From: Candidatus Latescibacterota bacterium
GTDB taxonomy: Bacteria; Latescibacterota; UBA2968; UBA8231
Length of the DNA: 53,063 bases
Reading direction: 5' to 3'
Assembly (NCBI GenBank): GCA_020852055.1
Contig: JADZBP010000023.1
Location: 1 to 53,063, forward strand
The notes below the pieces were generated by a model. The model was not told where the DNA came from. It did no database searches and was given only the letters and a program-made list of their open reading frames with translations. The first letter of the stretch is position 1. Each line of letters begins with the position of its first letter. Made by a program: the position numbers and the translations under genes. Shown in pieces: positions 1-53,063 of this stretch.

Positions 1-2352
1 TACCTGCAGCCAGACGTCAACAACGCCAGCGGGGAGAGCCATATCCGCCACTACCTGCTGGGGCGCCGGTACTTCGCCAGCCGCTTCGGCAAGCTGCCCA
101 AGACCGGTTATAACTTCGACCCCTTTGGCCACGGCGAAGGGTTCCCGCAGATCCTGCGGGGCTGCGGCATCGAGCACTATCTCTTTTGCCGGCCGGACCT
201 GGGCACCTACGACCTGCCTGTCGGCGCTTTCCGCTGGCAGGACCGCTCGGGCAGCGAGGTGATCGCCCGCCGCGGCGACGACCATTACCTGACCAACGGC
301 CGCATCGCCGAGAAACTGGACCGCTTCCTGGTGCACTTTGGCGCCGAGCCGGACATCCTCATCCTGTGGGGGATCGGCAACCACGGGGGCGGCCCTTCGC
401 AGGAGGAATATCTCCGGCTGCAGCAGTACATCAAGGCCCATCCCGAATACGAGTGGATCGAGAGCACCACCGACCGCTTCTTCGAGCAGCGCCTCAAGGC
501 CGGCGGCAACCTGCCTTTGGTGCGCGGCGAGATCCAGAACAGCTTCCCCGGCTGTTATACCTCCATGAGCCGAGTCAAACGCGGGCACCGCGAGGCCGAG
601 AGCCTGATGGCCGCCGCTGAACGCCTCTCGGCCCTGGCCTGGTGGTGGGGGACAGCCCCGTACCCGGCCAAGGATCTGGAGGTGGCCTGGAAGGATATCC
701 TCTTCGCCGAATTCCACGATATCCTGCCCGGTTCGGCGGTGCCTTCGGCCGAGCGCGACAGCGTGCAATTGCTGGCCCATGCCCGCGAGATCCTGCGCCG
801 CCAGCAGTTCCGCGCCCTGCATAGCCTCATCTGCCGCGACGCCGACGCCGCAATGGGCGAGGCGCCGGTTTTTGTCGCCAATCCCCACGGTTTCCCGGTG
901 CATACCCAGGTCGAGTTCGAGGTGCAGCTCAATGCCAATGCCTGGGCCATCCGCGAACCGCAGGTCTTCCTGCGCCACCAGGGCCGCGACTACCCCTGCC
1001 AGCGCCTGCTGGCCGAGGCCAACTGCGCCGGCAACTGGCGGGTGCGCCTCGCTGCCGAGGTGCAGCTAAAGCCCTGGGAGATCGCCCGCTTCGACGAGTA
1101 CTATCTCAACGACCGACCCCAGAAGGTGCGGATTCCCGAGGTCAATGCCCGCAACCTCACCTTCCGCAACCAGCGCTTCACCCTCAAGATCAATCCATTC
1201 ACTGGCCTCGTCGACCACTTCGGCCTGCCCGGCGCCACCAAGTCCCTGGTGCGTCCTGGCGCCTTGGCGCCGGCGTACTGGGCCGACCTGGATCACAGCT
1301 GGACCTGCGGCAGCCCGAAGCGGCTCAAGGGGCACCAGCTCTGGTCCACCTCACCGGGATGGGATGCCAAGCCGGCAGAGCGTTTCCGCCTGGCGACCCG
1401 CAAGGAGGTGGCCCAACTGGCTCCCACGGCGCCCGACAAATGGCTCGGCCTCAGGCAGACCAGTGCCCGACCGGTGCGCATCACTGAACACGGCCCGGTG
1501 CGCACGGTGGTGGAGGCGGTGTTTGTCTGCGGGCCCAGCGCCTTGGTGCGCCAGTACGTGATCGGCCATCCCGAGGGCAGCCTCGAGATCCGGGACCGGC
1601 TCTTCAACAACCACCGCGACTGTATGCTCAAACTGGTCACCCCGCTGGCCTTCGCGGCGGAAAAGAGCAGCGCCGAGACCCTGTACAGCGCGGTCGAGCG
1701 CCAGCCCGGCAAGGAGCACGAGGAGCGGACCAACCAGCGCTGGGTGGCGGTGCGCGGCAAGATGGGCGGCAAGCCGGTATACTTGGCGGCGCTCAATACC
1801 GGCAGCTTCGCCCACAGCCTCACCGCCGACGAATTGGCCCTCAATGTGGTGCGTTCGCCGGCGTACAGCTCCTTCAACATCGATCCCCGAGACGAACGCC
1901 TCAACAACCGCTTCGCCCCGCGCCAGGACCAGGGGGAACATGAGCTGCGTTATGCCCTGCTGGTGGGGGGGCGCTTCGAGGAAGCCCGCATCAGCCGCGC
2001 CGCCCAGGTGCTCAACACCCCGCCGGTCTGGCAGGTGTATTATCCGCAGCCGGAGAAGGTCGAACGCCGGCGGCGCCTCGATGTTTCCGGCACCGTCACT
2101 GTCGATGACGCACAGGTGCAGGTGGTGGCCCTCAAGAAGGCCGAGGTGGGCCAGGAACTGATCGTCCGGCTGTACAACCCCTCGGGGCAGGAGCGCCAGG
2201 TGCGGGTGCAGGTCAAACCCTTCCGCCAGACCATCCGCACGACGGTGGGTGCCTATGGGCTGGCAACTATCGCGGTGCGGCGCGGTGGCAAGGCGCTGCA
2301 GTGGCGGTCGGTGAACCTGGTGGAGGAAGGGCAGGGGCGGCGCAAGGGGTAG
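1..2352 (+). CDS. Alpha-mannosidase, glycoside hydrolase family 38 (5' end cut off)
   Basis: The frame is open from base 1, so the start lies outside the window; 783 residues are visible. The N-terminal part shows the GH38 signature YNFDPFGHG (visible residues 37-45), in which D40 aligns with the family's catalytic nucleophile. The ATG at 259 is only an internal Met, because choosing it would remove this motif. The middle holds the helical bundle region and the C-terminal half is the beta-rich part typical of the family. The predicted role is hydrolysis of alpha-mannosides from glycans. Family members usually have 850-1050 residues, so roughly 100-250 are missing. No signal peptide can be judged. 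A strong hairpin with a T-run follows the stop codon at once. The family call is firm; linkage specificity is unknown. Confidence 0.93.
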   Translation, partial: YLQPDVNNASGESHIRHYLLGRRYFASRFGKLPKTGYNFDPFGHGEGFPQILRGCGIEHYLFCRPDLGTYDLPVGAFRWQDRSGSEVIARRGDDHYLTNGRIAEKLDRFLVHFGAEPDILILWGIGNHGGGPSQEEYLRLQQYIKAHPEYEWIESTTDRFFEQRLKAGGNLPLVRGEIQNSFPGCYTSMSRVKRGHREAESLMAAAERLSALAWWWGTAPYPAKDLEVAWKDILFAEFHDILPGSAVPSAERDSVQLLAHAREILRRQQFRALHSLICRDADAAMGEAPVFVANPHGFPVHTQVEFEVQLNANAWAIREPQVFLRHQGRDYPCQRLLAEANCAGNWRVRLAAEVQLKPWEIARFDEYYLNDRPQKVRIPEVNARNLTFRNQRFTLKINPFTGLVDHFGLPGATKSLVRPGALAPAYWADLDHSWTCGSPKRLKGHQLWSTSPGWDAKPAERFRLATRKEVAQLAPTAPDKWLGLRQTSARPVRITEHGPVRTVVEAVFVCGPSALVRQYVIGHPEGSLEIRDRLFNNHRDCMLKLVTPLAFAAEKSSAETLYSAVERQPGKEHEERTNQRWVAVRGKMGGKPVYLAALNTGSFAHSLTADELALNVVRSPAYSSFNIDPRDERLNNRFAPRQDQGEHELRYALLVGGRFEEARISRAAQVLNTPPVWQVYYPQPEKVERRRRLDVSGTVTVDDAQVQVVALKKAEVGQELIVRLYNPSGQERQVRVQVKPFRQTIRTTVGAYGLATIAVRRGGKALQWRSVNLVEEGQGRRKG

Positions 2353-2362
2353 GAAAAGCATC

Positions 2363-2412
2363 GGCCCGGAGGGTCAGCCGAGGTGCGGGCTGATCTTCCG
2401 GGCCGGGTTTTT
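2363..2412 (+). terminator. Rho-independent terminator behind the mannosidase gene
   Basis: Outer stem GGCCCGGA (2363-2370) pairs with TCCGGGCC (2397-2404), an inner stem TCAGCC (2374-2379) pairs with GGCTGA (2388-2393), and a run of five T follows (2408-2412). It lies ten bases after the mannosidase stop. Read from the other strand the same hairpin stands just behind tRNA-Ala and is followed by a short T-run, so it may act in both directions. Confidence 0.8.
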
Positions 2413-2413
2413 C

Positions 2414-2489
2414 TGGTGGAGCAGATCGGGATCGAACCGACGACCTCAAGCTTGCAAAGCTCGCGCTCTCCCAACTGAGCTACTGCCCC
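2414..2489 (-). tRNA. tRNA-Ala, anticodon UGC
   Basis: Read on the minus strand, the gene begins GGGGCAGTAGCTCAG and ends CTGCTCCACCA. The acceptor stem GGGGCAG/CTGCTCC pairs fully and contains the G3:U70 wobble that identifies alanine tRNAs. The anticodon loop CTTTGCAAG gives UGC, and the T arm has GGTTCGATCC. The CCA end is encoded. The length is 76 bases including CCA. Its 5' end is one base after the stop codon of the preceding small membrane-protein gene, so it is probably cut out of a shared transcript. Confidence 0.98.
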
Positions 2490-2490
2490 G

Positions 2491-2712
2491 TCATTCTTTG
2501 GCGGGTTCTCCGGCGGCCTTCTTCTCGAAACTGAGGAGGATGGTGGAGGCGATGAAGAGCGAGAAGAAGGTGAACCCGAGGATGTCGGCCCGGAACTGGT
2601 CGAAGATCTCCCCAACCGCCGGGATGACGTACCCTCCCAAACAGATGAGATAGAGGACGATGCTGCCGAGTTGCAGCTTTTCGAGGAACAGTCTGCTTTT
2701 GGCCCAGGCCAT
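2491..2712 (-). CDS. Small two-helix membrane protein, unknown function
   Basis: This 73-residue protein has two clear hydrophobic stretches, about residues 15-33 and 43-62, and a charged C-terminal tail (FEKKAAGEPAKE). I do not recognise the family. The start is backed by a good ribosome site (GAAGGA about six bases before ATG) and by a well-formed promoter at 2752-2780. The stop codon is followed after one base by tRNA-Ala on the same strand, so mRNA and tRNA would share a transcript. It may be a real small inner-membrane protein, since the promoter, ribosome site and hydrophobic pattern agree. It could also be a leader open frame for the tRNA. Confidence 0.65.
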   Translation of the reverse strand: MAWAKSRLFLEKLQLGSIVLYLICLGGYVIPAVGEIFDQFRADILGFTFFSLFIASTILLSFEKKAAGEPAKE

Positions 2713-2751
2713 AGGATCCTTCAGGCGGCGGATATTGCGTTGAGCAACCTA

Positions 2752-2780
2752 AAAATACCCATGGACCACGTTTGCGTCAA
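2752..2780 (-). promoter_or_regulatory. Sigma-70-type promoter for the small membrane protein and tRNA-Ala
   Basis: On the minus strand TTGACG (2775-2780) is followed after 17 bases by TATTTT (2752-2757). The predicted start point near 2745 leaves about 30 bases to the ATG at 2712. It lies in the 83-base divergent gap shared with the thiolase gene. Confidence 0.6.
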
Positions 2781-2795
2781 CCATCAGGGGGAGAT

Positions 2796-3980
2796 ATGCC
2801 GGATCCAGTGATTGTGGGCAGCGCGCGCACGGCCATCGGCAAATTCGGGGGTGGCCTGGCCGGGACCAGCGCCGTCGAGCTGGGGGCCATCGCCATTACC
2901 GGGGCGCTGAGCCGGTGCGGCCTGGCCGCGTCGCAGGTGGACGAGGTGCTCATGGGCACCGTGTATCAGGGCGGCCTGGGCCCCAACCCTGCCCGGCAGG
3001 CGGCCGTGGCGGCCGGGGTGCCCTACGCCGTGCCGGCGACCACCGTCAACAAACTCTGCGGTTCCGGGCTCAAGGCCATCGCTCTGGCTGCCCAGGCCGT
3101 GTCGCTGGGCGAGGCCGAGGTCGTCGCGGCCGGAGGGATGGAGAACATGAGCCGCGTGCCCCATGTCTTCCCCAACTCGCGCTGGGGCGAAAGGCTGGGG
3201 CACGGGCAGCTGATGGATCTGATGCTGCTCGACGGTCTGTGGGATTGTTTCTACGACTGCCATATGGGCGTTACCGCCGAGAACCTGGCAAGCCAGTACC
3301 AGATCCCCCGCGCCGAACAGGACCGGTACGCTGCCCTGAGCCAGGCCCGTTACCAGGAGGCCGCCGCCGCCGGCCTCTTTGCCGGCGAGATCGTGCCCGT
3401 GCCGGTGCCGCAGCGCAAAGGCGAGCCCCTGATGTTTGCCGAGGACGAGCACCCCCGTGCCGACGCCACTGCCGACAAGTTGGCGAAGCTGGCGGCAGCC
3501 TTCAAGCCAGACGGCACGGTGACAGCCGGCAATGCCTCGGGCATCAACGACGGGGCGGCCGCTGTGGTGGTGATGGCCGATTCGGCGGCCCGCCGGCACG
3601 GGCTCAAACCCCTGGCCTACCTCCGGGCCTCGGCAGCGGTGGGGGTCGATCCGGCGGTGATGGGCATCGGCCCGGCCCCGGCCATCCGGCGGGTGCTCGA
3701 CAAGGCGGGCATGAAGCTGGACCAGATCGACCTGCTCGAGGTCAACGAGGCCTTCGCCGCCCAGGTCCTGGCTGTCGGTCGCGAACTCGAATGGGACGAG
3801 GCGCGGGTCAACGTCAAGGGCGGGGCTATTGCCCTGGGGCACCCGGTGGGGGCAAGCGGCGCCCGCCTGCCGGTGACCTTGCTGGCCGAGATGCAGCGGC
3901 GTCAACTGCGCTGGGGCATCGCTGCCCTGTGTATCGGCGGGGGTATGGGTATCGCCGCCCTCTTCGAGCGCGTCGCCTGA
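2796..3980 (+). CDS. Thiolase (acetyl-CoA C-acetyltransferase)
   Basis: The gene encodes a 394-residue type II thiolase. The three active-site positions are visible: C88 in NKLCGSG (acyl-accepting Cys), H349 in GHPVGASGA and C379 in CIGGGMG. NEAFAAQ is also conserved. The reaction is the reversible condensation of two acetyl-CoA to acetoacetyl-CoA, or thiolysis of 3-ketoacyl-CoA; the sequence read by eye does not separate these. The ATG at 2796 is chosen because AGGGGGAG (2786-2793) stands just before it. An upstream in-frame TTG at 2772 has no such support. It stands alone between divergent and convergent neighbours, so no pathway partner is visible. Confidence 0.95.
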
Positions 3981-3984
3981 GCCT

Positions 3985-4011
3985 GGCACGGGGGCGCTTG
4001 GCCCCCGTGCC
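3985..4011. terminator. Stem-loop between convergent thiolase and ssb genes, possible terminator
   Basis: A perfect 10-base stem GGCACGGGGG/CCCCCGTGCC with a 7-base loop lies 4 bases after the thiolase stop and 9 bases beyond the ssb stop. No T-run follows on either strand, so it may only stabilise 3' ends or work with Rho. Confidence 0.4.
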
Positions 4012-4020
4012 GGCAACCCC

Positions 4021-4431
4021 TCAAACCAGTTCCAATTCGCTCTCCTCCTCGGTTCGTTCCTCGACCTCGGCGGCCATCCGCTCCTGGGTTTTCTCCAAAA
4101 CCTGCAGGGTGCGGACCTGGATCTCCACCAGGCTGTGGGGCTGCTGGTCCTCCCCTTTCCACGAATAGCTGCGCAGCCGCCCGGTGACCAGCACCGGGCT
4201 GCCCTTGTGCAGCCGGCTGGCGGCATACTCGGCCTGTTTGTGCCAGAGCACGATGTTGAAATACGAGGACTCCTCCTGCCACTCGCCGTTGCGGTCGCGG
4301 TAGGAGCGGTTCACGGCCAAGTGGGCGACCAGGCGCAGGGCGCCGTTCTCGCTCTGGCGCAGCTCGGGGTCCTGGACCAGGCGGCCGGCGAGGGCCACCT
4401 GGTTGATGGTGGGCATTCTGAGGTCCGACAT
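4021..4431 (-). CDS. ssb: Single-stranded DNA-binding protein, short form
   Basis: The 136-residue protein starts MSDLRMPTINQVALAGRLV and continues with an OB fold of the SSB family (RLVAHLAVNRSYRD, SSYFNIVLWHKQAEY, KGSPVLVTGRL), covering about residues 8-110. It would bind single-stranded DNA in replication and repair. The start at 4431 has GGAGG seven bases upstream. The frame is open further upstream, but that stretch shows no SSB homology. The tail is acidic and ends ESELELV, not in the usual DDDIPF-like tip that recruits partner proteins. It may be a secondary SSB, or the primary one with a divergent tip. No rpsF or rpsR lies next to it. Confidence 0.88.
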   Translation of the reverse strand: MSDLRMPTINQVALAGRLVQDPELRQSENGALRLVAHLAVNRSYRDRNGEWQEESSYFNIVLWHKQAEYAASRLHKGSPVLVTGRLRSYSWKGEDQQPHSLVEIQVRTLQVLEKTQERMAAEVEERTEEESELELV

Positions 4432-4438
4432 GGCTAAT

Positions 4439-4443
4439 CCTCC
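4439..4443 (-). promoter_or_regulatory. Ribosome binding site that fixes the ssb start
   Basis: GGAGG on the minus strand, seven bases before ATG at 4431. It decides against longer upstream starts in the same frame. Confidence 0.8.
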
Positions 4444-4460
4444 GTTGAGAGAGTGGATGG

Positions 4461-4476
4461 CTGGTCCGTGGACCAG
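4461..4476. promoter_or_regulatory. 16-base palindrome upstream of ssb, possible operator
   Basis: CTGGTCC-GT-GGACCAG is a perfect 7+7 inverted repeat, 30 bases before the ssb start in the 283-base divergent gap to the yyaL-like gene. It could be a dimeric repressor site or an mRNA hairpin. The rest of this gap (4477-4706) holds no other element I can defend. A weak promoter-like pair (GGACAA 4650, TATAAC 4671) has only 15 bases of spacing. Confidence 0.35.
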
Positions 4477-4714
4477 GGTTGCTGGTTGGGAAGCACTGGC
4501 CGTGCCACCGCCGGATCCGGAGCCTAAATCGGCGCGTATTCGATAGTTGGCTGGCAGGGGCAGGGCGAGCGCAGCGCGCTGGTCGTGTGCGGCGATCCAC
4601 AGGAGTGTGGGCAAGGGGTGACAAGCTCGGGAGGGGCGGGGGTTCAGGCGGACAATCGAGAGCTTGGTTGTATAACTGAGGTTCCCTAATTACATTTGCA
4701 ACAATTGGGGAGAC

Positions 4715-6817
4715 ATGAGCTTAGAGATGAAAAACGAACCTGGGACCAGCACGACTGCCCGCCGTACCAACCGCCTGGGGGCCGAAACCAGCCCCTATCT
4801 GCGCCAGCACGCGCAGAATCCGGTGGATTGGTATCCCTGGGGCGAGGAAGCTCTTGCCAGAGCCCGGGCCGAGGACCGTCCCATCCTGCTCTCGGTGGGA
4901 TACTCGGCGTGCCACTGGTGCCACGTGATGGAGCGGGAGTCCTTCGAGAATCCGCAGATCGCCGGCCTGATGAACGAACACTTCGTCAACATCAAGGTGG
5001 ACCGCGAGGAACGACCGGATCTCGACGAGATCTACATGATGGCAGTCCAGGCCATGACCGGCAGCGGTGGCTGGCCGATGACCGTCTTCCTCGCTCCAGA
5101 CCAGCGCCCGTTCTACGGGGGCACCTATTTCCCGCCCACCGACCGGTACGGACGCCCGGGATTCCCCAAGGTGCTGCAGGCGGTGGCCGGTTTTTACCGC
5201 AGCCACCGCGACCAGGTGGAGCAGCAGGCAGCCAAATTGACCGACGCCCTCCGCCAGAATGCGGTCCTGGGCGAAGGCGGCAACGAACTCTCTCTGGCGT
5301 TGATCGAGCAGGCCTGCCGGGCCTTCAAGAGCAATTTCGACCCGGTGCACGGCGGTTTCGGCCAGGCCCCCAAGTTCCCGGCTGGCATGAGCCTGGCCCT
5401 GTTGTTGCGCCACCATCGGCGCACCGGGGACGCCGAAGCGCTGGCGGTGGTGGAGACCAGCCTGCGGAAGATGGCCGCCGGTGGCATCTACGATCAACTG
5501 GGCGGGGGTTTTCACCGGTACTCGGTGGATGAGCGCTGGCTCATTCCCCATTTCGAGAAGATGCTCTACGACAACGCCCTGCTCACCTGGGTGTATCTGG
5601 AGGCCTTCCAGTTAACCGGCAACGGCGTCTACCGCCGGGTGGTGGAGGAGACCCTCGAGTACGCACTGCGCGAGATGACCCGGCCAGAGGGCGGTTTCTA
5701 CGCGGCCCAGGACGCCGACAGCGAAGGCGAGGAAGGCAGGTTCTTCGCCTGGAATCCGGCGGAGGTAGCGGCGGTGCTGGGTGCCGAAGAGGCGCGGCTC
5801 TTCAATCACTATTACGGGGTGAGCGAGGAGGGCAACTTCGAACACGGCAAAAGCGTTTTACACGTGGCCGGGTCGATCGAGGACGCCGCCAGGTCCCTGG
5901 GAGTGGATGCCGGGGAACTGGCGCGGGTGATCGCCGAAGCCCGTCCCTTGCTGCTGGCCGCCCGGCAACAACGGGTTGCCCCCGGGTTGGACGACAAGAT
6001 CATCGTTTCGTGGAATGGGCTGATGATCAGCGCCCTGGCCCGCGCCGGACAGGTCCTGGGCGAGAACCGGTATGTGGCGGCTGCCGCCGCTGCCGCGGAT
6101 TTCATTCTGGCCCAGATGTACGGCGCGCAGGGATTGCGCCACAGCTACGCCGGCGGCCAGGCTCCGCTGCCGGCCTATCAGGACGACTACGCCGCGCTGG
6201 CCAACGGGTTGCTCGATCTGTACGAAGCGACCTTCGACCGGCGTTGGCTGCGGGCGGCGCACCAGCAAGTTGCGGCGATGCTCGAGTTGTTCTGGGATGA
6301 GGTCCAGGGAGGGTTTTTCTTCACCGCCGCGTCGGCCGCCCCGCTGATCCTGCGCACCAAAAGCCCCTACGACAATCCCATTCCCTCGGGCAATGCGCTG
6401 GGCGCCCTCGTGTTGTTGCGGCTGGGCGAGTTATCCGGGCAAAGTGGTTTCCGCGACCAGGCCGAGCGCATCCTGCAGCTTTTCGGCGGGCAGATGCGTC
6501 AACTGCCCGGCGCCAGTGCGCAGTTGCTCTGTGCGCTGGACTTTTTCCTCAGTGGGCCCTGCCAGATCGCCGTGGTGGGCCCGGATGCCGAGTCCCTGCT
6601 GGACGTGGCGCGCGGTGTTTTCCTGCCGGCCAAGGTGCTGGTGGGGGTGGCTGTGGGGGATGACCCCGAGGCCGCAGCGGCGGAGTTGCCCCTACTGGCC
6701 GGCAAGACCGCAGTCGGCGGGCCGGCGGCCTATGTATGCCGGAACTTCACCTGCGCGCCGCCGGTGGGCGAGCGGGAGGCCCTGCGCGCCCTGTTGACGG
6801 CGCCAACCTCTCGATAG
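4715..6817 (+). CDS. Thioredoxin-domain protein of the YyaL/SSP411 (DUF255) family
   Basis: At 700 residues the length is usual for the family. The N-terminus has the hallmark [18 protein letters not shown], then a thioredoxin-like domain with CHWC (C66, C69) and GGWPMTVFL. The rest is an (alpha/alpha) barrel of the glycosidase/epimerase superfamily. Members are linked to sugar-epimerase-like folds, but no reaction is firmly established. The ATG at 4715 follows GGGGAG (4707-4712) at a tight two-base spacing; ATG at 4727 is an alternative. It opens a tightly packed same-strand run with cNMP-fold, PqqD-like, nucleotidyltransferase, wza and cysK genes, which may tie it to envelope glycan work. 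That link is inference from position. Confidence 0.92.
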
Positions 6818-6828
6818 GGAGGGAAGGG

Positions 6829-7374
6829 ATGACCAACAAAGCCCCCTCGGCCAAGGCCCAGGAGCAGGTGCTGCTGCAGAAGCTGCTTCATGTGCCGGTA
6901 TTCAACCGTCTGCCCACCCCCTACCTGCAGCTCCTGCTGCGGGCGGCCAAACCCAGGGCCCTGGCCGAGGGCGCAGCGGTGTGGAATCCGGGGGAACCCA
7001 GCAAAGGGTTGTACATCCTTTTGAAAGGTCAGCTCAAGATCGTCGCCGAAGGCAAATACGATCACCCGGTGCAGCCTATCGCAGCGCTGGGGGAGGTAAA
7101 TGCGTTGACCCGCCTGCCCTATGGCGACCAAGCGGTGGCGGTGGAGAGCAGCGTGTTGTTGGAGGTGGGGCAGGAGGGCTTCGAGCAGTTGTTGCTGGCC
7201 AACACCAATGTCTGCCAGTTGCTGTGCCGCAATATCCTCAATGTGATCTCCGAAAAGCTGCAGGCCGCCAACGACCGCATCTCCCAGGCCGAGGGCGACC
7301 GCCAGGGGTTGGCCCAGCGCATCAAAGATGCCGAGGCCGACGTCAACGCGCTGCGGATCATCAAACTCCGGTAG
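6829..7374 (+). CDS. Cyclic-nucleotide-binding-fold protein without DNA-binding domain
   Basis: This 181-residue protein has a Crp-type beta-barrel (about residues 18-120) with LYILLKGQLKIV and a cassette region around LGEVNAL, followed by a helical, probably coiled-coil tail (about 140-175). There is no helix-turn-helix, so it is a sensor or scaffold and not a Crp-like transcription factor. In the cassette the Arg that normally contacts the cyclic phosphate seems replaced (YGDQAVAV, residues 98-105), so nucleotide binding is doubtful. Start: ATG at 6829 behind GGGAGGGAAGGG, 11 bases after the previous stop. Three bases separate it from the PqqD-like gene, which suggests they work together. 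Confidence 0.8.
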   Translation: MTNKAPSAKAQEQVLLQKLLHVPVFNRLPTPYLQLLLRAAKPRALAEGAAVWNPGEPSKGLYILLKGQLKIVAEGKYDHPVQPIAALGEVNALTRLPYGDQAVAVESSVLLEVGQEGFEQLLLANTNVCQLLCRNILNVISEKLQAANDRISQAEGDRQGLAQRIKDAEADVNALRIIKLR

Positions 7375-7377
7375 ACG

Positions 7378-7656
7378 ATGGCAAAGGGCGAAGAGCAACA
7401 GGTGTGGCAGGCCCGGCCGGGGCTCCTGTATCGACCCCTGGTGGACGGGGGCATGATCTACGACGGCGAGAGCGGCCAGGTGCACCACCTCAATGCCACG
7501 GCCGCCCAGGTCTGGGAGGGGTGCCGGAACGGGGCGACCCGCGAGGAACTGGCAGCGGTGTTGTGCAGTCGGTACGCAGTGGAGGTGGCCCGGGCCCAGG
7601 CCGATGTGGCGCGAATCCTCGAGCACTTTGCGGGTGTGCGCCTGTTGCAGCCATGA
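7378..7656 (+). CDS. PqqD-like peptide-binding protein (HPr-rel-A type)
   Basis: The 92-residue protein matches the PqqD fold pattern: YRPLVDGGMIYDGESG, then VHHLNATAAQVWEG, then helices and RYAVEVARAQADVARILEHF. PqqD-like proteins are RiPP recognition elements that hold a peptide for a modifying enzyme. A related branch is regularly found beside a PF14907-type nucleotidyltransferase and an HprK-like kinase in exopolysaccharide loci (the HPr-rel-A grouping). Here the nucleotidyltransferase follows with a 4-base ATGA overlap, but no HprK-like gene and no precursor peptide is visible in the window. The function of the pair is not established. Confidence 0.72.
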   Translation: MAKGEEQQVWQARPGLLYRPLVDGGMIYDGESGQVHHLNATAAQVWEGCRNGATREELAAVLCSRYAVEVARAQADVARILEHFAGVRLLQP

Positions 7657-8780
7657 GGCGGTCAGCGCGCCTGCTGCAGGCCGCATTGGCGGAAGGCCAG
7701 GCGCTGACGCAGCTGGGCGCGGGGGAGTGGGGACAGTTGGCGGCGGTGGCCGAGGAGGAGGGGCTTGAGGGGTTCTACTACCAGCGCTGCACCGCGGCCT
7801 CCCTGGTCCTGCCGGCCAGCCTGAGTCGCACCTGGCAGGGGTCGTACCGGCAGACGGCCGCGGCGAACTTTGCGGCGCTGCAGCGCCTGGGTCGGGTCCT
7901 GGCACGGGTGGAGGGTGGGGCCGGCCAGGTGTTGCTGCTGCCCGGAGCAGCCCTCCTGCCCTACTACCCCGATCCGGGTTGCCGGCCGATGGACGATCTG
8001 GACCTGCTGGTCCGGCCCGAGGCCGCTGCCGTTTTCGACGCGGCGCTGGCCGCCGAAGGGTTTCTGCCCCAGCCCCGACACCCGGGCCTTTGGGCCGCCG
8101 GTCCGCTGGTCCTCGACCTGCACCAGGATCTGCTCAACACCTCGCGGATCCGGGCCCGGCGCTTCGCCGCCTGGATGGACCCGGACGAGGTGTGGCGGGA
8201 TAGCCGCATCACCTCGGTCGAAGGGGTTGAGGTGGCGGTGATGGGGTTGGAGGACATGGCGCTCTACACCGCCGTACACGCCCTCAGGCACAGCTTCCGA
8301 CGCCTTACCTGGTTCGTGGACCTGCACCTGCTGCTGCTGGCTGGCATCGACTGGGAGCGGCTGGAAGACAAGGCGCGGCGTTACAATCTGGTTCGACCGC
8401 TGGGGTACGGGTTGCGTTTCCTGCAGCAGGCCGGCGGCCGGCGGCTCCCCGAACCCGGCGAGGCGCTGTTGGCGCGTATCCCCCTGCGCACCGGCGAGGC
8501 CTTGCTGTTGGACCAGATCTTTGGCGACCGCCGCCGCGGCGAGTGGGGCGATGTCCTGTGGGCATTCAGTATCCCCCGATGGCGACGCCGGTGCTGGTTC
8601 CTGATGGAGACCTGCTTCCCCCAGCCGAAAGTGCTGCTGCAGGTGTTCCCCTATCTCCCCGCTCCCCTGTTCCCCCTGGCCTACGGTCTGCGCCTGATGC
8701 AATTGTTGTTTCGGGGCGGCCGACAGTTGTGCTGGTTGTTATGCCGACCCTCTTCGCGAGCGGAAAGAATCATCCTATGA
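7653..8780 (+). CDS. Nucleotidyltransferase-fold protein (PF14907-like), exopolysaccharide-associated
   Basis: 375 residues. The core motif RPMDDLDLLV (residues 111-120, acidic D114/D115/D117) after LLPGAALLPYY resembles the uncharacterised nucleotidyltransferase family that accompanies PqqD-like proteins. The C-terminal half is helical and ends in hydrophobic and basic stretches. In this family the acidic pair would bind metal for nucleotidyl transfer, but the substrate is unknown. The gene overlaps the PqqD-like gene by 4 bases and wza by 4 bases, so the three are almost certainly translated as a unit. This points to a role in polysaccharide assembly or its control. Confidence 0.75.
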   Translation: MRRSARLLQAALAEGQALTQLGAGEWGQLAAVAEEEGLEGFYYQRCTAASLVLPASLSRTWQGSYRQTAAANFAALQRLGRVLARVEGGAGQVLLLPGAALLPYYPDPGCRPMDDLDLLVRPEAAAVFDAALAAEGFLPQPRHPGLWAAGPLVLDLHQDLLNTSRIRARRFAAWMDPDEVWRDSRITSVEGVEVAVMGLEDMALYTAVHALRHSFRRLTWFVDLHLLLLAGIDWERLEDKARRYNLVRPLGYGLRFLQQAGGRRLPEPGEALLARIPLRTGEALLLDQIFGDRRRGEWGDVLWAFSIPRWRRRCWFLMETCFPQPKVLLQVFPYLPAPLFPLAYGLRLMQLLFRGGRQLCWLLCRPSSRAERIIL

Positions 8781-9940
8781 AGACGCGTGGTTTCGCCCGC
8801 TGGCAGATCGCCCTTTTGGCGATTCTGGCCGCCTGCGGTGGCTCCTCTCAGTCGGTGCCCAAAGGCCCGCCGCCGGCGCCGCCCCAGGACCTGCTGGAAA
8901 ATATCCCCTACGACCCGGCCAAACAGGCCTTCACCGAGACCCGCGGGGTCACCGAATACCTGCTGGGCCCAGGGGACGTGCTCGACGTGGTACTGCGCGG
9001 CCTGGAGGTCGTGCGCGAGAAGGTGGTCATCCGCAGCGATGGCAACATTTCCTTCAGCCTGGTCGAGAATATCCGCGCCGCCGGCCTGACCGTCAGCGAG
9101 TTGGACGAGAGCCTGACCAACGAACTGCGGCGCTACCTGCGGGATCCCAAACTCGACATGGAGGTGTCCGAATACCACAGCAGGAATATCTCAGTGCAGG
9201 GGGCGATCCTCTCGGTAAACACCGCCGCCGGGCAGAAGACCGGTCCGGGCCGGTACGGACTCAAGGGTAAACTCCGGGTGCTGGAGGCGCTTCTCGAGGC
9301 AGGTGGCACCACCCCCGACGCTCAGCTCGACCGGGTACAGCTCATCCGCGGCGACAAGTCCTACCGGCTGAACATCCAGCGGGTGCTCAACACCGGCGAC
9401 CCGCGCGAGAATGTGGTGCTGCAGGCCGACGACATCCTCTTCGTGCCCGGCATCGCCCGCCAGAGCAAAAAGGTGGTCATCCTCGGCGAGGTGCGCACGC
9501 CGAATGTGTATGTCTTCTCGGAGGACGTGACCTTCCTCGAGGCCATTGGCCAGGCGGGGGGCTTGACTGACGAGGCGATCCGCAACGACGTGCGGGTCAT
9601 CCGCACCATCGATGGAACCCCGCAGATGTTCTCCCTCAACTACGAGCAACTGGTCAAAGGGCACGAGCTGGAAAGAAACGTTCAGCTCGAGAGCAACGAC
9701 GTGATCTACGCCTCGCGCAGCTTCATCGGCGACCTCAACGACGCCATCAACAAGATCAACCCGTTGCTCGACCTGATGTTGCTGCCGGGCACCTACGGCA
9801 ACATCTACACCACCGGCGGCAGCCAGTGGCTGAACACCGGCGCGCCGCCGGCCACCACTGGGTCGCAGATCTTCACCCAGCCCTTGCCCGGGACGGGCAA
9901 ACTGGCGGTGCCGGCCGATTCGACGCGCCAGGGGAAATGA
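8777..9940 (+). CDS. wza: Outer-membrane polysaccharide export lipoprotein, Wza family
   Basis: 387 residues. The N-terminus is a lipoprotein signal, with LAAC at residues 17-20 as lipobox and C20 as the lipidated residue. A polysaccharide-export domain follows (about 55-135, starting LLGPGDVLDVVLRG), then SLBB-type ligand-binding repeats (about 140-220 and 235-320, the second beginning KKVVILGEVRTPNVYVF). The protein would form the outer-membrane channel for a surface polysaccharide. The start at 8777 overlaps the preceding stop (ATGA); upstream in-frame codons would bury the lipobox. The matching Wzc-like kinase lies about 21 kb away at 30641, behind the division cluster. Confidence 0.93.
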   Translation: MKTRGFARWQIALLAILAACGGSSQSVPKGPPPAPPQDLLENIPYDPAKQAFTETRGVTEYLLGPGDVLDVVLRGLEVVREKVVIRSDGNISFSLVENIRAAGLTVSELDESLTNELRRYLRDPKLDMEVSEYHSRNISVQGAILSVNTAAGQKTGPGRYGLKGKLRVLEALLEAGGTTPDAQLDRVQLIRGDKSYRLNIQRVLNTGDPRENVVLQADDILFVPGIARQSKKVVILGEVRTPNVYVFSEDVTFLEAIGQAGGLTDEAIRNDVRVIRTIDGTPQMFSLNYEQLVKGHELERNVQLESNDVIYASRSFIGDLNDAINKINPLLDLMLLPGTYGNIYTTGGSQWLNTGAPPATTGSQIFTQPLPGTGKLAVPADSTRQGK

Positions 9941-9944
9941 GTCC

Positions 9945-10877
9945 ATGTCCGCGCTGAAGGTGGTCGACAGTATCCTCGAGATCATCGGCGATACGCCGCT
10001 GGTCGCACTGCGGCGGGTGGCGCCCCGGGACGGTTGCCAGGTATGGGCCAAGCTCGAGTCGCGGAACCCGACCGGCAGTGTCAAGGACCGCATCGGGGTG
10101 CAGATGATCCGGGACGCCCGGGAGCGCGGCGAGTTGCGCCCCGGTATGACCATCGTCGAACCCACCAGTGGCAACACCGGCATCGCCCTGGCCCTGGCCG
10201 CCGCTGCCCTGGGATATCGGCTGGTGCTGACCATGCCCGAGAGCATGAGCCTGGAGCGCCGGCAGGTGATGGCCAGTTACGGGGCGCGTATCGTACTCAC
10301 CCCGGCGGCCGAGGACATGGCCGGGGCGATCCGCAAGGCAGAGGAACTAAAGGCCCGGGATCCGGCCGGGGTTTATATGCCGCAGCAGTTCGGCAACCCC
10401 GCCAACCCGGCGGCCCACCGGCAGACCACGGCGCGCGAGATCCTCGCAGCCACCGGGGGGCGCCTGGACGCCTTTGTGGCCGGGGTGGGCACCGGGGGCA
10501 CGATCAGCGGGGTGGGGGAAGTGCTCAAGGCGGAGGTCCCGGGCATCCACATTGTGGCGGTTGAACCGGCGGGTTCGCCGGTGCTTTCCGGCGGGCCGCC
10601 CGGGTTACACCGCATCCAGGGGATCGGGGCCGGCTTCGTGCCGGCGGTGCTGGCCCGCGAGTTGATCGACGAGGTCGTCGCCGTGGGGGACGAGGATGCT
10701 TTCCACTACACCCGCCGCCTGGCCCGCGAGGAGGGTCTGCTGGTAGGACCCTCCTCGGGAGCCAATGTGGCGGCCGCCCTGCGGGTAGCCCAACGCCTGG
10801 GTCCGGGCAGACGCGTGGTCACCATGCTCTGCGATACCGGATTCCGCTATTTCAGTGTTGCCGGGCTGACAGGCTAG
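9945..10877 (+). CDS. cysK: Cysteine synthase (O-acetylserine sulfhydrylase)
   Basis: A 310-residue PLP enzyme of fold type II. K47 in NPTGSVKDR is the PLP-binding Lys, PTSGNTGIAL binds the substrate carboxylate and GVGTGGTISGVG holds the PLP phosphate. It makes L-cysteine from O-acetylserine and sulfide; closely related cystathionine beta-synthase-like activities cannot be excluded by eye. It starts 4 bases after wza and ends the plus-strand run. Its stop codon overlaps the stop of the convergent secreted-protein gene. Cysteine made here would feed the desulfurase encoded near 13.7 kb, although the two lie in different operons. Confidence 0.95.
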   Translation: MSALKVVDSILEIIGDTPLVALRRVAPRDGCQVWAKLESRNPTGSVKDRIGVQMIRDARERGELRPGMTIVEPTSGNTGIALALAAAALGYRLVLTMPESMSLERRQVMASYGARIVLTPAAEDMAGAIRKAEELKARDPAGVYMPQQFGNPANPAAHRQTTAREILAATGGRLDAFVAGVGTGGTISGVGEVLKAEVPGIHIVAVEPAGSPVLSGGPPGLHRIQGIGAGFVPAVLARELIDEVVAVGDEDAFHYTRRLAREEGLLVGPSSGANVAAALRVAQRLGPGRRVVTMLCDTGFRYFSVAGLTG

Positions 10878-11551
10878 GGTTTCAGGGTTTTCAGCTGGCC
10901 CCAACTGGTGGCCGCCACCGCACTCACCGTGATGCGGTGCCAATCGGTGCGTTCGCCTTCCTCGTCGGTGATATACAAAACCCCATCCTTCAGTTCGTAG
11001 GTGCCTTCGAGGTCGGCTTCGTCGGGAGAGAATTGCCCGGAGAAGTCGTCCTCGCCGCCCGCACCAATCTGGCCGATGACCTGTTCCTCAAAGGCCGGGT
11101 ACTCTGCTTCGGGGATCTCCAGGGCATCCGCGAGCAGGCGGGCCATCTGGCGGGCCACTCCGGTGAAGAACTCCTGCATGGGCAGCTCATTCAGGGTCAC
11201 CTCGCTGGTCTGCGCGTCCAGGTGCAATGCCTGCTCTTCGGCACTCCATACCCCAGCAATGTGCGCGGCCACTGCGATGCTGTCGGGGAAGGCCTGAAGC
11301 AGCGCCTCGGTAAACGGGTCGGTCTCGGGTTCGTCTGGGTTCCCCTCCAACTCCATCAGTGAAGCGGCCCCGGTATTGGCGGTCAGTTCGAGGGTGAAAG
11401 TGCCATCGTCGCGGAACTGGGCGACGCCGAGAAAGGGGAGATCCTGGTCCGTGGCATCCTGGTGTTCCCAGGTGCCGACCAGTTGCTCCCGTTGGGCGAT
11501 GGCGGGCAGCGAGAGGGCGAGCAGCAGTAGCAAGGGCAAAAGGCGTCTCAT
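10874..11551 (-). CDS. Secreted protein of unknown function
   Basis: 225 residues with a clear Sec signal peptide (LLPLLLLLALSLPAIA, cleavage likely after residue 19). The mature part starts QREQLVGTWEHQD and contains FRDDGTFTLELTA, a pattern seen in lipocalin-like or META-like small beta proteins, then an acidic middle and LEGTYELKDGVLYITDEEG near the end. I do not recognise a defined family. It follows the beta-lactamase-fold gene on the same strand with 27 bases between, so the two are likely co-transcribed. Its TAG stop overlaps the TAG stop of cysK. Confidence 0.7.
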   Translation of the reverse strand: MRRLLPLLLLLALSLPAIAQREQLVGTWEHQDATDQDLPFLGVAQFRDDGTFTLELTANTGAASLMELEGNPDEPETDPFTEALLQAFPDSIAVAAHIAGVWSAEEQALHLDAQTSEVTLNELPMQEFFTGVARQMARLLADALEIPEAEYPAFEEQVIGQIGAGGEDDFSGQFSPDEADLEGTYELKDGVLYITDEEGERTDWHRITVSAVAATSWGQLKTLKP

Positions 11552-11578
11552 CAGAAAACTCCGCTTTTGGTTGGAGGG

Positions 11579-12682
11579 TTAATGCTGCAGGGCGAGCATC
11601 GCCAGGTCGTGCAGCTGGGGTCTGAGCGGCTGAAACCGCGTGTTGTCGCGGGAGGGATGTACCCGATTGCTGAGCAGGACCACGAACCGCTCGCCTTCGG
11701 GGTCCATCCACACCGAGGTGCCGGTGAAACCGGTGTGGCCAAAGGCGCGGGCCGAAAAGCGGCTGCCGCAGGTGGTGCCGCTGGAAGGGGTGTCCCAGCC
11801 CAGGGCGCGCGACGAATCGGCCACCAGATTCTGGCGACGGGTGAAGGCGGCGGCGGTTTCGGCGCGCAGAAAAGGACTGCGCCCCGCCAGGCAACGCAGC
11901 AGCAGACGGGCCAATACCTGCACCTCGTCGAGGGTGGAGAAAAGGCCGGCGTGCCCAGCCACTCCACCCAGAAGATAGGCGTTCTCGTCGTGGACCTGGC
12001 CGCACACCATGCGGCCCCGCCAGGGGCAGTACTCGGTGGCGGCGAAGGCGGTCTCGGGCAGACGGGCCTGCGGCAGGGGGGTGTGAAGATGGACAAAAAA
12101 GGTCTGTTTGAGGCCCATGGGGGCGAAGAGCCGCTCCTCGGCCAGGTAGTCGAGTCGCCTGCCGGTGTGCAGTTCGAGCAATTCGCCCAGGAGGATGAAC
12201 CCCAGGTCGCTGTAGCTGGTCTCGATGCCGGGCGGGCGGGCCAGCGGAGTATGGCGCACGGCGTCGAACACCTCCTGGCGTTGGATATCCGCATCGGCGG
12301 GCACAGGGGACCGTTCGCGATAGAAGGCCACGTGGGCGGGAAGGCCGGCGGCGTGGGACAAGAGCTGCCGCAAGGTCAGGGCGCCTTTGTCCGGGGTATA
12401 GTGGGCGGGGAGCAGGCGGTCGAGCGGGGCATCGAGGTCGAGGCGGCCCGCCTCAACCTCCTGCATCAGCAACAGGGTGGTGACGAACACCTTGGTGAGG
12501 GAGGCCAGATCGAACAGGGTGTGTTCCTCGATGGCCCGAGGTTGAGGATGCAGGCTGGCCCAGCCCAGTACCCGGCGATAGGCCAGGGTGTCGGCCTGGC
12601 CGCAGGCGAGGGCGAGGCTGGGGGTGAGGCCTTGATCGATGGCCTGTTCGAGGGCTTGGTCCACGGCGCCGAACTCACTCAT
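11579..12682 (-). CDS. Serine hydrolase of the beta-lactamase/penicillin-binding fold (class C-like)
   Basis: 367 residues from ATG at 12682. The three active-site elements are present: SLTK (S61, K64), YSD (Y157-D159, in place of YxN) and HTG (H316-G318, in place of KTG). The stretch GGVAGHAGLFST is typical of the esterase/D-peptidase branch of this superfamily. No signal peptide is evident from this start. A longer open frame reaches 12772, but it runs through a strong divergent promoter and has no homologous look. Likely roles are cell wall peptide trimming or an esterase; resistance to beta-lactams is not implied. It forms a pair with the downstream secreted protein. Confidence 0.85.
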   Translation of the reverse strand: MSEFGAVDQALEQAIDQGLTPSLALACGQADTLAYRRVLGWASLHPQPRAIEEHTLFDLASLTKVFVTTLLLMQEVEAGRLDLDAPLDRLLPAHYTPDKGALTLRQLLSHAAGLPAHVAFYRERSPVPADADIQRQEVFDAVRHTPLARPPGIETSYSDLGFILLGELLELHTGRRLDYLAEERLFAPMGLKQTFFVHLHTPLPQARLPETAFAATEYCPWRGRMVCGQVHDENAYLLGGVAGHAGLFSTLDEVQVLARLLLRCLAGRSPFLRAETAAAFTRRQNLVADSSRALGWDTPSSGTTCGSRFSARAFGHTGFTGTSVWMDPEGERFVVLLSNRVHPSRDNTRFQPLRPQLHDLAMLALQH

Positions 12683-12701
12683 CTGCTCTGGGGCTCCCGG
12701 A

Positions 12702-12730
12702 TTGACACCTTTGGGGGGGACAAGTATATT
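12702..12730 (+). promoter_or_regulatory. Strong sigma-70-type promoter for the merR-iscA-iscS operon
   Basis: TTGACA (12702-12707), 17 bases, then TATATT (12725-12730). It gives a leader of about 85 bases to the merR start. The 17-base spacer is normal, not the stretched 19-20 bases of classical MerR-activated promoters, so activation by the MerR protein through spacer untwisting is not expected here. Confidence 0.75.
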
Positions 12731-12744
12731 CACCAAGAAATATA
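12725..12744. promoter_or_regulatory. Inverted repeat over the -10 box, candidate operator
   Basis: TATATT (12725-12730) and AATATA (12739-12744) form a 6+6 inverted repeat with 8 bases between. It covers the -10 element and likely start point of the sulfur operon in the gap shared with the divergent hydrolase gene. It could be the site of the MerR protein acting as a repressor; AT-rich chance is the alternative. Confidence 0.35.
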
Positions 12745-12822
12745 ACAAGTTGCGCCTCGTTGGCCCCGTCATTGTCGCAATGCGGGCCCGCAGGAACCTC
12801 GAAAAAGCAGGGCGGTTTCACG

Positions 12823-13299
12823 ATGATGCAGATAGGCGACCTGGCCTCTCGGGCCAAGGTCACTACCCGCACGATAAGATACTACGAGGAACTCGGGTTG
12901 ATCGCTCCCGAGGAGCGCACCGAGGGGGGCTTCCGCCTCTATTCCGACGACCAGTTGCGCCGCCTGCACATCGTGCAGAATCTCAAGGCCCTGGGCTTCG
13001 ACCTCGAACGTATCAGCGCCATCTTCCGGCTCAAGGATCATGCCAACACCGGCGGCGAGTTGGCCCAGTCGATGATCGCTTGCCTGGTCGAACAGCAGAC
13101 GGAGCTGGACCGCAAAATCGAGTGTTACCGGCAGATGAAGGAGCGCAATCACCAGGCCATCAGCATCCTCAAGGAATGCCTGTGTTGCTCCATCCGGGTC
13201 CTGGAACGGGACTGCCATCAATGCCAGGTTTATCAGCAGCATCCCCACGTGCCCGACATGGTCGAGTGCGCCATCTACGAGGGATGCGCCAAGGGTTAA
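12823..13299 (+). CDS. MerR-family transcriptional regulator with a Cys-rich C-terminus
   Basis: 158 residues. The N-terminal winged helix is typical (MQIGDLASRAKVTTRTIRYY, then LGLIAPEERTEGGFRLY), followed by the coiled-coil dimer helix (about 75-115). The C-terminal sensor region is packed with cysteines: C119, C121, C122, C131, C134, C149 and C155, arranged CxCC-x8-CxxC, plus C87 and C101. MerR sensors with Cys clusters bind metals or, as SoxR does, an Fe-S cluster. Its place as first gene of an IscA/desulfurase/rhodanese operon makes Fe-S or reactive sulfur sensing attractive, but that is inference. The start is ATG 12823 or 12826; the ribosome site is weak. Confidence 0.88.
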   Translation: MMQIGDLASRAKVTTRTIRYYEELGLIAPEERTEGGFRLYSDDQLRRLHIVQNLKALGFDLERISAIFRLKDHANTGGELAQSMIACLVEQQTELDRKIECYRQMKERNHQAISILKECLCCSIRVLERDCHQCQVYQQHPHVPDMVECAIYEGCAKG

Positions 13300-13333
13300 C
13301 CCACTAGTCAAAACCGACGTAAAAGGAGTGGTT

Positions 13334-13657
13334 ATGGTCACCGTCACCGATTCTGCCGCCGACAAGATCCGCACCATGCTCGACAGCCAGGGACACCCCG
13401 AATACGGCCTGCGTATGGGGGTGGTCGGCGGAGGATGCTCCGGCTTTCAGTACCGCCTAGCCTTCGAAACCGCCGCTGCCGATATGGACCAGATCATTGA
13501 GGTCAATGGCGTGCGCCTCTTTATCGACCCCAAGAGCTGCCTCTATCTGAATGGTGTCCGCCTCGATTACATCGATGGACTGATGGGCGCCGGCTTCAAG
13601 ATCGAGAACCCCAACGCCCGTTCTACCTGCGGCTGCGGCGAATCCTTCAGCGCCTGA
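13334..13657 (+). CDS. iscA: A-type iron-sulfur carrier protein (IscA/ErpA/HesB family)
   Basis: 107 residues. The three family cysteines are present: C35 in GGGCSGFQY and C99/C101 in the C-terminal CGCG. The protein binds iron or an Fe-S cluster and hands clusters to apo-enzymes. The start at 13334 is set by AAGGAG six bases upstream (13323-13328); the in-frame GTG at 13328 lies inside that site. It sits between the MerR regulator and the cysteine desulfurase. No IscU-type or SufB/C/D scaffold is encoded in the window, so the scaffold must be elsewhere. Confidence 0.93.
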
Positions 13658-13670
13658 GGTTTCCGGGCGC

Positions 13671-14906
13671 ATGCCCCGTCGCATGCGCCGTCGTATGAAC
13701 GCGCCTCCGATCTACCTGGACAACCTCGCCACCACCCAGGTTGACCCGCGGGTATTGGCGGTGATGCTGCCCTATTTCACCCGCCATTTCGGCAATCCGG
13801 CGAGTGCCACCCACGCCTATGGCTGGGCGGCGAAGGAAGCGGTGGAGCAGGCACGCGCTCAGGTAGCGGCGTTGATCGGCGCGGTACCCCGGGAGATCAT
13901 CTTCACCAGCGGCGCCACCGAGGCCATCAACCTGGCCCTCAAAGGCGTGGCCGCCTTCCATCGCCAGCGCGGCAATCATTTCGTGACCAGTGCGATCGAG
14001 CACAAGGCCGTGCTCGATTGTTGCCGGCGTTTGCAGGGCGAGGGGGCGGAACTGACTGTGCTGCCCGTCGACCATTGGGGGCAGGTGGAGCTGGCAGCCC
14101 TCGAGGCAGCGATTTCCAGTCAGACCATCGCCGTGGGGCTGATGGCCGCCAACAACGAGATCGGCACCATCCAGCCCCTGGCGGAGATCGGCGCCCTGAC
14201 CCGCAGCCGCGGGGTGCTCTGGCTCTGCGACGCGGCCCAGGCGGTGGGCAAGATCCCGCTCGATGTGGAGGCGTTGGGGGTGGACCTGCTGGCCATCTCG
14301 GCGCACAAGATTTACGGTCCCAAGGGAGTCGGGGCGCTGTACGTGCGCCGCCGGCCCCGTGTCCGGCTCTTGCCCCTGCTCGACGGAGGCGGGCAGGAAC
14401 GCGGATTGCGCGCCGGCACGCTGAACGTACCCGGTATTGTCGGCCTGGGCATGGCCTGCGAACTGGCGCGGCTCGAACTGGCGGCCGAGGCCCAGCAACT
14501 GGAGGGGCTGCGCGAGGTGTTGCGGCAGCGTATTGCGACGACGCTGCCGGGGGTAGAACTCAACGGCCATCCTGTCCAGCGGTTACCGGGCAATCTGCAC
14601 CTGAGTTTTGCCGGCGTGGATGGCGCCGAGTTGCTGTTGGCGTTGCCGGACCTGGCCCTTTCCTCCGGCTCGGCGTGCACCTCGGGAAGCACCGAGCCCT
14701 CACACGTGCTCAAGGCCATCGGCCAAGAGGCCCCGGCCTCGTTGCGTTTCGGCCTGGGGCGCTTCACCACCCGTGTAGAGATCGATACCGCCGCGGCTCA
14801 GGTCGTGGCGGCGGTCAAACAACTGCGCAGCCGGGCCGATGAACACCCCGGCCTCCACCACCAGCCGGCCCTGGCCGGCAGCGATAACCAAGGGAGTGAT
14901 TCATGA
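13671..14906 (+). CDS. iscS: Cysteine desulfurase (IscS/NifS family)
   Basis: Up to 411 residues. It is a fold-type I PLP enzyme with [13 protein letters not shown] at the start, EHKAVLD in the middle, K213 in [10 protein letters not shown] (PLP Lys) and C336 in SGSACTSGS (persulfide Cys on the mobile loop). It takes sulfur from L-cysteine as a persulfide. ATGs at 13671, 13683 and 13695 are all possible; the last gives the usual family N-terminus and none has a clear ribosome site. The 3' end overlaps the rhodanese-MoeB gene by 4 bases, which makes a direct persulfide relay from this enzyme to the rhodanese domain plausible. Confidence 0.95.
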
Positions 14907-16093
14907 GTCTGAGCAAGAGCCAGTTGCTGCAGCAGGTCAAACGGGAGATCGTCGAAGTAACGGCCGATCAGGTCCACCGCGACCTGCAGGCAGGCAAGCC
15001 GGTGCGACTGGTGGACGTGCGGGAGCGCGAGGAGGTGATGGATGGGTACATCGCCGGGGCCGCACTGATTCCCCGGGGTTTCCTCGAACTCAACGTCGAA
15101 GACGAGGTCACCTCCGACCGCGGCGCGGCCATCGTGCTCTACTGCGCCGGCGGCAACCGCTCGGCCCTGGCCGCCCGCGACCTCAAGCAGATGGGGTATA
15201 CCGATGTGCGCTCGATGATCGGCGGGTTCAAGGGCTGGAAGGACGCCGGCCTGCCCATCGAACAGGACGGTCTGCTCTCCGAGGACGACATGCGCCGGTA
15301 CTCGCGGCATATCCTGCTGCCCGAGGTGGGTGAGAAGGGCCAACAAAAACTGCTCAAGGGCAAGGTGCTGCTGGTGGGTTCGGGGGGCCTGGGGTGCCCC
15401 ACCGCCCTGTACCTGGCCGCCGCCGGCGTGGGGACCATCGGCCTGGTCGATGCCGATGTGGTCGACAAAAGCAACCTGCAACGCCAGGTGCTCTTCGGCG
15501 AATCGGATGTGGGCCGGCCCAAGGTTGAAGCGGCTAAGTCCCGGCTGCACGACCTGAATCCGGGGATCAAGATCCAGACCCATTTCGAGTTGCTCACCTC
15601 CGAAAACGCCATGGAGGTGATGGCCGGATACGACATCATCGTCAATGGTTGCGACAACTTTCCCACCCGCTATTTGGTGAACGATGCGGCGGTGTTCTCC
15701 CGCAAGCCGGTGGTGGACGGCAGCATCTTCCGCTTCGAGGGGCAGGCCACGGTGTACCTGCCCAGCCAGGGCGGTCCCTGCTACCGCTGCCTCTATCCCG
15801 AACCGCCTCCTCCGGGTGAGGTGCCCAGTTGCGCCGAGGGCGGGGTGCTGGGGGTGTTGTTCGGCATCGTCGGGCTGATCCAGGCCACCGAGGTGATCAA
15901 GCTGATCCTGGGGCAGGGCCGGCCCCTGGTGGGCCGGATGCTGGTATACGATGCCCTGGACATGAAGTTCCGCGAGCTGAAGCTGCGGCGCAGCGCCCAG
16001 TGCCCGGTATGTGGCGACCACCCCACCATCACCGACTTGATCGATTACGAACAGTTCTGCGGGCTGCCCTCCCACCGCGATGCCGCCGGCTGA
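14903..16093 (+). CDS. Rhodanese-MoeB/ThiF fusion (sulfur carrier adenylyltransferase)
   Basis: 396 residues in two parts. Residues about 18-118 form a rhodanese domain with LVDVREREE and active-site C81 in LYCAGGNRS. Residues about 125-385 form an E1-like adenylyltransferase: [11 protein letters not shown], nucleotide loop VGSGGLGCP (from G159), zinc pairs C293/C296 and C367/C370, and C310 in PSCAEGG. It would adenylate the C-terminus of a ThiS/MoaD-type carrier and deliver persulfide sulfur. The order rhodanese then E1 is the reverse of MOCS3/Uba4. No carrier protein gene is visible nearby. It is the last gene before a strong terminator. Confidence 0.9.
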
Positions 16094-16118
16094 GGACAGT
16101 GCCATTTCCAGTTGGACC

Positions 16119-16151
16119 GGACGCTGTCGTCAGGACAGCGTCCGTTTTTTT
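16119..16151 (+). terminator. Rho-independent terminator of the sulfur operon
   Basis: A perfect 10-base stem GGACGCTGTC/GACAGCGTCC with a 5-base loop, then G and seven T (16145-16151). It separates the sulfur operon from trmB. Confidence 0.92.
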
Positions 16152-16167
16152 GCGGTCGGGAGGGAAT

Positions 16168-16788
16168 ATGGAGACCAGGGAAAACGCCACACTGCCGGAC
16201 CTATCGCTGAAACTGGAGGACCCGGCCGAAGAAGATCCGGTGCTGGACTGGCAGGCGGTGTTCGGCAACCAGCAGCCGGTGGAAATCGAGATCGGTATCG
16301 GCAAGGGGAGTTATATCATCGCGGCTGCCGCAGCCCAACCCGAGATCAACTTTGTCGGCGTCGAGTGGGCTGCCAAGTACCTGCGCCTCGCCCTTGAGCG
16401 CGGTCAGAAACGCGGGTTGCTCAATCTGCGCTTGTTGCACGCCGACGCCCGCGAGTTCGTCGAGTTTTTTGTGCCCAGCGCCTCGGTGCAGGCGCTCCAT
16501 CTTTATTTCCCCGACCCCTGGCCCAAGAAGCGCCACCACAAACGCCGGCTTTTCAACCCTGCGTTTTTAGGTGAGGTGGCGCGTATCCTCCGGCCGGGCG
16601 GCAGGCTCTGGCTGGCCACCGACCACGAGGAGTACTTCGCGGTGATGCAGGAGGTTCTGGCCGGGGATCCGCGTTTCCGGGACACCGACGCCACCTGGGC
16701 CGGGGTGAAGACGAACTACGAGGAGAAATACCTGCGGGTGGGCAAACCCATCAACCGCAGGGTGGTGGAACTGGCAGAAATAGCTTGA
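16168..16788 (+). CDS. trmB: tRNA (guanine-N7)-methyltransferase
   Basis: 206 residues of the TrmB family: SAM-binding start EIGIGKGSYI, LLHADAREF, the signature YFPDPWPKKRHHKRR and the end region TDHEEYF with KTNYEEKYL. It makes m7G46 in tRNA using S-adenosylmethionine. The start at 16168 follows GGGAGGGA at 16158-16165. It stands between the terminator of the sulfur operon and the regulatory region of mraZ, so it is probably its own unit. Its stop codon lies inside a TTGACA-like hexamer (16785-16790) that lacks a partner -10. Confidence 0.95.
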   Translation: METRENATLPDLSLKLEDPAEEDPVLDWQAVFGNQQPVEIEIGIGKGSYIIAAAAAQPEINFVGVEWAAKYLRLALERGQKRGLLNLRLLHADAREFVEFFVPSASVQALHLYFPDPWPKKRHHKRRLFNPAFLGEVARILRPGGRLWLATDHEEYFAVMQEVLAGDPRFRDTDATWAGVKTNYEEKYLRVGKPINRRVVELAEIA

Positions 16789-16803
16789 CAGCAAAGGGGA
16801 TCC

Positions 16804-16841
16804 ATACACATTCTTGTGTATGAGCCACACTATTTGGTGTG
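16804..16841 (+). other. Two adjacent hairpins downstream of trmB
   Basis: ATACACA (16804-16810) and TGTGTAT (16815-16821) form a perfect 7-base stem with a 4-base loop. CACAC (16826-16830) and GTGTG (16837-16841) form a second stem directly after it. They lie in the 230-base gap between trmB and mraZ, about 75 bases before the mraZ promoter. No T-run follows. They could be a transcript end for trmB or a protein-binding site. Confidence 0.45.
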
Positions 16842-16915
16842 CCCCATTGGTTCTGGGTTCGCCCCTCCCCGGGGCGGGCGGCGTGACGCCCCTTTTCCCT
16901 CTGAAAACTTTGCGC

Positions 16916-16945
16916 TTGACAGGTTCTGCGGCGGGGGGCTATTTT
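16916..16945 (+). promoter_or_regulatory. Promoter of the division/cell wall cluster
   Basis: TTGACA (16916-16921), 18 bases, then TATTTT (16940-16945). The start point should fall near 16952, inside the MraZ repeat block that follows. It would drive mraZ and the overlapping genes behind it. Confidence 0.78.
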
Positions 16946-16950
16946 CCGTG

Positions 16951-16980
16951 GTGGTGGAAAGTGGTGGAAAGTGGTGGACG
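16951..16980 (+). promoter_or_regulatory. MraZ operator: three tandem 10-base repeats
   Basis: GTGGTGGAAA occurs at 16951 and 16961 and GTGGTGGACG at 16971. MraZ proteins are known to bind direct repeats with one-turn spacing in front of their own genes. The block covers the predicted start point, so MraZ bound here would repress the whole cluster. Confidence 0.8.
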
Positions 16981-17018
16981 GGTTTTGGGATGTCTCCAAC
17001 CAGCCGCGCAGGCCGTTT

Positions 17019-17459
17019 ATGCTTCAGTTTCTGGGCGAATACGACGTTCCGGTGGACGAGAAAGGCAGGATCTTTCTCCCGGCCGAATTCCGCCGCAAAC
17101 TGCCCGCGGAAACCGAGGATACGCTGGTGGTGGTCAAAGGGCTGGACGGCTGCCTGACCGCGTACCCGCAGCATGCCTGGGGCGAGATCGCCAACAAGAT
17201 GATGCGTCTGCCGCAGACCGACGCCAAGGTGCGGGTGTTCATCCGCGGCATGCTCTCCCAGGCCGCCGAGGTCAAGTTGGACCGTCAGGGCCGGGCCAAT
17301 CTGCCGCGCAAGCTTTTGGACCGGGTGGGGATCACCGACCGGGTGGTGGTAATCGGGGCCCTGGACAAAATAGAATTGTGGAACCCGGAGGCCTGGGCGC
17401 AGTTCATGCAGCAGGCGGATTCGGCCCTCGAAGAAGTCGCCGAGACCCTCGAACTGTGA
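17019..17459 (+). CDS. mraZ: Transcriptional regulator MraZ
   Basis: 146 residues starting MLQFLGEYDVPVDEKGRIF, with two AbrB-like half-domains: about residues 5-48 (DEKGRIFLPAEFRRKL) and 80-125 (LDRQGRANLPRKLLDRVGI). MraZ forms rings that bind direct repeats and control the dcw cluster. The ATG at 17019 gives the usual family start; the open frame reaches 16971, but that lies within the operator. The ribosome site before 17019 is weak. The gene is first in the cluster, 21 bases before rsmH. Confidence 0.93.
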   Translation: MLQFLGEYDVPVDEKGRIFLPAEFRRKLPAETEDTLVVVKGLDGCLTAYPQHAWGEIANKMMRLPQTDAKVRVFIRGMLSQAAEVKLDRQGRANLPRKLLDRVGITDRVVVIGALDKIELWNPEAWAQFMQQADSALEEVAETLEL

Positions 17460-17480
17460 TTTACCCGGCCGGAGGCCAAG

Positions 17481-18392
17481 ATGGTTTTTCATGTCCCGGT
17501 CATGGCTCCGGAGGTAGTGGCCGGGCTGGTGGGCGACCCGCAGGGAATCTATGTCGATGCCACCGCTGGCGGGGGCGGCCATAGCCGGGCGATCCTCGAT
17601 AGCCTGGGTTCCCGGGGGCGGCTGATCGCTATCGACCGCGACCCGGAGGCGGTGGTCCAGGTACGGCAGGCCCTGGTGGACGACCGGGTGGTGGTGGTGG
17701 GTGGCAGGTTCGGGGATCTGCGGCAGGTGCTGGCGCGGCAGGGGGTGGATCAGGTGGCTGGGGTGCTCTTCGACCTGGGGGTTTCCTCGCACCAGATCGA
17801 CGAGGCCGGCAGGGGTTTCAGTTACCAGCAGGACGGCCCGCTGGACATGCGGATGGAACAGGGGGAGGGCATGAGCGCGGCGGATTTGATTGCCCAGAGT
17901 TCGATGGAGGAGTTGGCGACGATCTTGGACGAATACGGCGAGGAAGGGCAGGCCCGCAGGATCGCCCGGGCCATCGGTGGCGCCCCGGTCATGGCCACGA
18001 CGGCTGACCTGCGGCGGGCGGTGGAATCCACCCGGCCCCGGCATCTGCCCAAAACCCTGGCCAGGGTGTTTCAGGCACTGCGTATCGCCGTCAACCGCGA
18101 ACTGGAGCAGTTGGCCCTGGGCCTTGAGGCCGGGATGGGGCTCCTGGGCCCGGGCGGGCGCCTGGGGGTTATCGCCTACCACTCCCTGGAGGATCGCCTG
18201 GTGAAGCAGACCTTTGCCCCCTTGTTGCGGGGCTGCACTTGCCCCCCGGCCGTGGTGCTGTGTGTCTGTGGGGGCAAGGCCAGTTTTGCCAAGGTGGCGC
18301 CCAAGACCAAGAAGGCCAGCCTGTCCGAGGTAGGCAGCAACCGCCGGGCGCGAAGCGCCAGTCTGCGGCTCTACGAGAAGCTTGGGGGCTGA
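17481..18392 (+). CDS. rsmH: 16S rRNA (cytosine1402-N4)-methyltransferase RsmH (MraW)
   Basis: 303 residues. MFHVPVM-type start (here MVFHVPVM), SAM loop DATAGGGGHS, the family stretch DLGVSSHQID and the C-terminal YHSLEDRLVK with a Cys-rich CTCPPAVVLCVCGG loop. It methylates N4 of C1402 in 16S rRNA. The start at 17481 is preceded by GGAGG. Second gene of the dcw cluster, in its canonical place. Confidence 0.96.
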   Translation: MVFHVPVMAPEVVAGLVGDPQGIYVDATAGGGGHSRAILDSLGSRGRLIAIDRDPEAVVQVRQALVDDRVVVVGGRFGDLRQVLARQGVDQVAGVLFDLGVSSHQIDEAGRGFSYQQDGPLDMRMEQGEGMSAADLIAQSSMEELATILDEYGEEGQARRIARAIGGAPVMATTADLRRAVESTRPRHLPKTLARVFQALRIAVNRELEQLALGLEAGMGLLGPGGRLGVIAYHSLEDRLVKQTFAPLLRGCTCPPAVVLCVCGGKASFAKVAPKTKKASLSEVGSNRRARSASLRLYEKLGG

Positions 18393-18395
18393 GCC

Positions 18396-18692
18396 GTGGC
18401 CACCCGTGATCGCCGCCCGCCGGGCTCGCGGCTGCCGGTGCTGATCGTCTTCGCCCTGGTCAGCCTGACCACTGCTTATATCTGGACCAAAGTACAGATG
18501 GCCAAGACCCTCCGGCAGGTTGAAACGGCGGAGGCGCGGATCCGCACCCTCGAGGAAGAGCGCGACAAACTCACGGCGGCGATTTCGATGAACAAGAAAC
18601 CAGGCGCCATCCGGGAGCGGGCCCAGCAGGAGCTGGGTATGATCGATCCGGGCGCCACCCAGGCCAAGGCGGCAAATGTTCACGCCCACTAG
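18396..18692 (+). CDS. ftsL: Cell division protein FtsL-like
   Basis: 98 residues with GTG start at 18396, three bases after rsmH. A short basic cytoplasmic tail (RDRRPPGSR) is followed by one membrane helix (about 13-32) and a coiled coil (about 33-63, with EARIRTLEEERDKL), then a short periplasmic end. This is the FtsL/DivIC layout; FtsL links FtsQ to the FtsWI synthase. Primary sequence is poorly conserved, so the call rests on layout and position between rsmH and ftsI. Its 3' end overlaps ftsI by 17 bases. Confidence 0.85.
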   Translation: MATRDRRPPGSRLPVLIVFALVSLTTAYIWTKVQMAKTLRQVETAEARIRTLEEERDKLTAAISMNKKPGAIRERAQQELGMIDPGATQAKAANVHAH

Positions 18693-20712
18693 AGAGCGCA
18701 ATACCGATCCGGGCCGGCCGGCCCTGCAGCGCCTGAAATGGGTGTTGGCGGGCGGAGCGCTGTGCTGGGCGGTGCTGGTCGGCCGCCTGATCCAGGTTCA
18801 GGGCATCAAACACGCCGAATACGCGGCCCGCGCCGAGCAGCAGCACCTGCGCCCCATCGAACTGCGGGCCAAGCGGGGAAGCATCCTCGACCGGCGCGGC
18901 GACGAATTGGCCCTCGACGTACAGACGGCCACCTTCTACGCCGACCCGACGATGGTCGATCAGCCCGACGAAATCGCCCGCCATTTCGCCCCCTTCAGCA
19001 AGGACCCCGAGGCCTCCGCCAACCTCCAGCGCCAGTTGCGAGGCCCCAAGCGGTTCGTCTACCTGGCCAGGCAATTGGACCTGGAAGGGGCAGCCAGGGC
19101 CCGCGGGCAGAAGTTCAACGGGGTTTTTGAGATCTCCGAGACCAAACGGTATTGCCCATCCGGCTCGCTGGCGGCCCAGCTCATCGGTTATACCAACATC
19201 GACAACGAAGGCAACGAAGGCGTCGAAATGGCCTGCGACGCTCTGCTGGGGGGTACCAAGGGCGCCGCCGTTTCCTACGTGGATGCCCGCGGTGCCCAGA
19301 TCCCGGGCCGCCAGGAGGAGCACAAGACCCCCCAGGATGGCAACAGTGTCAAGCTGACCATCGACGGGGTGTACCAGGATATCCTTGAGGCCGAGCTGAA
19401 CGACGCCCTGGTCGGTTGTGAAGGGGAGAGTGGCCTGGCGATCATCACCGTGCCCAAGACCGGTGAGATCCTGGCCATGGCCAACGCGCCCTTTTTCGAT
19501 CGCGCCAACCCCGGGGCAGCGCCGCCCTGGATGCGGCGCAACCGCGTGGTCACCGATCCCTTCGAGCCGGGCTCCACCTTCAAGACCATCACCGCCGCGG
19601 CCCTGCTCGACGACGAAGCCGTAGAGCCCGAGGAACGGGTATTCTGCGAAAACGGCCGCTTCCGTCTGCCCAATGGCGACATCGTCCGCGACTCCCATCC
19701 GCTGGGGTGGCTGACCTTCCGGCAGGTGATCGGGCAGTCGAGCAACATCGGCACCATGAAAATGGCCCGTCGGCTACAGCGGAAGCAGTTCTACGAGTAC
19801 ATCCGCAATTTCGGCTTTGGCACCCGAACCGGCATCGAGTTGCCCTCCGAAAGCGCCGGATTGCTGCGCAATGCTGGGCAGTGGTCCGATCGCTCTCTGG
19901 AGACCATCGCCATGGGGCAGGAGATCAGCGTCACGGCCCTGCAACTGGCCATGGCGGTGGGAGCCATCGCCAACGGTGGCACCCTGATGGCGCCGCGCCT
20001 GATCAAAGAGGTCATCGGCCCCGACGGGCGGACGGTGCGCCAGGTGGAGCCGCAACCGATCCGGCGGGTGATCAGCGAGAAGGCTGCGGCCAGGATGCGC
20101 GATATCCTCGCGGGGGTGGTCACCGAGGGCACCGGCAAGAAGGCCCAGGTAAAGGGGGTCACCGTGGCGGGCAAGACCGGCACCGCCCAGCGGGTGGCTC
20201 CGGGAGGCCAGGGGTACGCGGCCGGGCAGTACGTGGTGTCCTTCATTGGCTTCCTGCCGGTGGAAGACCCGCAGTTGCTCTGCCTGGTGGTGGTCGATAA
20301 TCCCAAACACGACAAGTGGGGAGCGAGTATCTCGGCGCCGGCCTTCAAGCGCATCATGGAGCGGGTGCTCTACCTCTCCGACGGGGTGCTGGCCCGCCAT
20401 GCCGAGGCCGATTCGGTTGATACCGATACCCTGGAGGTGATGGTCCCCGATCTGCGCGGCATGAGCAGGAAACTCGCCCGCTTTCAGGCCGGCTTGCGCG
20501 GCCTGCAGGTCCGCTTCGAGGGGGATGGCGAGGTGGTGGTGGCCCAATCGCCGCCTGCCGACAGCAGCGGCGAGGATCTCAGCGAAGTCACCTGCGTCCT
20601 GGGTGAGGAGGTGCAGCCCGACTCGTCGGGAGAGTTGAGTGCCGCCACCCAGCGCCAGGTGATGATGTTGCAGCACCTGCCCAAGAAAAGCCAATTGGCG
20701 GCGGTGGAGTGA
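18676..20712 (+). CDS. ftsI: Division transpeptidase (penicillin-binding protein, FtsI) with PASTA domain
   Basis: 678 residues. One N-terminal membrane helix (about 20-38), a pedestal domain, and the transpeptidase domain with S300-x-x-K303 (GSTFK), S355-S-N357 and K500-T-G502. It cross-links septal peptidoglycan and pairs with FtsW. After the catalytic domain a PASTA domain follows (about 590-645, beginning VMVPDLRGMSRKL). PASTA modules are common in SpoVD/Pbp2x-type division PBPs and absent from the proteobacterial FtsI. The start at 18676 lies inside ftsL. Confidence 0.95.
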   Translation: MFTPTRERNTDPGRPALQRLKWVLAGGALCWAVLVGRLIQVQGIKHAEYAARAEQQHLRPIELRAKRGSILDRRGDELALDVQTATFYADPTMVDQPDEIARHFAPFSKDPEASANLQRQLRGPKRFVYLARQLDLEGAARARGQKFNGVFEISETKRYCPSGSLAAQLIGYTNIDNEGNEGVEMACDALLGGTKGAAVSYVDARGAQIPGRQEEHKTPQDGNSVKLTIDGVYQDILEAELNDALVGCEGESGLAIITVPKTGEILAMANAPFFDRANPGAAPPWMRRNRVVTDPFEPGSTFKTITAAALLDDEAVEPEERVFCENGRFRLPNGDIVRDSHPLGWLTFRQVIGQSSNIGTMKMARRLQRKQFYEYIRNFGFGTRTGIELPSESAGLLRNAGQWSDRSLETIAMGQEISVTALQLAMAVGAIANGGTLMAPRLIKEVIGPDGRTVRQVEPQPIRRVISEKAAARMRDILAGVVTEGTGKKAQVKGVTVAGKTGTAQRVAPGGQGYAAGQYVVSFIGFLPVEDPQLLCLVVVDNPKHDKWGASISAPAFKRIMERVLYLSDGVLARHAEADSVDTDTLEVMVPDLRGMSRKLARFQAGLRGLQVRFEGDGEVVVAQSPPADSSGEDLSEVTCVLGEEVQPDSSGELSAATQRQVMMLQHLPKKSQLAAVE

Positions 20713-20714
20713 AA

Positions 20715-22199
20715 ATGGAACTGGGGCAAATGCTCGGCGCGCTCGAGACCGGCTATGAAGTCGTGGGGCCTAGCGACATCCAGATCGACCGGATCGTCTG
20801 CGATTCGCGCCATGCTGGTCCCGGGGCGCTCTTCGTGGCCATTCGCGGTGGCGAGGAGCAGGACCGCCATCTCTTTATTCCCGATGCCCTTCACCGCGGG
20901 GCAAAGGCCGTGGTAGTGGAGGAGCCCCAACCTTCCGGGGCCTTCACTCAGATCCGGGTCGCCAGTTGTCGGCGGGCACAGGCCCAGCTGGCTGGTGTCC
21001 TTTATGGGCATGCGGATCGCGAGTTGAAAAAGGTGGGCATCACCGGCACCAAAGGTAAAACCACCACCGCGTTTCTAGTGCAACAGATGCTGGCGGCGGC
21101 CGGGCAGCCCTGCGGTTATGTGGGCACGCTGGGATGTATCGTCGGCGAGGGGTTGGACAAGAGCCTGCGCAATACCACCCCGGAGGCTGCCGATCTGCAC
21201 CGGCTGTTCCGCGCCATGCGCGAGGCGGGAAAAACCGCGGTGGCGATGGAGGTTTCCTCCCACGCGCTGGCGCTGGACCGGGTGGCCGGGGTGCGTTTCG
21301 AGGTCGGAGTTTTCACCAATCTCAGCCGGGACCATCTCAATTTCCACCAGACCAGCGAGAACTATTTTGCCGCCAAGGCCCGCCTCTTCTCCCAGAGCGA
21401 CAAGGCGGTGATCAACCTCGACGATCCGGCTGGCCGGCGAATGGCGGCTGCGGTGGCGGTACCGGTGGTGGGATATGGCCGCAGCGAAGATGCTCAGGTG
21501 CGCCTGCTCGAGCATCGACCCACCCCGGAGGGCATGGTTTTGCGCCTCGCAACCCCTCTAGGCGAACAGGTGTTGGCGAGCCGGTTGACGGGCGGTTTCA
21601 ATTGTTATAATATTCTTGCCGCTTTTGCCTGTGGTTTGGCCCTTGAACTGGATTCCGGGGCCATCGGCAGGGGCATCGCGGCGCTGAGCCAGGTGCCGGG
21701 TCGTTTCGAGCGCATCTACCTGGGGCAGGATTTCGAGGTGATCGTCGATTACGCTCATACCCCGGCGAGTTTGGAGACGGTGCTGCAGACCGCCCGCGAA
21801 TTGACGCGCCATCGCCTGACCTGTGTTTTCGGTTGTGGCGGGGATCGCGACCGCGGCAAACGCCCGCTCATGGGGGAAATCGCCGGCCGGCTGGCCGATC
21901 GGGTTGTTGTTACCTCCGACAATCCCCGCAGCGAATCCCCGGAAGCGATCATCGCCGAGATTGCCGGCGGTCTCAAGGACTCCGGCAAGGCCGAGTTGGT
22001 CGCCGATCGCCGCCTGGCTATCGAGCGGGCCCTGGCCGGCAGCCTCCCTGGAGACGTGGTGGTGATCGCCGGCAAAGGGCACGAGGCAGAGCAGATCTTC
22101 GTCGATCGCACTATCGAATTCGACGATCGCCAGGTGGCCCGCGAAGTGCTCCGAGGCCTCCTGGAAAGTGGTGCCGCAGCACCGGCGGGGAGGGCTTGA
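20715..22199 (+). CDS. murE: UDP-MurNAc-L-Ala-D-Glu:meso-diaminopimelate ligase MurE
   Basis: 494 residues. ATP loop ITGTKGKTTTA (from residue 109), substrate motif NTTPEA, EVSSHAL, and D402-N-P-R405 in SDNPRSE. The DNPR form selects meso-diaminopimelate over lysine, so the stem peptide here should carry meso-DAP. It adds the third residue of the stem peptide in the cytoplasm. ATG at 20715 is preferred over GTG at 20709 because GGAG (20706-20709) is five bases before it. Its stop overlaps the murF start by one base. Confidence 0.96.
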   Translation: MELGQMLGALETGYEVVGPSDIQIDRIVCDSRHAGPGALFVAIRGGEEQDRHLFIPDALHRGAKAVVVEEPQPSGAFTQIRVASCRRAQAQLAGVLYGHADRELKKVGITGTKGKTTTAFLVQQMLAAAGQPCGYVGTLGCIVGEGLDKSLRNTTPEAADLHRLFRAMREAGKTAVAMEVSSHALALDRVAGVRFEVGVFTNLSRDHLNFHQTSENYFAAKARLFSQSDKAVINLDDPAGRRMAAAVAVPVVGYGRSEDAQVRLLEHRPTPEGMVLRLATPLGEQVLASRLTGGFNCYNILAAFACGLALELDSGAIGRGIAALSQVPGRFERIYLGQDFEVIVDYAHTPASLETVLQTARELTRHRLTCVFGCGGDRDRGKRPLMGEIAGRLADRVVVTSDNPRSESPEAIIAEIAGGLKDSGKAELVADRRLAIERALAGSLPGDVVVIAGKGHEAEQIFVDRTIEFDDRQVAREVLRGLLESGAAAPAGRA

Positions 22200-23551
22200 T
22201 GGAAGGGGTGTCGCTGCGGGAAATTCGGGAGTGGACGAATTCCGAGGTTCTTGGTAATTTAGATGGCGTCGTGCAGCCATCGGGGATCTCGACCGACAGC
22301 AGGACGACCAACCCGGGGGAGCTTTTCCTGGCTCTGCGGGGGGCTCAGGTTGACGGTCACCAATTCGTCGCCCAGGCCCAGGCGCGCGGCGCGTGTGCCG
22401 CGCTGGTCGAGCGGGAAGTGCCGGGCGCGGGCGCCCAGCTCAAGGTTCCCTCGGTGATGGATGCCCTGGGAATGCTGGCAAGGCAGTACCGGCGACGTTT
22501 TTCCCTGCCGGTGATCGCGGTGGTGGGCAGTGCCGGTAAGACCACCACCAAAGAGATGATCACGGCGGTGCTCCGGCAGCGGTACCGGGTGTTGCAGACC
22601 CCAGGCAACGAAAACAATGAACTGGGGGTACCGCGGACCATCCTGCAACTGAACCGGGAACACGAGGTGGTGGTGATGGAACTGGCCGCCCGCAAGGTGG
22701 GGGATATCCACTACCTGTGTGAGGTGGTCCAGCCCAACGTTGGGGTTCTGCTGAACATCGGCACCGCCCATCTGGAAATATTCGGATCTGTAGAGAGAGT
22801 GGCCAAGGCCAAAGGGGAGCTCTTGGGGTATCTGGATGAGTCTTCTTTGGTTCTCGTCAACGCTGATGACTGTGTCATAGCTCAGGAGGTAAAGAGGACA
22901 AAGGGGAGACTCCTGGGCTTCAGTCTCGTGCGTGAGAGCCATTATTGTGGGGAGGGACTCATCCTTGACCAAGAGGGCTGCGGTTCACTCTCTCTACATA
23001 ATTTTCCACTGCGGCTGCAGATTCCGGGGCGGCACAACGTGTATAACGCCCTCGCCGCAGCCGCAGTGGGGCACCAATTAGGGGTGCCCTGGCCGCAGAT
23101 CGGCCAGGCCCTGGCTGACTTCAAGCCAGTGGCCATGCGTTCGCAAATCTTGCGCAAACGCGGTATTAGTGTTATCAATGATAGCTACAACGCCAACCCC
23201 GGTTCCATGCTGGCCGCCCTCGAGATGCTCGGGGGGATGGCTGCGGGGCGGCGTATCGCGGTGCTGGGCGACATGCTCGAACTGGGGCCGGAGGCGCCCA
23301 GGTTTCATGCCGCCCTGGGCAGGCAGGCGGCGGCCCAGCGCCTGGATCTGGTGTTCGGTATCGGCCCGCACAGCGTCCACCTGGTCGAGGCGGCCAGACG
23401 CGCGGGGTTGGCTGACCGGGCGCAGCATTTCGGCACCAAGCAGGAGTTGGCGGCGCATTTGCGCGACTGCCTGCAGGACAACGATCTCGTACTGGTGAAG
23501 GCTTCGCGCGGCATGGCCCTCGAGGAGATCGCCGCCGGCATCGCCAACTGA
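22199..23551 (+). CDS. murF: UDP-MurNAc-tripeptide:D-Ala-D-Ala ligase MurF
   Basis: 450 residues. ATP loop VVGSAGKTTTKEM (K114), GNENNELGVP, IGTAHLE and NDSYNANPGSM are all typical. It attaches D-Ala-D-Ala to the muropeptide. ATG at 22199 overlaps the murE stop. Codons from about 22774 to 23012 (residues 192-271) are unlike the rest: ATA, AGA, AGG, CTA, TCA and TCT appear together and G+C falls to about 52 percent (120 of 230 bases counted by hand, 22781-23010), while flanks reach about 70 percent. The reading frame and family motifs stay intact. In other dcw clusters mraY and murD would come next; here they are absent. Confidence 0.96.
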   Translation: MEGVSLREIREWTNSEVLGNLDGVVQPSGISTDSRTTNPGELFLALRGAQVDGHQFVAQAQARGACAALVEREVPGAGAQLKVPSVMDALGMLARQYRRRFSLPVIAVVGSAGKTTTKEMITAVLRQRYRVLQTPGNENNELGVPRTILQLNREHEVVVMELAARKVGDIHYLCEVVQPNVGVLLNIGTAHLEIFGSVERVAKAKGELLGYLDESSLVLVNADDCVIAQEVKRTKGRLLGFSLVRESHYCGEGLILDQEGCGSLSLHNFPLRLQIPGRHNVYNALAAAAVGHQLGVPWPQIGQALADFKPVAMRSQILRKRGISVINDSYNANPGSMLAALEMLGGMAAGRRIAVLGDMLELGPEAPRFHAALGRQAAAQRLDLVFGIGPHSVHLVEAARRAGLADRAQHFGTKQELAAHLRDCLQDNDLVLVKASRGMALEEIAAGIAN

Positions 23552-23697
23552 CCCACCCGGGTTTCGGCCCGGCAACAGCTTCACTGAGCAAGGTCCACTC
23601 TCCCCCGGTCCCCCCAGACCACCCTCCCCTTGCTCGAGGAGCCGTTCGCGGCTTTTCGGGTTCTCTGCCCTCTGCTGTCGTAGAGCCAGCATCCCAG
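23552..23697 (+). other. Gap at the expected mraY-murD position, with an inverted repeat
   Basis: This 146-base gap is the only sizeable one between rsmH and ftsA. GAGCAAGG (23586-23593) and CCTTGCTC (23628-23635) form an inverted repeat, with GGTC (23607-23610) and GACC (23617-23620) nested inside. No gene remnant of mraY or murD could be read in any frame. No clear ribosome site precedes ftsW at 23698. Confidence 0.55.
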
Positions 23698-24909
23698 ATG
23701 AACGCCGCCCAAAAGGCCGGTCGCCGCTTGTGGTTGATCTCTCTGGTCCTGGTAGGACTGGGGACGGTGATGATCTACAGCTCCAGTTCGGTGCTGGCCA
23801 ACGTCCGTTTCGCCGATAGCAGCTTCTACCTCGAGCGCCAGTTGGCCCGTCTGGCCCTGGGCCTGGTGGTGATGGTGGCCCTGGCCCACGTGCCACTGGA
23901 ACGTTGGAGCCAGTACTCGCGCGCCCTGCTGATCGTGGGGGTGGCCTGCCTGGTGGCCGTGCTCTTCCTGGGTCATGGCAAGACGCAGCGCTGGATCCCC
24001 CTGCCGATGTCCATCTCCGGGGCCTCCTTCCAGCCTTCCGAATTCGTCAAATTGGTGATGGTGCTCTACCTGGCCGACGTGCTGGCTCGCAAGGAGGCCG
24101 AGCTGGGCGACTTCAAGAACGGCCTGCTGCCGCGGGTGGTGGTCATCGGCCTGGTGCTGGGGTTGATCATCCTGCAGCCCAACCTCGGCACGGCCATGGC
24201 CATCGGCATCATCTCGGCGGTGTTGCTCTGGGTAGCCGGGGCGCGCACCTCCCATCTGGGCTGGATGGCCCTGGCGGCGGTGCCGGTGGTGCTCTTCTCG
24301 CTGTTGATCTCGCCGTACCAGCGGCAGCGGTTGGCGACTTTTGCCTCGGGCAACGGCAACGATCCGCTGGGAGCTGGGTACCAGGTTTCGCAGTCCCTGC
24401 TGGGCATCGGCAGCGGCGGGCTTTTTGGCGTCGGCATCGGCAACAGCATGCAGAAGCAGCAGTTTCTGCCCGAGCCGCACACCGACTTTGTTTTTGCGTT
24501 TATTGGGGAAGAGCTGGGGTTGGTGGGCACCTTAGCCGTGGTGGCCCTCTTCGTGGCGTTTGCCCTCAATGGCCTGCGCATCGCCAAGGAGGCGCCGACC
24601 TATCACGGTTTCCTGGTGGCCACCGGGATCACCACCATGATTTCCGTGTACGCCGTGCTCAATATCGGCGTGGTCACCGGGGTCTTGCCCACCACGGGCC
24701 TGCCGCTGCCCTTCATCAGCTACGGTGGCTCATCCTTGGTGTGGAACCTGGGCGGTGTGGGGATCCTGCTGGGGGTGGCGCGGGCAGGCAGGCAGCAACC
24801 GGGCGCCTCGTGGGAGGCGCCCAAGGTGGACCGGCCCCAGGCCCAACGCCCGGGACCCAACCAGCCGGGCCAGGTGGCGTGGCGGCGCACCTTCGGTGCC
24901 GCCGGATGA
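23698..24909 (+). CDS. ftsW: Septal peptidoglycan polymerase FtsW (SEDS family)
   Basis: 403 residues with about ten membrane helices. Conserved SEDS segments are visible: GSFQPSE-like GASFQPSEFVKL, LQPNLGTAM, the large extracellular loop ending PEPHTDFVFAFIGEE, and PTTGLPLPFISYGGSS. The Asp in HTDF belongs to the loop implicated in polymerase activity. QPNLGT has Asn where Asp is more common. It polymerises lipid II at the septum with FtsI. Its C-terminal tail is Pro/Gln-rich. It ends in a 4-base ATGA overlap with murC; murG, normally found here, is missing. Confidence 0.95.
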   Translation: MNAAQKAGRRLWLISLVLVGLGTVMIYSSSSVLANVRFADSSFYLERQLARLALGLVVMVALAHVPLERWSQYSRALLIVGVACLVAVLFLGHGKTQRWIPLPMSISGASFQPSEFVKLVMVLYLADVLARKEAELGDFKNGLLPRVVVIGLVLGLIILQPNLGTAMAIGIISAVLLWVAGARTSHLGWMALAAVPVVLFSLLISPYQRQRLATFASGNGNDPLGAGYQVSQSLLGIGSGGLFGVGIGNSMQKQQFLPEPHTDFVFAFIGEELGLVGTLAVVALFVAFALNGLRIAKEAPTYHGFLVATGITTMISVYAVLNIGVVTGVLPTTGLPLPFISYGGSSLVWNLGGVGILLGVARAGRQQPGASWEAPKVDRPQAQRPGPNQPGQVAWRRTFGAAG

Positions 24910-26285
24910 GGCCACTCTTCCGGCGCTATGGGCGGGTGCACCTGGTAGGTGTCGGTGGGATCGGTATGGAGGGCCTGGCGTACGTGTTGCAGGCACTGGG
25001 CTGCCAGGTCAGCGGTTCGGACCGGGCGCCCTCCCGCGCCGTAGACCAATTGCGCCAGGCCGGCATCAGGGCGGAGGTGGGGCATCGCGGCGAGTGGGTG
25101 CAGGGATGTGATCTGGTGATCTTCTCGGCGGCGGTGCCGCCCGATAACCCGGAACTCCGGGCCGCCGCGCTTTTGGGCATCCCGGCAGTGGGACGGGCGC
25201 AGTTGCTGGGGGAATTGACCCGGCCGTACTGGACCATCGCCGTGGCGGGCAGTCACGGCAAGACCACCACCTCGGCGATGACGGCGTGTATCCTCCGCAG
25301 CGCCGGCTGCGATCCCTCGGCGCTGATCGGCGGCTGGCTCGACGGCAAGGTGGCGGCCTGGTTGGGTCGGGGCGATCTGATGGTGGTGGAGGCGGACGAA
25401 TACCAGCGCAGCTTCCTCCAATTGCGGCCCCAGGGGGCGATTGTGACCACGGTTGATGCCGAGCACCTGGACACCTACCGTGACCTGGCCGAGGTGGAGG
25501 ACACCTTTCGCCAGTTTCTTCAGGCGCTGCCCTTTTACGGCCATTGTGTGTTGGGGGGGGACGACGCGGGGGTGCGGCGGTTGCGGCAAGGCCTGGACCG
25601 GCCGGTGTTGAGCTATGGTCTGGGCCCCGAAAACGAAGTGCGGGCCGAAGGCCTGGAAACCCATTCGTGGGGCAGCCGCTTCGCGGTGGTCGGTGGCGGG
25701 GTGGAGCTGGGCAGGGTGGAATTGCGGGTTCCGGGCCGGCACAATGTGCGCAATGCCCTGGGTGCGGCAGCCATGGCCGGATTGTTGGAGGTCGATTTTG
25801 GCGCCGTGGCCGCGGGCCTGGCCGGTTTTGCCGGTGTGGGCCGGCGTTTCGAACGGCGCGGGGAGGCGGGGGGGATTCTGGTCGTTGATGACTACGCCCA
25901 TCACCCGGCTGAGATCGCGGCTACGCTCGAAGCGGCGCGGGGCACGGGCCGCCGCGTGGTCGCGGTGTTCCAGCCTCATCTTTACTCGCGCACCAGGGCG
26001 CTGCGCCGCGAGTTCGCCCAGTCGCTGCAGGCTGCCGACCAGGTTTTCCTGGCGGCCATTTACGGTTCGCGGGAGGAGGTCCAGGCCGATGTGGACTCCG
26101 GGCAGATTGCCGAATTGATGCGCGCCGATGGCTATCACCAGGTGGAGTACGTGCCCCAGCTCGACGAGATGTCCCGGCGGGTGCTGGCCGCCTGCCGGCC
26201 CGGTGACCTGGTGCTGACCATGGGCGCCGGCGATGTGGATCTGGTGGCTGCAGGGGTGCTGGCCCTGCTGGAAGGCCGGGCTTGA
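24906..26285 (+). CDS. murC: UDP-N-acetylmuramate:L-alanine ligase MurC
   Basis: 459 residues. N-terminal Rossmann start VHLVGVGGIGMEGLA, ATP loop AGSHGKTTTSAM, EADEYQRSFL and DDYAHHPAEI identify MurC. It adds L-Ala to UDP-MurNAc, the first stem-peptide step. ATG at 24906 overlaps the ftsW stop. The frame is open far upstream, but that stretch is a shadow of ftsW. It is followed with a one-base overlap by ftsQ; murB and ddl, often found between them, are absent. Confidence 0.96.
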   Translation: MRPLFRRYGRVHLVGVGGIGMEGLAYVLQALGCQVSGSDRAPSRAVDQLRQAGIRAEVGHRGEWVQGCDLVIFSAAVPPDNPELRAAALLGIPAVGRAQLLGELTRPYWTIAVAGSHGKTTTSAMTACILRSAGCDPSALIGGWLDGKVAAWLGRGDLMVVEADEYQRSFLQLRPQGAIVTTVDAEHLDTYRDLAEVEDTFRQFLQALPFYGHCVLGGDDAGVRRLRQGLDRPVLSYGLGPENEVRAEGLETHSWGSRFAVVGGGVELGRVELRVPGRHNVRNALGAAAMAGLLEVDFGAVAAGLAGFAGVGRRFERRGEAGGILVVDDYAHHPAEIAATLEAARGTGRRVVAVFQPHLYSRTRALRREFAQSLQAADQVFLAAIYGSREEVQADVDSGQIAELMRADGYHQVEYVPQLDEMSRRVLAACRPGDLVLTMGAGDVDLVAAGVLALLEGRA

Positions 26286-27220
26286 TGGCGGCCCGCTCGT
26301 CCGGGGCCAAACGGACCCTGACCTCGCCCACGCGGCGCCGGCGCGAGTTGCCCGAACGGCGTGGACACCGCCAGCCCATGGCTGTGCCGCGCGAAGGCAA
26401 ACGGGCTCCGGGTTCGTGGCGGAGCGGGATGCGAAAGCTGTTATATGTCTTCCCGGCGGCGGCGGTCCTGGGCCTGATCTGGGGCGCTTTTACCTTGCCG
26501 CGGCTCTTTGCCGCGTCGCCCGAATTCCGGCTCCAGGCCCTTGAGGTCAAGGGGTTGCGCCTGCTGCACGGGCAGGACATCCTGGCGGCCAGCGGCCTGA
26601 GCGAGACCCAGAACCTCTTCCTGGTGGATCTGCCGCAGGTGGCGGAGAGTGTCGAGGCCCTGCCCTGGGTGCGCAAGGTGTATCTGGAACGGCGGCCGCC
26701 CGACCGGCTGCGCATCCAGGTGGAGGAGCGCCGGCGCCTGGCCTGGATCCGCCTCGATGCGCTCTACGGCATCGATGAGGATGGGGTGCTGTTGCCGGCC
26801 GAAAAGGTGGAGGGTGAGACCCGCGCCGATCTCGATCTGCCCCTCCTGACCGCCTTCGAGGGTATCGAGGGGCGCCACCGTCCGGGTGATCACGTGGCTA
26901 CCCCGGCCCTGCAACAGGCCCTGGACTGGTGGCGTCAGGCCCGGCAGGAAGATCCCGAGTTCTGTCTGAATATCTCCGAGATCCAGCCGCTGTCTGGCGG
27001 CAGTGTGCGTTTGGTATTGGTGGGTGACGGCCTCGATGTGCGGGTGCCGGTCGACCGGGTTGGGGAACGGCTCACGGTGCTTAAGGAAATGATGCAGCGT
27101 ATCTACAAAGAGTTTCCCGAGCCGGCCTATTTGGACCTGCGCTTTGCCGGACAGGCAGTAGTGGGGGGCAAGGCCGCGCAACAGAGCTCAGAGAAAGGAG
27201 GGGAGCATGGGGCAGGATGA
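26285..27220 (+). CDS. ftsQ: Cell division protein FtsQ/DivIB
   Basis: 311 residues. A long Arg-rich cytoplasmic tail (1-50), one membrane helix (about 52-72) and a POTRA domain (about 81-150, with FRLQALEVKGLRLL and LPWVRKVYLERRPP), then the beta domain. FtsQ bridges early and late divisome proteins. The ATG at 26285 is preferred over the TTG at 26282. The 3' end overlaps ftsA by 14 bases. Confidence 0.92.
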   Translation: MAARSSGAKRTLTSPTRRRRELPERRGHRQPMAVPREGKRAPGSWRSGMRKLLYVFPAAAVLGLIWGAFTLPRLFAASPEFRLQALEVKGLRLLHGQDILAASGLSETQNLFLVDLPQVAESVEALPWVRKVYLERRPPDRLRIQVEERRRLAWIRLDALYGIDEDGVLLPAEKVEGETRADLDLPLLTAFEGIEGRHRPGDHVATPALQQALDWWRQARQEDPEFCLNISEIQPLSGGSVRLVLVGDGLDVRVPVDRVGERLTVLKEMMQRIYKEFPEPAYLDLRFAGQAVVGGKAAQQSSEKGGEHGAG

Positions 27221-28445
27221 GGTGGTGGTGGTCGGCCTGGACATCGGCACGACCAAAGTCTGTGCCATCATCGCCGAACTGACACCGGAGGGGGAACCCA
27301 AGGTGGTTGGTGTCGGTATCAGCCCCTCCGAAGGCATGCGGCGCGGGGTGGTCGTGGACATGGACAAGACCGTGCAGGCGGTCCAGAAGGCGGTGCAGGA
27401 GGCCGAACTGATGGCCGGGGTGCAGGTCGGAGCCGTGTACCTGGGCATCGCCGGGGAACATGTCGCCAGTTTCAACAGCCGCGGGGTGATCGCCGTGGGC
27501 GGCGAGCAGCACGAGATCGAGACCGAGGACAAGGCGCGGGTTATCGAGGCGGCTAGGGCGGTGGCGATCCCCTTCGACCGCGAGGTACTGCACGTGTTGC
27601 CCCAGGAGTTCAGCGTCGATGACCAGGAGGGTATCCGCGATCCGGTGGGCATGTGTGGGATCCGCCTGGAAACAACGGTGCACATCGCCACCGCGGCAGC
27701 GACGGCGGTGCAGAACCTGACCCGCGGGGTGGAACGGGCCGGGCTGCGCGCCCAGGGGCTGTACCTCGAATCGCTGGCCTCCAGCCGGGCGGTGCTCGAG
27801 GAGGAGGAATTGGAGATGGGGGTGTGCCTGGTCGACATCGGCGGGGGCACCACCAGCCTGGCGGTCTTCTACCAGGGCAGCGTGCGCCACTCGGCGGTCA
27901 TCGGCTTGGGCGGGCAGAGCCTGACCAGCGATATCGCCATCTGCCTGCGCACCTCGTGGAGCCACGCCGAGAAGATCAAGTGCGGCTCTGGCGCGGCGAG
28001 GGCCTACGGCATCGGGCAGGAGGAGGTCGTGGAGGTGCCCGGCATCGCCGGCCGCACCCCGCAGCGGGTGCCGCGCCGGGAGTTGGCGTCGATCATCGAG
28101 GCGCGGATGGAGGAGATCCTCGCCATGGTGGGCGACGAGTTGTCGCGGTCCGGGTACGCCGATCACCTCAGCGCCGGGGTGGTGCTCACCGGCGGCGGCG
28201 CCCAACTCGAAGGGGCGGCGGAACAGGCCGAGTTGCTGTTGGGCCTGCCGGTCCGGCTCGGGGCGCCCCGGGAACTGCAGGGAATGAGTGAACAACTCGC
28301 CGGCTCCGCCTACGCCACGGCGGCGGGGTTGGTGCTGATGGGGGCACAGGATCTGGAAATGGGCAGTGGACGTGGCGGCACGGAAGAAGAGCAGTCGGCC
28401 TCGGTGGTGGGCCGGGCCATCAAGTGGTTAAAAGCACAGGTCTAA
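27207..28445 (+). CDS. ftsA: Cell division protein FtsA
   Basis: 412 residues of the actin-like FtsA family: phosphate loop GLDIGTTKVCA, the 1C domain around VQVGAVYLGIAGEH, VDIGGGTTSLAVF and TGGGAQLEG. The last residues GRAIKWLKAQV form the amphipathic membrane-targeting helix. It tethers FtsZ to the membrane. The start at 27207 has a strong site, AAAGGAGG, and lies inside ftsQ. Confidence 0.96.
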   Translation: MGQDEVVVVGLDIGTTKVCAIIAELTPEGEPKVVGVGISPSEGMRRGVVVDMDKTVQAVQKAVQEAELMAGVQVGAVYLGIAGEHVASFNSRGVIAVGGEQHEIETEDKARVIEAARAVAIPFDREVLHVLPQEFSVDDQEGIRDPVGMCGIRLETTVHIATAAATAVQNLTRGVERAGLRAQGLYLESLASSRAVLEEEELEMGVCLVDIGGGTTSLAVFYQGSVRHSAVIGLGGQSLTSDIAICLRTSWSHAEKIKCGSGAARAYGIGQEEVVEVPGIAGRTPQRVPRRELASIIEARMEEILAMVGDELSRSGYADHLSAGVVLTGGGAQLEGAAEQAELLLGLPVRLGAPRELQGMSEQLAGSAYATAAGLVLMGAQDLEMGSGRGGTEEEQSASVVGRAIKWLKAQV

Positions 28446-28479
28446 CGCGGACCTTACCTCGGGCAAGGAGGAAAAGCGC

Positions 28480-29655
28480 ATGCCTTTCAAGATTATCGAG
28501 AACGATCACAAGGCCAAGATCAAAGTCTTCGGCGTCGGCGGTGGCGGCGGCAACGCCATCAACCGCATGGTGGCCTCGGGAATGAACGGGGTCGAATTTA
28601 TCGCCGTCAATACCGACGCGCAGGCGCTGGCGGGTTCGTCGGCGGACGCCTGCATTTGTATCGGCGAATCGGTGACCCGCGGCCTGGGGGCCGGCGCCAA
28701 GCCGGAACTGGGGCGGCAGGCCGTCGAGGAGGACCGCGAGAAGATCGCCGAGAAGTTGGCCGACACCGACCTGGTCTTCATCACCGCCGGCATGGGCGGC
28801 GGCACCGGCACCGGGGCCGCGCCGGTAGTGGCGGAAATTGCCAAGAAGCAGGGCGTGCTGACGGTGGGTATCGTCACCGAGCCCTTTCAGTTCGAGGGCG
28901 TGCCGCGCATGCGCAACGCCATGTCGGGCATCAACGAGCTGCAGGAGCACGTCGATACCCTGATTGTCATCAAGAACCAGCGCTTGCTTCAGGTCTGCTC
29001 CAAGGATACCACCCTGGAGGAAGCCTTCCTCAAGGCCGACGAGGTGCTGCTCCAGGCCACCCGCGGCATCGCCGACCTGATCACCATCCCGGGCATGATC
29101 AACCTCGACTTCAACGATGTGCGCACCATCATCACCGAAGGCGGCGACGCCATCATGGGGGTGGGTTCGCACCGCGGCGAGAACCGGGCGGTGGAAGCGG
29201 CCCGCAAAGCCATCAAGAGCCCCTTGCTCGAGGAGGTCTCCATCGAAGGCGCCAAAGGGGTGCTGATCAACATCTCGGCCGGCTCCAATCTCACCCTCTT
29301 CGAGGTCAACGAGGCCGCCTCGGTGATCCAGGAGGCCGCCGGTCCCGAGGCCAATATCATCTTCGGCACCGTGATCGACGACTCGCTGGTCGACGAGATC
29401 CTGGTGACGGTGATCGCCACCGGGTTCTCGCTCCATCGCGAGTTCCGCAGCGAACGGCGCAATGGCGACGAGAACCGCAACGGCCGCGACAAACTGACCC
29501 CGTTGCGCCCCCACGGGAGCCGCAATGCGGCGGCCCATAAGGAAGACGACCAGGCGGAGGCGGGCGGCGACCAGGAACGCGCCGCCGGCAGCGGCTGGCG
29601 CAAGGACGAGTTGGATTATCCGGCCATCCTGCGCAAGACCCAGAAGGCCGGCTGA
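28480..29655 (+). CDS. ftsZ: Cell division protein FtsZ
   Basis: 391 residues. GTP signature GGGTGTGAAPV (from residue 107), FGVGGGGGNAINRM near the N-terminus and LDFNDVRTII (synergy loop) in the GTPase. A hydrophilic linker follows from about residue 325, and the C-terminal peptide DELDYPAILRK that binds FtsA is intact. It polymerises into the division ring. Start: GGAGG-type site (CAAGGAGGAAAAG) before 28480. It is the last gene of the dcw cluster. Confidence 0.98.
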   Translation: MPFKIIENDHKAKIKVFGVGGGGGNAINRMVASGMNGVEFIAVNTDAQALAGSSADACICIGESVTRGLGAGAKPELGRQAVEEDREKIAEKLADTDLVFITAGMGGGTGTGAAPVVAEIAKKQGVLTVGIVTEPFQFEGVPRMRNAMSGINELQEHVDTLIVIKNQRLLQVCSKDTTLEEAFLKADEVLLQATRGIADLITIPGMINLDFNDVRTIITEGGDAIMGVGSHRGENRAVEAARKAIKSPLLEEVSIEGAKGVLINISAGSNLTLFEVNEAASVIQEAAGPEANIIFGTVIDDSLVDEILVTVIATGFSLHREFRSERRNGDENRNGRDKLTPLRPHGSRNAAAHKEDDQAEAGGDQERAAGSGWRKDELDYPAILRKTQKAG

Positions 29656-29679
29656 GCCGGCCCTGGCAGTTGTGGTGCC

Positions 29680-29718
29680 CGGGAGGGCGATGCATATTTC
29701 CTATTGATCGCCCTCCCG
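29680..29718 (+). terminator. Long hairpin behind ftsZ, possible terminator or mRNA end
   Basis: CGGGAGGGCGAT (29680-29691) pairs perfectly with ATCGCCCTCCCG (29707-29718) around an AT-rich 15-base loop. There is no T-run. The position right after ftsZ and before kptA suggests a transcript end or processing site. The rest of the 141-base gap (29656-29796) shows nothing more. Confidence 0.5.
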
Positions 29719-29796
29719 CTGGCATCGGCCAGTGTGTTTCATCCAACCACGTCCGGCGCTCTGCTGCCAGACGTTCGCGAAAGGACCCCAATACCT

Positions 29797-30576
29797 GTGA
29801 CCAGCCTCAGCCGCCTGTCGAAGTTACTCGCCCTCTTCCTGCGCCACCGGCCCGAGGAAGCCGGACTCCAGATCGACACCTACGGCTTTGTCCCCCTGGA
29901 CGAGATGCTCAAGGCCATCCAGGAACGGTACCCGGAGGTGGTGGAGGGGGATATCCGCAAGCTGATCGAAGGGGCGTCCCAGCAGCGCTTCGAGATCAGC
30001 GACCGGGGCATCCGGGCCGTGTACGGTCACAGCTTCTTTGTCGAGATGGACGGGGAGCCCATCCAGGCCCCCGAGGTGCTCTACATGGGATGCCTGCGCA
30101 AGGAGGTGGAGCGGTTCCGCACCGATGGCATCAAGCCGGTGGACCGCTATTACGTCCATCTGTCGATGAGCCGCGAGACGGCGGCTGAGCGCAGCCACCA
30201 GCCGGGGGACGCCTGTGTGATCGAGGTTGCGGCGGCCCAGGCCCAGGCGGCAGGGCACCAGTTCTACCAGCGCGGGGAGGTGGTCCTGACCCTCGAGATC
30301 CCCGCGCAGTTTGTGGGTGAAGCCCACGACGTCGCCTTGCCTCCCGGGGCCAGGCGGCCTGCCGAGGAAAGTGATCGCCGCGGCGGCAGTCGGGGTGATC
30401 GCCGGCCCTCTGGTGGGGGCGACCGGCGGTCCTCCGGCGGTGGTGGCGAGCGGCGCCCGCCCTCGGGCAACACTGCGCGCCCGCCTTCGGGCAACACCGC
30501 GCGCCCGGCTGCCAGCACCGAGGCTGCGGCACCCGCCTTTGGCCGGCGGCCCCGCAAGGCCACCGGCAGGCGCTAG
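29797..30576 (+). CDS. kptA: RNA 2'-phosphotransferase (KptA/Tpt1 family) with Arg/Gly-rich tail
   Basis: 259 residues from GTG at 29797, with GAAAGGA a little upstream. Residues 1-180 follow the Tpt1 pattern: LSKLLALFLRHRP, YGFVPLDEML, IRAVYGHSF, YYVHLSMSRETA and FYQRGEVVLTLEIP. Tpt1 enzymes move a 2'-phosphate from RNA to NAD, or ADP-ribosylate RNA and DNA ends. Two usually conserved places differ: YGHS where QGHS is common, and LYMGC where LYHGT is common. From about residue 185 the protein continues in a low-complexity tail rich in Arg, Gly, Ser and Pro, encoded partly by a 24-base tandem repeat. Typical members end near 180-200 residues. An upstream TTG (29704) is unlikely as start. Confidence 0.87.
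   Translation: MTSLSRLSKLLALFLRHRPEEAGLQIDTYGFVPLDEMLKAIQERYPEVVEGDIRKLIEGASQQRFEISDRGIRAVYGHSFFVEMDGEPIQAPEVLYMGCLRKEVERFRTDGIKPVDRYYVHLSMSRETAAERSHQPGDACVIEVAAAQAQAAGHQFYQRGEVVLTLEIPAQFVGEAHDVALPPGARRPAEESDRRGGSRGDRRPSGGGDRRSSGGGGERRPPSGNTARPPSGNTARPAASTEAAAPAFGRRPRKATGRR
30454..30501 (+). repeat. Two tandem 24-base repeats inside the kptA tail
   Basis: Copies at 30454-30477 and 30478-30501 differ at two bases; each encodes RPPSGNTA. A partial third copy follows. The repeat extends the low-complexity tail of the KptA-like protein. Confidence 0.85.
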
Positions 30577-30640
30577 CCCTGAAGGTGTCGCCTCCGCACC
30601 CTGAGCGGGCCGGTGGGCAGCGGCCGGAAAGAGCCGATTC

Positions 30641-33600
30641 ATGGCCCAGTACGAAGTAACCCTACGCGACTACTGGCGCATCATGCGCCGGCGGAAGGGC
30701 ATCGTGATCTTCACGGTGGTCCTGCTGGGGTTCTTCAGCTTCCTCATCGCCCATCTCTGGAAACCGGAGCCGATCTACAAGGCCGTCTCCAAGGTCCAGA
30801 TCAACTCTCCCGAAAGCCTGGCCTCCATCAATGCCCAGTACATGGGTTTTGGCGGCGGGGGCACCGACCAGCTGGAGACCCAGCGTTCGATCATCACCAG
30901 TTTTCCGGTGATCCGACGCACGGCCCAGCATCTGGGGCTCTTCGACGACTGCCACACCGAAGAGGACTCGACGGAGATGGTGCTGGGCCTCCAGGCCCAT
31001 ATCACGACCAGCCAGGAGGGCTACACCAATATCATCGGCATCGAGGCCACGGGCTCTCGACCCGAGTCGGCCAGGGAACTGGCCGATGCGGTCGCCGTGA
31101 TGTTCGCCGACTACAACAACGCGCAGAAGAACGAGAAGGCCAAACAGCACCGGATCTTTGTCGAAGAGCAGCGCGAGCAGGCCCGCCGGACCCTGGCCCT
31201 GGCCGAGGACTCGGTGCAGGCCTACCGCGAGGAACAGCAACTGGTCTCCATCGATGCCCAGGCCAGTGTCATCCTCAATCAGATCAACACCGCCAAACAG
31301 GAACTGCAGCGCCTCGAGCAGGACGTCAGGGGCATCGACGCCATGCTGGCGGAGATCAGCGAGAAGAAGGGCCTGTCGGAGCGCACCATGCAGGGGGCTT
31401 CGCGCACCCGGGTGGGTGATGCCTTTCTGAATCTGTCCCAGCAGCTCAACAATCTGCTGCTGGAGCGCAACGCCATGTTGGTGCAGTACACCGAGGACCA
31501 CCCCAAGGTCCAACAGATCCAGGTCAAGGTCGACGAGCTCAACAAGAGCCTCAAAGACGAGTTGCGGGCCCGGCGCCAGGTCTTGGCCCGCGACCTGGAA
31601 GCGGCCCGCGACCTGCTCGGCAACTCCCAGGCCGAATATGATCTGCTGCCCAGCAAGGGGCTGGAACTGGGCCGGCTGCAGCGCGAGGTCTCCCTGCGAC
31701 AGCAGGTGGTGGGGGTGCTGGAGGAGGAGTACCAGAACGCCCGCATCCGCGAGGCGGACCGCATCGAGGAGGTGACGGTGCTGCAGCGGGCGGTGACGCC
31801 CTCGACACCCACCAACCCGCAGAACCCGATCCAGCGCGGCATGATGGGGGTGATCCTCGGCCTGGTGCTGGGCATCGTCTTCGCGGTGGTCGCCGAATCC
31901 CTCGACACCTCCATCGGCACGGTGGAGGATGTCCAGGAATACACCGGCACCCAGGTGGTGGGCATCATCCCCTACATCGACATCGACGATGTGCGGGCCT
32001 CGCTGCGCCGGCGCGGCCTGGACGTGAGCGACGAAAAGACGGTCCAGCGCAAGGCACAGTTGGTGGCCTTTTTCGACCCGCAGTCGACGATGGCCGAGTC
32101 GTATCGCACTCTGCGCACCAACATCGAATTCGTCACCGTCGAGAAGGGCGTCAAATGCCTGATGGTCACCAGTTCGATGTTGCGCGAGGGCAAAAGTACC
32201 ACCATCGCCAACCTGGCGATGACCATGGCCCAGTTGGGCAAACGCACCTTGCTGGTGGACTGCGACCTGCGCAAACCAACCATGGCCAAGCTCTTCGGCC
32301 TGGACAAGGAGCCGGGCATGACCGAGGTGATCGTGGGCAACTACGACTGGCACCAGGTCATCCGCACCGTCACCGACATCGTCACCGGCGGTATGGGTAT
32401 GGAGGACATCCTCCAGACCCAGGGCATCAGCAACCTGCACATCATTCCCAGCGGCTCGATCCCGCCCAATCCGGCCGAGCTGCTCAACTCCCGCCGCATG
32501 ACCGATTTCATCGCCGAGGTGCGCGAGGCGTACGACGTGGTCCTCTTCGACTCGCCGCCCTCGCTGCAGGTTACCGACGCGGCGATCCTGGGCAAGAAGG
32601 TGGACGGGGCGCTGGTGGTCTACAAGGTGGGCGAGATCTCCCGCACCTCGCTGAAACGCTCCACCTCGCTGCTCAAGAGTGTGCAGATCGAGCTCCTGGG
32701 CATCGTGCTCAACGGCTTACACGCCGACGTGAGCGTCGAATACCAGGATCTCGGGTATTACTCCTATTACGGCTACGGCGCGGAGTCGCGGTCCCAACCG
32801 CGCACCTTGCGCGAAAAATTCGAAGACAAGTACCGCAAATTCAAGAACCGGTTCACCAACGCCGAGGAGCCCCCGGTGTCCTCGGCCGCGGCCACGGACG
32901 CCGAAGACGCGGACCTCGATGCCGATATCGACGCGGAGGAGGAGGAGGAGGCCGAAGGGGATGGCGAGCGCCGCTCCGCGTCCCGTGCTGTTGGCGCGCT
33001 GGTCTCGGCGTTGTCCCTGCTGGCCGTAGGCCTGGGGCTGGTCTGGCAGAGCGGCTACCTGGCCAAACCCCTGGGAATGGTGCCCTTGCTGGCGGAGTAC
33101 CCGCCGCGGGAGGCGCTGGTGTTGCCGCCCCCGGCGGCGGTTGGCGAGCAGGCCGCCCCGCCCGGCGAGGATACGATTGCGGCTATGGAGTCGACCCCTG
33201 AGGACAGGGCCCTGGCCGCTGCGGAGGAGGAGATGGTGGTCGAAGGGGAACCGGTGGCGGCGGAGGTCCCGGCCGAGGTGCTGCCCGAACCGGAACCCGA
33301 ACCTGCTCCGGTCGAGCCGCCACCCAGCGCCGCCCTCCGCAACACCGCCTCGCCTCGTTCAGGGCCCCAGCCCTATGTGATCCATGTGGCCTCGTACCCG
33401 CCCGACAGCAAGTGGGAACAGCGCACCCTGGAGCAATTGCGGGCGAAGAATCTGGAGGCGTTCCTCTCGCCGGTAGTGGTCAAAAACCAGCCTTACCGGC
33501 GGCTGCTGGTGGGCAGTTTCTCCAGCGCCAACGAAGCCCGGCGGCGGGCCGCGCAACTCCAGCAGCAAGGCCTGCTCGAGAAGTACAAGATCCTCCGCCT

Positions 33601-33811
33601 GCCCTATGCGGTGGAGTTGGCGGGCAGTTCGCCACCTGGCCAGGCCCGCGGCGCGCTCGCCCAGTTGGGGAAAAAGGCGGAGATCGCCTACGTGCAGCCG
33701 CTGAGCGAAAGCACCGCCAGGGTGCTGGCGGGCGCCTTTGAGGACGCCGCTGCGGCGCAGCGCTTCATCGAAAACGAAACCGGGGGCAGCGGGCGGGTCG
33801 TGCCCCGCTGA
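30641..33811 (+). CDS. wzc: Polysaccharide co-polymerase/tyrosine kinase (Wzc type) with added C-terminal SPOR domain
   Basis: 1056 residues. Order: Wzz domain with membrane helix (about 20-40), coiled-coil periplasmic part (about 150-390), second helix (about 397-420), BY-kinase with P-loop REGKSTT (K518), Walker A' LLVDCDLRKP and Walker B VVLFDSPPS, then Tyr cluster (Y706, Y707, Y709, Y710, Y712). Normal kinases of this family end here. This one goes on with an acidic linker, a third helix (about 783-805), a Pro/Glu-rich spacer and a SPOR domain (about 912-985, YVIHVASYPPDSKW, YRRLLVGSF). Predicted topology puts the kinase inside and SPOR in the periplasm. SPOR domains bind denuded septal glycan. 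Start: ATG 30641 behind GAAAGAG. Confidence 0.92.
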   Translation: MAQYEVTLRDYWRIMRRRKGIVIFTVVLLGFFSFLIAHLWKPEPIYKAVSKVQINSPESLASINAQYMGFGGGGTDQLETQRSIITSFPVIRRTAQHLGLFDDCHTEEDSTEMVLGLQAHITTSQEGYTNIIGIEATGSRPESARELADAVAVMFADYNNAQKNEKAKQHRIFVEEQREQARRTLALAEDSVQAYREEQQLVSIDAQASVILNQINTAKQELQRLEQDVRGIDAMLAEISEKKGLSERTMQGASRTRVGDAFLNLSQQLNNLLLERNAMLVQYTEDHPKVQQIQVKVDELNKSLKDELRARRQVLARDLEAARDLLGNSQAEYDLLPSKGLELGRLQREVSLRQQVVGVLEEEYQNARIREADRIEEVTVLQRAVTPSTPTNPQNPIQRGMMGVILGLVLGIVFAVVAESLDTSIGTVEDVQEYTGTQVVGIIPYIDIDDVRASLRRRGLDVSDEKTVQRKAQLVAFFDPQSTMAESYRTLRTNIEFVTVEKGVKCLMVTSSMLREGKSTTIANLAMTMAQLGKRTLLVDCDLRKPTMAKLFGLDKEPGMTEVIVGNYDWHQVIRTVTDIVTGGMGMEDILQTQGISNLHIIPSGSIPPNPAELLNSRRMTDFIAEVREAYDVVLFDSPPSLQVTDAAILGKKVDGALVVYKVGEISRTSLKRSTSLLKSVQIELLGIVLNGLHADVSVEYQDLGYYSYYGYGAESRSQPRTLREKFEDKYRKFKNRFTNAEEPPVSSAAATDAEDADLDADIDAEEEEEAEGDGERRSASRAVGALVSALSLLAVGLGLVWQSGYLAKPLGMVPLLAEYPPREALVLPPPAAVGEQAAPPGEDTIAAMESTPEDRALAAAEEEMVVEGEPVAAEVPAEVLPEPEPEPAPVEPPPSAALRNTASPRSGPQPYVIHVASYPPDSKWEQRTLEQLRAKNLEAFLSPVVVKNQPYRRLLVGSFSSANEARRRAAQLQQQGLLEKYKILRLPYAVELAGSSPPGQARGALAQLGKKAEIAYVQPLSESTARVLAGAFEDAAAAQRFIENETGGSGRVVPR

Positions 33812-33853
33812 ACCCGGCCGCGGGCCCCTGCGGGCCCTTGACCCTCGGAGCCC

Positions 33854-35284
33854 ATGCTCACAACCACCCGCGCCTCGCGGCGGGCCCGGACCCGGGCCCG
33901 GGACACCCACTTCCAGCCCCACAGTTCCCTGTACTTGGTTATCGGGTTGCTGTGCTTGGCCATTGCTGCGGCCCTGGCGCGAACCCCCTTCCTGATGAGC
34001 ATCGGCCTGGTGGCCGGGATCGTGGTCTTCATCGTCTGCCTGGTCAACACCGAGGCCAGTATCTATGTGTTGATCTTCTCCATGCTGCTCTCCCCGGAGT
34101 TCATCATCGGCGGCCTGGGCGGAGCGAGCGCCACCACCGCCAGCCGCGGTGTGACCCTGCGCACCGAAGACCTCCTGTTGGTGGTGCTGGTTTTCGCGTG
34201 GCTGGCCCGTATGGCGGTGCACAAGGACCTGGGCCTGGTGCGCGAGACCCCGCTCAACCGGCCCATCGGCCTGTACACCACCGTCTGTGCGGGAGCCACC
34301 GGAGCCGGCATGATCCTGGGGTACGTCAACGGGATGACGGGGTTCTTCTTCGTCCTCAAGTATATCGAGTATTTCGTCGTCTACTTCGTCGCCGCCAACT
34401 TCACCAACCAACGCTCGCAGATCAAGCGGTACACCGTGGCCCTGCTGGTCACCGGATTCATCGTCAGCATCGTGGCCATGTTCCAGATTCCGGGCGGGGG
34501 CCGCGTCTCGGCACCCTTCGAAGGCGAGGAGGGTGAGCCCAACACCCTGGGGGGATACCTGCTCTTTGTCGGGGCGATCGCGGCCGGGCTGGCCCTGAAC
34601 CTGCCCAAGGCACGGACGCGCTGGATGTTGATGGCATTGGTGGTGGTGATGCTGGTGCCCTTCCTTTTCACCCTGTCGCGCGCTTCCTATGCCGGCCTGC
34701 CCCTGGTGTACCTGGCGCTGGTGTTCCTGCACAAGAAGAAGCGGGTGCTGATGATCGGCCTGATGGTGCTCTTCGGGGTGTTGGCCATGGTGCTGATGCC
34801 CCAGGTGGTCAAAGACCGGATCTTCAGCACCTTCAACCCCGAATACACCCGGCGCTACGACCAGGCGGCCATCGGCGGGGTGAAACTCGACACCTCGACG
34901 ACGGAACGGGTGCGCAGTTGGCAGAAGGCGGTGGAGGACATCGCCGAGAGCCCGATCTGGGGTTTCGGGGTTACGGGCTACGGGTTCATGGACGCGCAGT
35001 ATCCGCGCATCATGGTGGAGACCGGGCTGTTGGGGTTGGTGACCTTCTTCATGCTCGTCAATGCGGTGTTCAAGGCGTGTAGACACGTGTTCAACACCGC
35101 CACCGACCCGCTCTACCGAGGCCTGGCCATGGGGACCCTGGCGGGCCTGGGGGGGTTGCTGGTGCACGGCCTGGGCTCCAACACCTTCATCATCGTGCGC
35201 ATCATGGAACCCTTCTGGCTGGTGGTGGGCCTGGTGATCGCGGTCTCGAAGATGGAACCGGCGGCAAGGGCGGCCCCGGCGTGA
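33854..35284 (+). CDS. O-antigen ligase/polymerase-like membrane protein (Wzy/WaaL family)
   Basis: 476 residues with ten or more predicted membrane helices and a long periplasmic loop in the second half (around FNPEYTRRYDQAAIG and TTERVRSWQKA), followed by GFGVTGYGFMDAQY. This is the layout of the Wzy_C family, which polymerises or ligates undecaprenyl-linked glycans on the periplasmic side. Which of the two reactions it performs cannot be read. GGAG stands before the start at 33854. It overlaps the flippase gene by 4 bases. Confidence 0.88.
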   Translation: MLTTTRASRRARTRARDTHFQPHSSLYLVIGLLCLAIAAALARTPFLMSIGLVAGIVVFIVCLVNTEASIYVLIFSMLLSPEFIIGGLGGASATTASRGVTLRTEDLLLVVLVFAWLARMAVHKDLGLVRETPLNRPIGLYTTVCAGATGAGMILGYVNGMTGFFFVLKYIEYFVVYFVAANFTNQRSQIKRYTVALLVTGFIVSIVAMFQIPGGGRVSAPFEGEEGEPNTLGGYLLFVGAIAAGLALNLPKARTRWMLMALVVVMLVPFLFTLSRASYAGLPLVYLALVFLHKKKRVLMIGLMVLFGVLAMVLMPQVVKDRIFSTFNPEYTRRYDQAAIGGVKLDTSTTERVRSWQKAVEDIAESPIWGFGVTGYGFMDAQYPRIMVETGLLGLVTFFMLVNAVFKACRHVFNTATDPLYRGLAMGTLAGLGGLLVHGLGSNTFIIVRIMEPFWLVVGLVIAVSKMEPAARAAPA

Positions 35285-36729
35285 ACCTGCAACAACAGAT
35301 CGGGCGGGGGTTGCTGTTGGCCTTTGCCGGCATGGCCTCGAGCCGGCTGGTGTCCTTCCTCGCCGACCTGGGGCTGATGCGCCTGCTGGCCCCCGGGGAG
35401 TTCGGGGTGCTGGCCCTGGGCCTGCTGGTCGTCAATGCGCTGGGATTGGCCCACTCGCTGGGAGTGGGGGAGGCGCTGGTGGTCCGCCGGCAGGTGGACC
35501 CGGAGACCTGCGACACCGCCTTCTACCTCTCCCTGTTCATGGGCGGCGGCCTCTGCGCCCTGGCGTGGCTGACGGCGCCCTGGATGGCGCTGCTGGCCGG
35601 CCCTCCCGACCGCGAACTGGTCGCCGAGGTGCTGCGCTGGTTGAGCCTGTGTATCCTCTTCCAGGCCCTGGCCGGCGTACCCGGCGCCCTCTTCGATCGC
35701 GCCCTCGAGTTTCGCAAGAAGTTCCTGGTCGACGCCCTGCCTACCCTTGTTTACGCGCTGCTGGCGGTGGGACTGGCCTGGAAGGGGGCCGGGGTCTGGA
35801 GCCTGGTCTGGGGCCGCCTGGGGGCCGCCGCTGTTTCCACGGCCGCTGCCTGGGCCCTGAGCGCCTGGCGGCCGGGCTGGCGCTTCTCTCGGGCGCGGGC
35901 GCGGGAACTGGCCGGGTACGGCCGCTACGTGGCCGGGGCGGCGCTGGTCTCTTTTGTGGTGGTCAATCTCGACGACGCACTGGTCGTCCGCCTGGCTGGC
36001 ACCGAGGCGCTGGGGTTCTACAACCGGGCCTTTCTCCTGGCCAACCTGCCCGCCACCGCCGTGGCCCACCTGGCCAACCGGGTGGCTTTTCCGGCCTACG
36101 CCCGCCTCAAGGATCAGCCCGCAGGCACCGGGCCCCTCTGCCGGCGCCTCCTGCAGACGGTCGGGGCCCTCAGCCTGCCTTTTGCCCTGGGTCTGGCGTT
36201 CCTGGCCGAACCTTTTACCCTCGGGGTGCTGGGGGGACGGTGGTTGCCGCTGGTGCCGATGCTCCAGTGCCTGGCCGGCTACGGTCTGTGCCGGGCCTTC
36301 CTGTCGAACCTGGGCCCGCTCTTCAATGCGCTGGGGGCGCCGCAGGCCATCTTCAGGATCAACCTGCTGCAGTCGGCGTTGCTGCTGGCCCTGCTGGTGC
36401 CGCTTGTGGGGCGCTGGGGGGGCATGGGGGCGGCGTTGGGAGTGCTGGCGGGAACGGTCCTCAGTGCGCCGATGGCCCTCTGGTACCTGCGCCGGCTCGC
36501 CGGGCCCGGCCTGGCCTGGCAGGCGCTGCGGCCCTTGTGGGGGCCGGGTGCGGCGATGGCCCTGGCCCTGTGGGTTTTGCGGGCGCTGACGGAAGGGGAG
36601 GCCCCCCTGGTGCAGTTGTCGCTGGCCGGCGGCGGGGCGCTGCTGGTCTACGGTGGGCTACTGTGGTGGTGGCAACCCCAGATCCTCGGCGGGGCGATCA
36701 AACTGGTGCAGGGCAAGAGCGATGAGTGA
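35281..36729 (+). CDS. Polysaccharide flippase, Wzx/MOP superfamily
   Basis: 482 residues, GTG start at 35281 overlapping the previous stop. Twelve to fourteen hydrophobic segments; LLAFAGMASSRLVSFLADLGLM near the start and LGFYNRAFLLANLP in the middle are typical of lipopolysaccharide/teichuronic export flippases. It would turn undecaprenyl-linked oligosaccharides to the outer face of the inner membrane. The 3' end overlaps the next glycosyltransferase by 8 bases. Confidence 0.9.
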   Translation: MNLQQQIGRGLLLAFAGMASSRLVSFLADLGLMRLLAPGEFGVLALGLLVVNALGLAHSLGVGEALVVRRQVDPETCDTAFYLSLFMGGGLCALAWLTAPWMALLAGPPDRELVAEVLRWLSLCILFQALAGVPGALFDRALEFRKKFLVDALPTLVYALLAVGLAWKGAGVWSLVWGRLGAAAVSTAAAWALSAWRPGWRFSRARARELAGYGRYVAGAALVSFVVVNLDDALVVRLAGTEALGFYNRAFLLANLPATAVAHLANRVAFPAYARLKDQPAGTGPLCRRLLQTVGALSLPFALGLAFLAEPFTLGVLGGRWLPLVPMLQCLAGYGLCRAFLSNLGPLFNALGAPQAIFRINLLQSALLLALLVPLVGRWGGMGAALGVLAGTVLSAPMALWYLRRLAGPGLAWQALRPLWGPGAAMALALWVLRALTEGEAPLVQLSLAGGGALLVYGGLLWWWQPQILGGAIKLVQGKSDE

Positions 36730-37861
36730 AAAACTGCGGGTCGATATGATGGAGACGGGAGGGTGGGGCGGCATCCACTACTACGTCTACGGCCTGGCCA
36801 ACGCCTTGGCCGGCGAGGCGGTGGACCTGGCCTGGCTGACCCACGAAAAACACGAACTGATCGACCGGCCCCACCGCGTGCCCCTGGCCCACGTGTTCCG
36901 GCGCGAGGCGTACCTGCGCACCCTGGCGCGCCTGTGGCGGCGCTGGCGGCAAGGCCGGCCGCATATCCTGCATATCCAGTCCCTGCTGGCCCCGCGCAAG
37001 GAGCTGTTGCTCTTCCTCCTCTGCCGGCTGTTGGGTATCCGGGTGGTGCTGACGGCGCACAACGTGTTGCCCCACGAGTTGCGGCCGTTCGAAAAGATAT
37101 TGTACCGGTGGTACTACCGTCTGGCCGATGCGCTGATCCTGCATTCGGCGCAGAACCGGCAACGCCTGCTGGAGCTGGTGCCCGGTCTCGACCAGCGCCG
37201 CCTGCATGTGGTCGAACACGGCAACTACGAACACTTCCGGGATCTGGAACTGGACCGCCATCAGGCCCGCCAGCAACTGGGCCTGCCCGCCGCCGCCCAG
37301 GTGGTGCTCTTCTTCGGCGCGCTGCGCCCCTACAAGGGGGTCGATCTGCTCATCGAGGTGGTGGGTCCGGTGCGCCGTGCCTGCCCCGACGCCCTTTTTG
37401 TGGTCGCCGGCCACGTGCTGGTGGGGGAGGCGGGGCAGTACGAGCGGCAGGCGGCGGCTCTGGGGCTGGGGGCGGCAGACCTGGAGCTTCGTTTTGCGTA
37501 CCTGACCACGGCCCAGGCCATCGCCTATGTCTGCGCCAGCGACCTGGTGGTGTTGCCCTACCGGGAGATCTACCAGAGCGGGGTGCTGCTGTGGGCCTAT
37601 TCCTTCGGCCGTCCGGTGTTGGCCACCCGCGTGGGCTCCTTTCCCGAGTGTATCGAGGAGGGCCGCAGCGGCTGGCTGGTGCCCAAAGAGGATGTGCCGG
37701 CCCTGCAGCAGGCGCTCATCCGCGTGCTCCAGGACCGCGAGGGGCTGGTCCGGGCCGGCGCCTATGCCCGGCAGTTGGCCGCCACCCGCTTCGGCTGGGC
37801 CGCAGCGGCCCGGCGCACGGCGCAGATCTACACCGAGGTGGTCGGAGGCCGCCAGCCATGA
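36722..37861 (+). CDS. Glycosyltransferase, GT4-like (first of five)
   Basis: 379 residues with GT-B fold marks: GGWGGIHYYVYGLANAL at the N-terminal donor-acceptor cleft, VVLTAHNVLPHE, FFGALRPYKGVDLL and the nucleotide-sugar region YQSGVLLWAYSFGRPVLAT. The usual EGFG form of the last motif is replaced by EIYQSG. The sugar donor is unknown. ATG at 36722 lies inside the flippase gene. Translationally coupled with the next gene (4-base overlap). Confidence 0.88.
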   Translation: MSEKLRVDMMETGGWGGIHYYVYGLANALAGEAVDLAWLTHEKHELIDRPHRVPLAHVFRREAYLRTLARLWRRWRQGRPHILHIQSLLAPRKELLLFLLCRLLGIRVVLTAHNVLPHELRPFEKILYRWYYRLADALILHSAQNRQRLLELVPGLDQRRLHVVEHGNYEHFRDLELDRHQARQQLGLPAAAQVVLFFGALRPYKGVDLLIEVVGPVRRACPDALFVVAGHVLVGEAGQYERQAAALGLGAADLELRFAYLTTAQAIAYVCASDLVVLPYREIYQSGVLLWAYSFGRPVLATRVGSFPECIEEGRSGWLVPKEDVPALQQALIRVLQDREGLVRAGAYARQLAATRFGWAAAARRTAQIYTEVVGGRQP

Positions 37862-38952
37862 GGCAGGTGCTCTTCCTCGACCATCACGCCCAGATCATCG
37901 GTGGGGGGCAGTTGAGTATGATGGCGCTGATGAAGCACCTGCGGGCCTGCGGGCCGCGCTGCCTCTGCCCCGGCGGCGGGGGGCTGGCCGCGGCGCTCCG
38001 GAAGGAGGGCATCCCCGCCGAGGAGATGGACTTCCCGCCCCTGCGCCCGGGTGGGGTGCTGCAGATATGGCGGACGGTGGGGCAACTGGCCCGGCGCGCC
38101 CGGGCCGCCGGGCTGCTGCACGCCAACAGCTCGCGGGCGATGTTCTATGCCGGCCTGGCCGGTCGCCGGGCCAAGGTGCCGGTGCTCTGGCATGTGCGCA
38201 TCGCCGATGCCGAAGGCAGCTGGGACCGGTTTCTGGGCCGCATGGCCCGCTGCATCGTGGTCAATTCCCAGGCCGCCCAGCGGCGTTTCTCCGGTTCGGG
38301 GCTGGAGGACAAGGTGCGGGTGATCTACAACGGCGAGGATCTCGAGCCCTTTGCCGAGGCCGAGGGCGGCGCCGTGCGCCGCGAGCTGGGCGGCCGGCCC
38401 CTGATCGGCATGGTGGGGCGGCTCTCTGCCGAGAAGGACCACGAGACCTTCCTGCAGGCCGCCGCGCGGGTGGCCGGTGCCTGGCCGGAAGCGCGCTTCG
38501 CCATCGTCGGCGAGGACCCTGAGCCCGGGCAGCGCCGCCGGCGGAGCCTGGAGGAACTGAGCGCCAGGCTGGGCCTGCAGGGGCGGGTGATCTTCACCGG
38601 CGGGCGGGACGACATGCCGGCCCTGATGGCCGCCTTCGACCTGCTGGTGCACTGCGCCCACCGCGAGGCCTTCGGCCGGGTGCTGGTAGAGGCGATGGCC
38701 GCCGCCACCCCGGTGGTGGCCACCGCCGTGGGCGGGGTGCCGGAGGTGGTGGGGGACTGCGGGGTGCTGGTGCCCGAGGCAGACGCAGCGGAGGTGGCGC
38801 GGGCCGTGGAGGTGTTGCTGGCCGACCCCGAAACCGCCCGGCAACTGGGGGAGGCGGGCCAGCGCCGGGTGCGCGCCCGTTTCAGTATCGCTACCCACGT
38901 GGCGCAGATCGAGGCGCTGTACGAGGAGATCTGGGCCAGCGATGGAACTTGA
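37858..38952 (+). CDS. Glycosyltransferase, GT4-like (second of five)
   Basis: 364 residues. HAQIIGGGQLSMMALMKHL at the N-terminus, VIYNGEDLEPF, MVGRLSAEKDHETFLQAA and REAFGRVLVEAMAAATPVV give a clear GT-B retaining enzyme of family 4. The E-x7-E element is intact. Donor and acceptor are unknown. It overlaps the neighbours on both sides by a few bases, as is the rule in this locus. Confidence 0.92.
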   Translation: MRQVLFLDHHAQIIGGGQLSMMALMKHLRACGPRCLCPGGGGLAAALRKEGIPAEEMDFPPLRPGGVLQIWRTVGQLARRARAAGLLHANSSRAMFYAGLAGRRAKVPVLWHVRIADAEGSWDRFLGRMARCIVVNSQAAQRRFSGSGLEDKVRVIYNGEDLEPFAEAEGGAVRRELGGRPLIGMVGRLSAEKDHETFLQAAARVAGAWPEARFAIVGEDPEPGQRRRRSLEELSARLGLQGRVIFTGGRDDMPALMAAFDLLVHCAHREAFGRVLVEAMAAATPVVATAVGGVPEVVGDCGVLVPEADAAEVARAVEVLLADPETARQLGEAGQRRVRARFSIATHVAQIEALYEEIWASDGT

Positions 38953-39814
38953 GCGGATCATCTGCCCTTTGTGCCAGCACCCCTCGAGCCGGCCCCTCTT
39001 CGTACACGCCGAGGAGCAGCACGTGCGCTGCGCTGGCTGCGGGCTCATCTACGTCAACCCGCGACAGCCGCGCCAGGAGATCGAGTCCTTCTACGAGGAG
39101 GAGTACTACGCCCTGGGCCAGAAGATCGACTACGACGCGCGGGTGGGCTTCTTCGCCGGGGTGGCGGCCCGCATCGAGGCCCTGGTGCCGCCGGGGCGCC
39201 TGCTCGATATCGGCTGTGGATACGGGCAGTTCCTGCTGGCCTGCCGCCAGCGCGGCTGGCAGGTGGCCGGGGTGGAGTTGGGGGGGCCGGCCTGTGTGCG
39301 CGCCCGGGCGCAGGGGCTGGAGGTTTTCCACGGCACCCTGACCCAGGCCGGTTACGCGGAGAACAGTTTCGATGTGGTCACCCTGTGGAACGTACTCGAC
39401 CATCTGGTCGACCCCCTCGGCGAGGTCCGGCAGGTGTTGCGGGTCCTGCGGCCGGGCGGGCTGATCTACTTCCGGGTGCCCAACGCCGCCTTTCACCTGC
39501 GGGCCAAAAGGGTGCTGCGCCTGCTGGCATACCTGGGGGTGCGCGACGTCACCACCTTCCATCTCATCAGCCTGAACGCCGGCACCGCCCGGCGCCTGCT
39601 CGAGACGGCCGGATTCGGGGCGGTGCGGGTGGAGAACAGCCCGCTCAGCGCGGTGAACCCCTGGTCGGCCCAGCGCGCCCACCGCGCCCGGCTGATCTCT
39701 CTGCTCAAGGGGGGGGTCCAACTGGGGGTGGCGGCCGGGGCGCTGCTGTCGGGGGGGCGCTGGTTATGGGCCCCGGCCATCGAGGTGCAGGGGCGCAAGG
39801 AGGGGCGGGCTTGA
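38942..39814 (+). CDS. SAM-dependent methyltransferase with N-terminal zinc ribbon
   Basis: 290 residues. An N-terminal zinc-ribbon-like pair CPLC (8-11) and CAGC is followed by the class I methyltransferase core: LLDIGCGYGQFLLAC, VVTLWNVLDHL and LRVLRPGGLIYFRVPN. It resembles methyltransferases of polysaccharide loci that modify sugar residues. A C-terminal hydrophobic stretch (KGGVQLGVAAGALL) may touch the membrane. It overlaps the preceding gene by 11 bases and the next by 4. Confidence 0.88.
   Translation: MELERIICPLCQHPSSRPLFVHAEEQHVRCAGCGLIYVNPRQPRQEIESFYEEEYYALGQKIDYDARVGFFAGVAARIEALVPPGRLLDIGCGYGQFLLACRQRGWQVAGVELGGPACVRARAQGLEVFHGTLTQAGYAENSFDVVTLWNVLDHLVDPLGEVRQVLRVLRPGGLIYFRVPNAAFHLRAKRVLRLLAYLGVRDVTTFHLISLNAGTARRLLETAGFGAVRVENSPLSAVNPWSAQRAHRARLISLLKGGVQLGVAAGALLSGGRWLWAPAIEVQGRKEGRA
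39797..39803 (+). promoter_or_regulatory. Ribosome binding site that marks a TTG start
   Basis: AAGGAGG, seven bases before TTG at 39811. No ATG or GTG is available in that frame near the beginning of the glycosyltransferase homology, so TTG is taken as start. Confidence 0.75.
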
Positions 39815-40929
39815 GGCTGGGCATCGATATCCGCGAACTGGCCCGGGGCCGCGCCACGGGCATCGGCCGCTTTGTGCGGGACTTTGTGCGCTTCGCCAGC
39901 GAGGCCCGGCCCGACCATCGCTTCTTCCTCTACGGCAACCAGCACACCCAGGTGCCGGGGGTAGGGCCCAACGTCGAGACCCGCCTGGTCCCCGAGCGCC
40001 TCACCCTGTGGTGGGATCAGCGGGTGTTGCCGCGCCTGGCGGCCAGGGACCAACTGGATGTGCTGCTGTCGCCCTACGTCAAAGGGCCCCTGTGTTGCCC
40101 CTGTCCGCTGGTGATCACCATCCACGACCTGCTCTTCCTGGTGTTGCCCGAGGGCGGGTGGCGGGGCCGGCTGCGCAACCTCTTCTACCGGAGCATGGCC
40201 CGCCAGGTGGCGCGGCGGGCGGCCCTGGCCTTTGCCGATTCCCACCATTCCAGCCTCGATGCCCAGCGCTTTCTGGACTTGCCCGCCGACAAGATCCGGG
40301 TGTTGCCTCTGGCGCTGAGCGAGGGGTATCATCCGGTGCGCGACCCGGTGCAGCTCGGAGCGGTCTGGCAGCGCTACGGGGTGCAGCCGCCCTACGTCTT
40401 CTATCTGGGGCATTTCCGGCCTCACAAGAATGTCGAGTTGTTGTTGCGCGCCTATGCCGCCCTCGACCTTTCGCTGCGCCAGGGATACCAGCTGGTACTG
40501 GGCGGGCGGCCCGACCACTGGCAGGCCCGGTGCCAGGGCCTGGCGCAGGAGCTGGGCATCGATTCGAGGGTGCGCTTCACCGGCATGGTGGCCGAGGAGG
40601 ACATGCCGGCGCTCTACAGCGGCGCAGAGCTCTTTGTCTTCCCCTCCCGGTACGAAGGTTTTGGGCTGCCGCCCCTCGAAGCCATGGCCTGCGGCACCGC
40701 GGTGGTGGCGGCCAACCGCACCTCCCTGCCCGAGGTGGTGGGGCATGCCGGGGTGCTGGTGGACCCCGACGACCCCGGCGGGCTGGCGGCCGTCATCGGG
40801 CGTATATTAGGGGACGAGGAGGAGCGCGTGCGCCTGGAAGGGGCCGGCCTGGAGCGCGCCGCTCGCTTCACCCCCTCCCTGGTCTACGGGCGCCAACTGG
40901 CGATCCTCGAAGAGCTGGCCCGCCGATGA
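39811..40929 (+). CDS. Glycosyltransferase, GT4-like (third of five), TTG start
   Basis: 372 residues from TTG at 39811, which is set by a strong ribosome site. LGIDIRELARGRATGIGRF at the N-terminus, ITIHDLLFL, YLGHFRPHKNVELLL and SRYEGFGLPPLEAMACG show a mannosyltransferase-like GT4 enzyme. The E-x7-E motif is complete. A longer open frame upstream (to 38971) is a shadow of the methyltransferase gene. The sugar transferred is unknown. Confidence 0.9.
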   Translation: MRLGIDIRELARGRATGIGRFVRDFVRFASEARPDHRFFLYGNQHTQVPGVGPNVETRLVPERLTLWWDQRVLPRLAARDQLDVLLSPYVKGPLCCPCPLVITIHDLLFLVLPEGGWRGRLRNLFYRSMARQVARRAALAFADSHHSSLDAQRFLDLPADKIRVLPLALSEGYHPVRDPVQLGAVWQRYGVQPPYVFYLGHFRPHKNVELLLRAYAALDLSLRQGYQLVLGGRPDHWQARCQGLAQELGIDSRVRFTGMVAEEDMPALYSGAELFVFPSRYEGFGLPPLEAMACGTAVVAANRTSLPEVVGHAGVLVDPDDPGGLAAVIGRILGDEEERVRLEGAGLERAARFTPSLVYGRQLAILEELARR

Positions 40930-42077
40930 GCGACTCCGGGGTGGTGCTGCTGGTCTCGAGCGATTTCCCCCCGGTTCCTGGCGGGCAGTCGCGGTACTTA
41001 TACGATCTGTGGTCCTGCCTGCCCTCCGCCCAGGTGGTGGTCCTGGCACCGGCCCTGCCCGGCGCCGCGGCCTTCGATGCCGGCCTGGGCTGCCGGGTGG
41101 TGCGGGTCTGGCTGCCCCTGGGTGTTGGCCTGGGCAGCAAACTGCTCAAACCCTTCGTCCTTCTGTGGCAGGTCTGGCGCCTGTGCCGTCGCCTGCGGGT
41201 GCGGGCGCTGCACTGCGGGCAGGTGTTTTCGGCCGGTTTCGCCGGGTACTGGTGCCGGCGCTGGCTGGGGGTGCCCTACGTGCTCTATGTGTACGGGGCC
41301 GATCTGCTCGAATTTCGCGACCGCCCCGGTTGGGGCTGGTTGCTGCGCGCGATCCTGGACCGCGCCGAGCGGGTGGTGGCGATTAGCAGATTCACCGCCG
41401 AGGCGGTGGCTGCCGCCGGCGTGGAGCCGGAGCGCCTGGCGCTGGTGACCCCGGCCATCGACCTGGAGCGTTTTGTTGGCATGCCAGCCCGGACAGAGGA
41501 GCGGCGCCGTCGCGGTTGGGAGGGGCGGCTGGTGATCCTCTCGGTGGGCCGGCTGGTGGAGCGCAAGGGCCAGGACATGGTGATCCGCGCCCTGCCGGCG
41601 GTGGCCGCCCGGTTGCCCGAGGTGTATTACGCCATCGGCGGCTCCGGGCCTTTCCGCGCCGAACTCGAAGCCCTGGCCGCTGAATTGGGCGTGGCCGAAC
41701 GCGTCGGGTTCTTGGGGTTCGTGCCCGAGGCGGAGCTGCCGGGGCTGTACGGGGCGGCGGACCTCTTTGCCATGCCCAGCCGCGAATTGCCAAACGCCGG
41801 GGACGTGGAGGGTTTTGGCATCGTCTTCATCGAGGCCAACGCCGCGGGTCTGGCGGTGCTGGGCGGCCGTTCGGGTGGGGTGGGGGACGCGGTGGAGGAC
41901 GAGGTTACGGGCCTGCTGGTCGATCCCGACGATCCGGCGGCGGTGGCTGCCGGGCTGATCCGTTTGCTGGAGGACGGCGAATGGCGCGCCCGGCTGGCTG
42001 CCCGCGGGGGGGAACGGGCGCGCGCCGGGTTCGACCGCCGGGACCGGGCCCGCCTGTTGTGGGAGTTGGGCCCATGA
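40926..42077 (+). CDS. Glycosyltransferase, GT4-like (fourth of five)
   Basis: 383 residues. SSDFPPVPGGQSRYLYDLW, ISRFTAEAVAAAGVEPE, LSVGRLVERKGQDMVI and EGFGIVFIEANAAG are typical of GT4. ATG at 40926 overlaps the preceding stop. The region 41750-41830 includes RELPNAGDVEGFG, with the small insertion seen in mannosyltransferase-like members. Donor unknown. Confidence 0.92.
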   Translation: MSDSGVVLLVSSDFPPVPGGQSRYLYDLWSCLPSAQVVVLAPALPGAAAFDAGLGCRVVRVWLPLGVGLGSKLLKPFVLLWQVWRLCRRLRVRALHCGQVFSAGFAGYWCRRWLGVPYVLYVYGADLLEFRDRPGWGWLLRAILDRAERVVAISRFTAEAVAAAGVEPERLALVTPAIDLERFVGMPARTEERRRRGWEGRLVILSVGRLVERKGQDMVIRALPAVAARLPEVYYAIGGSGPFRAELEALAAELGVAERVGFLGFVPEAELPGLYGAADLFAMPSRELPNAGDVEGFGIVFIEANAAGLAVLGGRSGGVGDAVEDEVTGLLVDPDDPAAVAAGLIRLLEDGEWRARLAARGGERARAGFDRRDRARLLWELGP

Positions 42078-43228
42078 GCCGGCCCCGGGTTTTACACGTC
42101 ATCACCCGCCTCGACCGGGGCGGTTCGGCGGAGAACACCCTGCTCTGCGCCGCCCATATGACCGGGTACGACACGGTGGTGGCGGTGGGCCCCACTCAAG
42201 GGGAACGCAGCCCCACCGAAGCCCTGGCCCGGCAGCGGGGGGTCGAGTTCGTCGAGGTGCCGCATCTGGTGCGGCCGATCCGGCCCCTGGCCGATCTGCG
42301 GGCGTTGTGGGAGCTGTGGCGGCTGATGCGCCGCGGACGCTTCGACCTGGTCCACACCCACACCTCCAAGGCCGGGCTCCTGGGGCGGGTGGCAGCGGTG
42401 CTGGCCAGGGTCCCCCGCCGGGTGCACACCGCCCACGGCCACGTGTTCTACGGGTACCACGGGCCGGCCCTGTCGCGGCTCTTCGTCTGGCTGGAGCGCT
42501 GGGCCGCCTGGTTCACCGACCGCCTGGTGGCCCTGACCCCGGCCGAAGAGCACGACCAGTTGCGTTTCGGGGTGGGCTCGGCCGCCAAGTTTGCGGTGAT
42601 CCACAGCGGGGTGGATTTTGCGCCCTTTGCGCGCCCCGCGGCGGACCGCGAGGTCACCCGGCGGGTGCTGGGTCTGGCGCTCGACGGCCTGGTCATCGGC
42701 ACCCTGGGCCGCCTCACCCCCATCAAGGGCCAGGCCGATCTGGTGCGGGCCTTTGCGCAGGTGCGTCCGCAGGTTCCCGAGGCGTGGTTGTTGCTGGTTG
42801 GCGACGGGGAGGAGGGCCCGGGCCTGGCCGCGCTGGTGCGGGAACTGGGGGTGGCCGACCGGGTGGTTTTTGCCGGCTGGCGCGAGGAGGTGCCGGACCT
42901 GCTCCGGGCCATGGATATTTTTGTGCTGCCCTCGCTGAACGAGGGCATGGGCAAGGCCCTGGTGGAGGCGATGTACGTCGGTCTGCCGGTGGTTGCCAGC
43001 CGCGTGGGCGGGGTGCCCGACCTGATCGAGGCCGGGCGGGCCGGTCTGCTGGTGCCCCCCGGCCAGCCGGCGGCCCTGGCGGCGGCCCTGCTGGGGCTGG
43101 CCGCGGACCCGCACCGCCGCCGCGAACTGGGTGCCCGGGCGGCGCAGGTGGCGCGCGCTTACAGCGTGGAGAGTATGATCGAAAAACTGGACGGGTTGTA
43201 CCAGTCCCTCCTGAAGGAGAGCACGTGA
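42074..43228 (+). CDS. Glycosyltransferase, GT4-like (fifth of five)
   Basis: 384 residues. VLHVITRLDRGGSAENTLL, VHTHTSKAGLLGR, VIHSGVDFAPF, LGRLTPIKGQADLV and NEGMGKALVEAMYVGLPVV follow GT4 closely, as in enzymes that transfer to undecaprenyl-linked sugars. It begins inside the previous gene's stop and ends with a one-base overlap with the PHP-domain gene. Confidence 0.93.
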   Translation: MSRPRVLHVITRLDRGGSAENTLLCAAHMTGYDTVVAVGPTQGERSPTEALARQRGVEFVEVPHLVRPIRPLADLRALWELWRLMRRGRFDLVHTHTSKAGLLGRVAAVLARVPRRVHTAHGHVFYGYHGPALSRLFVWLERWAAWFTDRLVALTPAEEHDQLRFGVGSAAKFAVIHSGVDFAPFARPAADREVTRRVLGLALDGLVIGTLGRLTPIKGQADLVRAFAQVRPQVPEAWLLLVGDGEEGPGLAALVRELGVADRVVFAGWREEVPDLLRAMDIFVLPSLNEGMGKALVEAMYVGLPVVASRVGGVPDLIEAGRAGLLVPPGQPAALAAALLGLAADPHRRRELGARAAQVARAYSVESMIEKLDGLYQSLLKEST

Positions 43229-44685
43229 TGCGCTTGACGTGGCGGCTCGACGCCGTCTGGATTGGCCTGGTGTGTTGGGCGCTGCTGGTCGGGACCGCCC
43301 GGGCCCAGGAAGACTATTTCGAGCTGCGCGGCGCCCTGCACATCCACACCAATTACGGCACTGGCAAGGAGAGCATCGAGCAGATCGCCCGGTTGGCCGA
43401 GGAGCACGGGGTGGACGTGCTCGTGATTGCCGAGGACCCCGTGCTGCGGGTGCGGTACGGGCTGCCGCTGCTGCGCAACCTCTGGCCCTTCTGCTATACC
43501 CGCACCCTGCCGGCCCCCTATACCGAGGGCACCCTGCACGAATACCTCCAGGAGATCAAGGAGGTGGCTGCCAGGCACCCCAAGCTGGTGATGCTCGACG
43601 GCCTGGAGTCGAATCCCTTCTACTACTGGGATGTGGACCTGTCCACCCGCACCTGGACCCTCAATTCCTTCGACAAACACATCGTCGCCCTCAACCTGAG
43701 CGAGGAGGATTACGCCAACCTGCCTGATCTGCACGGGCCGGGCAATCTGTATTGGCATTGGACCAGCCTGTTGCTGCTCTGGCCCCTGATCGGGGTGGCT
43801 TACGGGCTCTACCTGGGGGGAAGCCATCCGCGCGCTTTGCGCCTGGCGGTGCTGGTGATCTCGGTGCTGTGCCTGATCAACAATTTCCCCTTCAAGGTCG
43901 CCTACATGGACCAGTACAACGGCAACCCGGGTCCAGGCCCGTACCAGCGCTACATCGACTACGTCAACAGCCGTGGCGGCATGGTGCTCTGGCCCCATGT
44001 CGAGGCCAGATCGGGCATTCCCCCCGAAGACATCCTGGGCCTGGCCCATATCGTCAGCGCGACCCCGCCCCATCCCGAGGATCTGGTCGACACCTACGAC
44101 TACACCGCCTTTGCCGCGCTCTATGCCGACAATATCACCGCTACCGAGCCGGGCCGGCAGTGGGATACAGTGCTGGCGCAGTACGTGGCCGGCCAGCGGC
44201 CCAAGCCGATCTGGGGCGAGGGGGAGATCGACTACCACTGGGACCAGAAGGGCAACCGGATCCACGACATCCTCACCGTTTTCCTAGTGAAGGAGCGCAC
44301 CCCCCAGGCGGTGCTGGACGCCCTGCGCCTGGGGCGGATGTACGCGGTGCGCGGGGGGGACGAGCAACTGGTGTTGGATACCTTCGAGGTGGAGAGCGAG
44401 ATGCGCCGCGGCATCGCCGGGGAGGACATTCCCAGCCAGGGTCTGGCCCGGATCTCGATGCGCATTGACAAACTGAACGGCAGACAGGAGGAGGTCAAAC
44501 TGCGGCTGATCAAATCCGGCCAGGTGATCGCCCAGTTCAACGGGCTCACCCCCCTCGAGTTCCAGCAGGTGGATACCGGTATCCGGCCGGGGGAAAAGGT
44601 CTACTACCGCTTGCTGGCGCAGAGCAAAAGCTCGCGGCTGACCTCCAACCCCATCTTCGTGACCGGCACGGGGGGTTCGCCTTGA
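43228..44685 (+). CDS. Secreted or membrane PHP-domain protein with helices inserted in the domain
   Basis: 485 residues. An N-terminal signal sequence or anchor (about 8-26, ending TARAQ) is followed by a PHP metal-binding start GALHIHTNYGTG (H38, H40) and VDVLVIAED. At about 176-198 and 203-222 two strongly hydrophobic helices interrupt the domain. The PHP element RGGMVLWPHVEA (H257) comes after them. The C-terminal part is beta-rich (EVESEMRRG, EKVYYRLLAQ). PHP proteins of this branch (CehA/McbA-like) are metal phosphoesterases. A phosphoesterase acting on a lipid-linked or phosphorylated glycan would fit the locus, but this is inference. Confidence 0.75.
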   Translation: MRLTWRLDAVWIGLVCWALLVGTARAQEDYFELRGALHIHTNYGTGKESIEQIARLAEEHGVDVLVIAEDPVLRVRYGLPLLRNLWPFCYTRTLPAPYTEGTLHEYLQEIKEVAARHPKLVMLDGLESNPFYYWDVDLSTRTWTLNSFDKHIVALNLSEEDYANLPDLHGPGNLYWHWTSLLLLWPLIGVAYGLYLGGSHPRALRLAVLVISVLCLINNFPFKVAYMDQYNGNPGPGPYQRYIDYVNSRGGMVLWPHVEARSGIPPEDILGLAHIVSATPPHPEDLVDTYDYTAFAALYADNITATEPGRQWDTVLAQYVAGQRPKPIWGEGEIDYHWDQKGNRIHDILTVFLVKERTPQAVLDALRLGRMYAVRGGDEQLVLDTFEVESEMRRGIAGEDIPSQGLARISMRIDKLNGRQEEVKLRLIKSGQVIAQFNGLTPLEFQQVDTGIRPGEKVYYRLLAQSKSSRLTSNPIFVTGTGGSP

Positions 44686-45377
44686 TCGCCGCCATCCACC
44701 AGCCCCAGTACCTGCCTTGGCTGGGCTATTTCGACAAGATGGACCAGGCCGGCTGCTTCGTGCTGCTGGACAACGTCCAGTACAAGCGCCGCGAGTGGCA
44801 GAACCGCAACCGCATCAAAACCGCCGGCGGGGTACAATGGCTGACGGTGCCGGTGAGCGGGGAGTACCTGGCCCTGATCAATGCCGTGGCCGTGGAACAG
44901 GGCGAGAACTGGCGGCACAAACACCTCGAGTCCCTGCGCCACGCCTACCACCGGGCGGCCTGCTGGCCGCCGGCCGCCGCATCGCTGGAGGCCTTTTTCG
45001 GGTCTTCGTGGGCCATGCTCAGCCAGGCCAACGCCGCTTCTATCGACTGGTTGCGCGGGCAGCTGGGCATCACCACCCCCCTGCGCTGGGCCTCCGAGAT
45101 GGCCGGGCTCAGCGAGGACCCCACCGGCCGCCTGGTGGACATCTGTCGCGCCGTGGGCGCCGACACCTACCTGTCCGGGGTGGACGGGGCCAATTATATG
45201 GATCTGGGCCAGTTTGCCGCCGCCGGCATTGGCGTTATTTTTCAACACTACGAACATCCGGTCTACCCGCAGTTGCACGGCGACTTCGCCTCGCACCTGT
45301 CGGCCCTGGACCTGGTGCTCAACTGCGGGCCCCGGAGCCTGGAGATCCTGAGAAGCGGAAGGAGGAACGCCACGTGA
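44682..45377 (+). CDS. WbqC-like family protein
   Basis: 231 residues, TTG start at 44682 overlapping the previous stop. IAAIHQPQYLPWLGYFDKM, LLDNVQYKRREWQNRNRIK, WLTVPV and YLSGVDGANYMD are hallmarks of the WbqC family (PF08889). The family occurs in O-antigen and glycan loci, often beside DegT aminotransferases, and its chemistry is not well defined. It sits here with a PIG-L deacetylase and a DegT aminotransferase, which suggests synthesis or acylation of an amino sugar. Confidence 0.9.
   Translation: MIAAIHQPQYLPWLGYFDKMDQAGCFVLLDNVQYKRREWQNRNRIKTAGGVQWLTVPVSGEYLALINAVAVEQGENWRHKHLESLRHAYHRAACWPPAAASLEAFFGSSWAMLSQANAASIDWLRGQLGITTPLRWASEMAGLSEDPTGRLVDICRAVGADTYLSGVDGANYMDLGQFAAAGIGVIFQHYEHPVYPQLHGDFASHLSALDLVLNCGPRSLEILRSGRRNAT
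45359..45365 (+). promoter_or_regulatory. Ribosome binding site that marks a GTG start
   Basis: AAGGAGG, eight bases before GTG at 45374. It sets the start of the PIG-L deacetylase inside the end of the WbqC-like gene. Confidence 0.75.
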
Positions 45378-45988
45378 ACATCCTGGCCATCGGCGCCCAC
45401 CCGGACGACCTGGAGTACGGCTGCGCCGGCACCCTGATCCAGCACGCCCACCGGGGCGATGCGGTGTATCTGATGATTGTCACCGACGGCGACAAGGGCG
45501 GTGACGCCGAGTTGCGCCGGCGCGAGCAGTTGGAGGCGGCCAAGATCATCGGGGCCAGGGACGTGTTCTTCGGCGGTTTCCCCGACACCCGTTTCGAGTG
45601 TAACCGCGAGTCCATCACCCGCATCGAGGCGATCATCAAGCAGGTCAAGGCCGACACGGTCTACACCCATTTCGGCACCGACACCCACCAGGACCACCGG
45701 GCCATCGCCCAGGCGGTGGTGCCGGCCGCCCGCTCGGTGCCCAACCTGATCTTTTTCGAGGGGCTCTCCTCGCAGGACTTCATCCCCACCGTCTTTGTCG
45801 ATATCGGCCGGGTGATCAACCAGAAGATGGCCGCCCTCGAAGCGCACTCCTCGCAGGTGCACAAGACCAATATCCAGAACATGTCCATCCTCGATATCTC
45901 GCGCTCCGCCGCCAATTTCCGCGGCATCCAGGGGCGGGTGACCTATGCCGAGGGGTTTGTGCCGCTGCGCTACTTCATCCAGCTGTGA
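45374..45988 (+). CDS. PIG-L/LmbE-family deacetylase
   Basis: 204 residues, GTG start. ILAIGAHPDDLEYGCAGTL carries the zinc motif HPDD, THFGTDTHQDHRA supplies the later His ligands, and VYLMIVTDGDKGG is typical. These enzymes remove the acetyl group from N-acetylglucosaminyl compounds. The likely role in this locus is N-deacetylation of a sugar nucleotide or lipid-linked sugar. The exact substrate cannot be read. Confidence 0.93.
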   Translation: MNILAIGAHPDDLEYGCAGTLIQHAHRGDAVYLMIVTDGDKGGDAELRRREQLEAAKIIGARDVFFGGFPDTRFECNRESITRIEAIIKQVKADTVYTHFGTDTHQDHRAIAQAVVPAARSVPNLIFFEGLSSQDFIPTVFVDIGRVINQKMAALEAHSSQVHKTNIQNMSILDISRSAANFRGIQGRVTYAEGFVPLRYFIQL

Positions 45989-46001
45989 AAGGCCGTCCCC
46001 G

Positions 46002-47114
46002 ATGAAAGTGCCGATGAACGATCTGCGCCTGCAGCACGCCGCCATCCGGACCGAGATGGAGGCTGCCCTGGCCCAGGTGATGGCCAATTGTTCCTTCATC
46101 CTCGGGCCAGCGGTCGCGGCCTTCGAGCAGGCCTATGCGGCCTTCTGCGGGGTCGGGCACTGCGTGGGGGTCAGCAATGGCACCGACGCGCTCAAGCTGG
46201 CCCTGCGCGCCGCTGGGGTGGGCCGGGGGGACGAGGTGATCACCACTCCCCACACCTTCGCCGCCACCATCGAGGCCATCTGCGAGCTGGGTGCCAAACC
46301 GGTGCTGGCCGACATCGAGCCGCGGTACTTCAGCATCGACCCCGCCCAGGTGGCCCGCCTGGTGACCCCGCGCACCCGCGCGCTGCTGCCGGTGCATATC
46401 TATGGCCACCCGGCCGACATGGATCCCCTGACCGAGCTGGCGGCCCGCCACGGCCTGGCCCTGATCGAGGATGCGGCCCAGGCCCAGGGGGCCCGGTACA
46501 AGGGGCGCCGGGCAGGATCGCTGGGTCTGGCCGCCTGCTTCAGCTTTTACCCGGGCAAGAACCTGGGGGCCTACGGCGACGCCGGCGGCCTCACCACTAG
46601 CGACGCCGATCTCGCCGCCAAGGTGCGGCTCCTGCGCAACCACGGCCAGGACCCGGCAAAGAAATTCTTCTACCAGGAGCCAGGGTACAACCACCGCATG
46701 GACGGTTTCCAGGGCGCGGTGCTGGGGGTGAAGTTGCCCTACCTGGAGGGCTGGAACGAGCGCCGCCGGCAGTTGGCCGCCCGCTACCGGCAGGGTCTGC
46801 AGGAGGTGGCGGAACTGGTACTGCCTGCCGAGGCTGAGTACGCCCACCACGTCTACCATCTCTACGTAGTGCGGGCGCAGGACCGCGACCGCCTGGCCGC
46901 GGCCCTGAAACAGGCCGGCATCGACACGGCGGTGCAGTATCCCCACCCCTTGCACCTGACGGCGGCGTACGCTTCCCTCGGCTACGGCCCCGGCGCCCTG
47001 CCCGAGTGTGAACGGGCCTGCTCCCAGATCCTCTCCCTGCCCATGTTTCCCGAGCTGGAGGAGGCGCAGGTGGATTTTGTCGCCGAGCAGATCCGGCGCC
47101 ACTACCGGGGCTGA
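46002..47114 (+). CDS. DegT/DnrJ/EryC1-family sugar aminotransferase
   Basis: 370 residues from ATG at 46002 (46014 is an alternative). VPMNDLRLQHA start, GVSNGTDALKLALRA, IEDAAQAQGA, FYPGKNLGAYGDAG with the PLP Lys, and YNHRMDGFQGAVLG are family marks. It transfers an amino group to a keto-sugar nucleotide. No partner dehydratase or epimerase lies in the window, so the keto-sugar must come from elsewhere. Confidence 0.95.
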   Translation: MKVPMNDLRLQHAAIRTEMEAALAQVMANCSFILGPAVAAFEQAYAAFCGVGHCVGVSNGTDALKLALRAAGVGRGDEVITTPHTFAATIEAICELGAKPVLADIEPRYFSIDPAQVARLVTPRTRALLPVHIYGHPADMDPLTELAARHGLALIEDAAQAQGARYKGRRAGSLGLAACFSFYPGKNLGAYGDAGGLTTSDADLAAKVRLLRNHGQDPAKKFFYQEPGYNHRMDGFQGAVLGVKLPYLEGWNERRRQLAARYRQGLQEVAELVLPAEAEYAHHVYHLYVVRAQDRDRLAAALKQAGIDTAVQYPHPLHLTAAYASLGYGPGALPECERACSQILSLPMFPELEEAQVDFVAEQIRRHYRG

Positions 47115-47118
47115 GCGC

Positions 47119-48315
47119 ATGAGTGAGCAGACTCCGGACACCGCTGCCCAGCGGCCGGCCTTCCGCTTCAACTTCGACAAGGTCATCATCCTGCTTTTTG
47201 TGGCCTTTCTCTTCAGCGAGGAGGCCCGCAACCTGCTCAGCGGCTCGGGGCTGAAGTGGGCCTATCTGCTGCTGCTGGCCTTCGGCATCGGCTATGTGCT
47301 CACCCAGCCGGTATACTGGCTGGCCCACCGGCTGGACCTGGTGGACGTGCCGCGGGGCCGCAAGGCCCACCGAGCCCCTACGGCGCTGCTGGGCGGGGTG
47401 GTGGTGTACCTGGCCTTCGCCATCACCGTGCTGTGGAATTTCAGTTTCAGCACCCAGCTCAAGGGGGTGGCCCTGGCCGGCACCCTGGTTTTTGTCATGG
47501 GGCTGATCGACGACTGGCGGGGGCTGGCCGCCCCGGTGAAACTGGCCTGCCAGCTGGGGGCGGTGGTCATCCTCATCAAATACGGGGTGGTGATCAGTTT
47601 TTTCCCCCACGGCCCCTGGGGGGATGCCGGCGAGTGGCTGCTGACGGCCCTGTGGGTGGTGGGCATCACCAACGCGGTCAACTACCTCGACGGCATGGAC
47701 GGGCTGGCGGCGGGCAGTTGTGCCATCAACGCCTTCTTCTTCAGCCTGGTGGCCCTGCAGAATCACCACGACTTCATGGTCTATCTGGCCCTGCCGCTGC
47801 TGGGCAGTTGCCTGAGCTTTCTGCCCTACAATTTCCGCTTCCGCCAGCCGGCCCTGATCTTCCTGGGGGATGCGGGCAGCAACTTCCTCGGTTTTATGAT
47901 GGCCTCGCTGGGTATCATGGGCGACTGGGCCGGCGACGAGCTGGTGAAACTCATCGTGCCGGTGCTGATCCTGGGGGTGCCCATCTTCGATATGAGCTTC
48001 ACCTCCTTCATGCGCATCTGGCACGGCCAGGTCCGCAGCGTGGGCGAGTGGCTTTCCTACGCGGGGCGGGACCATATCCACCACCGCCTCGAAGCCCTGC
48101 GTATCGGCCGGGGTGGGGCCGTGCTGGTGATCTATGCGGTGACCACCTGGTTGGGTCTGTCGGCGCTGGTGTTAAAAAACGCCACCGGACTCAACGCCCT
48201 GATGCAGGTGGCCCAGTCGGTGATCGTGTTCCTGCTCCTGGGTTTCTTCATGGTGTTTGTCGAGCGCCAGTACACCGCCATCGAGCAGCAGGCCCAGGAC
48301 CCCAAAGGCAAATAG
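47119..48315 (+). CDS. Undecaprenyl-phosphate sugar-1-phosphate transferase, WecA/TagO type
   Basis: 398 residues, about ten membrane helices. LIDDW (D131, D132), NAVNYLDGMDGLAAG (N185-D194), FLGDAGSNFLGF and HIHHRLEAL (H319-H322) place it in the polyprenyl-phosphate N-acetylhexosamine-1-phosphate transferase family. The HIHH form of the last motif is that of WecA/TagO; MraY has a different loop there. It would start the polysaccharide by putting a HexNAc-1-phosphate on undecaprenyl phosphate. It is not a replacement for the missing mraY by motif. It is the last gene of the polysaccharide locus. Confidence 0.92.
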   Translation: MSEQTPDTAAQRPAFRFNFDKVIILLFVAFLFSEEARNLLSGSGLKWAYLLLLAFGIGYVLTQPVYWLAHRLDLVDVPRGRKAHRAPTALLGGVVVYLAFAITVLWNFSFSTQLKGVALAGTLVFVMGLIDDWRGLAAPVKLACQLGAVVILIKYGVVISFFPHGPWGDAGEWLLTALWVVGITNAVNYLDGMDGLAAGSCAINAFFFSLVALQNHHDFMVYLALPLLGSCLSFLPYNFRFRQPALIFLGDAGSNFLGFMMASLGIMGDWAGDELVKLIVPVLILGVPIFDMSFTSFMRIWHGQVRSVGEWLSYAGRDHIHHRLEALRIGRGGAVLVIYAVTTWLGLSALVLKNATGLNALMQVAQSVIVFLLLGFFMVFVERQYTAIEQQAQDPKGK

Positions 48316-48415
48316 CCGGCCGTGGCAGAAAGGCCTGGGGCGGCTAGCCAGAACTGCCGATAGTCTGGATAAAGGGTCGGGGAAACACGGCAACCTGTTG
48401 GGGGAGCACGGGTGA

Positions 48416-48444
48416 TTGCGCCGTGCCGTCCCACCGTGTTATAT
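48416..48444 (+). promoter_or_regulatory. Sigma-70-type promoter before the L,D-transpeptidase gene
   Basis: TTGCGC (48416-48421), 17 bases, TTATAT (48439-48444). It lies in the 179-base gap behind the WecA-like gene and leaves a leader of about 45 bases. The rest of the gap holds only a weak hairpin (TAGCCG/CGGCTA near 48314-48346) without T-run. Confidence 0.6.
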
Positions 48445-48494
48445 TTGCAGCCCCGCTCCTCCCCGGCACCACCCCGTAAGCCCTGTCTGGTCCC

Positions 48495-49391
48495 ATGCTG
48501 AGATACCTATTCCTGCTCTTCCTGCTCTGCGCCGCCCCTGCAGGGGTGTTGGCCAAGAGCACGCCCACCCATGTGGTCAAACGCGGCGATACCCTGATCA
48601 ACATCGCCGCCCGCTACCAGCTCAGCGTGCGCCAACTGCGGCAGTGGAACGGTCTGCACGGCGACCGGCTCGCCATCGGTCAGCAACTGACCCTGTCCGG
48701 GCAGAACCAGCCGATCGCCTTCCAGCAGTTCCGGCCCAAACCCGCCAAAAAGAAGGTGAAAAAGGTCGCGACGGTCCCCAGATCACGGGAGGCCGATGCG
48801 GTGCTGCAGGCCCGGTTCGCCGCCTGGAGCGACTCGGCCATCGCCCTGTCGCGGCGGCGCGGGGGGTATGCACTGGTGGTCAACAAGCAGGAAAGGCAGA
48901 TGGACGTGTATCTGGCCGGGGAGCGTATCTCCACGCTGCCGGTGGCCATCGGCAGCACCGATGCCGAGCAACTGGTGGACCGCCGCCAGGCCAACGACTA
49001 CCATCTCAAGGAAGGCCTCTTCCATCTCTCCGAGGTCTCCTGGTCGCGCCGGGTGGCCAAATGGGACTGCGTGTGGATGCGCATCCACACGGTGGAGGCG
49101 GCCAAACGCGATTATGGCGAGGTCTTCGGCGCCGAGGGGCGCCGCCGGATCGAGTCCTGGGAGGCCAGCCACGGCGCCATCCGCAGCGACGGGGATGTGC
49201 AGGGTTTCAACCGGGCCCATCCCGGAGCGCATATCTGGCGCGGCCTGGGGGTGCACGGCGGGGGCGCTGACTACGACTGGACCGAGGGGTGTGTGGCGCT
49301 GGACCGCAAGAATATCCGCTGGCTCTACGACCGGTTGAGCAAGATGTCCGACCACGGCGTCGGGACCCCTATTGCCGTGGTGCGTTATTGA
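48495..49391 (+). CDS. L,D-transpeptidase (YkuD fold) with LysM domain
   Basis: 298 residues. Signal peptide (1-20, ending GVLA), a LysM peptidoglycan-binding domain (about 25-69, THVVKRGDTLINIAARY), a Lys-rich linker, and a YkuD catalytic domain starting YALVVNKQERQMDVYLAG with GVHGGG and TEGCVAL (C266 nucleophile). It would form 3-3 cross-links at meso-DAP or attach a protein to the wall, which agrees with the DAP-type MurE. It has its own promoter and a strong terminator behind it. Confidence 0.93.
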   Translation: MLRYLFLLFLLCAAPAGVLAKSTPTHVVKRGDTLINIAARYQLSVRQLRQWNGLHGDRLAIGQQLTLSGQNQPIAFQQFRPKPAKKKVKKVATVPRSREADAVLQARFAAWSDSAIALSRRRGGYALVVNKQERQMDVYLAGERISTLPVAIGSTDAEQLVDRRQANDYHLKEGLFHLSEVSWSRRVAKWDCVWMRIHTVEAAKRDYGEVFGAEGRRRIESWEASHGAIRSDGDVQGFNRAHPGAHIWRGLGVHGGGADYDWTEGCVALDRKNIRWLYDRLSKMSDHGVGTPIAVVRY

Positions 49392-49411
49392 ACCTCGCCA
49401 TGCCCATGTGC

Positions 49412-49444
49412 GACCTCCCGGCCTGGAGCCGGGGGGTCTTTTTT
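49412..49444 (+). terminator. Rho-independent terminator behind the L,D-transpeptidase gene
   Basis: GACCTCCCGGC (49412-49422) pairs with GCCGGGGGGTC (49428-49438) with a single T-G wobble and a 5-base loop. Six T follow (49439-49444). The rpiB ribosome site comes directly after. Confidence 0.9.
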
Positions 49445-49458
49445 GTGAGGAGGCGCAG

Positions 49459-49935
49459 ATGAGACTGGCCATCGGCGGCGACCACGCGGGGTTTCCGATG
49501 AAAGGCCCGGTGGTGGCGCTCTTATCGGCTTGGGGGCACCAGGTGGCGGATCTCGGCACCCATTCGGCGGCACCGGTGGATTTCCCCGACATCGCCCAGG
49601 CGGTGTGCGCCGCGATCAAGGAGGGACAGGCCGAGCGGGGGGTGTTGGTGTGCGGCACCGGGGTGGGGGCCTGCATCGCCGGCAACAAGATCCCCGGCAT
49701 CCGCGCGGCCCTGTGCCACGACGTCTACTCCGCCCATCAGTGTGTCGAGCACGACGATGTGAACCTGCTCTGCCTGGGGGCGCAGATCATCGGCATCAAA
49801 CTGGCCGAGGAGGTATTGCAGGCCTTTCTCGGGGCGCGCTTCAGCACCGAGGAGCACTTCCGCCGGCGGGTGGCCAAACTGGCGGAGCTGGAGCGCCTGG
49901 CCGCCCGCGAACTGGGCGGCCCAGCCCCCGGCTAG
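49459..49935 (+). CDS. rpiB: Ribose-5-phosphate isomerase B
   Basis: 158 residues of the RpiB/LacAB family: IGGDHAGF (D8, H9) and VCGTGVG with C65, the catalytic Cys typical of RpiB. It interconverts ribulose-5-phosphate and ribose-5-phosphate. LCLGAQIIG follows as usual. GGAGG stands before the start at 49459. Because a terminator lies only 15 bases upstream, transcription must start inside or after it, or depend on read-through. Confidence 0.93.
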   Translation: MRLAIGGDHAGFPMKGPVVALLSAWGHQVADLGTHSAAPVDFPDIAQAVCAAIKEGQAERGVLVCGTGVGACIAGNKIPGIRAALCHDVYSAHQCVEHDDVNLLCLGAQIIGIKLAEEVLQAFLGARFSTEEHFRRRVAKLAELERLAARELGGPAPG

Positions 49936-50863
49936 AGCAGGCCTTTCTGCCGCAAGAGGCGGCGGGTGCGCCGCTGGCCATTGGCGTCGAGCACGGCCCC
50001 CGAGTCGCGGATGGGGCCGCCGGCCAGGCCCATCATTTCCAGGCCCCCCTTGAGCATCTGGTTCCCCAGTTCGCCGCGCAGCGCGGTGAGGGGCTCGAAG
50101 TAGTCCCGCCAAACCATGGCCCGGGCCCAGTCGGCGGTGGCGGCCACCTGGTGCAGGGCGATGGATTGGGCGAGGGTGAGATTGGCCATGCCGGTGGTGA
50201 AGCCCACCGCCCCGGCCAGGTAGTAATAGGGCACCATGTTCTCCCCGCCGCCGGTAACGATGGGCAGGGTGCCCCCGGTCAGACGGATGCCGGTGCGGAC
50301 CCAGTCCACGGCGCCGCTCTCTTCCTTGATGGCCACGACCTGGTCCAGGCGCGCCAGGCGTTGGGGCAGGGCCGGCGAGAGCGCCTGATTGGGGGCGCGG
50401 AAGGGCAGGACCCCGATATCGATGGTCTGGCAGATGGCGCGGTGATGGGCCCACAGGCGGCCTCGCCCTGCTTGACCAGCGGCGGGTGGGGCATCACCAG
50501 CACCGCGTCGCACCCCACCTCCTGGGCGGCCCGGGCCATGGCCGCCGCCGTGGCGGTGGAACCGCCCACCCCGCAGATCACCCGGCACCGGCCGGCAGCT
50601 CCGGCCACCGCCGCCTGGGCCAGGGCCCTGACCTCGGCGGGGGTGAGGGAGTGAAACTCCCCGGAACCGCCGCAGATGACCAGCAGCTTATCGCCGGCGA
50701 CCCGGGAAAAAAAGCGGGTGTTGGTTTCCATGCCTGCCAGGTCCGGGGCGAACTTGCCCTGGCGATTGCGCTGGCGGCAGAAGGGGGTCATCACAAAGAC
50801 ATAGACCCCGCTGGCGCCAAAGTCCCGGCGGCGGGGCGGCAGTTGGTTGGCGGGCGTTTTCAT
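49932..50863 (-). pseudogene. DapA/N-acetylneuraminate lyase-family gene broken by a frameshift
   Basis: Two minus-strand frames together make one TIM-barrel lyase of about 310 residues. The first (50863 down to about 50461) has GVYVFVMTPFC, GGSGEFHSLTPAEV and CDAVLVMPHPPLVKQGE. The second continues with AHHRAICQTIDIGVLPFRAP, VVAIKEESGAVDWVR (Schiff-base Lys) and NQMLKGGLEMMGL. The switch occurs near 50455-50465, where GAGGCCGCC could derive from GAGGGCCGCC by loss of one G. The start is ATG 50863. The family includes dihydrodipicolinate synthase and deoxyglucarate dehydratase; GGSGEFHSLT leans to the latter. Sequencing error is an equal explanation. It overlaps the rpiB 3' end by 4 bases, convergently. 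Confidence 0.82.
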
Positions 50864-50869
50864 CGGCAT

Positions 50870-50875
50870 CTCCTT
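50870..50875 (-). promoter_or_regulatory. Ribosome binding site that decides the lyase start
   Basis: AAGGAG touches the first ATG (50869) with no spacer, but stands six bases before the second ATG (50863). The second is therefore the better start. Confidence 0.65.
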
Positions 50876-50905
50876 CCCCTATCGGGCAATGTACCAAAGT
50901 GCCTG

Positions 50906-51322
<417 letters not shown>

Positions 51323-51331
51323 CCGCCAGTC

Positions 51332-53063
51332 ATGCACGAGGATCGGGAACTCGAGCGCCTGGCCCGCGAGGCCCTGGCCTGTGACCCTGCCCTGGCTGCC
51401 CTTCCGCTGGGCCGGCTGGGTTTTGTCGAACCCGAACGGGCCTCGGCGGCCCTGGACCGCCTCGCCGGCGAGCCGCCCTTCCTGGCGCCGCTGCCGGCGC
51501 AGGTGCTGGTGGCCCTGGCCCGCACCGGGCGCCCCGACCAGGGCCTGAGCCACCTCGAGCGTTTTGTCGAGATCACCGGTTCCCGCCTCTCGCTCTACGC
51601 CCGCCTGCAGGATTATCCCCGCCTGGCCGACTACCTGATCCAGGTGCTCAGCCACAGCCGTTTCCTCACCGATATCCTGGTTCGCAACCCCGAGTACCTC
51701 TACTGGCTCTTCGAGGAGACCCCGCACCTCGAAGGGCACCTCGACAAACCGACCCTGGCCCGCCAGGCCCACCACCAGGTCATGGGGGAGGCGGGGCCGG
51801 CCCGGCGGCTGGAGGCGTTGCGCCGGTTCCAGCGCCGCGAACTGCTGCGCATCGGGGCGGCCGAGATCCTGGGGCTCAAGCCGGTGGCCCAGATCGGCCG
51901 GGAGCTGGCCGACCTGGCCGACGTGGTGGTGGAATGCGCCCTGGAGACCGCCACTGCCGAACTGGGCGGGCGGTACGGGCGGCCCCGCAGCGAGCGGGGG
52001 CAGTTGGCCCATTTCGGGGTGATCTGCCTGGGTAAACACGGCGGTCAGGAACTCAACTACAGCTCGGATGTGGACCTGCTTTTTGTCTACGATGAGGATG
52101 GTCAGACCCGGCCGCCCAAAGGCGGGGTGGCCATCAGCAACGACGAATACTTCACCCGCCTGGGCCGGCGCCTGATCCAGATGTTGTCCGAGGCCAGCGC
52201 CGAGGGTTTGCTCTACCGGGTCGATATGCGGCTGCGGCCCGAGGGTGAGGTGGGGCCGCTGGTGCGCTCGCTCTCGAGTCTGCGCCTCTACTACGAGTTA
52301 CACGGGCAACTGTGGGAGCGGCAGATGCTGATCAAGGCGCGCCTGGCCGCCGGCTCGCCCAAGGTCTGGGCCCGCTTCCGCGACCTGGTGGCCCCCTTTG
52401 TCTATCCGGCCCACTTCCAGGTCAGCCCCCAGGAGGAGATCCGCCGCATCAAGGAGCGCATCGAGAGCCAGATCCTCGAGCAACCCTCCCGCGACAACAA
52501 CATCAAACTGCGGGCGGGGGGTATCCGCGACATCGAATTCGTCGTCCAGTGCCTGCAGTTGCTCAAGGGTCGGGTGGAGCTCAAGGCCCGCAGCCACCAC
52601 ACCCTCGAGGCTATCCGCCAACTGGCCCGCACCCATGCCCTGAGCCACCAGGAGGCGGCCCAACTGCGGGAGGCCTACTGCTTCTTCCGCCGGGTCGAGA
52701 ATCTGCTGCAGATCGAGGAGGGGCGCTCCACCTATGCCCTGCCCGAGGACCCGGACGCCGCTCGGGGCCTGGCCATGGTGCTGGGGTTGGCTGACGCCGC
52801 AGCGCTGCAGGCGGTGGTGGAGGGGCACCTGGAGCGGGTGCGCCGGATCTTCGAGGGCATCTTCCACGCCGGTCCGCCCACCCCCGAGGACTGGGGGTGG
52901 TTGCTGGAGGCCGAGCCGGGCAACACCCGGGCGCGGGAGGCGCTCGCGGGCCGGGGTTTCGGCGACGCCGAGCGGGCCCACCACCACCTGGCGCAGTTGG
53001 TGCAGGGGGGCATGGTCACCAGCACGGGCCGCCTGCACCTCGAGGAACTGCTGCCCGAACTGA
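51332..53063 (+). CDS. glnE: Glutamine synthetase adenylyltransferase GlnE (3' end cut off)
   Basis: 577 residues are visible before the window ends. The N-terminal adenylyl-removing nucleotidyltransferase domain shows GKHGGQELNYSSDVDLLF (G234-F251, metal-binding D246 and D248), MRLRPEGEVGPLVRSL and GIRDIEFVVQCLQLLKG. The usual length is about 950 residues, so the second, adenylating domain lies outside. The enzyme adds or removes AMP on glutamine synthetase under control of P-II. The start ATG 51332 lies 9 bases after glnB and lacks a clear ribosome site, so translation may be coupled. Confidence 0.94.
   Translation, partial: MHEDRELERLAREALACDPALAALPLGRLGFVEPERASAALDRLAGEPPFLAPLPAQVLVALARTGRPDQGLSHLERFVEITGSRLSLYARLQDYPRLADYLIQVLSHSRFLTDILVRNPEYLYWLFEETPHLEGHLDKPTLARQAHHQVMGEAGPARRLEALRRFQRRELLRIGAAEILGLKPVAQIGRELADLADVVVECALETATAELGGRYGRPRSERGQLAHFGVICLGKHGGQELNYSSDVDLLFVYDEDGQTRPPKGGVAISNDEYFTRLGRRLIQMLSEASAEGLLYRVDMRLRPEGEVGPLVRSLSSLRLYYELHGQLWERQMLIKARLAAGSPKVWARFRDLVAPFVYPAHFQVSPQEEIRRIKERIESQILEQPSRDNNIKLRAGGIRDIEFVVQCLQLLKGRVELKARSHHTLEAIRQLARTHALSHQEAAQLREAYCFFRRVENLLQIEEGRSTYALPEDPDAARGLAMVLGLADAAALQAVVEGHLERVRRIFEGIFHAGPPTPEDWGWLLEAEPGNTRAREALAGRGFGDAERAHHHLAQLVQGGMVTSTGRLHLEELLPEL

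Follow-up and report, generated by a model that had tools for sequence, protein, structure and literature searches.

The polysaccharide kinases Wzc and Etk of Escherichia coli (PCP-2) combine a Wzz-type part, two membrane helices, a Walker-motif BY-kinase domain and a tyrosine cluster, and belong to polysaccharide islands. Two papers describe Wzc as having two membrane helices and a tyrosine-rich tail at its end (PMC8285477, PMC11986026). Streptococcus pneumoniae CpsC/CpsD likewise form a capsule BY-kinase, one that is tied to the division site; CpsC and CpsD are separate chains there and are recruited by divisome-associated proteins (PMC4574921, PMC10233549).

The window analyzed here, a stretch of 53,063 nucleotides from a Candidatus Latescibacterota genome (contig JADZBP010000023.1), encodes a kinase that resembles Wzc and Etk in all of these features. 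Unlike Wzc, it continues into a further predicted helix and a pair of SPOR domains, and unlike CpsC/CpsD it has a wall-type domain within its own chain. The SPOR proteins FtsN, DamX, DedD, and RlpA have no kinase domain. In PASTA Ser/Thr kinases, a cytoplasmic kinase is followed by one helix and then an outer wall-binding repeat, but the kinase is of the Hanks type and the wall domain is a different one.

Domain architecture of the kinase

The gene and its parts, all on the + strand, are as follows.
30641..33811, +, SPOR-tailed polysaccharide BY-kinase, 1056 aa (open ORF; Pfam, NCBIfam, and Wzc-chain matches)
30701..30757, +, TM1, residues 21-39 (hydropathy 2.59)
30758..31837, +, Wzz/GNVR periplasmic part, residues 40-399 (Pfam Wzz 5-96, GNVR 345-417)
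31838..31894, +, TM2, residues 400-418 (hydropathy 2.63)
32078..32785, +, BY-kinase domain, about 480-715 (Pfam, NCBIfam, solved Wzc chains)
32741..32776, +, Tyr cluster Y701, Y706, Y707, Y709, Y710, Y712 (sequence)
32852..32980, +, acidic cytoplasmic linker, 738-780 (sequence)
32987..33043, +, TM3, residues 783-801 (hydropathy 2.32)
33092..33364, +, Pro/Glu-rich periplasmic spacer, 818-908 (sequence)
33368..33595, +, SPOR domain 1, 910-985 (Pfam, AlphaFold model, structural matches)
33596..33808, +, SPOR domain 2, 986-1056 (Pfam second stretch, AlphaFold model)

A Wzz/BY-kinase with P-loop lysine K518 and a tyrosine cluster had been predicted from the sequence, and Pfam, NCBIfam, and Wzc matches bear this out, with Y701 added to the cluster. 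Among the domains proposed for a profile search, the BY-kinase (eps_fam, polysaccharide tyrosine autokinase, residues 486-711; 1e-54, 185 bits, cut-off 108) and SPOR (PF05036; 3.6e-9, 37.3 bits against a cut-off of 21, in two stretches) lie above their thresholds and GNVR exactly at its own (27.7 bits, cut-off 27.7). The Pfam Wzz match is slightly below threshold (25.4 bits, cut-off 25.5), AAA_31 matches at 1.6e-14, and solved Wzc chains match the ORF at 1.7e-48. The BY-kinase domain carries the motifs DCDLR (540-544) and DSPP (637-640); K518, D540, D542, and D637 are invariant in a 12-row alignment, and relatives carry four to eight tyrosines in the 40 residues following the kinase domain. 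The Walker-motif kinase domain, the tyrosine-rich cluster, and a Wzz/GNVR part between two helices are traits of the Wzc family, but the chain does not end in the cytoplasm at its tyrosine tail and continues for 344 residues with TM3 and SPOR. An assembly artefact or frameshift fusion was ruled out, since the ORF is continuous, codon-position GC is coding-like, and other genomes carry the same fusion.

A genome-wide Pfam search matched both SPOR stretches in the DNA (33419-33571 and 33605-33772), which score 30.3 and 22.9 bits singly, the weaker being SPOR2. In an AlphaFold model, residues 898-1056 form two beta-alpha-beta-beta-alpha-beta units (mean pLDDT 91.8), a predicted SPOR (RNP-like) fold; a full-length model was discarded (pLDDT 52.7). 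The first unit matches the SPOR domains of RlpA, CwlC, DedD, and DamX in a structure comparison that barely covered the SPOR2 fold. According to the model, RlpA, DedD, DamX, and the window kinase would share the fold, FtsN not being among the rows shown. Foldseek counted no matches to the tandem with E <= 0.001; its top rows are double-domain matches such as BT0572 and SerB2 (TM-score about 0.28), and the RlpA SPOR ranks eighth with probability 1.00. A sequence search of the tandem against the PDB yielded weak acyl-protein thioesterase matches only. The original prediction of one SPOR domain after a third helix is upheld for the helix and for the domain at about 910-985, but the number has to be corrected to two.

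Three membrane helices are predicted, with the N-terminus inside and the SPOR tail periplasmic, as the helix count had suggested. Hydropathy peaks at 21-39, 400-418, and 783-801 support this topology, as do charge counts, K and R being more numerous before TM1 than after it in 97/97 rows. A hydrophobic segment follows the kinase in 97 of the 99 kinase-bearing proteins, and TM3 hydropathy in L034 and L039 (1.42 each) is below the threshold of 1.5. Mean pairwise identity in a 12-sequence alignment is 0.63 for SPOR1, 0.53 for SPOR2, and 0.54 for TM3 with its flank, compared with 0.24 for the linker and 0.22 for the spacer. Because many relatives share the pattern, and because SPOR and TM3 are far better kept than linker and spacer, the fusion is not due to chance.

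Glycan-contact residue of the SPOR domains

According to PMC6895207, a glutamine of RlpA with counterparts in FtsN and DamX contacts denuded glycan. The glutamine, a frequent though not strictly defining SPOR trait, is replaced in SPOR1 of the kinase by histidine, H915 occupying the place of RlpA Gln270, and SPOR2 carries a glutamate at this site. RlpA Arg309 corresponds to R954 of SPOR1, a residue that does not vary in the 12-row or the 15-row alignment. A letter pattern was tried on 108 kinase-linked rows, eight of which had no match; 12 more were dropped because their match begins with [YF]R, the beta-3 motif. The 88 readable rows, some of them near-copies, have Tyr (57), His (15), Arg (12), Gln (3), or Phe (1) at the contact site. 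As a control, 65 SPOR matches were collected from 22 genomes of the phylum, 15 in kinases and 50 in other proteins. The glutamine is present in 42 of the 49 readable others: in 39 of the first 40 and in three of the remaining 10, which also include five Leu, one His, and one site outside the match. A Fisher value computed with the first 40 counts related rows as if they were independent and carries no weight here. Kinase-linked SPOR domains are in this respect a subgroup with the usual contact residue replaced, and their ligand specificity may have changed.

The SPOR pair could even be a sensor for something other than denuded glycan, such as modified wall glycan, the polysaccharide being exported, or the part of the complex that faces Wza, and pass the signal to the kinase via TM3 and a tyrosine tail that is not a free end any more. 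We consider this improbable in spite of the replaced glutamine. Most polar glycan contacts of RlpA are main-chain according to PMC6895207, and therefore loss of the glutamine need not abolish binding. Further, R954 is kept, and seven of the 49 other SPOR matches of the phylum lack the glutamine too, six of these having Leu and being mostly second units of multi-SPOR proteins.

Recurrence of the fusion and its gene neighborhood

The proposed database search for the same domain order recovered the fusion in the window's phylum and in metagenome-assembled genomes of Deltaproteobacteria/Thermodesulfobacteriota. Kinase and SPOR are both present in 94 of 101 proteins, a set retrieved with SPOR-region queries that favored SPOR-bearing proteins. 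The architecture is not known to have been described, and full-text literature searches, with most subscription journals outside their coverage, found no description of a kinase-SPOR fusion. One relative (P0082) is already named "SPOR domain-containing protein" by NCBI. L033 has no Pfam SPOR call, though it aligns with SPOR1, and P0012 and P0020 are likewise without a call. The tail is absent from P0013, L088, L089, and L052-L054, and in P0100 and P0101 tandem bacterial SH3 domains stand in place of SPOR. In a tree of relatives made by a quick method and with long outgroup branches, the SPOR-less rows require three changes and the SH3 pair is one branch; its label "SPOR_other" takes in P0014-P0020, which group with the window's phylum. 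A single protein of 731 aa (L042, genome G006) has a Wzz part that runs in frame into the linker, with TM3 and SPOR after it and no kinase; there is no N at the junction and ten N within the SPOR part, and the protein may be either natural or an assembly fault.

It is very doubtful that an old fusion simply left the tail behind as a passive by-product and that ftsZ lies nearby by accident. SPOR-less kinases do occur in the same phylum, one of them (P0013) in a genome that also has a SPOR copy, and nine checked genomes of the window's family keep an ftsZ-kptA pair without the kinase. However, the SPOR domains are conserved where the linkers around them are not, named Latescibacteria and Deltaproteobacteria retain the tail, and in two rows another tandem wall-type domain takes its place.

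The kinase gene heads a Wzx/Wzy-like gene island, with the following genes around it.
8543..9940, +, Wza-like polysaccharide export protein, farther off in the same window (Poly_export 1.2e-17 + SLBB)
28480..29655, +, ftsZ, second gene upstream of the kinase (Pfam Tubulin 9.2e-52, FtsZ_C 2.3e-35)
29704..30576, +, kptA/Tpt1 RNA 2'-phosphotransferase, between ftsZ and the kinase (PF01885 2.2e-26)
33854..35284, +, O-antigen ligase/polymerase-like gene (Wzy_C), next downstream of the kinase (PF04932 9.4e-13)
35281..36729, +, Wzx-like flippase (PF13440 4.2e-64)
50942..51322, +, P-II gene, marking the distal end of the polysaccharide island (PF00543)

The last gene of the window is GlnE by Pfam. Six terminator-like sites were found (3.7 expected), a promoter scan found none (0.7 expected), and PADLOC returned a single weak P-loop match, which was disregarded.

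The position of ftsZ two genes upstream had been taken as support for a septal link. Within the window's family (f1) this proximity holds at 12/12 testable loci, a count that includes the window and the kinase-less L042 and leaves out G010, whose contig begins inside the kinase. Elsewhere it is found at 0/7 loci (L040, L041, L044, L084-L087), on short contigs of 4.7-20 kb, with L041 truncated ahead of the SPOR part and a stop preceding that part in L084. In the nine f1 genomes without the kinase, kptA is followed by P-II/glnE (7/9) or a DegT gene (2/9). The adjacency was therefore rejected as general support and stands for family f1 only.

The exchange of SPOR for SH3 argues for general wall contact over septa. 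The export complex might then be anchored by the tail to peptidoglycan around the entire cell, with no septal preference, and Wzc thereby be aligned with Wza across the wall. The limited ftsZ link and the seldom kept contact glutamine point the same way. We nevertheless regard a general anchor as rather unlikely, since 94/101 retrieved tails are SPOR (although the queries favored them), studied SPOR members locate to septa according to PMC6895207, and R954, which answers to RlpA Arg309, does not vary in the 12-row and 15-row alignments.

Probable wall tethering of polysaccharide export

On balance, we lean towards the reading that the additional predicted helix and the SPOR pair of this Wzc-type kinase keep the export machine attached to peptidoglycan, probably at or near division sites. 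It is likely that a single protein couples the export of polysaccharide to the wall, possibly where the cell divides; tethering of a Wzc to the wall is the likely reading, and the tail would probably target the septum. The SPOR pair would bind wall glycan and so bring the kinase, along with polymerase, flippase, and outer-membrane partner, to places of exposed new or amidase-processed wall. The tyrosine tail of E. coli Wzc is a free end that enters a neighbor's active site; here it would form a loop, tethered on one side by the kinase and on the other by TM3. Because of this tether, binding to the wall could affect not only where the kinase sits but also its phosphorylation and octamer cycling. 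Against wall tethering at division sites stand the replacement of the contact glutamine by H915 and the weak SPOR2 with its glutamate at that site. The proximity to ftsZ is not general and some relatives are tail-less, which also counts against it. Overall, the original observation of a SPOR fusion is confirmed and its interpretation partly supported, with ftsZ adjacency lost as general support.

In Gram-negative bacteria, the protein is a possible link, in one chain, that would coordinate the export of surface polysaccharide with wall growth and division, and this link may be present in many uncultured lineages. Tentatively, such proteins might be widespread wall-reading polysaccharide kinases, their tyrosine tail tethered via a third helix to exchangeable SPOR/SH3b tandems, and SPOR domains without the usual glutamine might read a different wall feature and so gate kinase cycling and export. 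The SPOR/SH3 swap, the SPOR-less paralogues, and the kinase-less relative are natural comparisons at hand. In PMC9712689, a wzz product, insoluble, is named among the candidates from an RlpA pulldown.

Domain architecture and predicted topology

The ORF at 30641-33811 (+) encodes a protein of 1056 amino acids that matches the NCBIfam polysaccharide autokinase subfamily at 1e-54, over the cut-off, and solved Wzc chains at 1.7e-48. Pfam searches of the protein recovered SPOR and the BY-kinase P-loop families, together with GNVR (at the cut-off) and Wzz (just under it). As originally predicted, the chain continues past the Tyr cluster (701-712): an acidic linker comes first, then a third hydrophobic segment at residues 783-801 with a mean hydropathy of 2.32, a Pro/Glu-rich spacer, and a SPOR tail. 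That prediction had counted one SPOR domain; two are present, the second being backed by Pfam on DNA and protein and by a structure model of residues 898-1056 (mean pLDDT 91.8, pTM 0.85, 15-row alignment).

Lys/Arg content before versus after each predicted helix was counted in the 97 of 117 rows meeting the filters of the script, and an excess before the helix was found for TM1 in 97/97, TM2 in 90/97, and TM3 in 84/97 rows (TM3 counts were equal in eight rows and reversed in five). With the N terminus inside, this bias predicts a cytoplasmic kinase and acidic linker and a periplasmic SPOR pair, in agreement with the periplasmic placement previously made by helix count. The protein is a PCP-2 BY-kinase variant that is new in arrangement and built from known parts. 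Full-text literature searches aimed at the kinase-SPOR fusion found no description of it; automatic annotation had already noted SPOR in one member.

Occurrence of SPOR-tailed kinases

Three protein searches with C-terminal-region queries gave 13, 26, and 70 matches (101 distinct proteins). Both kinase and SPOR annotations are present in 94 of these, a fraction that is not a prevalence, since the queries favour SPOR-bearing proteins and each search scored only the approximately 8000 candidates with the most words in common. Also among the 101 are two non-kinases (P0033 and P0035), one SPOR-less kinase (P0013), two SH3-bearing kinases (P0100 and P0101), and two proteins (P0012 and P0020) with no Pfam SPOR call despite a complete or partial tail. 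Of the 99 kinase-bearing proteins, 97 have a hydrophobic segment after the kinase; P0013 is without it, and P0030 was missed by the script, yet shows one. Named sources are Candidatus Latescibacteria, Handelsmanbacteria, Thermodesulfobacteriota, Deltaproteobacteria, and Desulfatiglandales. The SPOR part of P0033 (named Nitrospirae) and P0035 aligns with the kinase-linked tail of locus L086, with 37% identity across 46% of that query.

Strong matches were found in 26 of 64 genomes of the window's phylum. By alignment, kinase and SPOR-type tail occur together in 11 genomes of the window's family, f1 (G000, G001, G002, G003, G005, G008, G010, G011, G012, G014, and G015), and in G024, G062, G042, G043, G044, and G049. 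Tail-bearing genomes number 18 when G006, which has Wzz, TM3, and tail and no kinase domain, is counted. TM3 lies above the 1.5 hydropathy threshold in the copies checked, the G042 fragment aside, except in G010 and G011 (1.42 each). The G061 copy has a stop before the tail, contigs end after TM3 in G004 and G035, and the tail is absent in G045, G047, G040, G041, and G050. G003 has one SPOR copy beside ftsZ (L031) and a SPOR-less copy elsewhere (L043).

L043 6531-8882 (-): SPOR-less second kinase copy (P0013) of G003, whose other copy has SPOR and lies beside ftsZ
L042 2534-4726 (-): Wzz, TM3, and SPOR with an in-frame absence of the complete kinase domain, in the same place after ftsZ-kptA
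L028: MAG contig titled Gemmatimonas phototrophica with the f1 gene order and kinase; the title is probably wrong

Evidence on a proposed contact with the cell wall

In P0100 and in P0101, which is named Deltaproteobacteria, the order from Wzz through kinase and Tyr cluster to TM3 is intact, and two SH3 domains (SH3_3 scores of 59.5 and 57.9 bits) come next; in the kinase tree the two proteins form one branch at 99 that adjoins a SPOR row at 82. Bacterial SH3 domains are known as wall binders. One tandem wall-type domain stands in for another at the same site, which is the best argument that the tail may contact the wall.

In RlpA, glycan is contacted by Gln270 and an Arg patch; structurally solved SPOR domains show high conservation of this Gln, and the main chain makes most polar glycan contacts (PMC6895207). 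Whereas RlpA has Gln270 at the contact site, SPOR1 of the window kinase has H915; the two residues correspond both in the Pfam alignment and in the structural match, which pairs model 14..90 with chain 266..341. Across 88 readable kinase-linked rows (108 less 12 beta-3 matches and 8 unmatched), this first-strand site is Tyr in 57, His in 15, Arg in 12, Gln in 3, and Phe in 1. SPOR matches outside kinases in 22 phylum genomes gave Gln in 42/49, Leu in 6, and His in 1, and those without Gln are mostly second units of multi-SPOR proteins. Of the 15 control-set genomes with a readable kinase tail, one has Gln in that tail. Gln thus occurs in 3/88 kinase-linked domains versus 42/49 others, and we take this to mean that kinase-linked SPOR domains form a distinct group whose ligand may differ. 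The counterpart of RlpA Arg309, R954, does not vary in either the 12-row or the 15-row alignment. In the multi-SPOR proteins of the phylum at L134, L136, L140, L141, L143, and L133, first units read Gln and second units Leu, and Leu is also found at this site in SPOR2 of the L086 kinase; such a division between units is perhaps general.

In E. coli, Wzc alternates between an octamer and monomers while its free Tyr tail is threaded through the active site of a neighbour (PMC8285477, PMC11986026). In contrast to that free end, the Tyr segment of the tailed class is joined by a linker of 4-88 residues (median 46) to TM3, so it would have to work as a loop between kinase and TM3. The part after TM3 has a median of 262 residues, and the SPOR pair on its spacer could extend as far as the wall and there anchor or position the complex. 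In S. pneumoniae, the site of capsule synthesis is set by the kinase system. We somewhat favour a wall-tethered Wzc with a likely septal preference; a bolder alternative is that the wall is read by the changed SPOR site.

Gene neighbourhood

The proximity of ftsZ, originally offered as support for a division role, held within f1 and not in the loci of other families examined. The order ftsZ-kptA-kinase was found in 12/12 testable f1 loci (the window, L029-L038, and the kinase-less L042), eleven of which also have ftsA and ftsQ; the L033 contig ends inside ftsZ. On the contigs examined for seven loci of other families, no ftsZ was found, and in G024 ftsZ lies on a different contig. The linkage may help co-expression; on its own it does not show a division role.

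Nine f1 genomes without the kinase still have ftsZ then kptA; among the detected genes, P-II with glnE comes next in seven of them and DegT in two. The same P-II/glnE pair is present in the window (50942-53062), and therefore a polysaccharide island of approximately 20 kb, headed by the kinase, lies between kptA and P-II in the window and is missing or reduced in these nine relatives. Its products include a Wzy_C protein, a Wzx-like flippase, WbqC, DegT, a family 4 glycosyltransferase, and an L,D-transpeptidase with LysM.

29704-30576: KptA/Tpt1 RNA 2'-phosphotransferase directly after ftsZ, the pair being kept in examined f1 loci with or without the kinase
48495-49391: gene for LysM plus L,D-transpeptidase (YkuD), close to the island's far end
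43225-44685: product that looks secreted, its start resembling PHP by eye, with no Pfam match; found in the islands of several relatives
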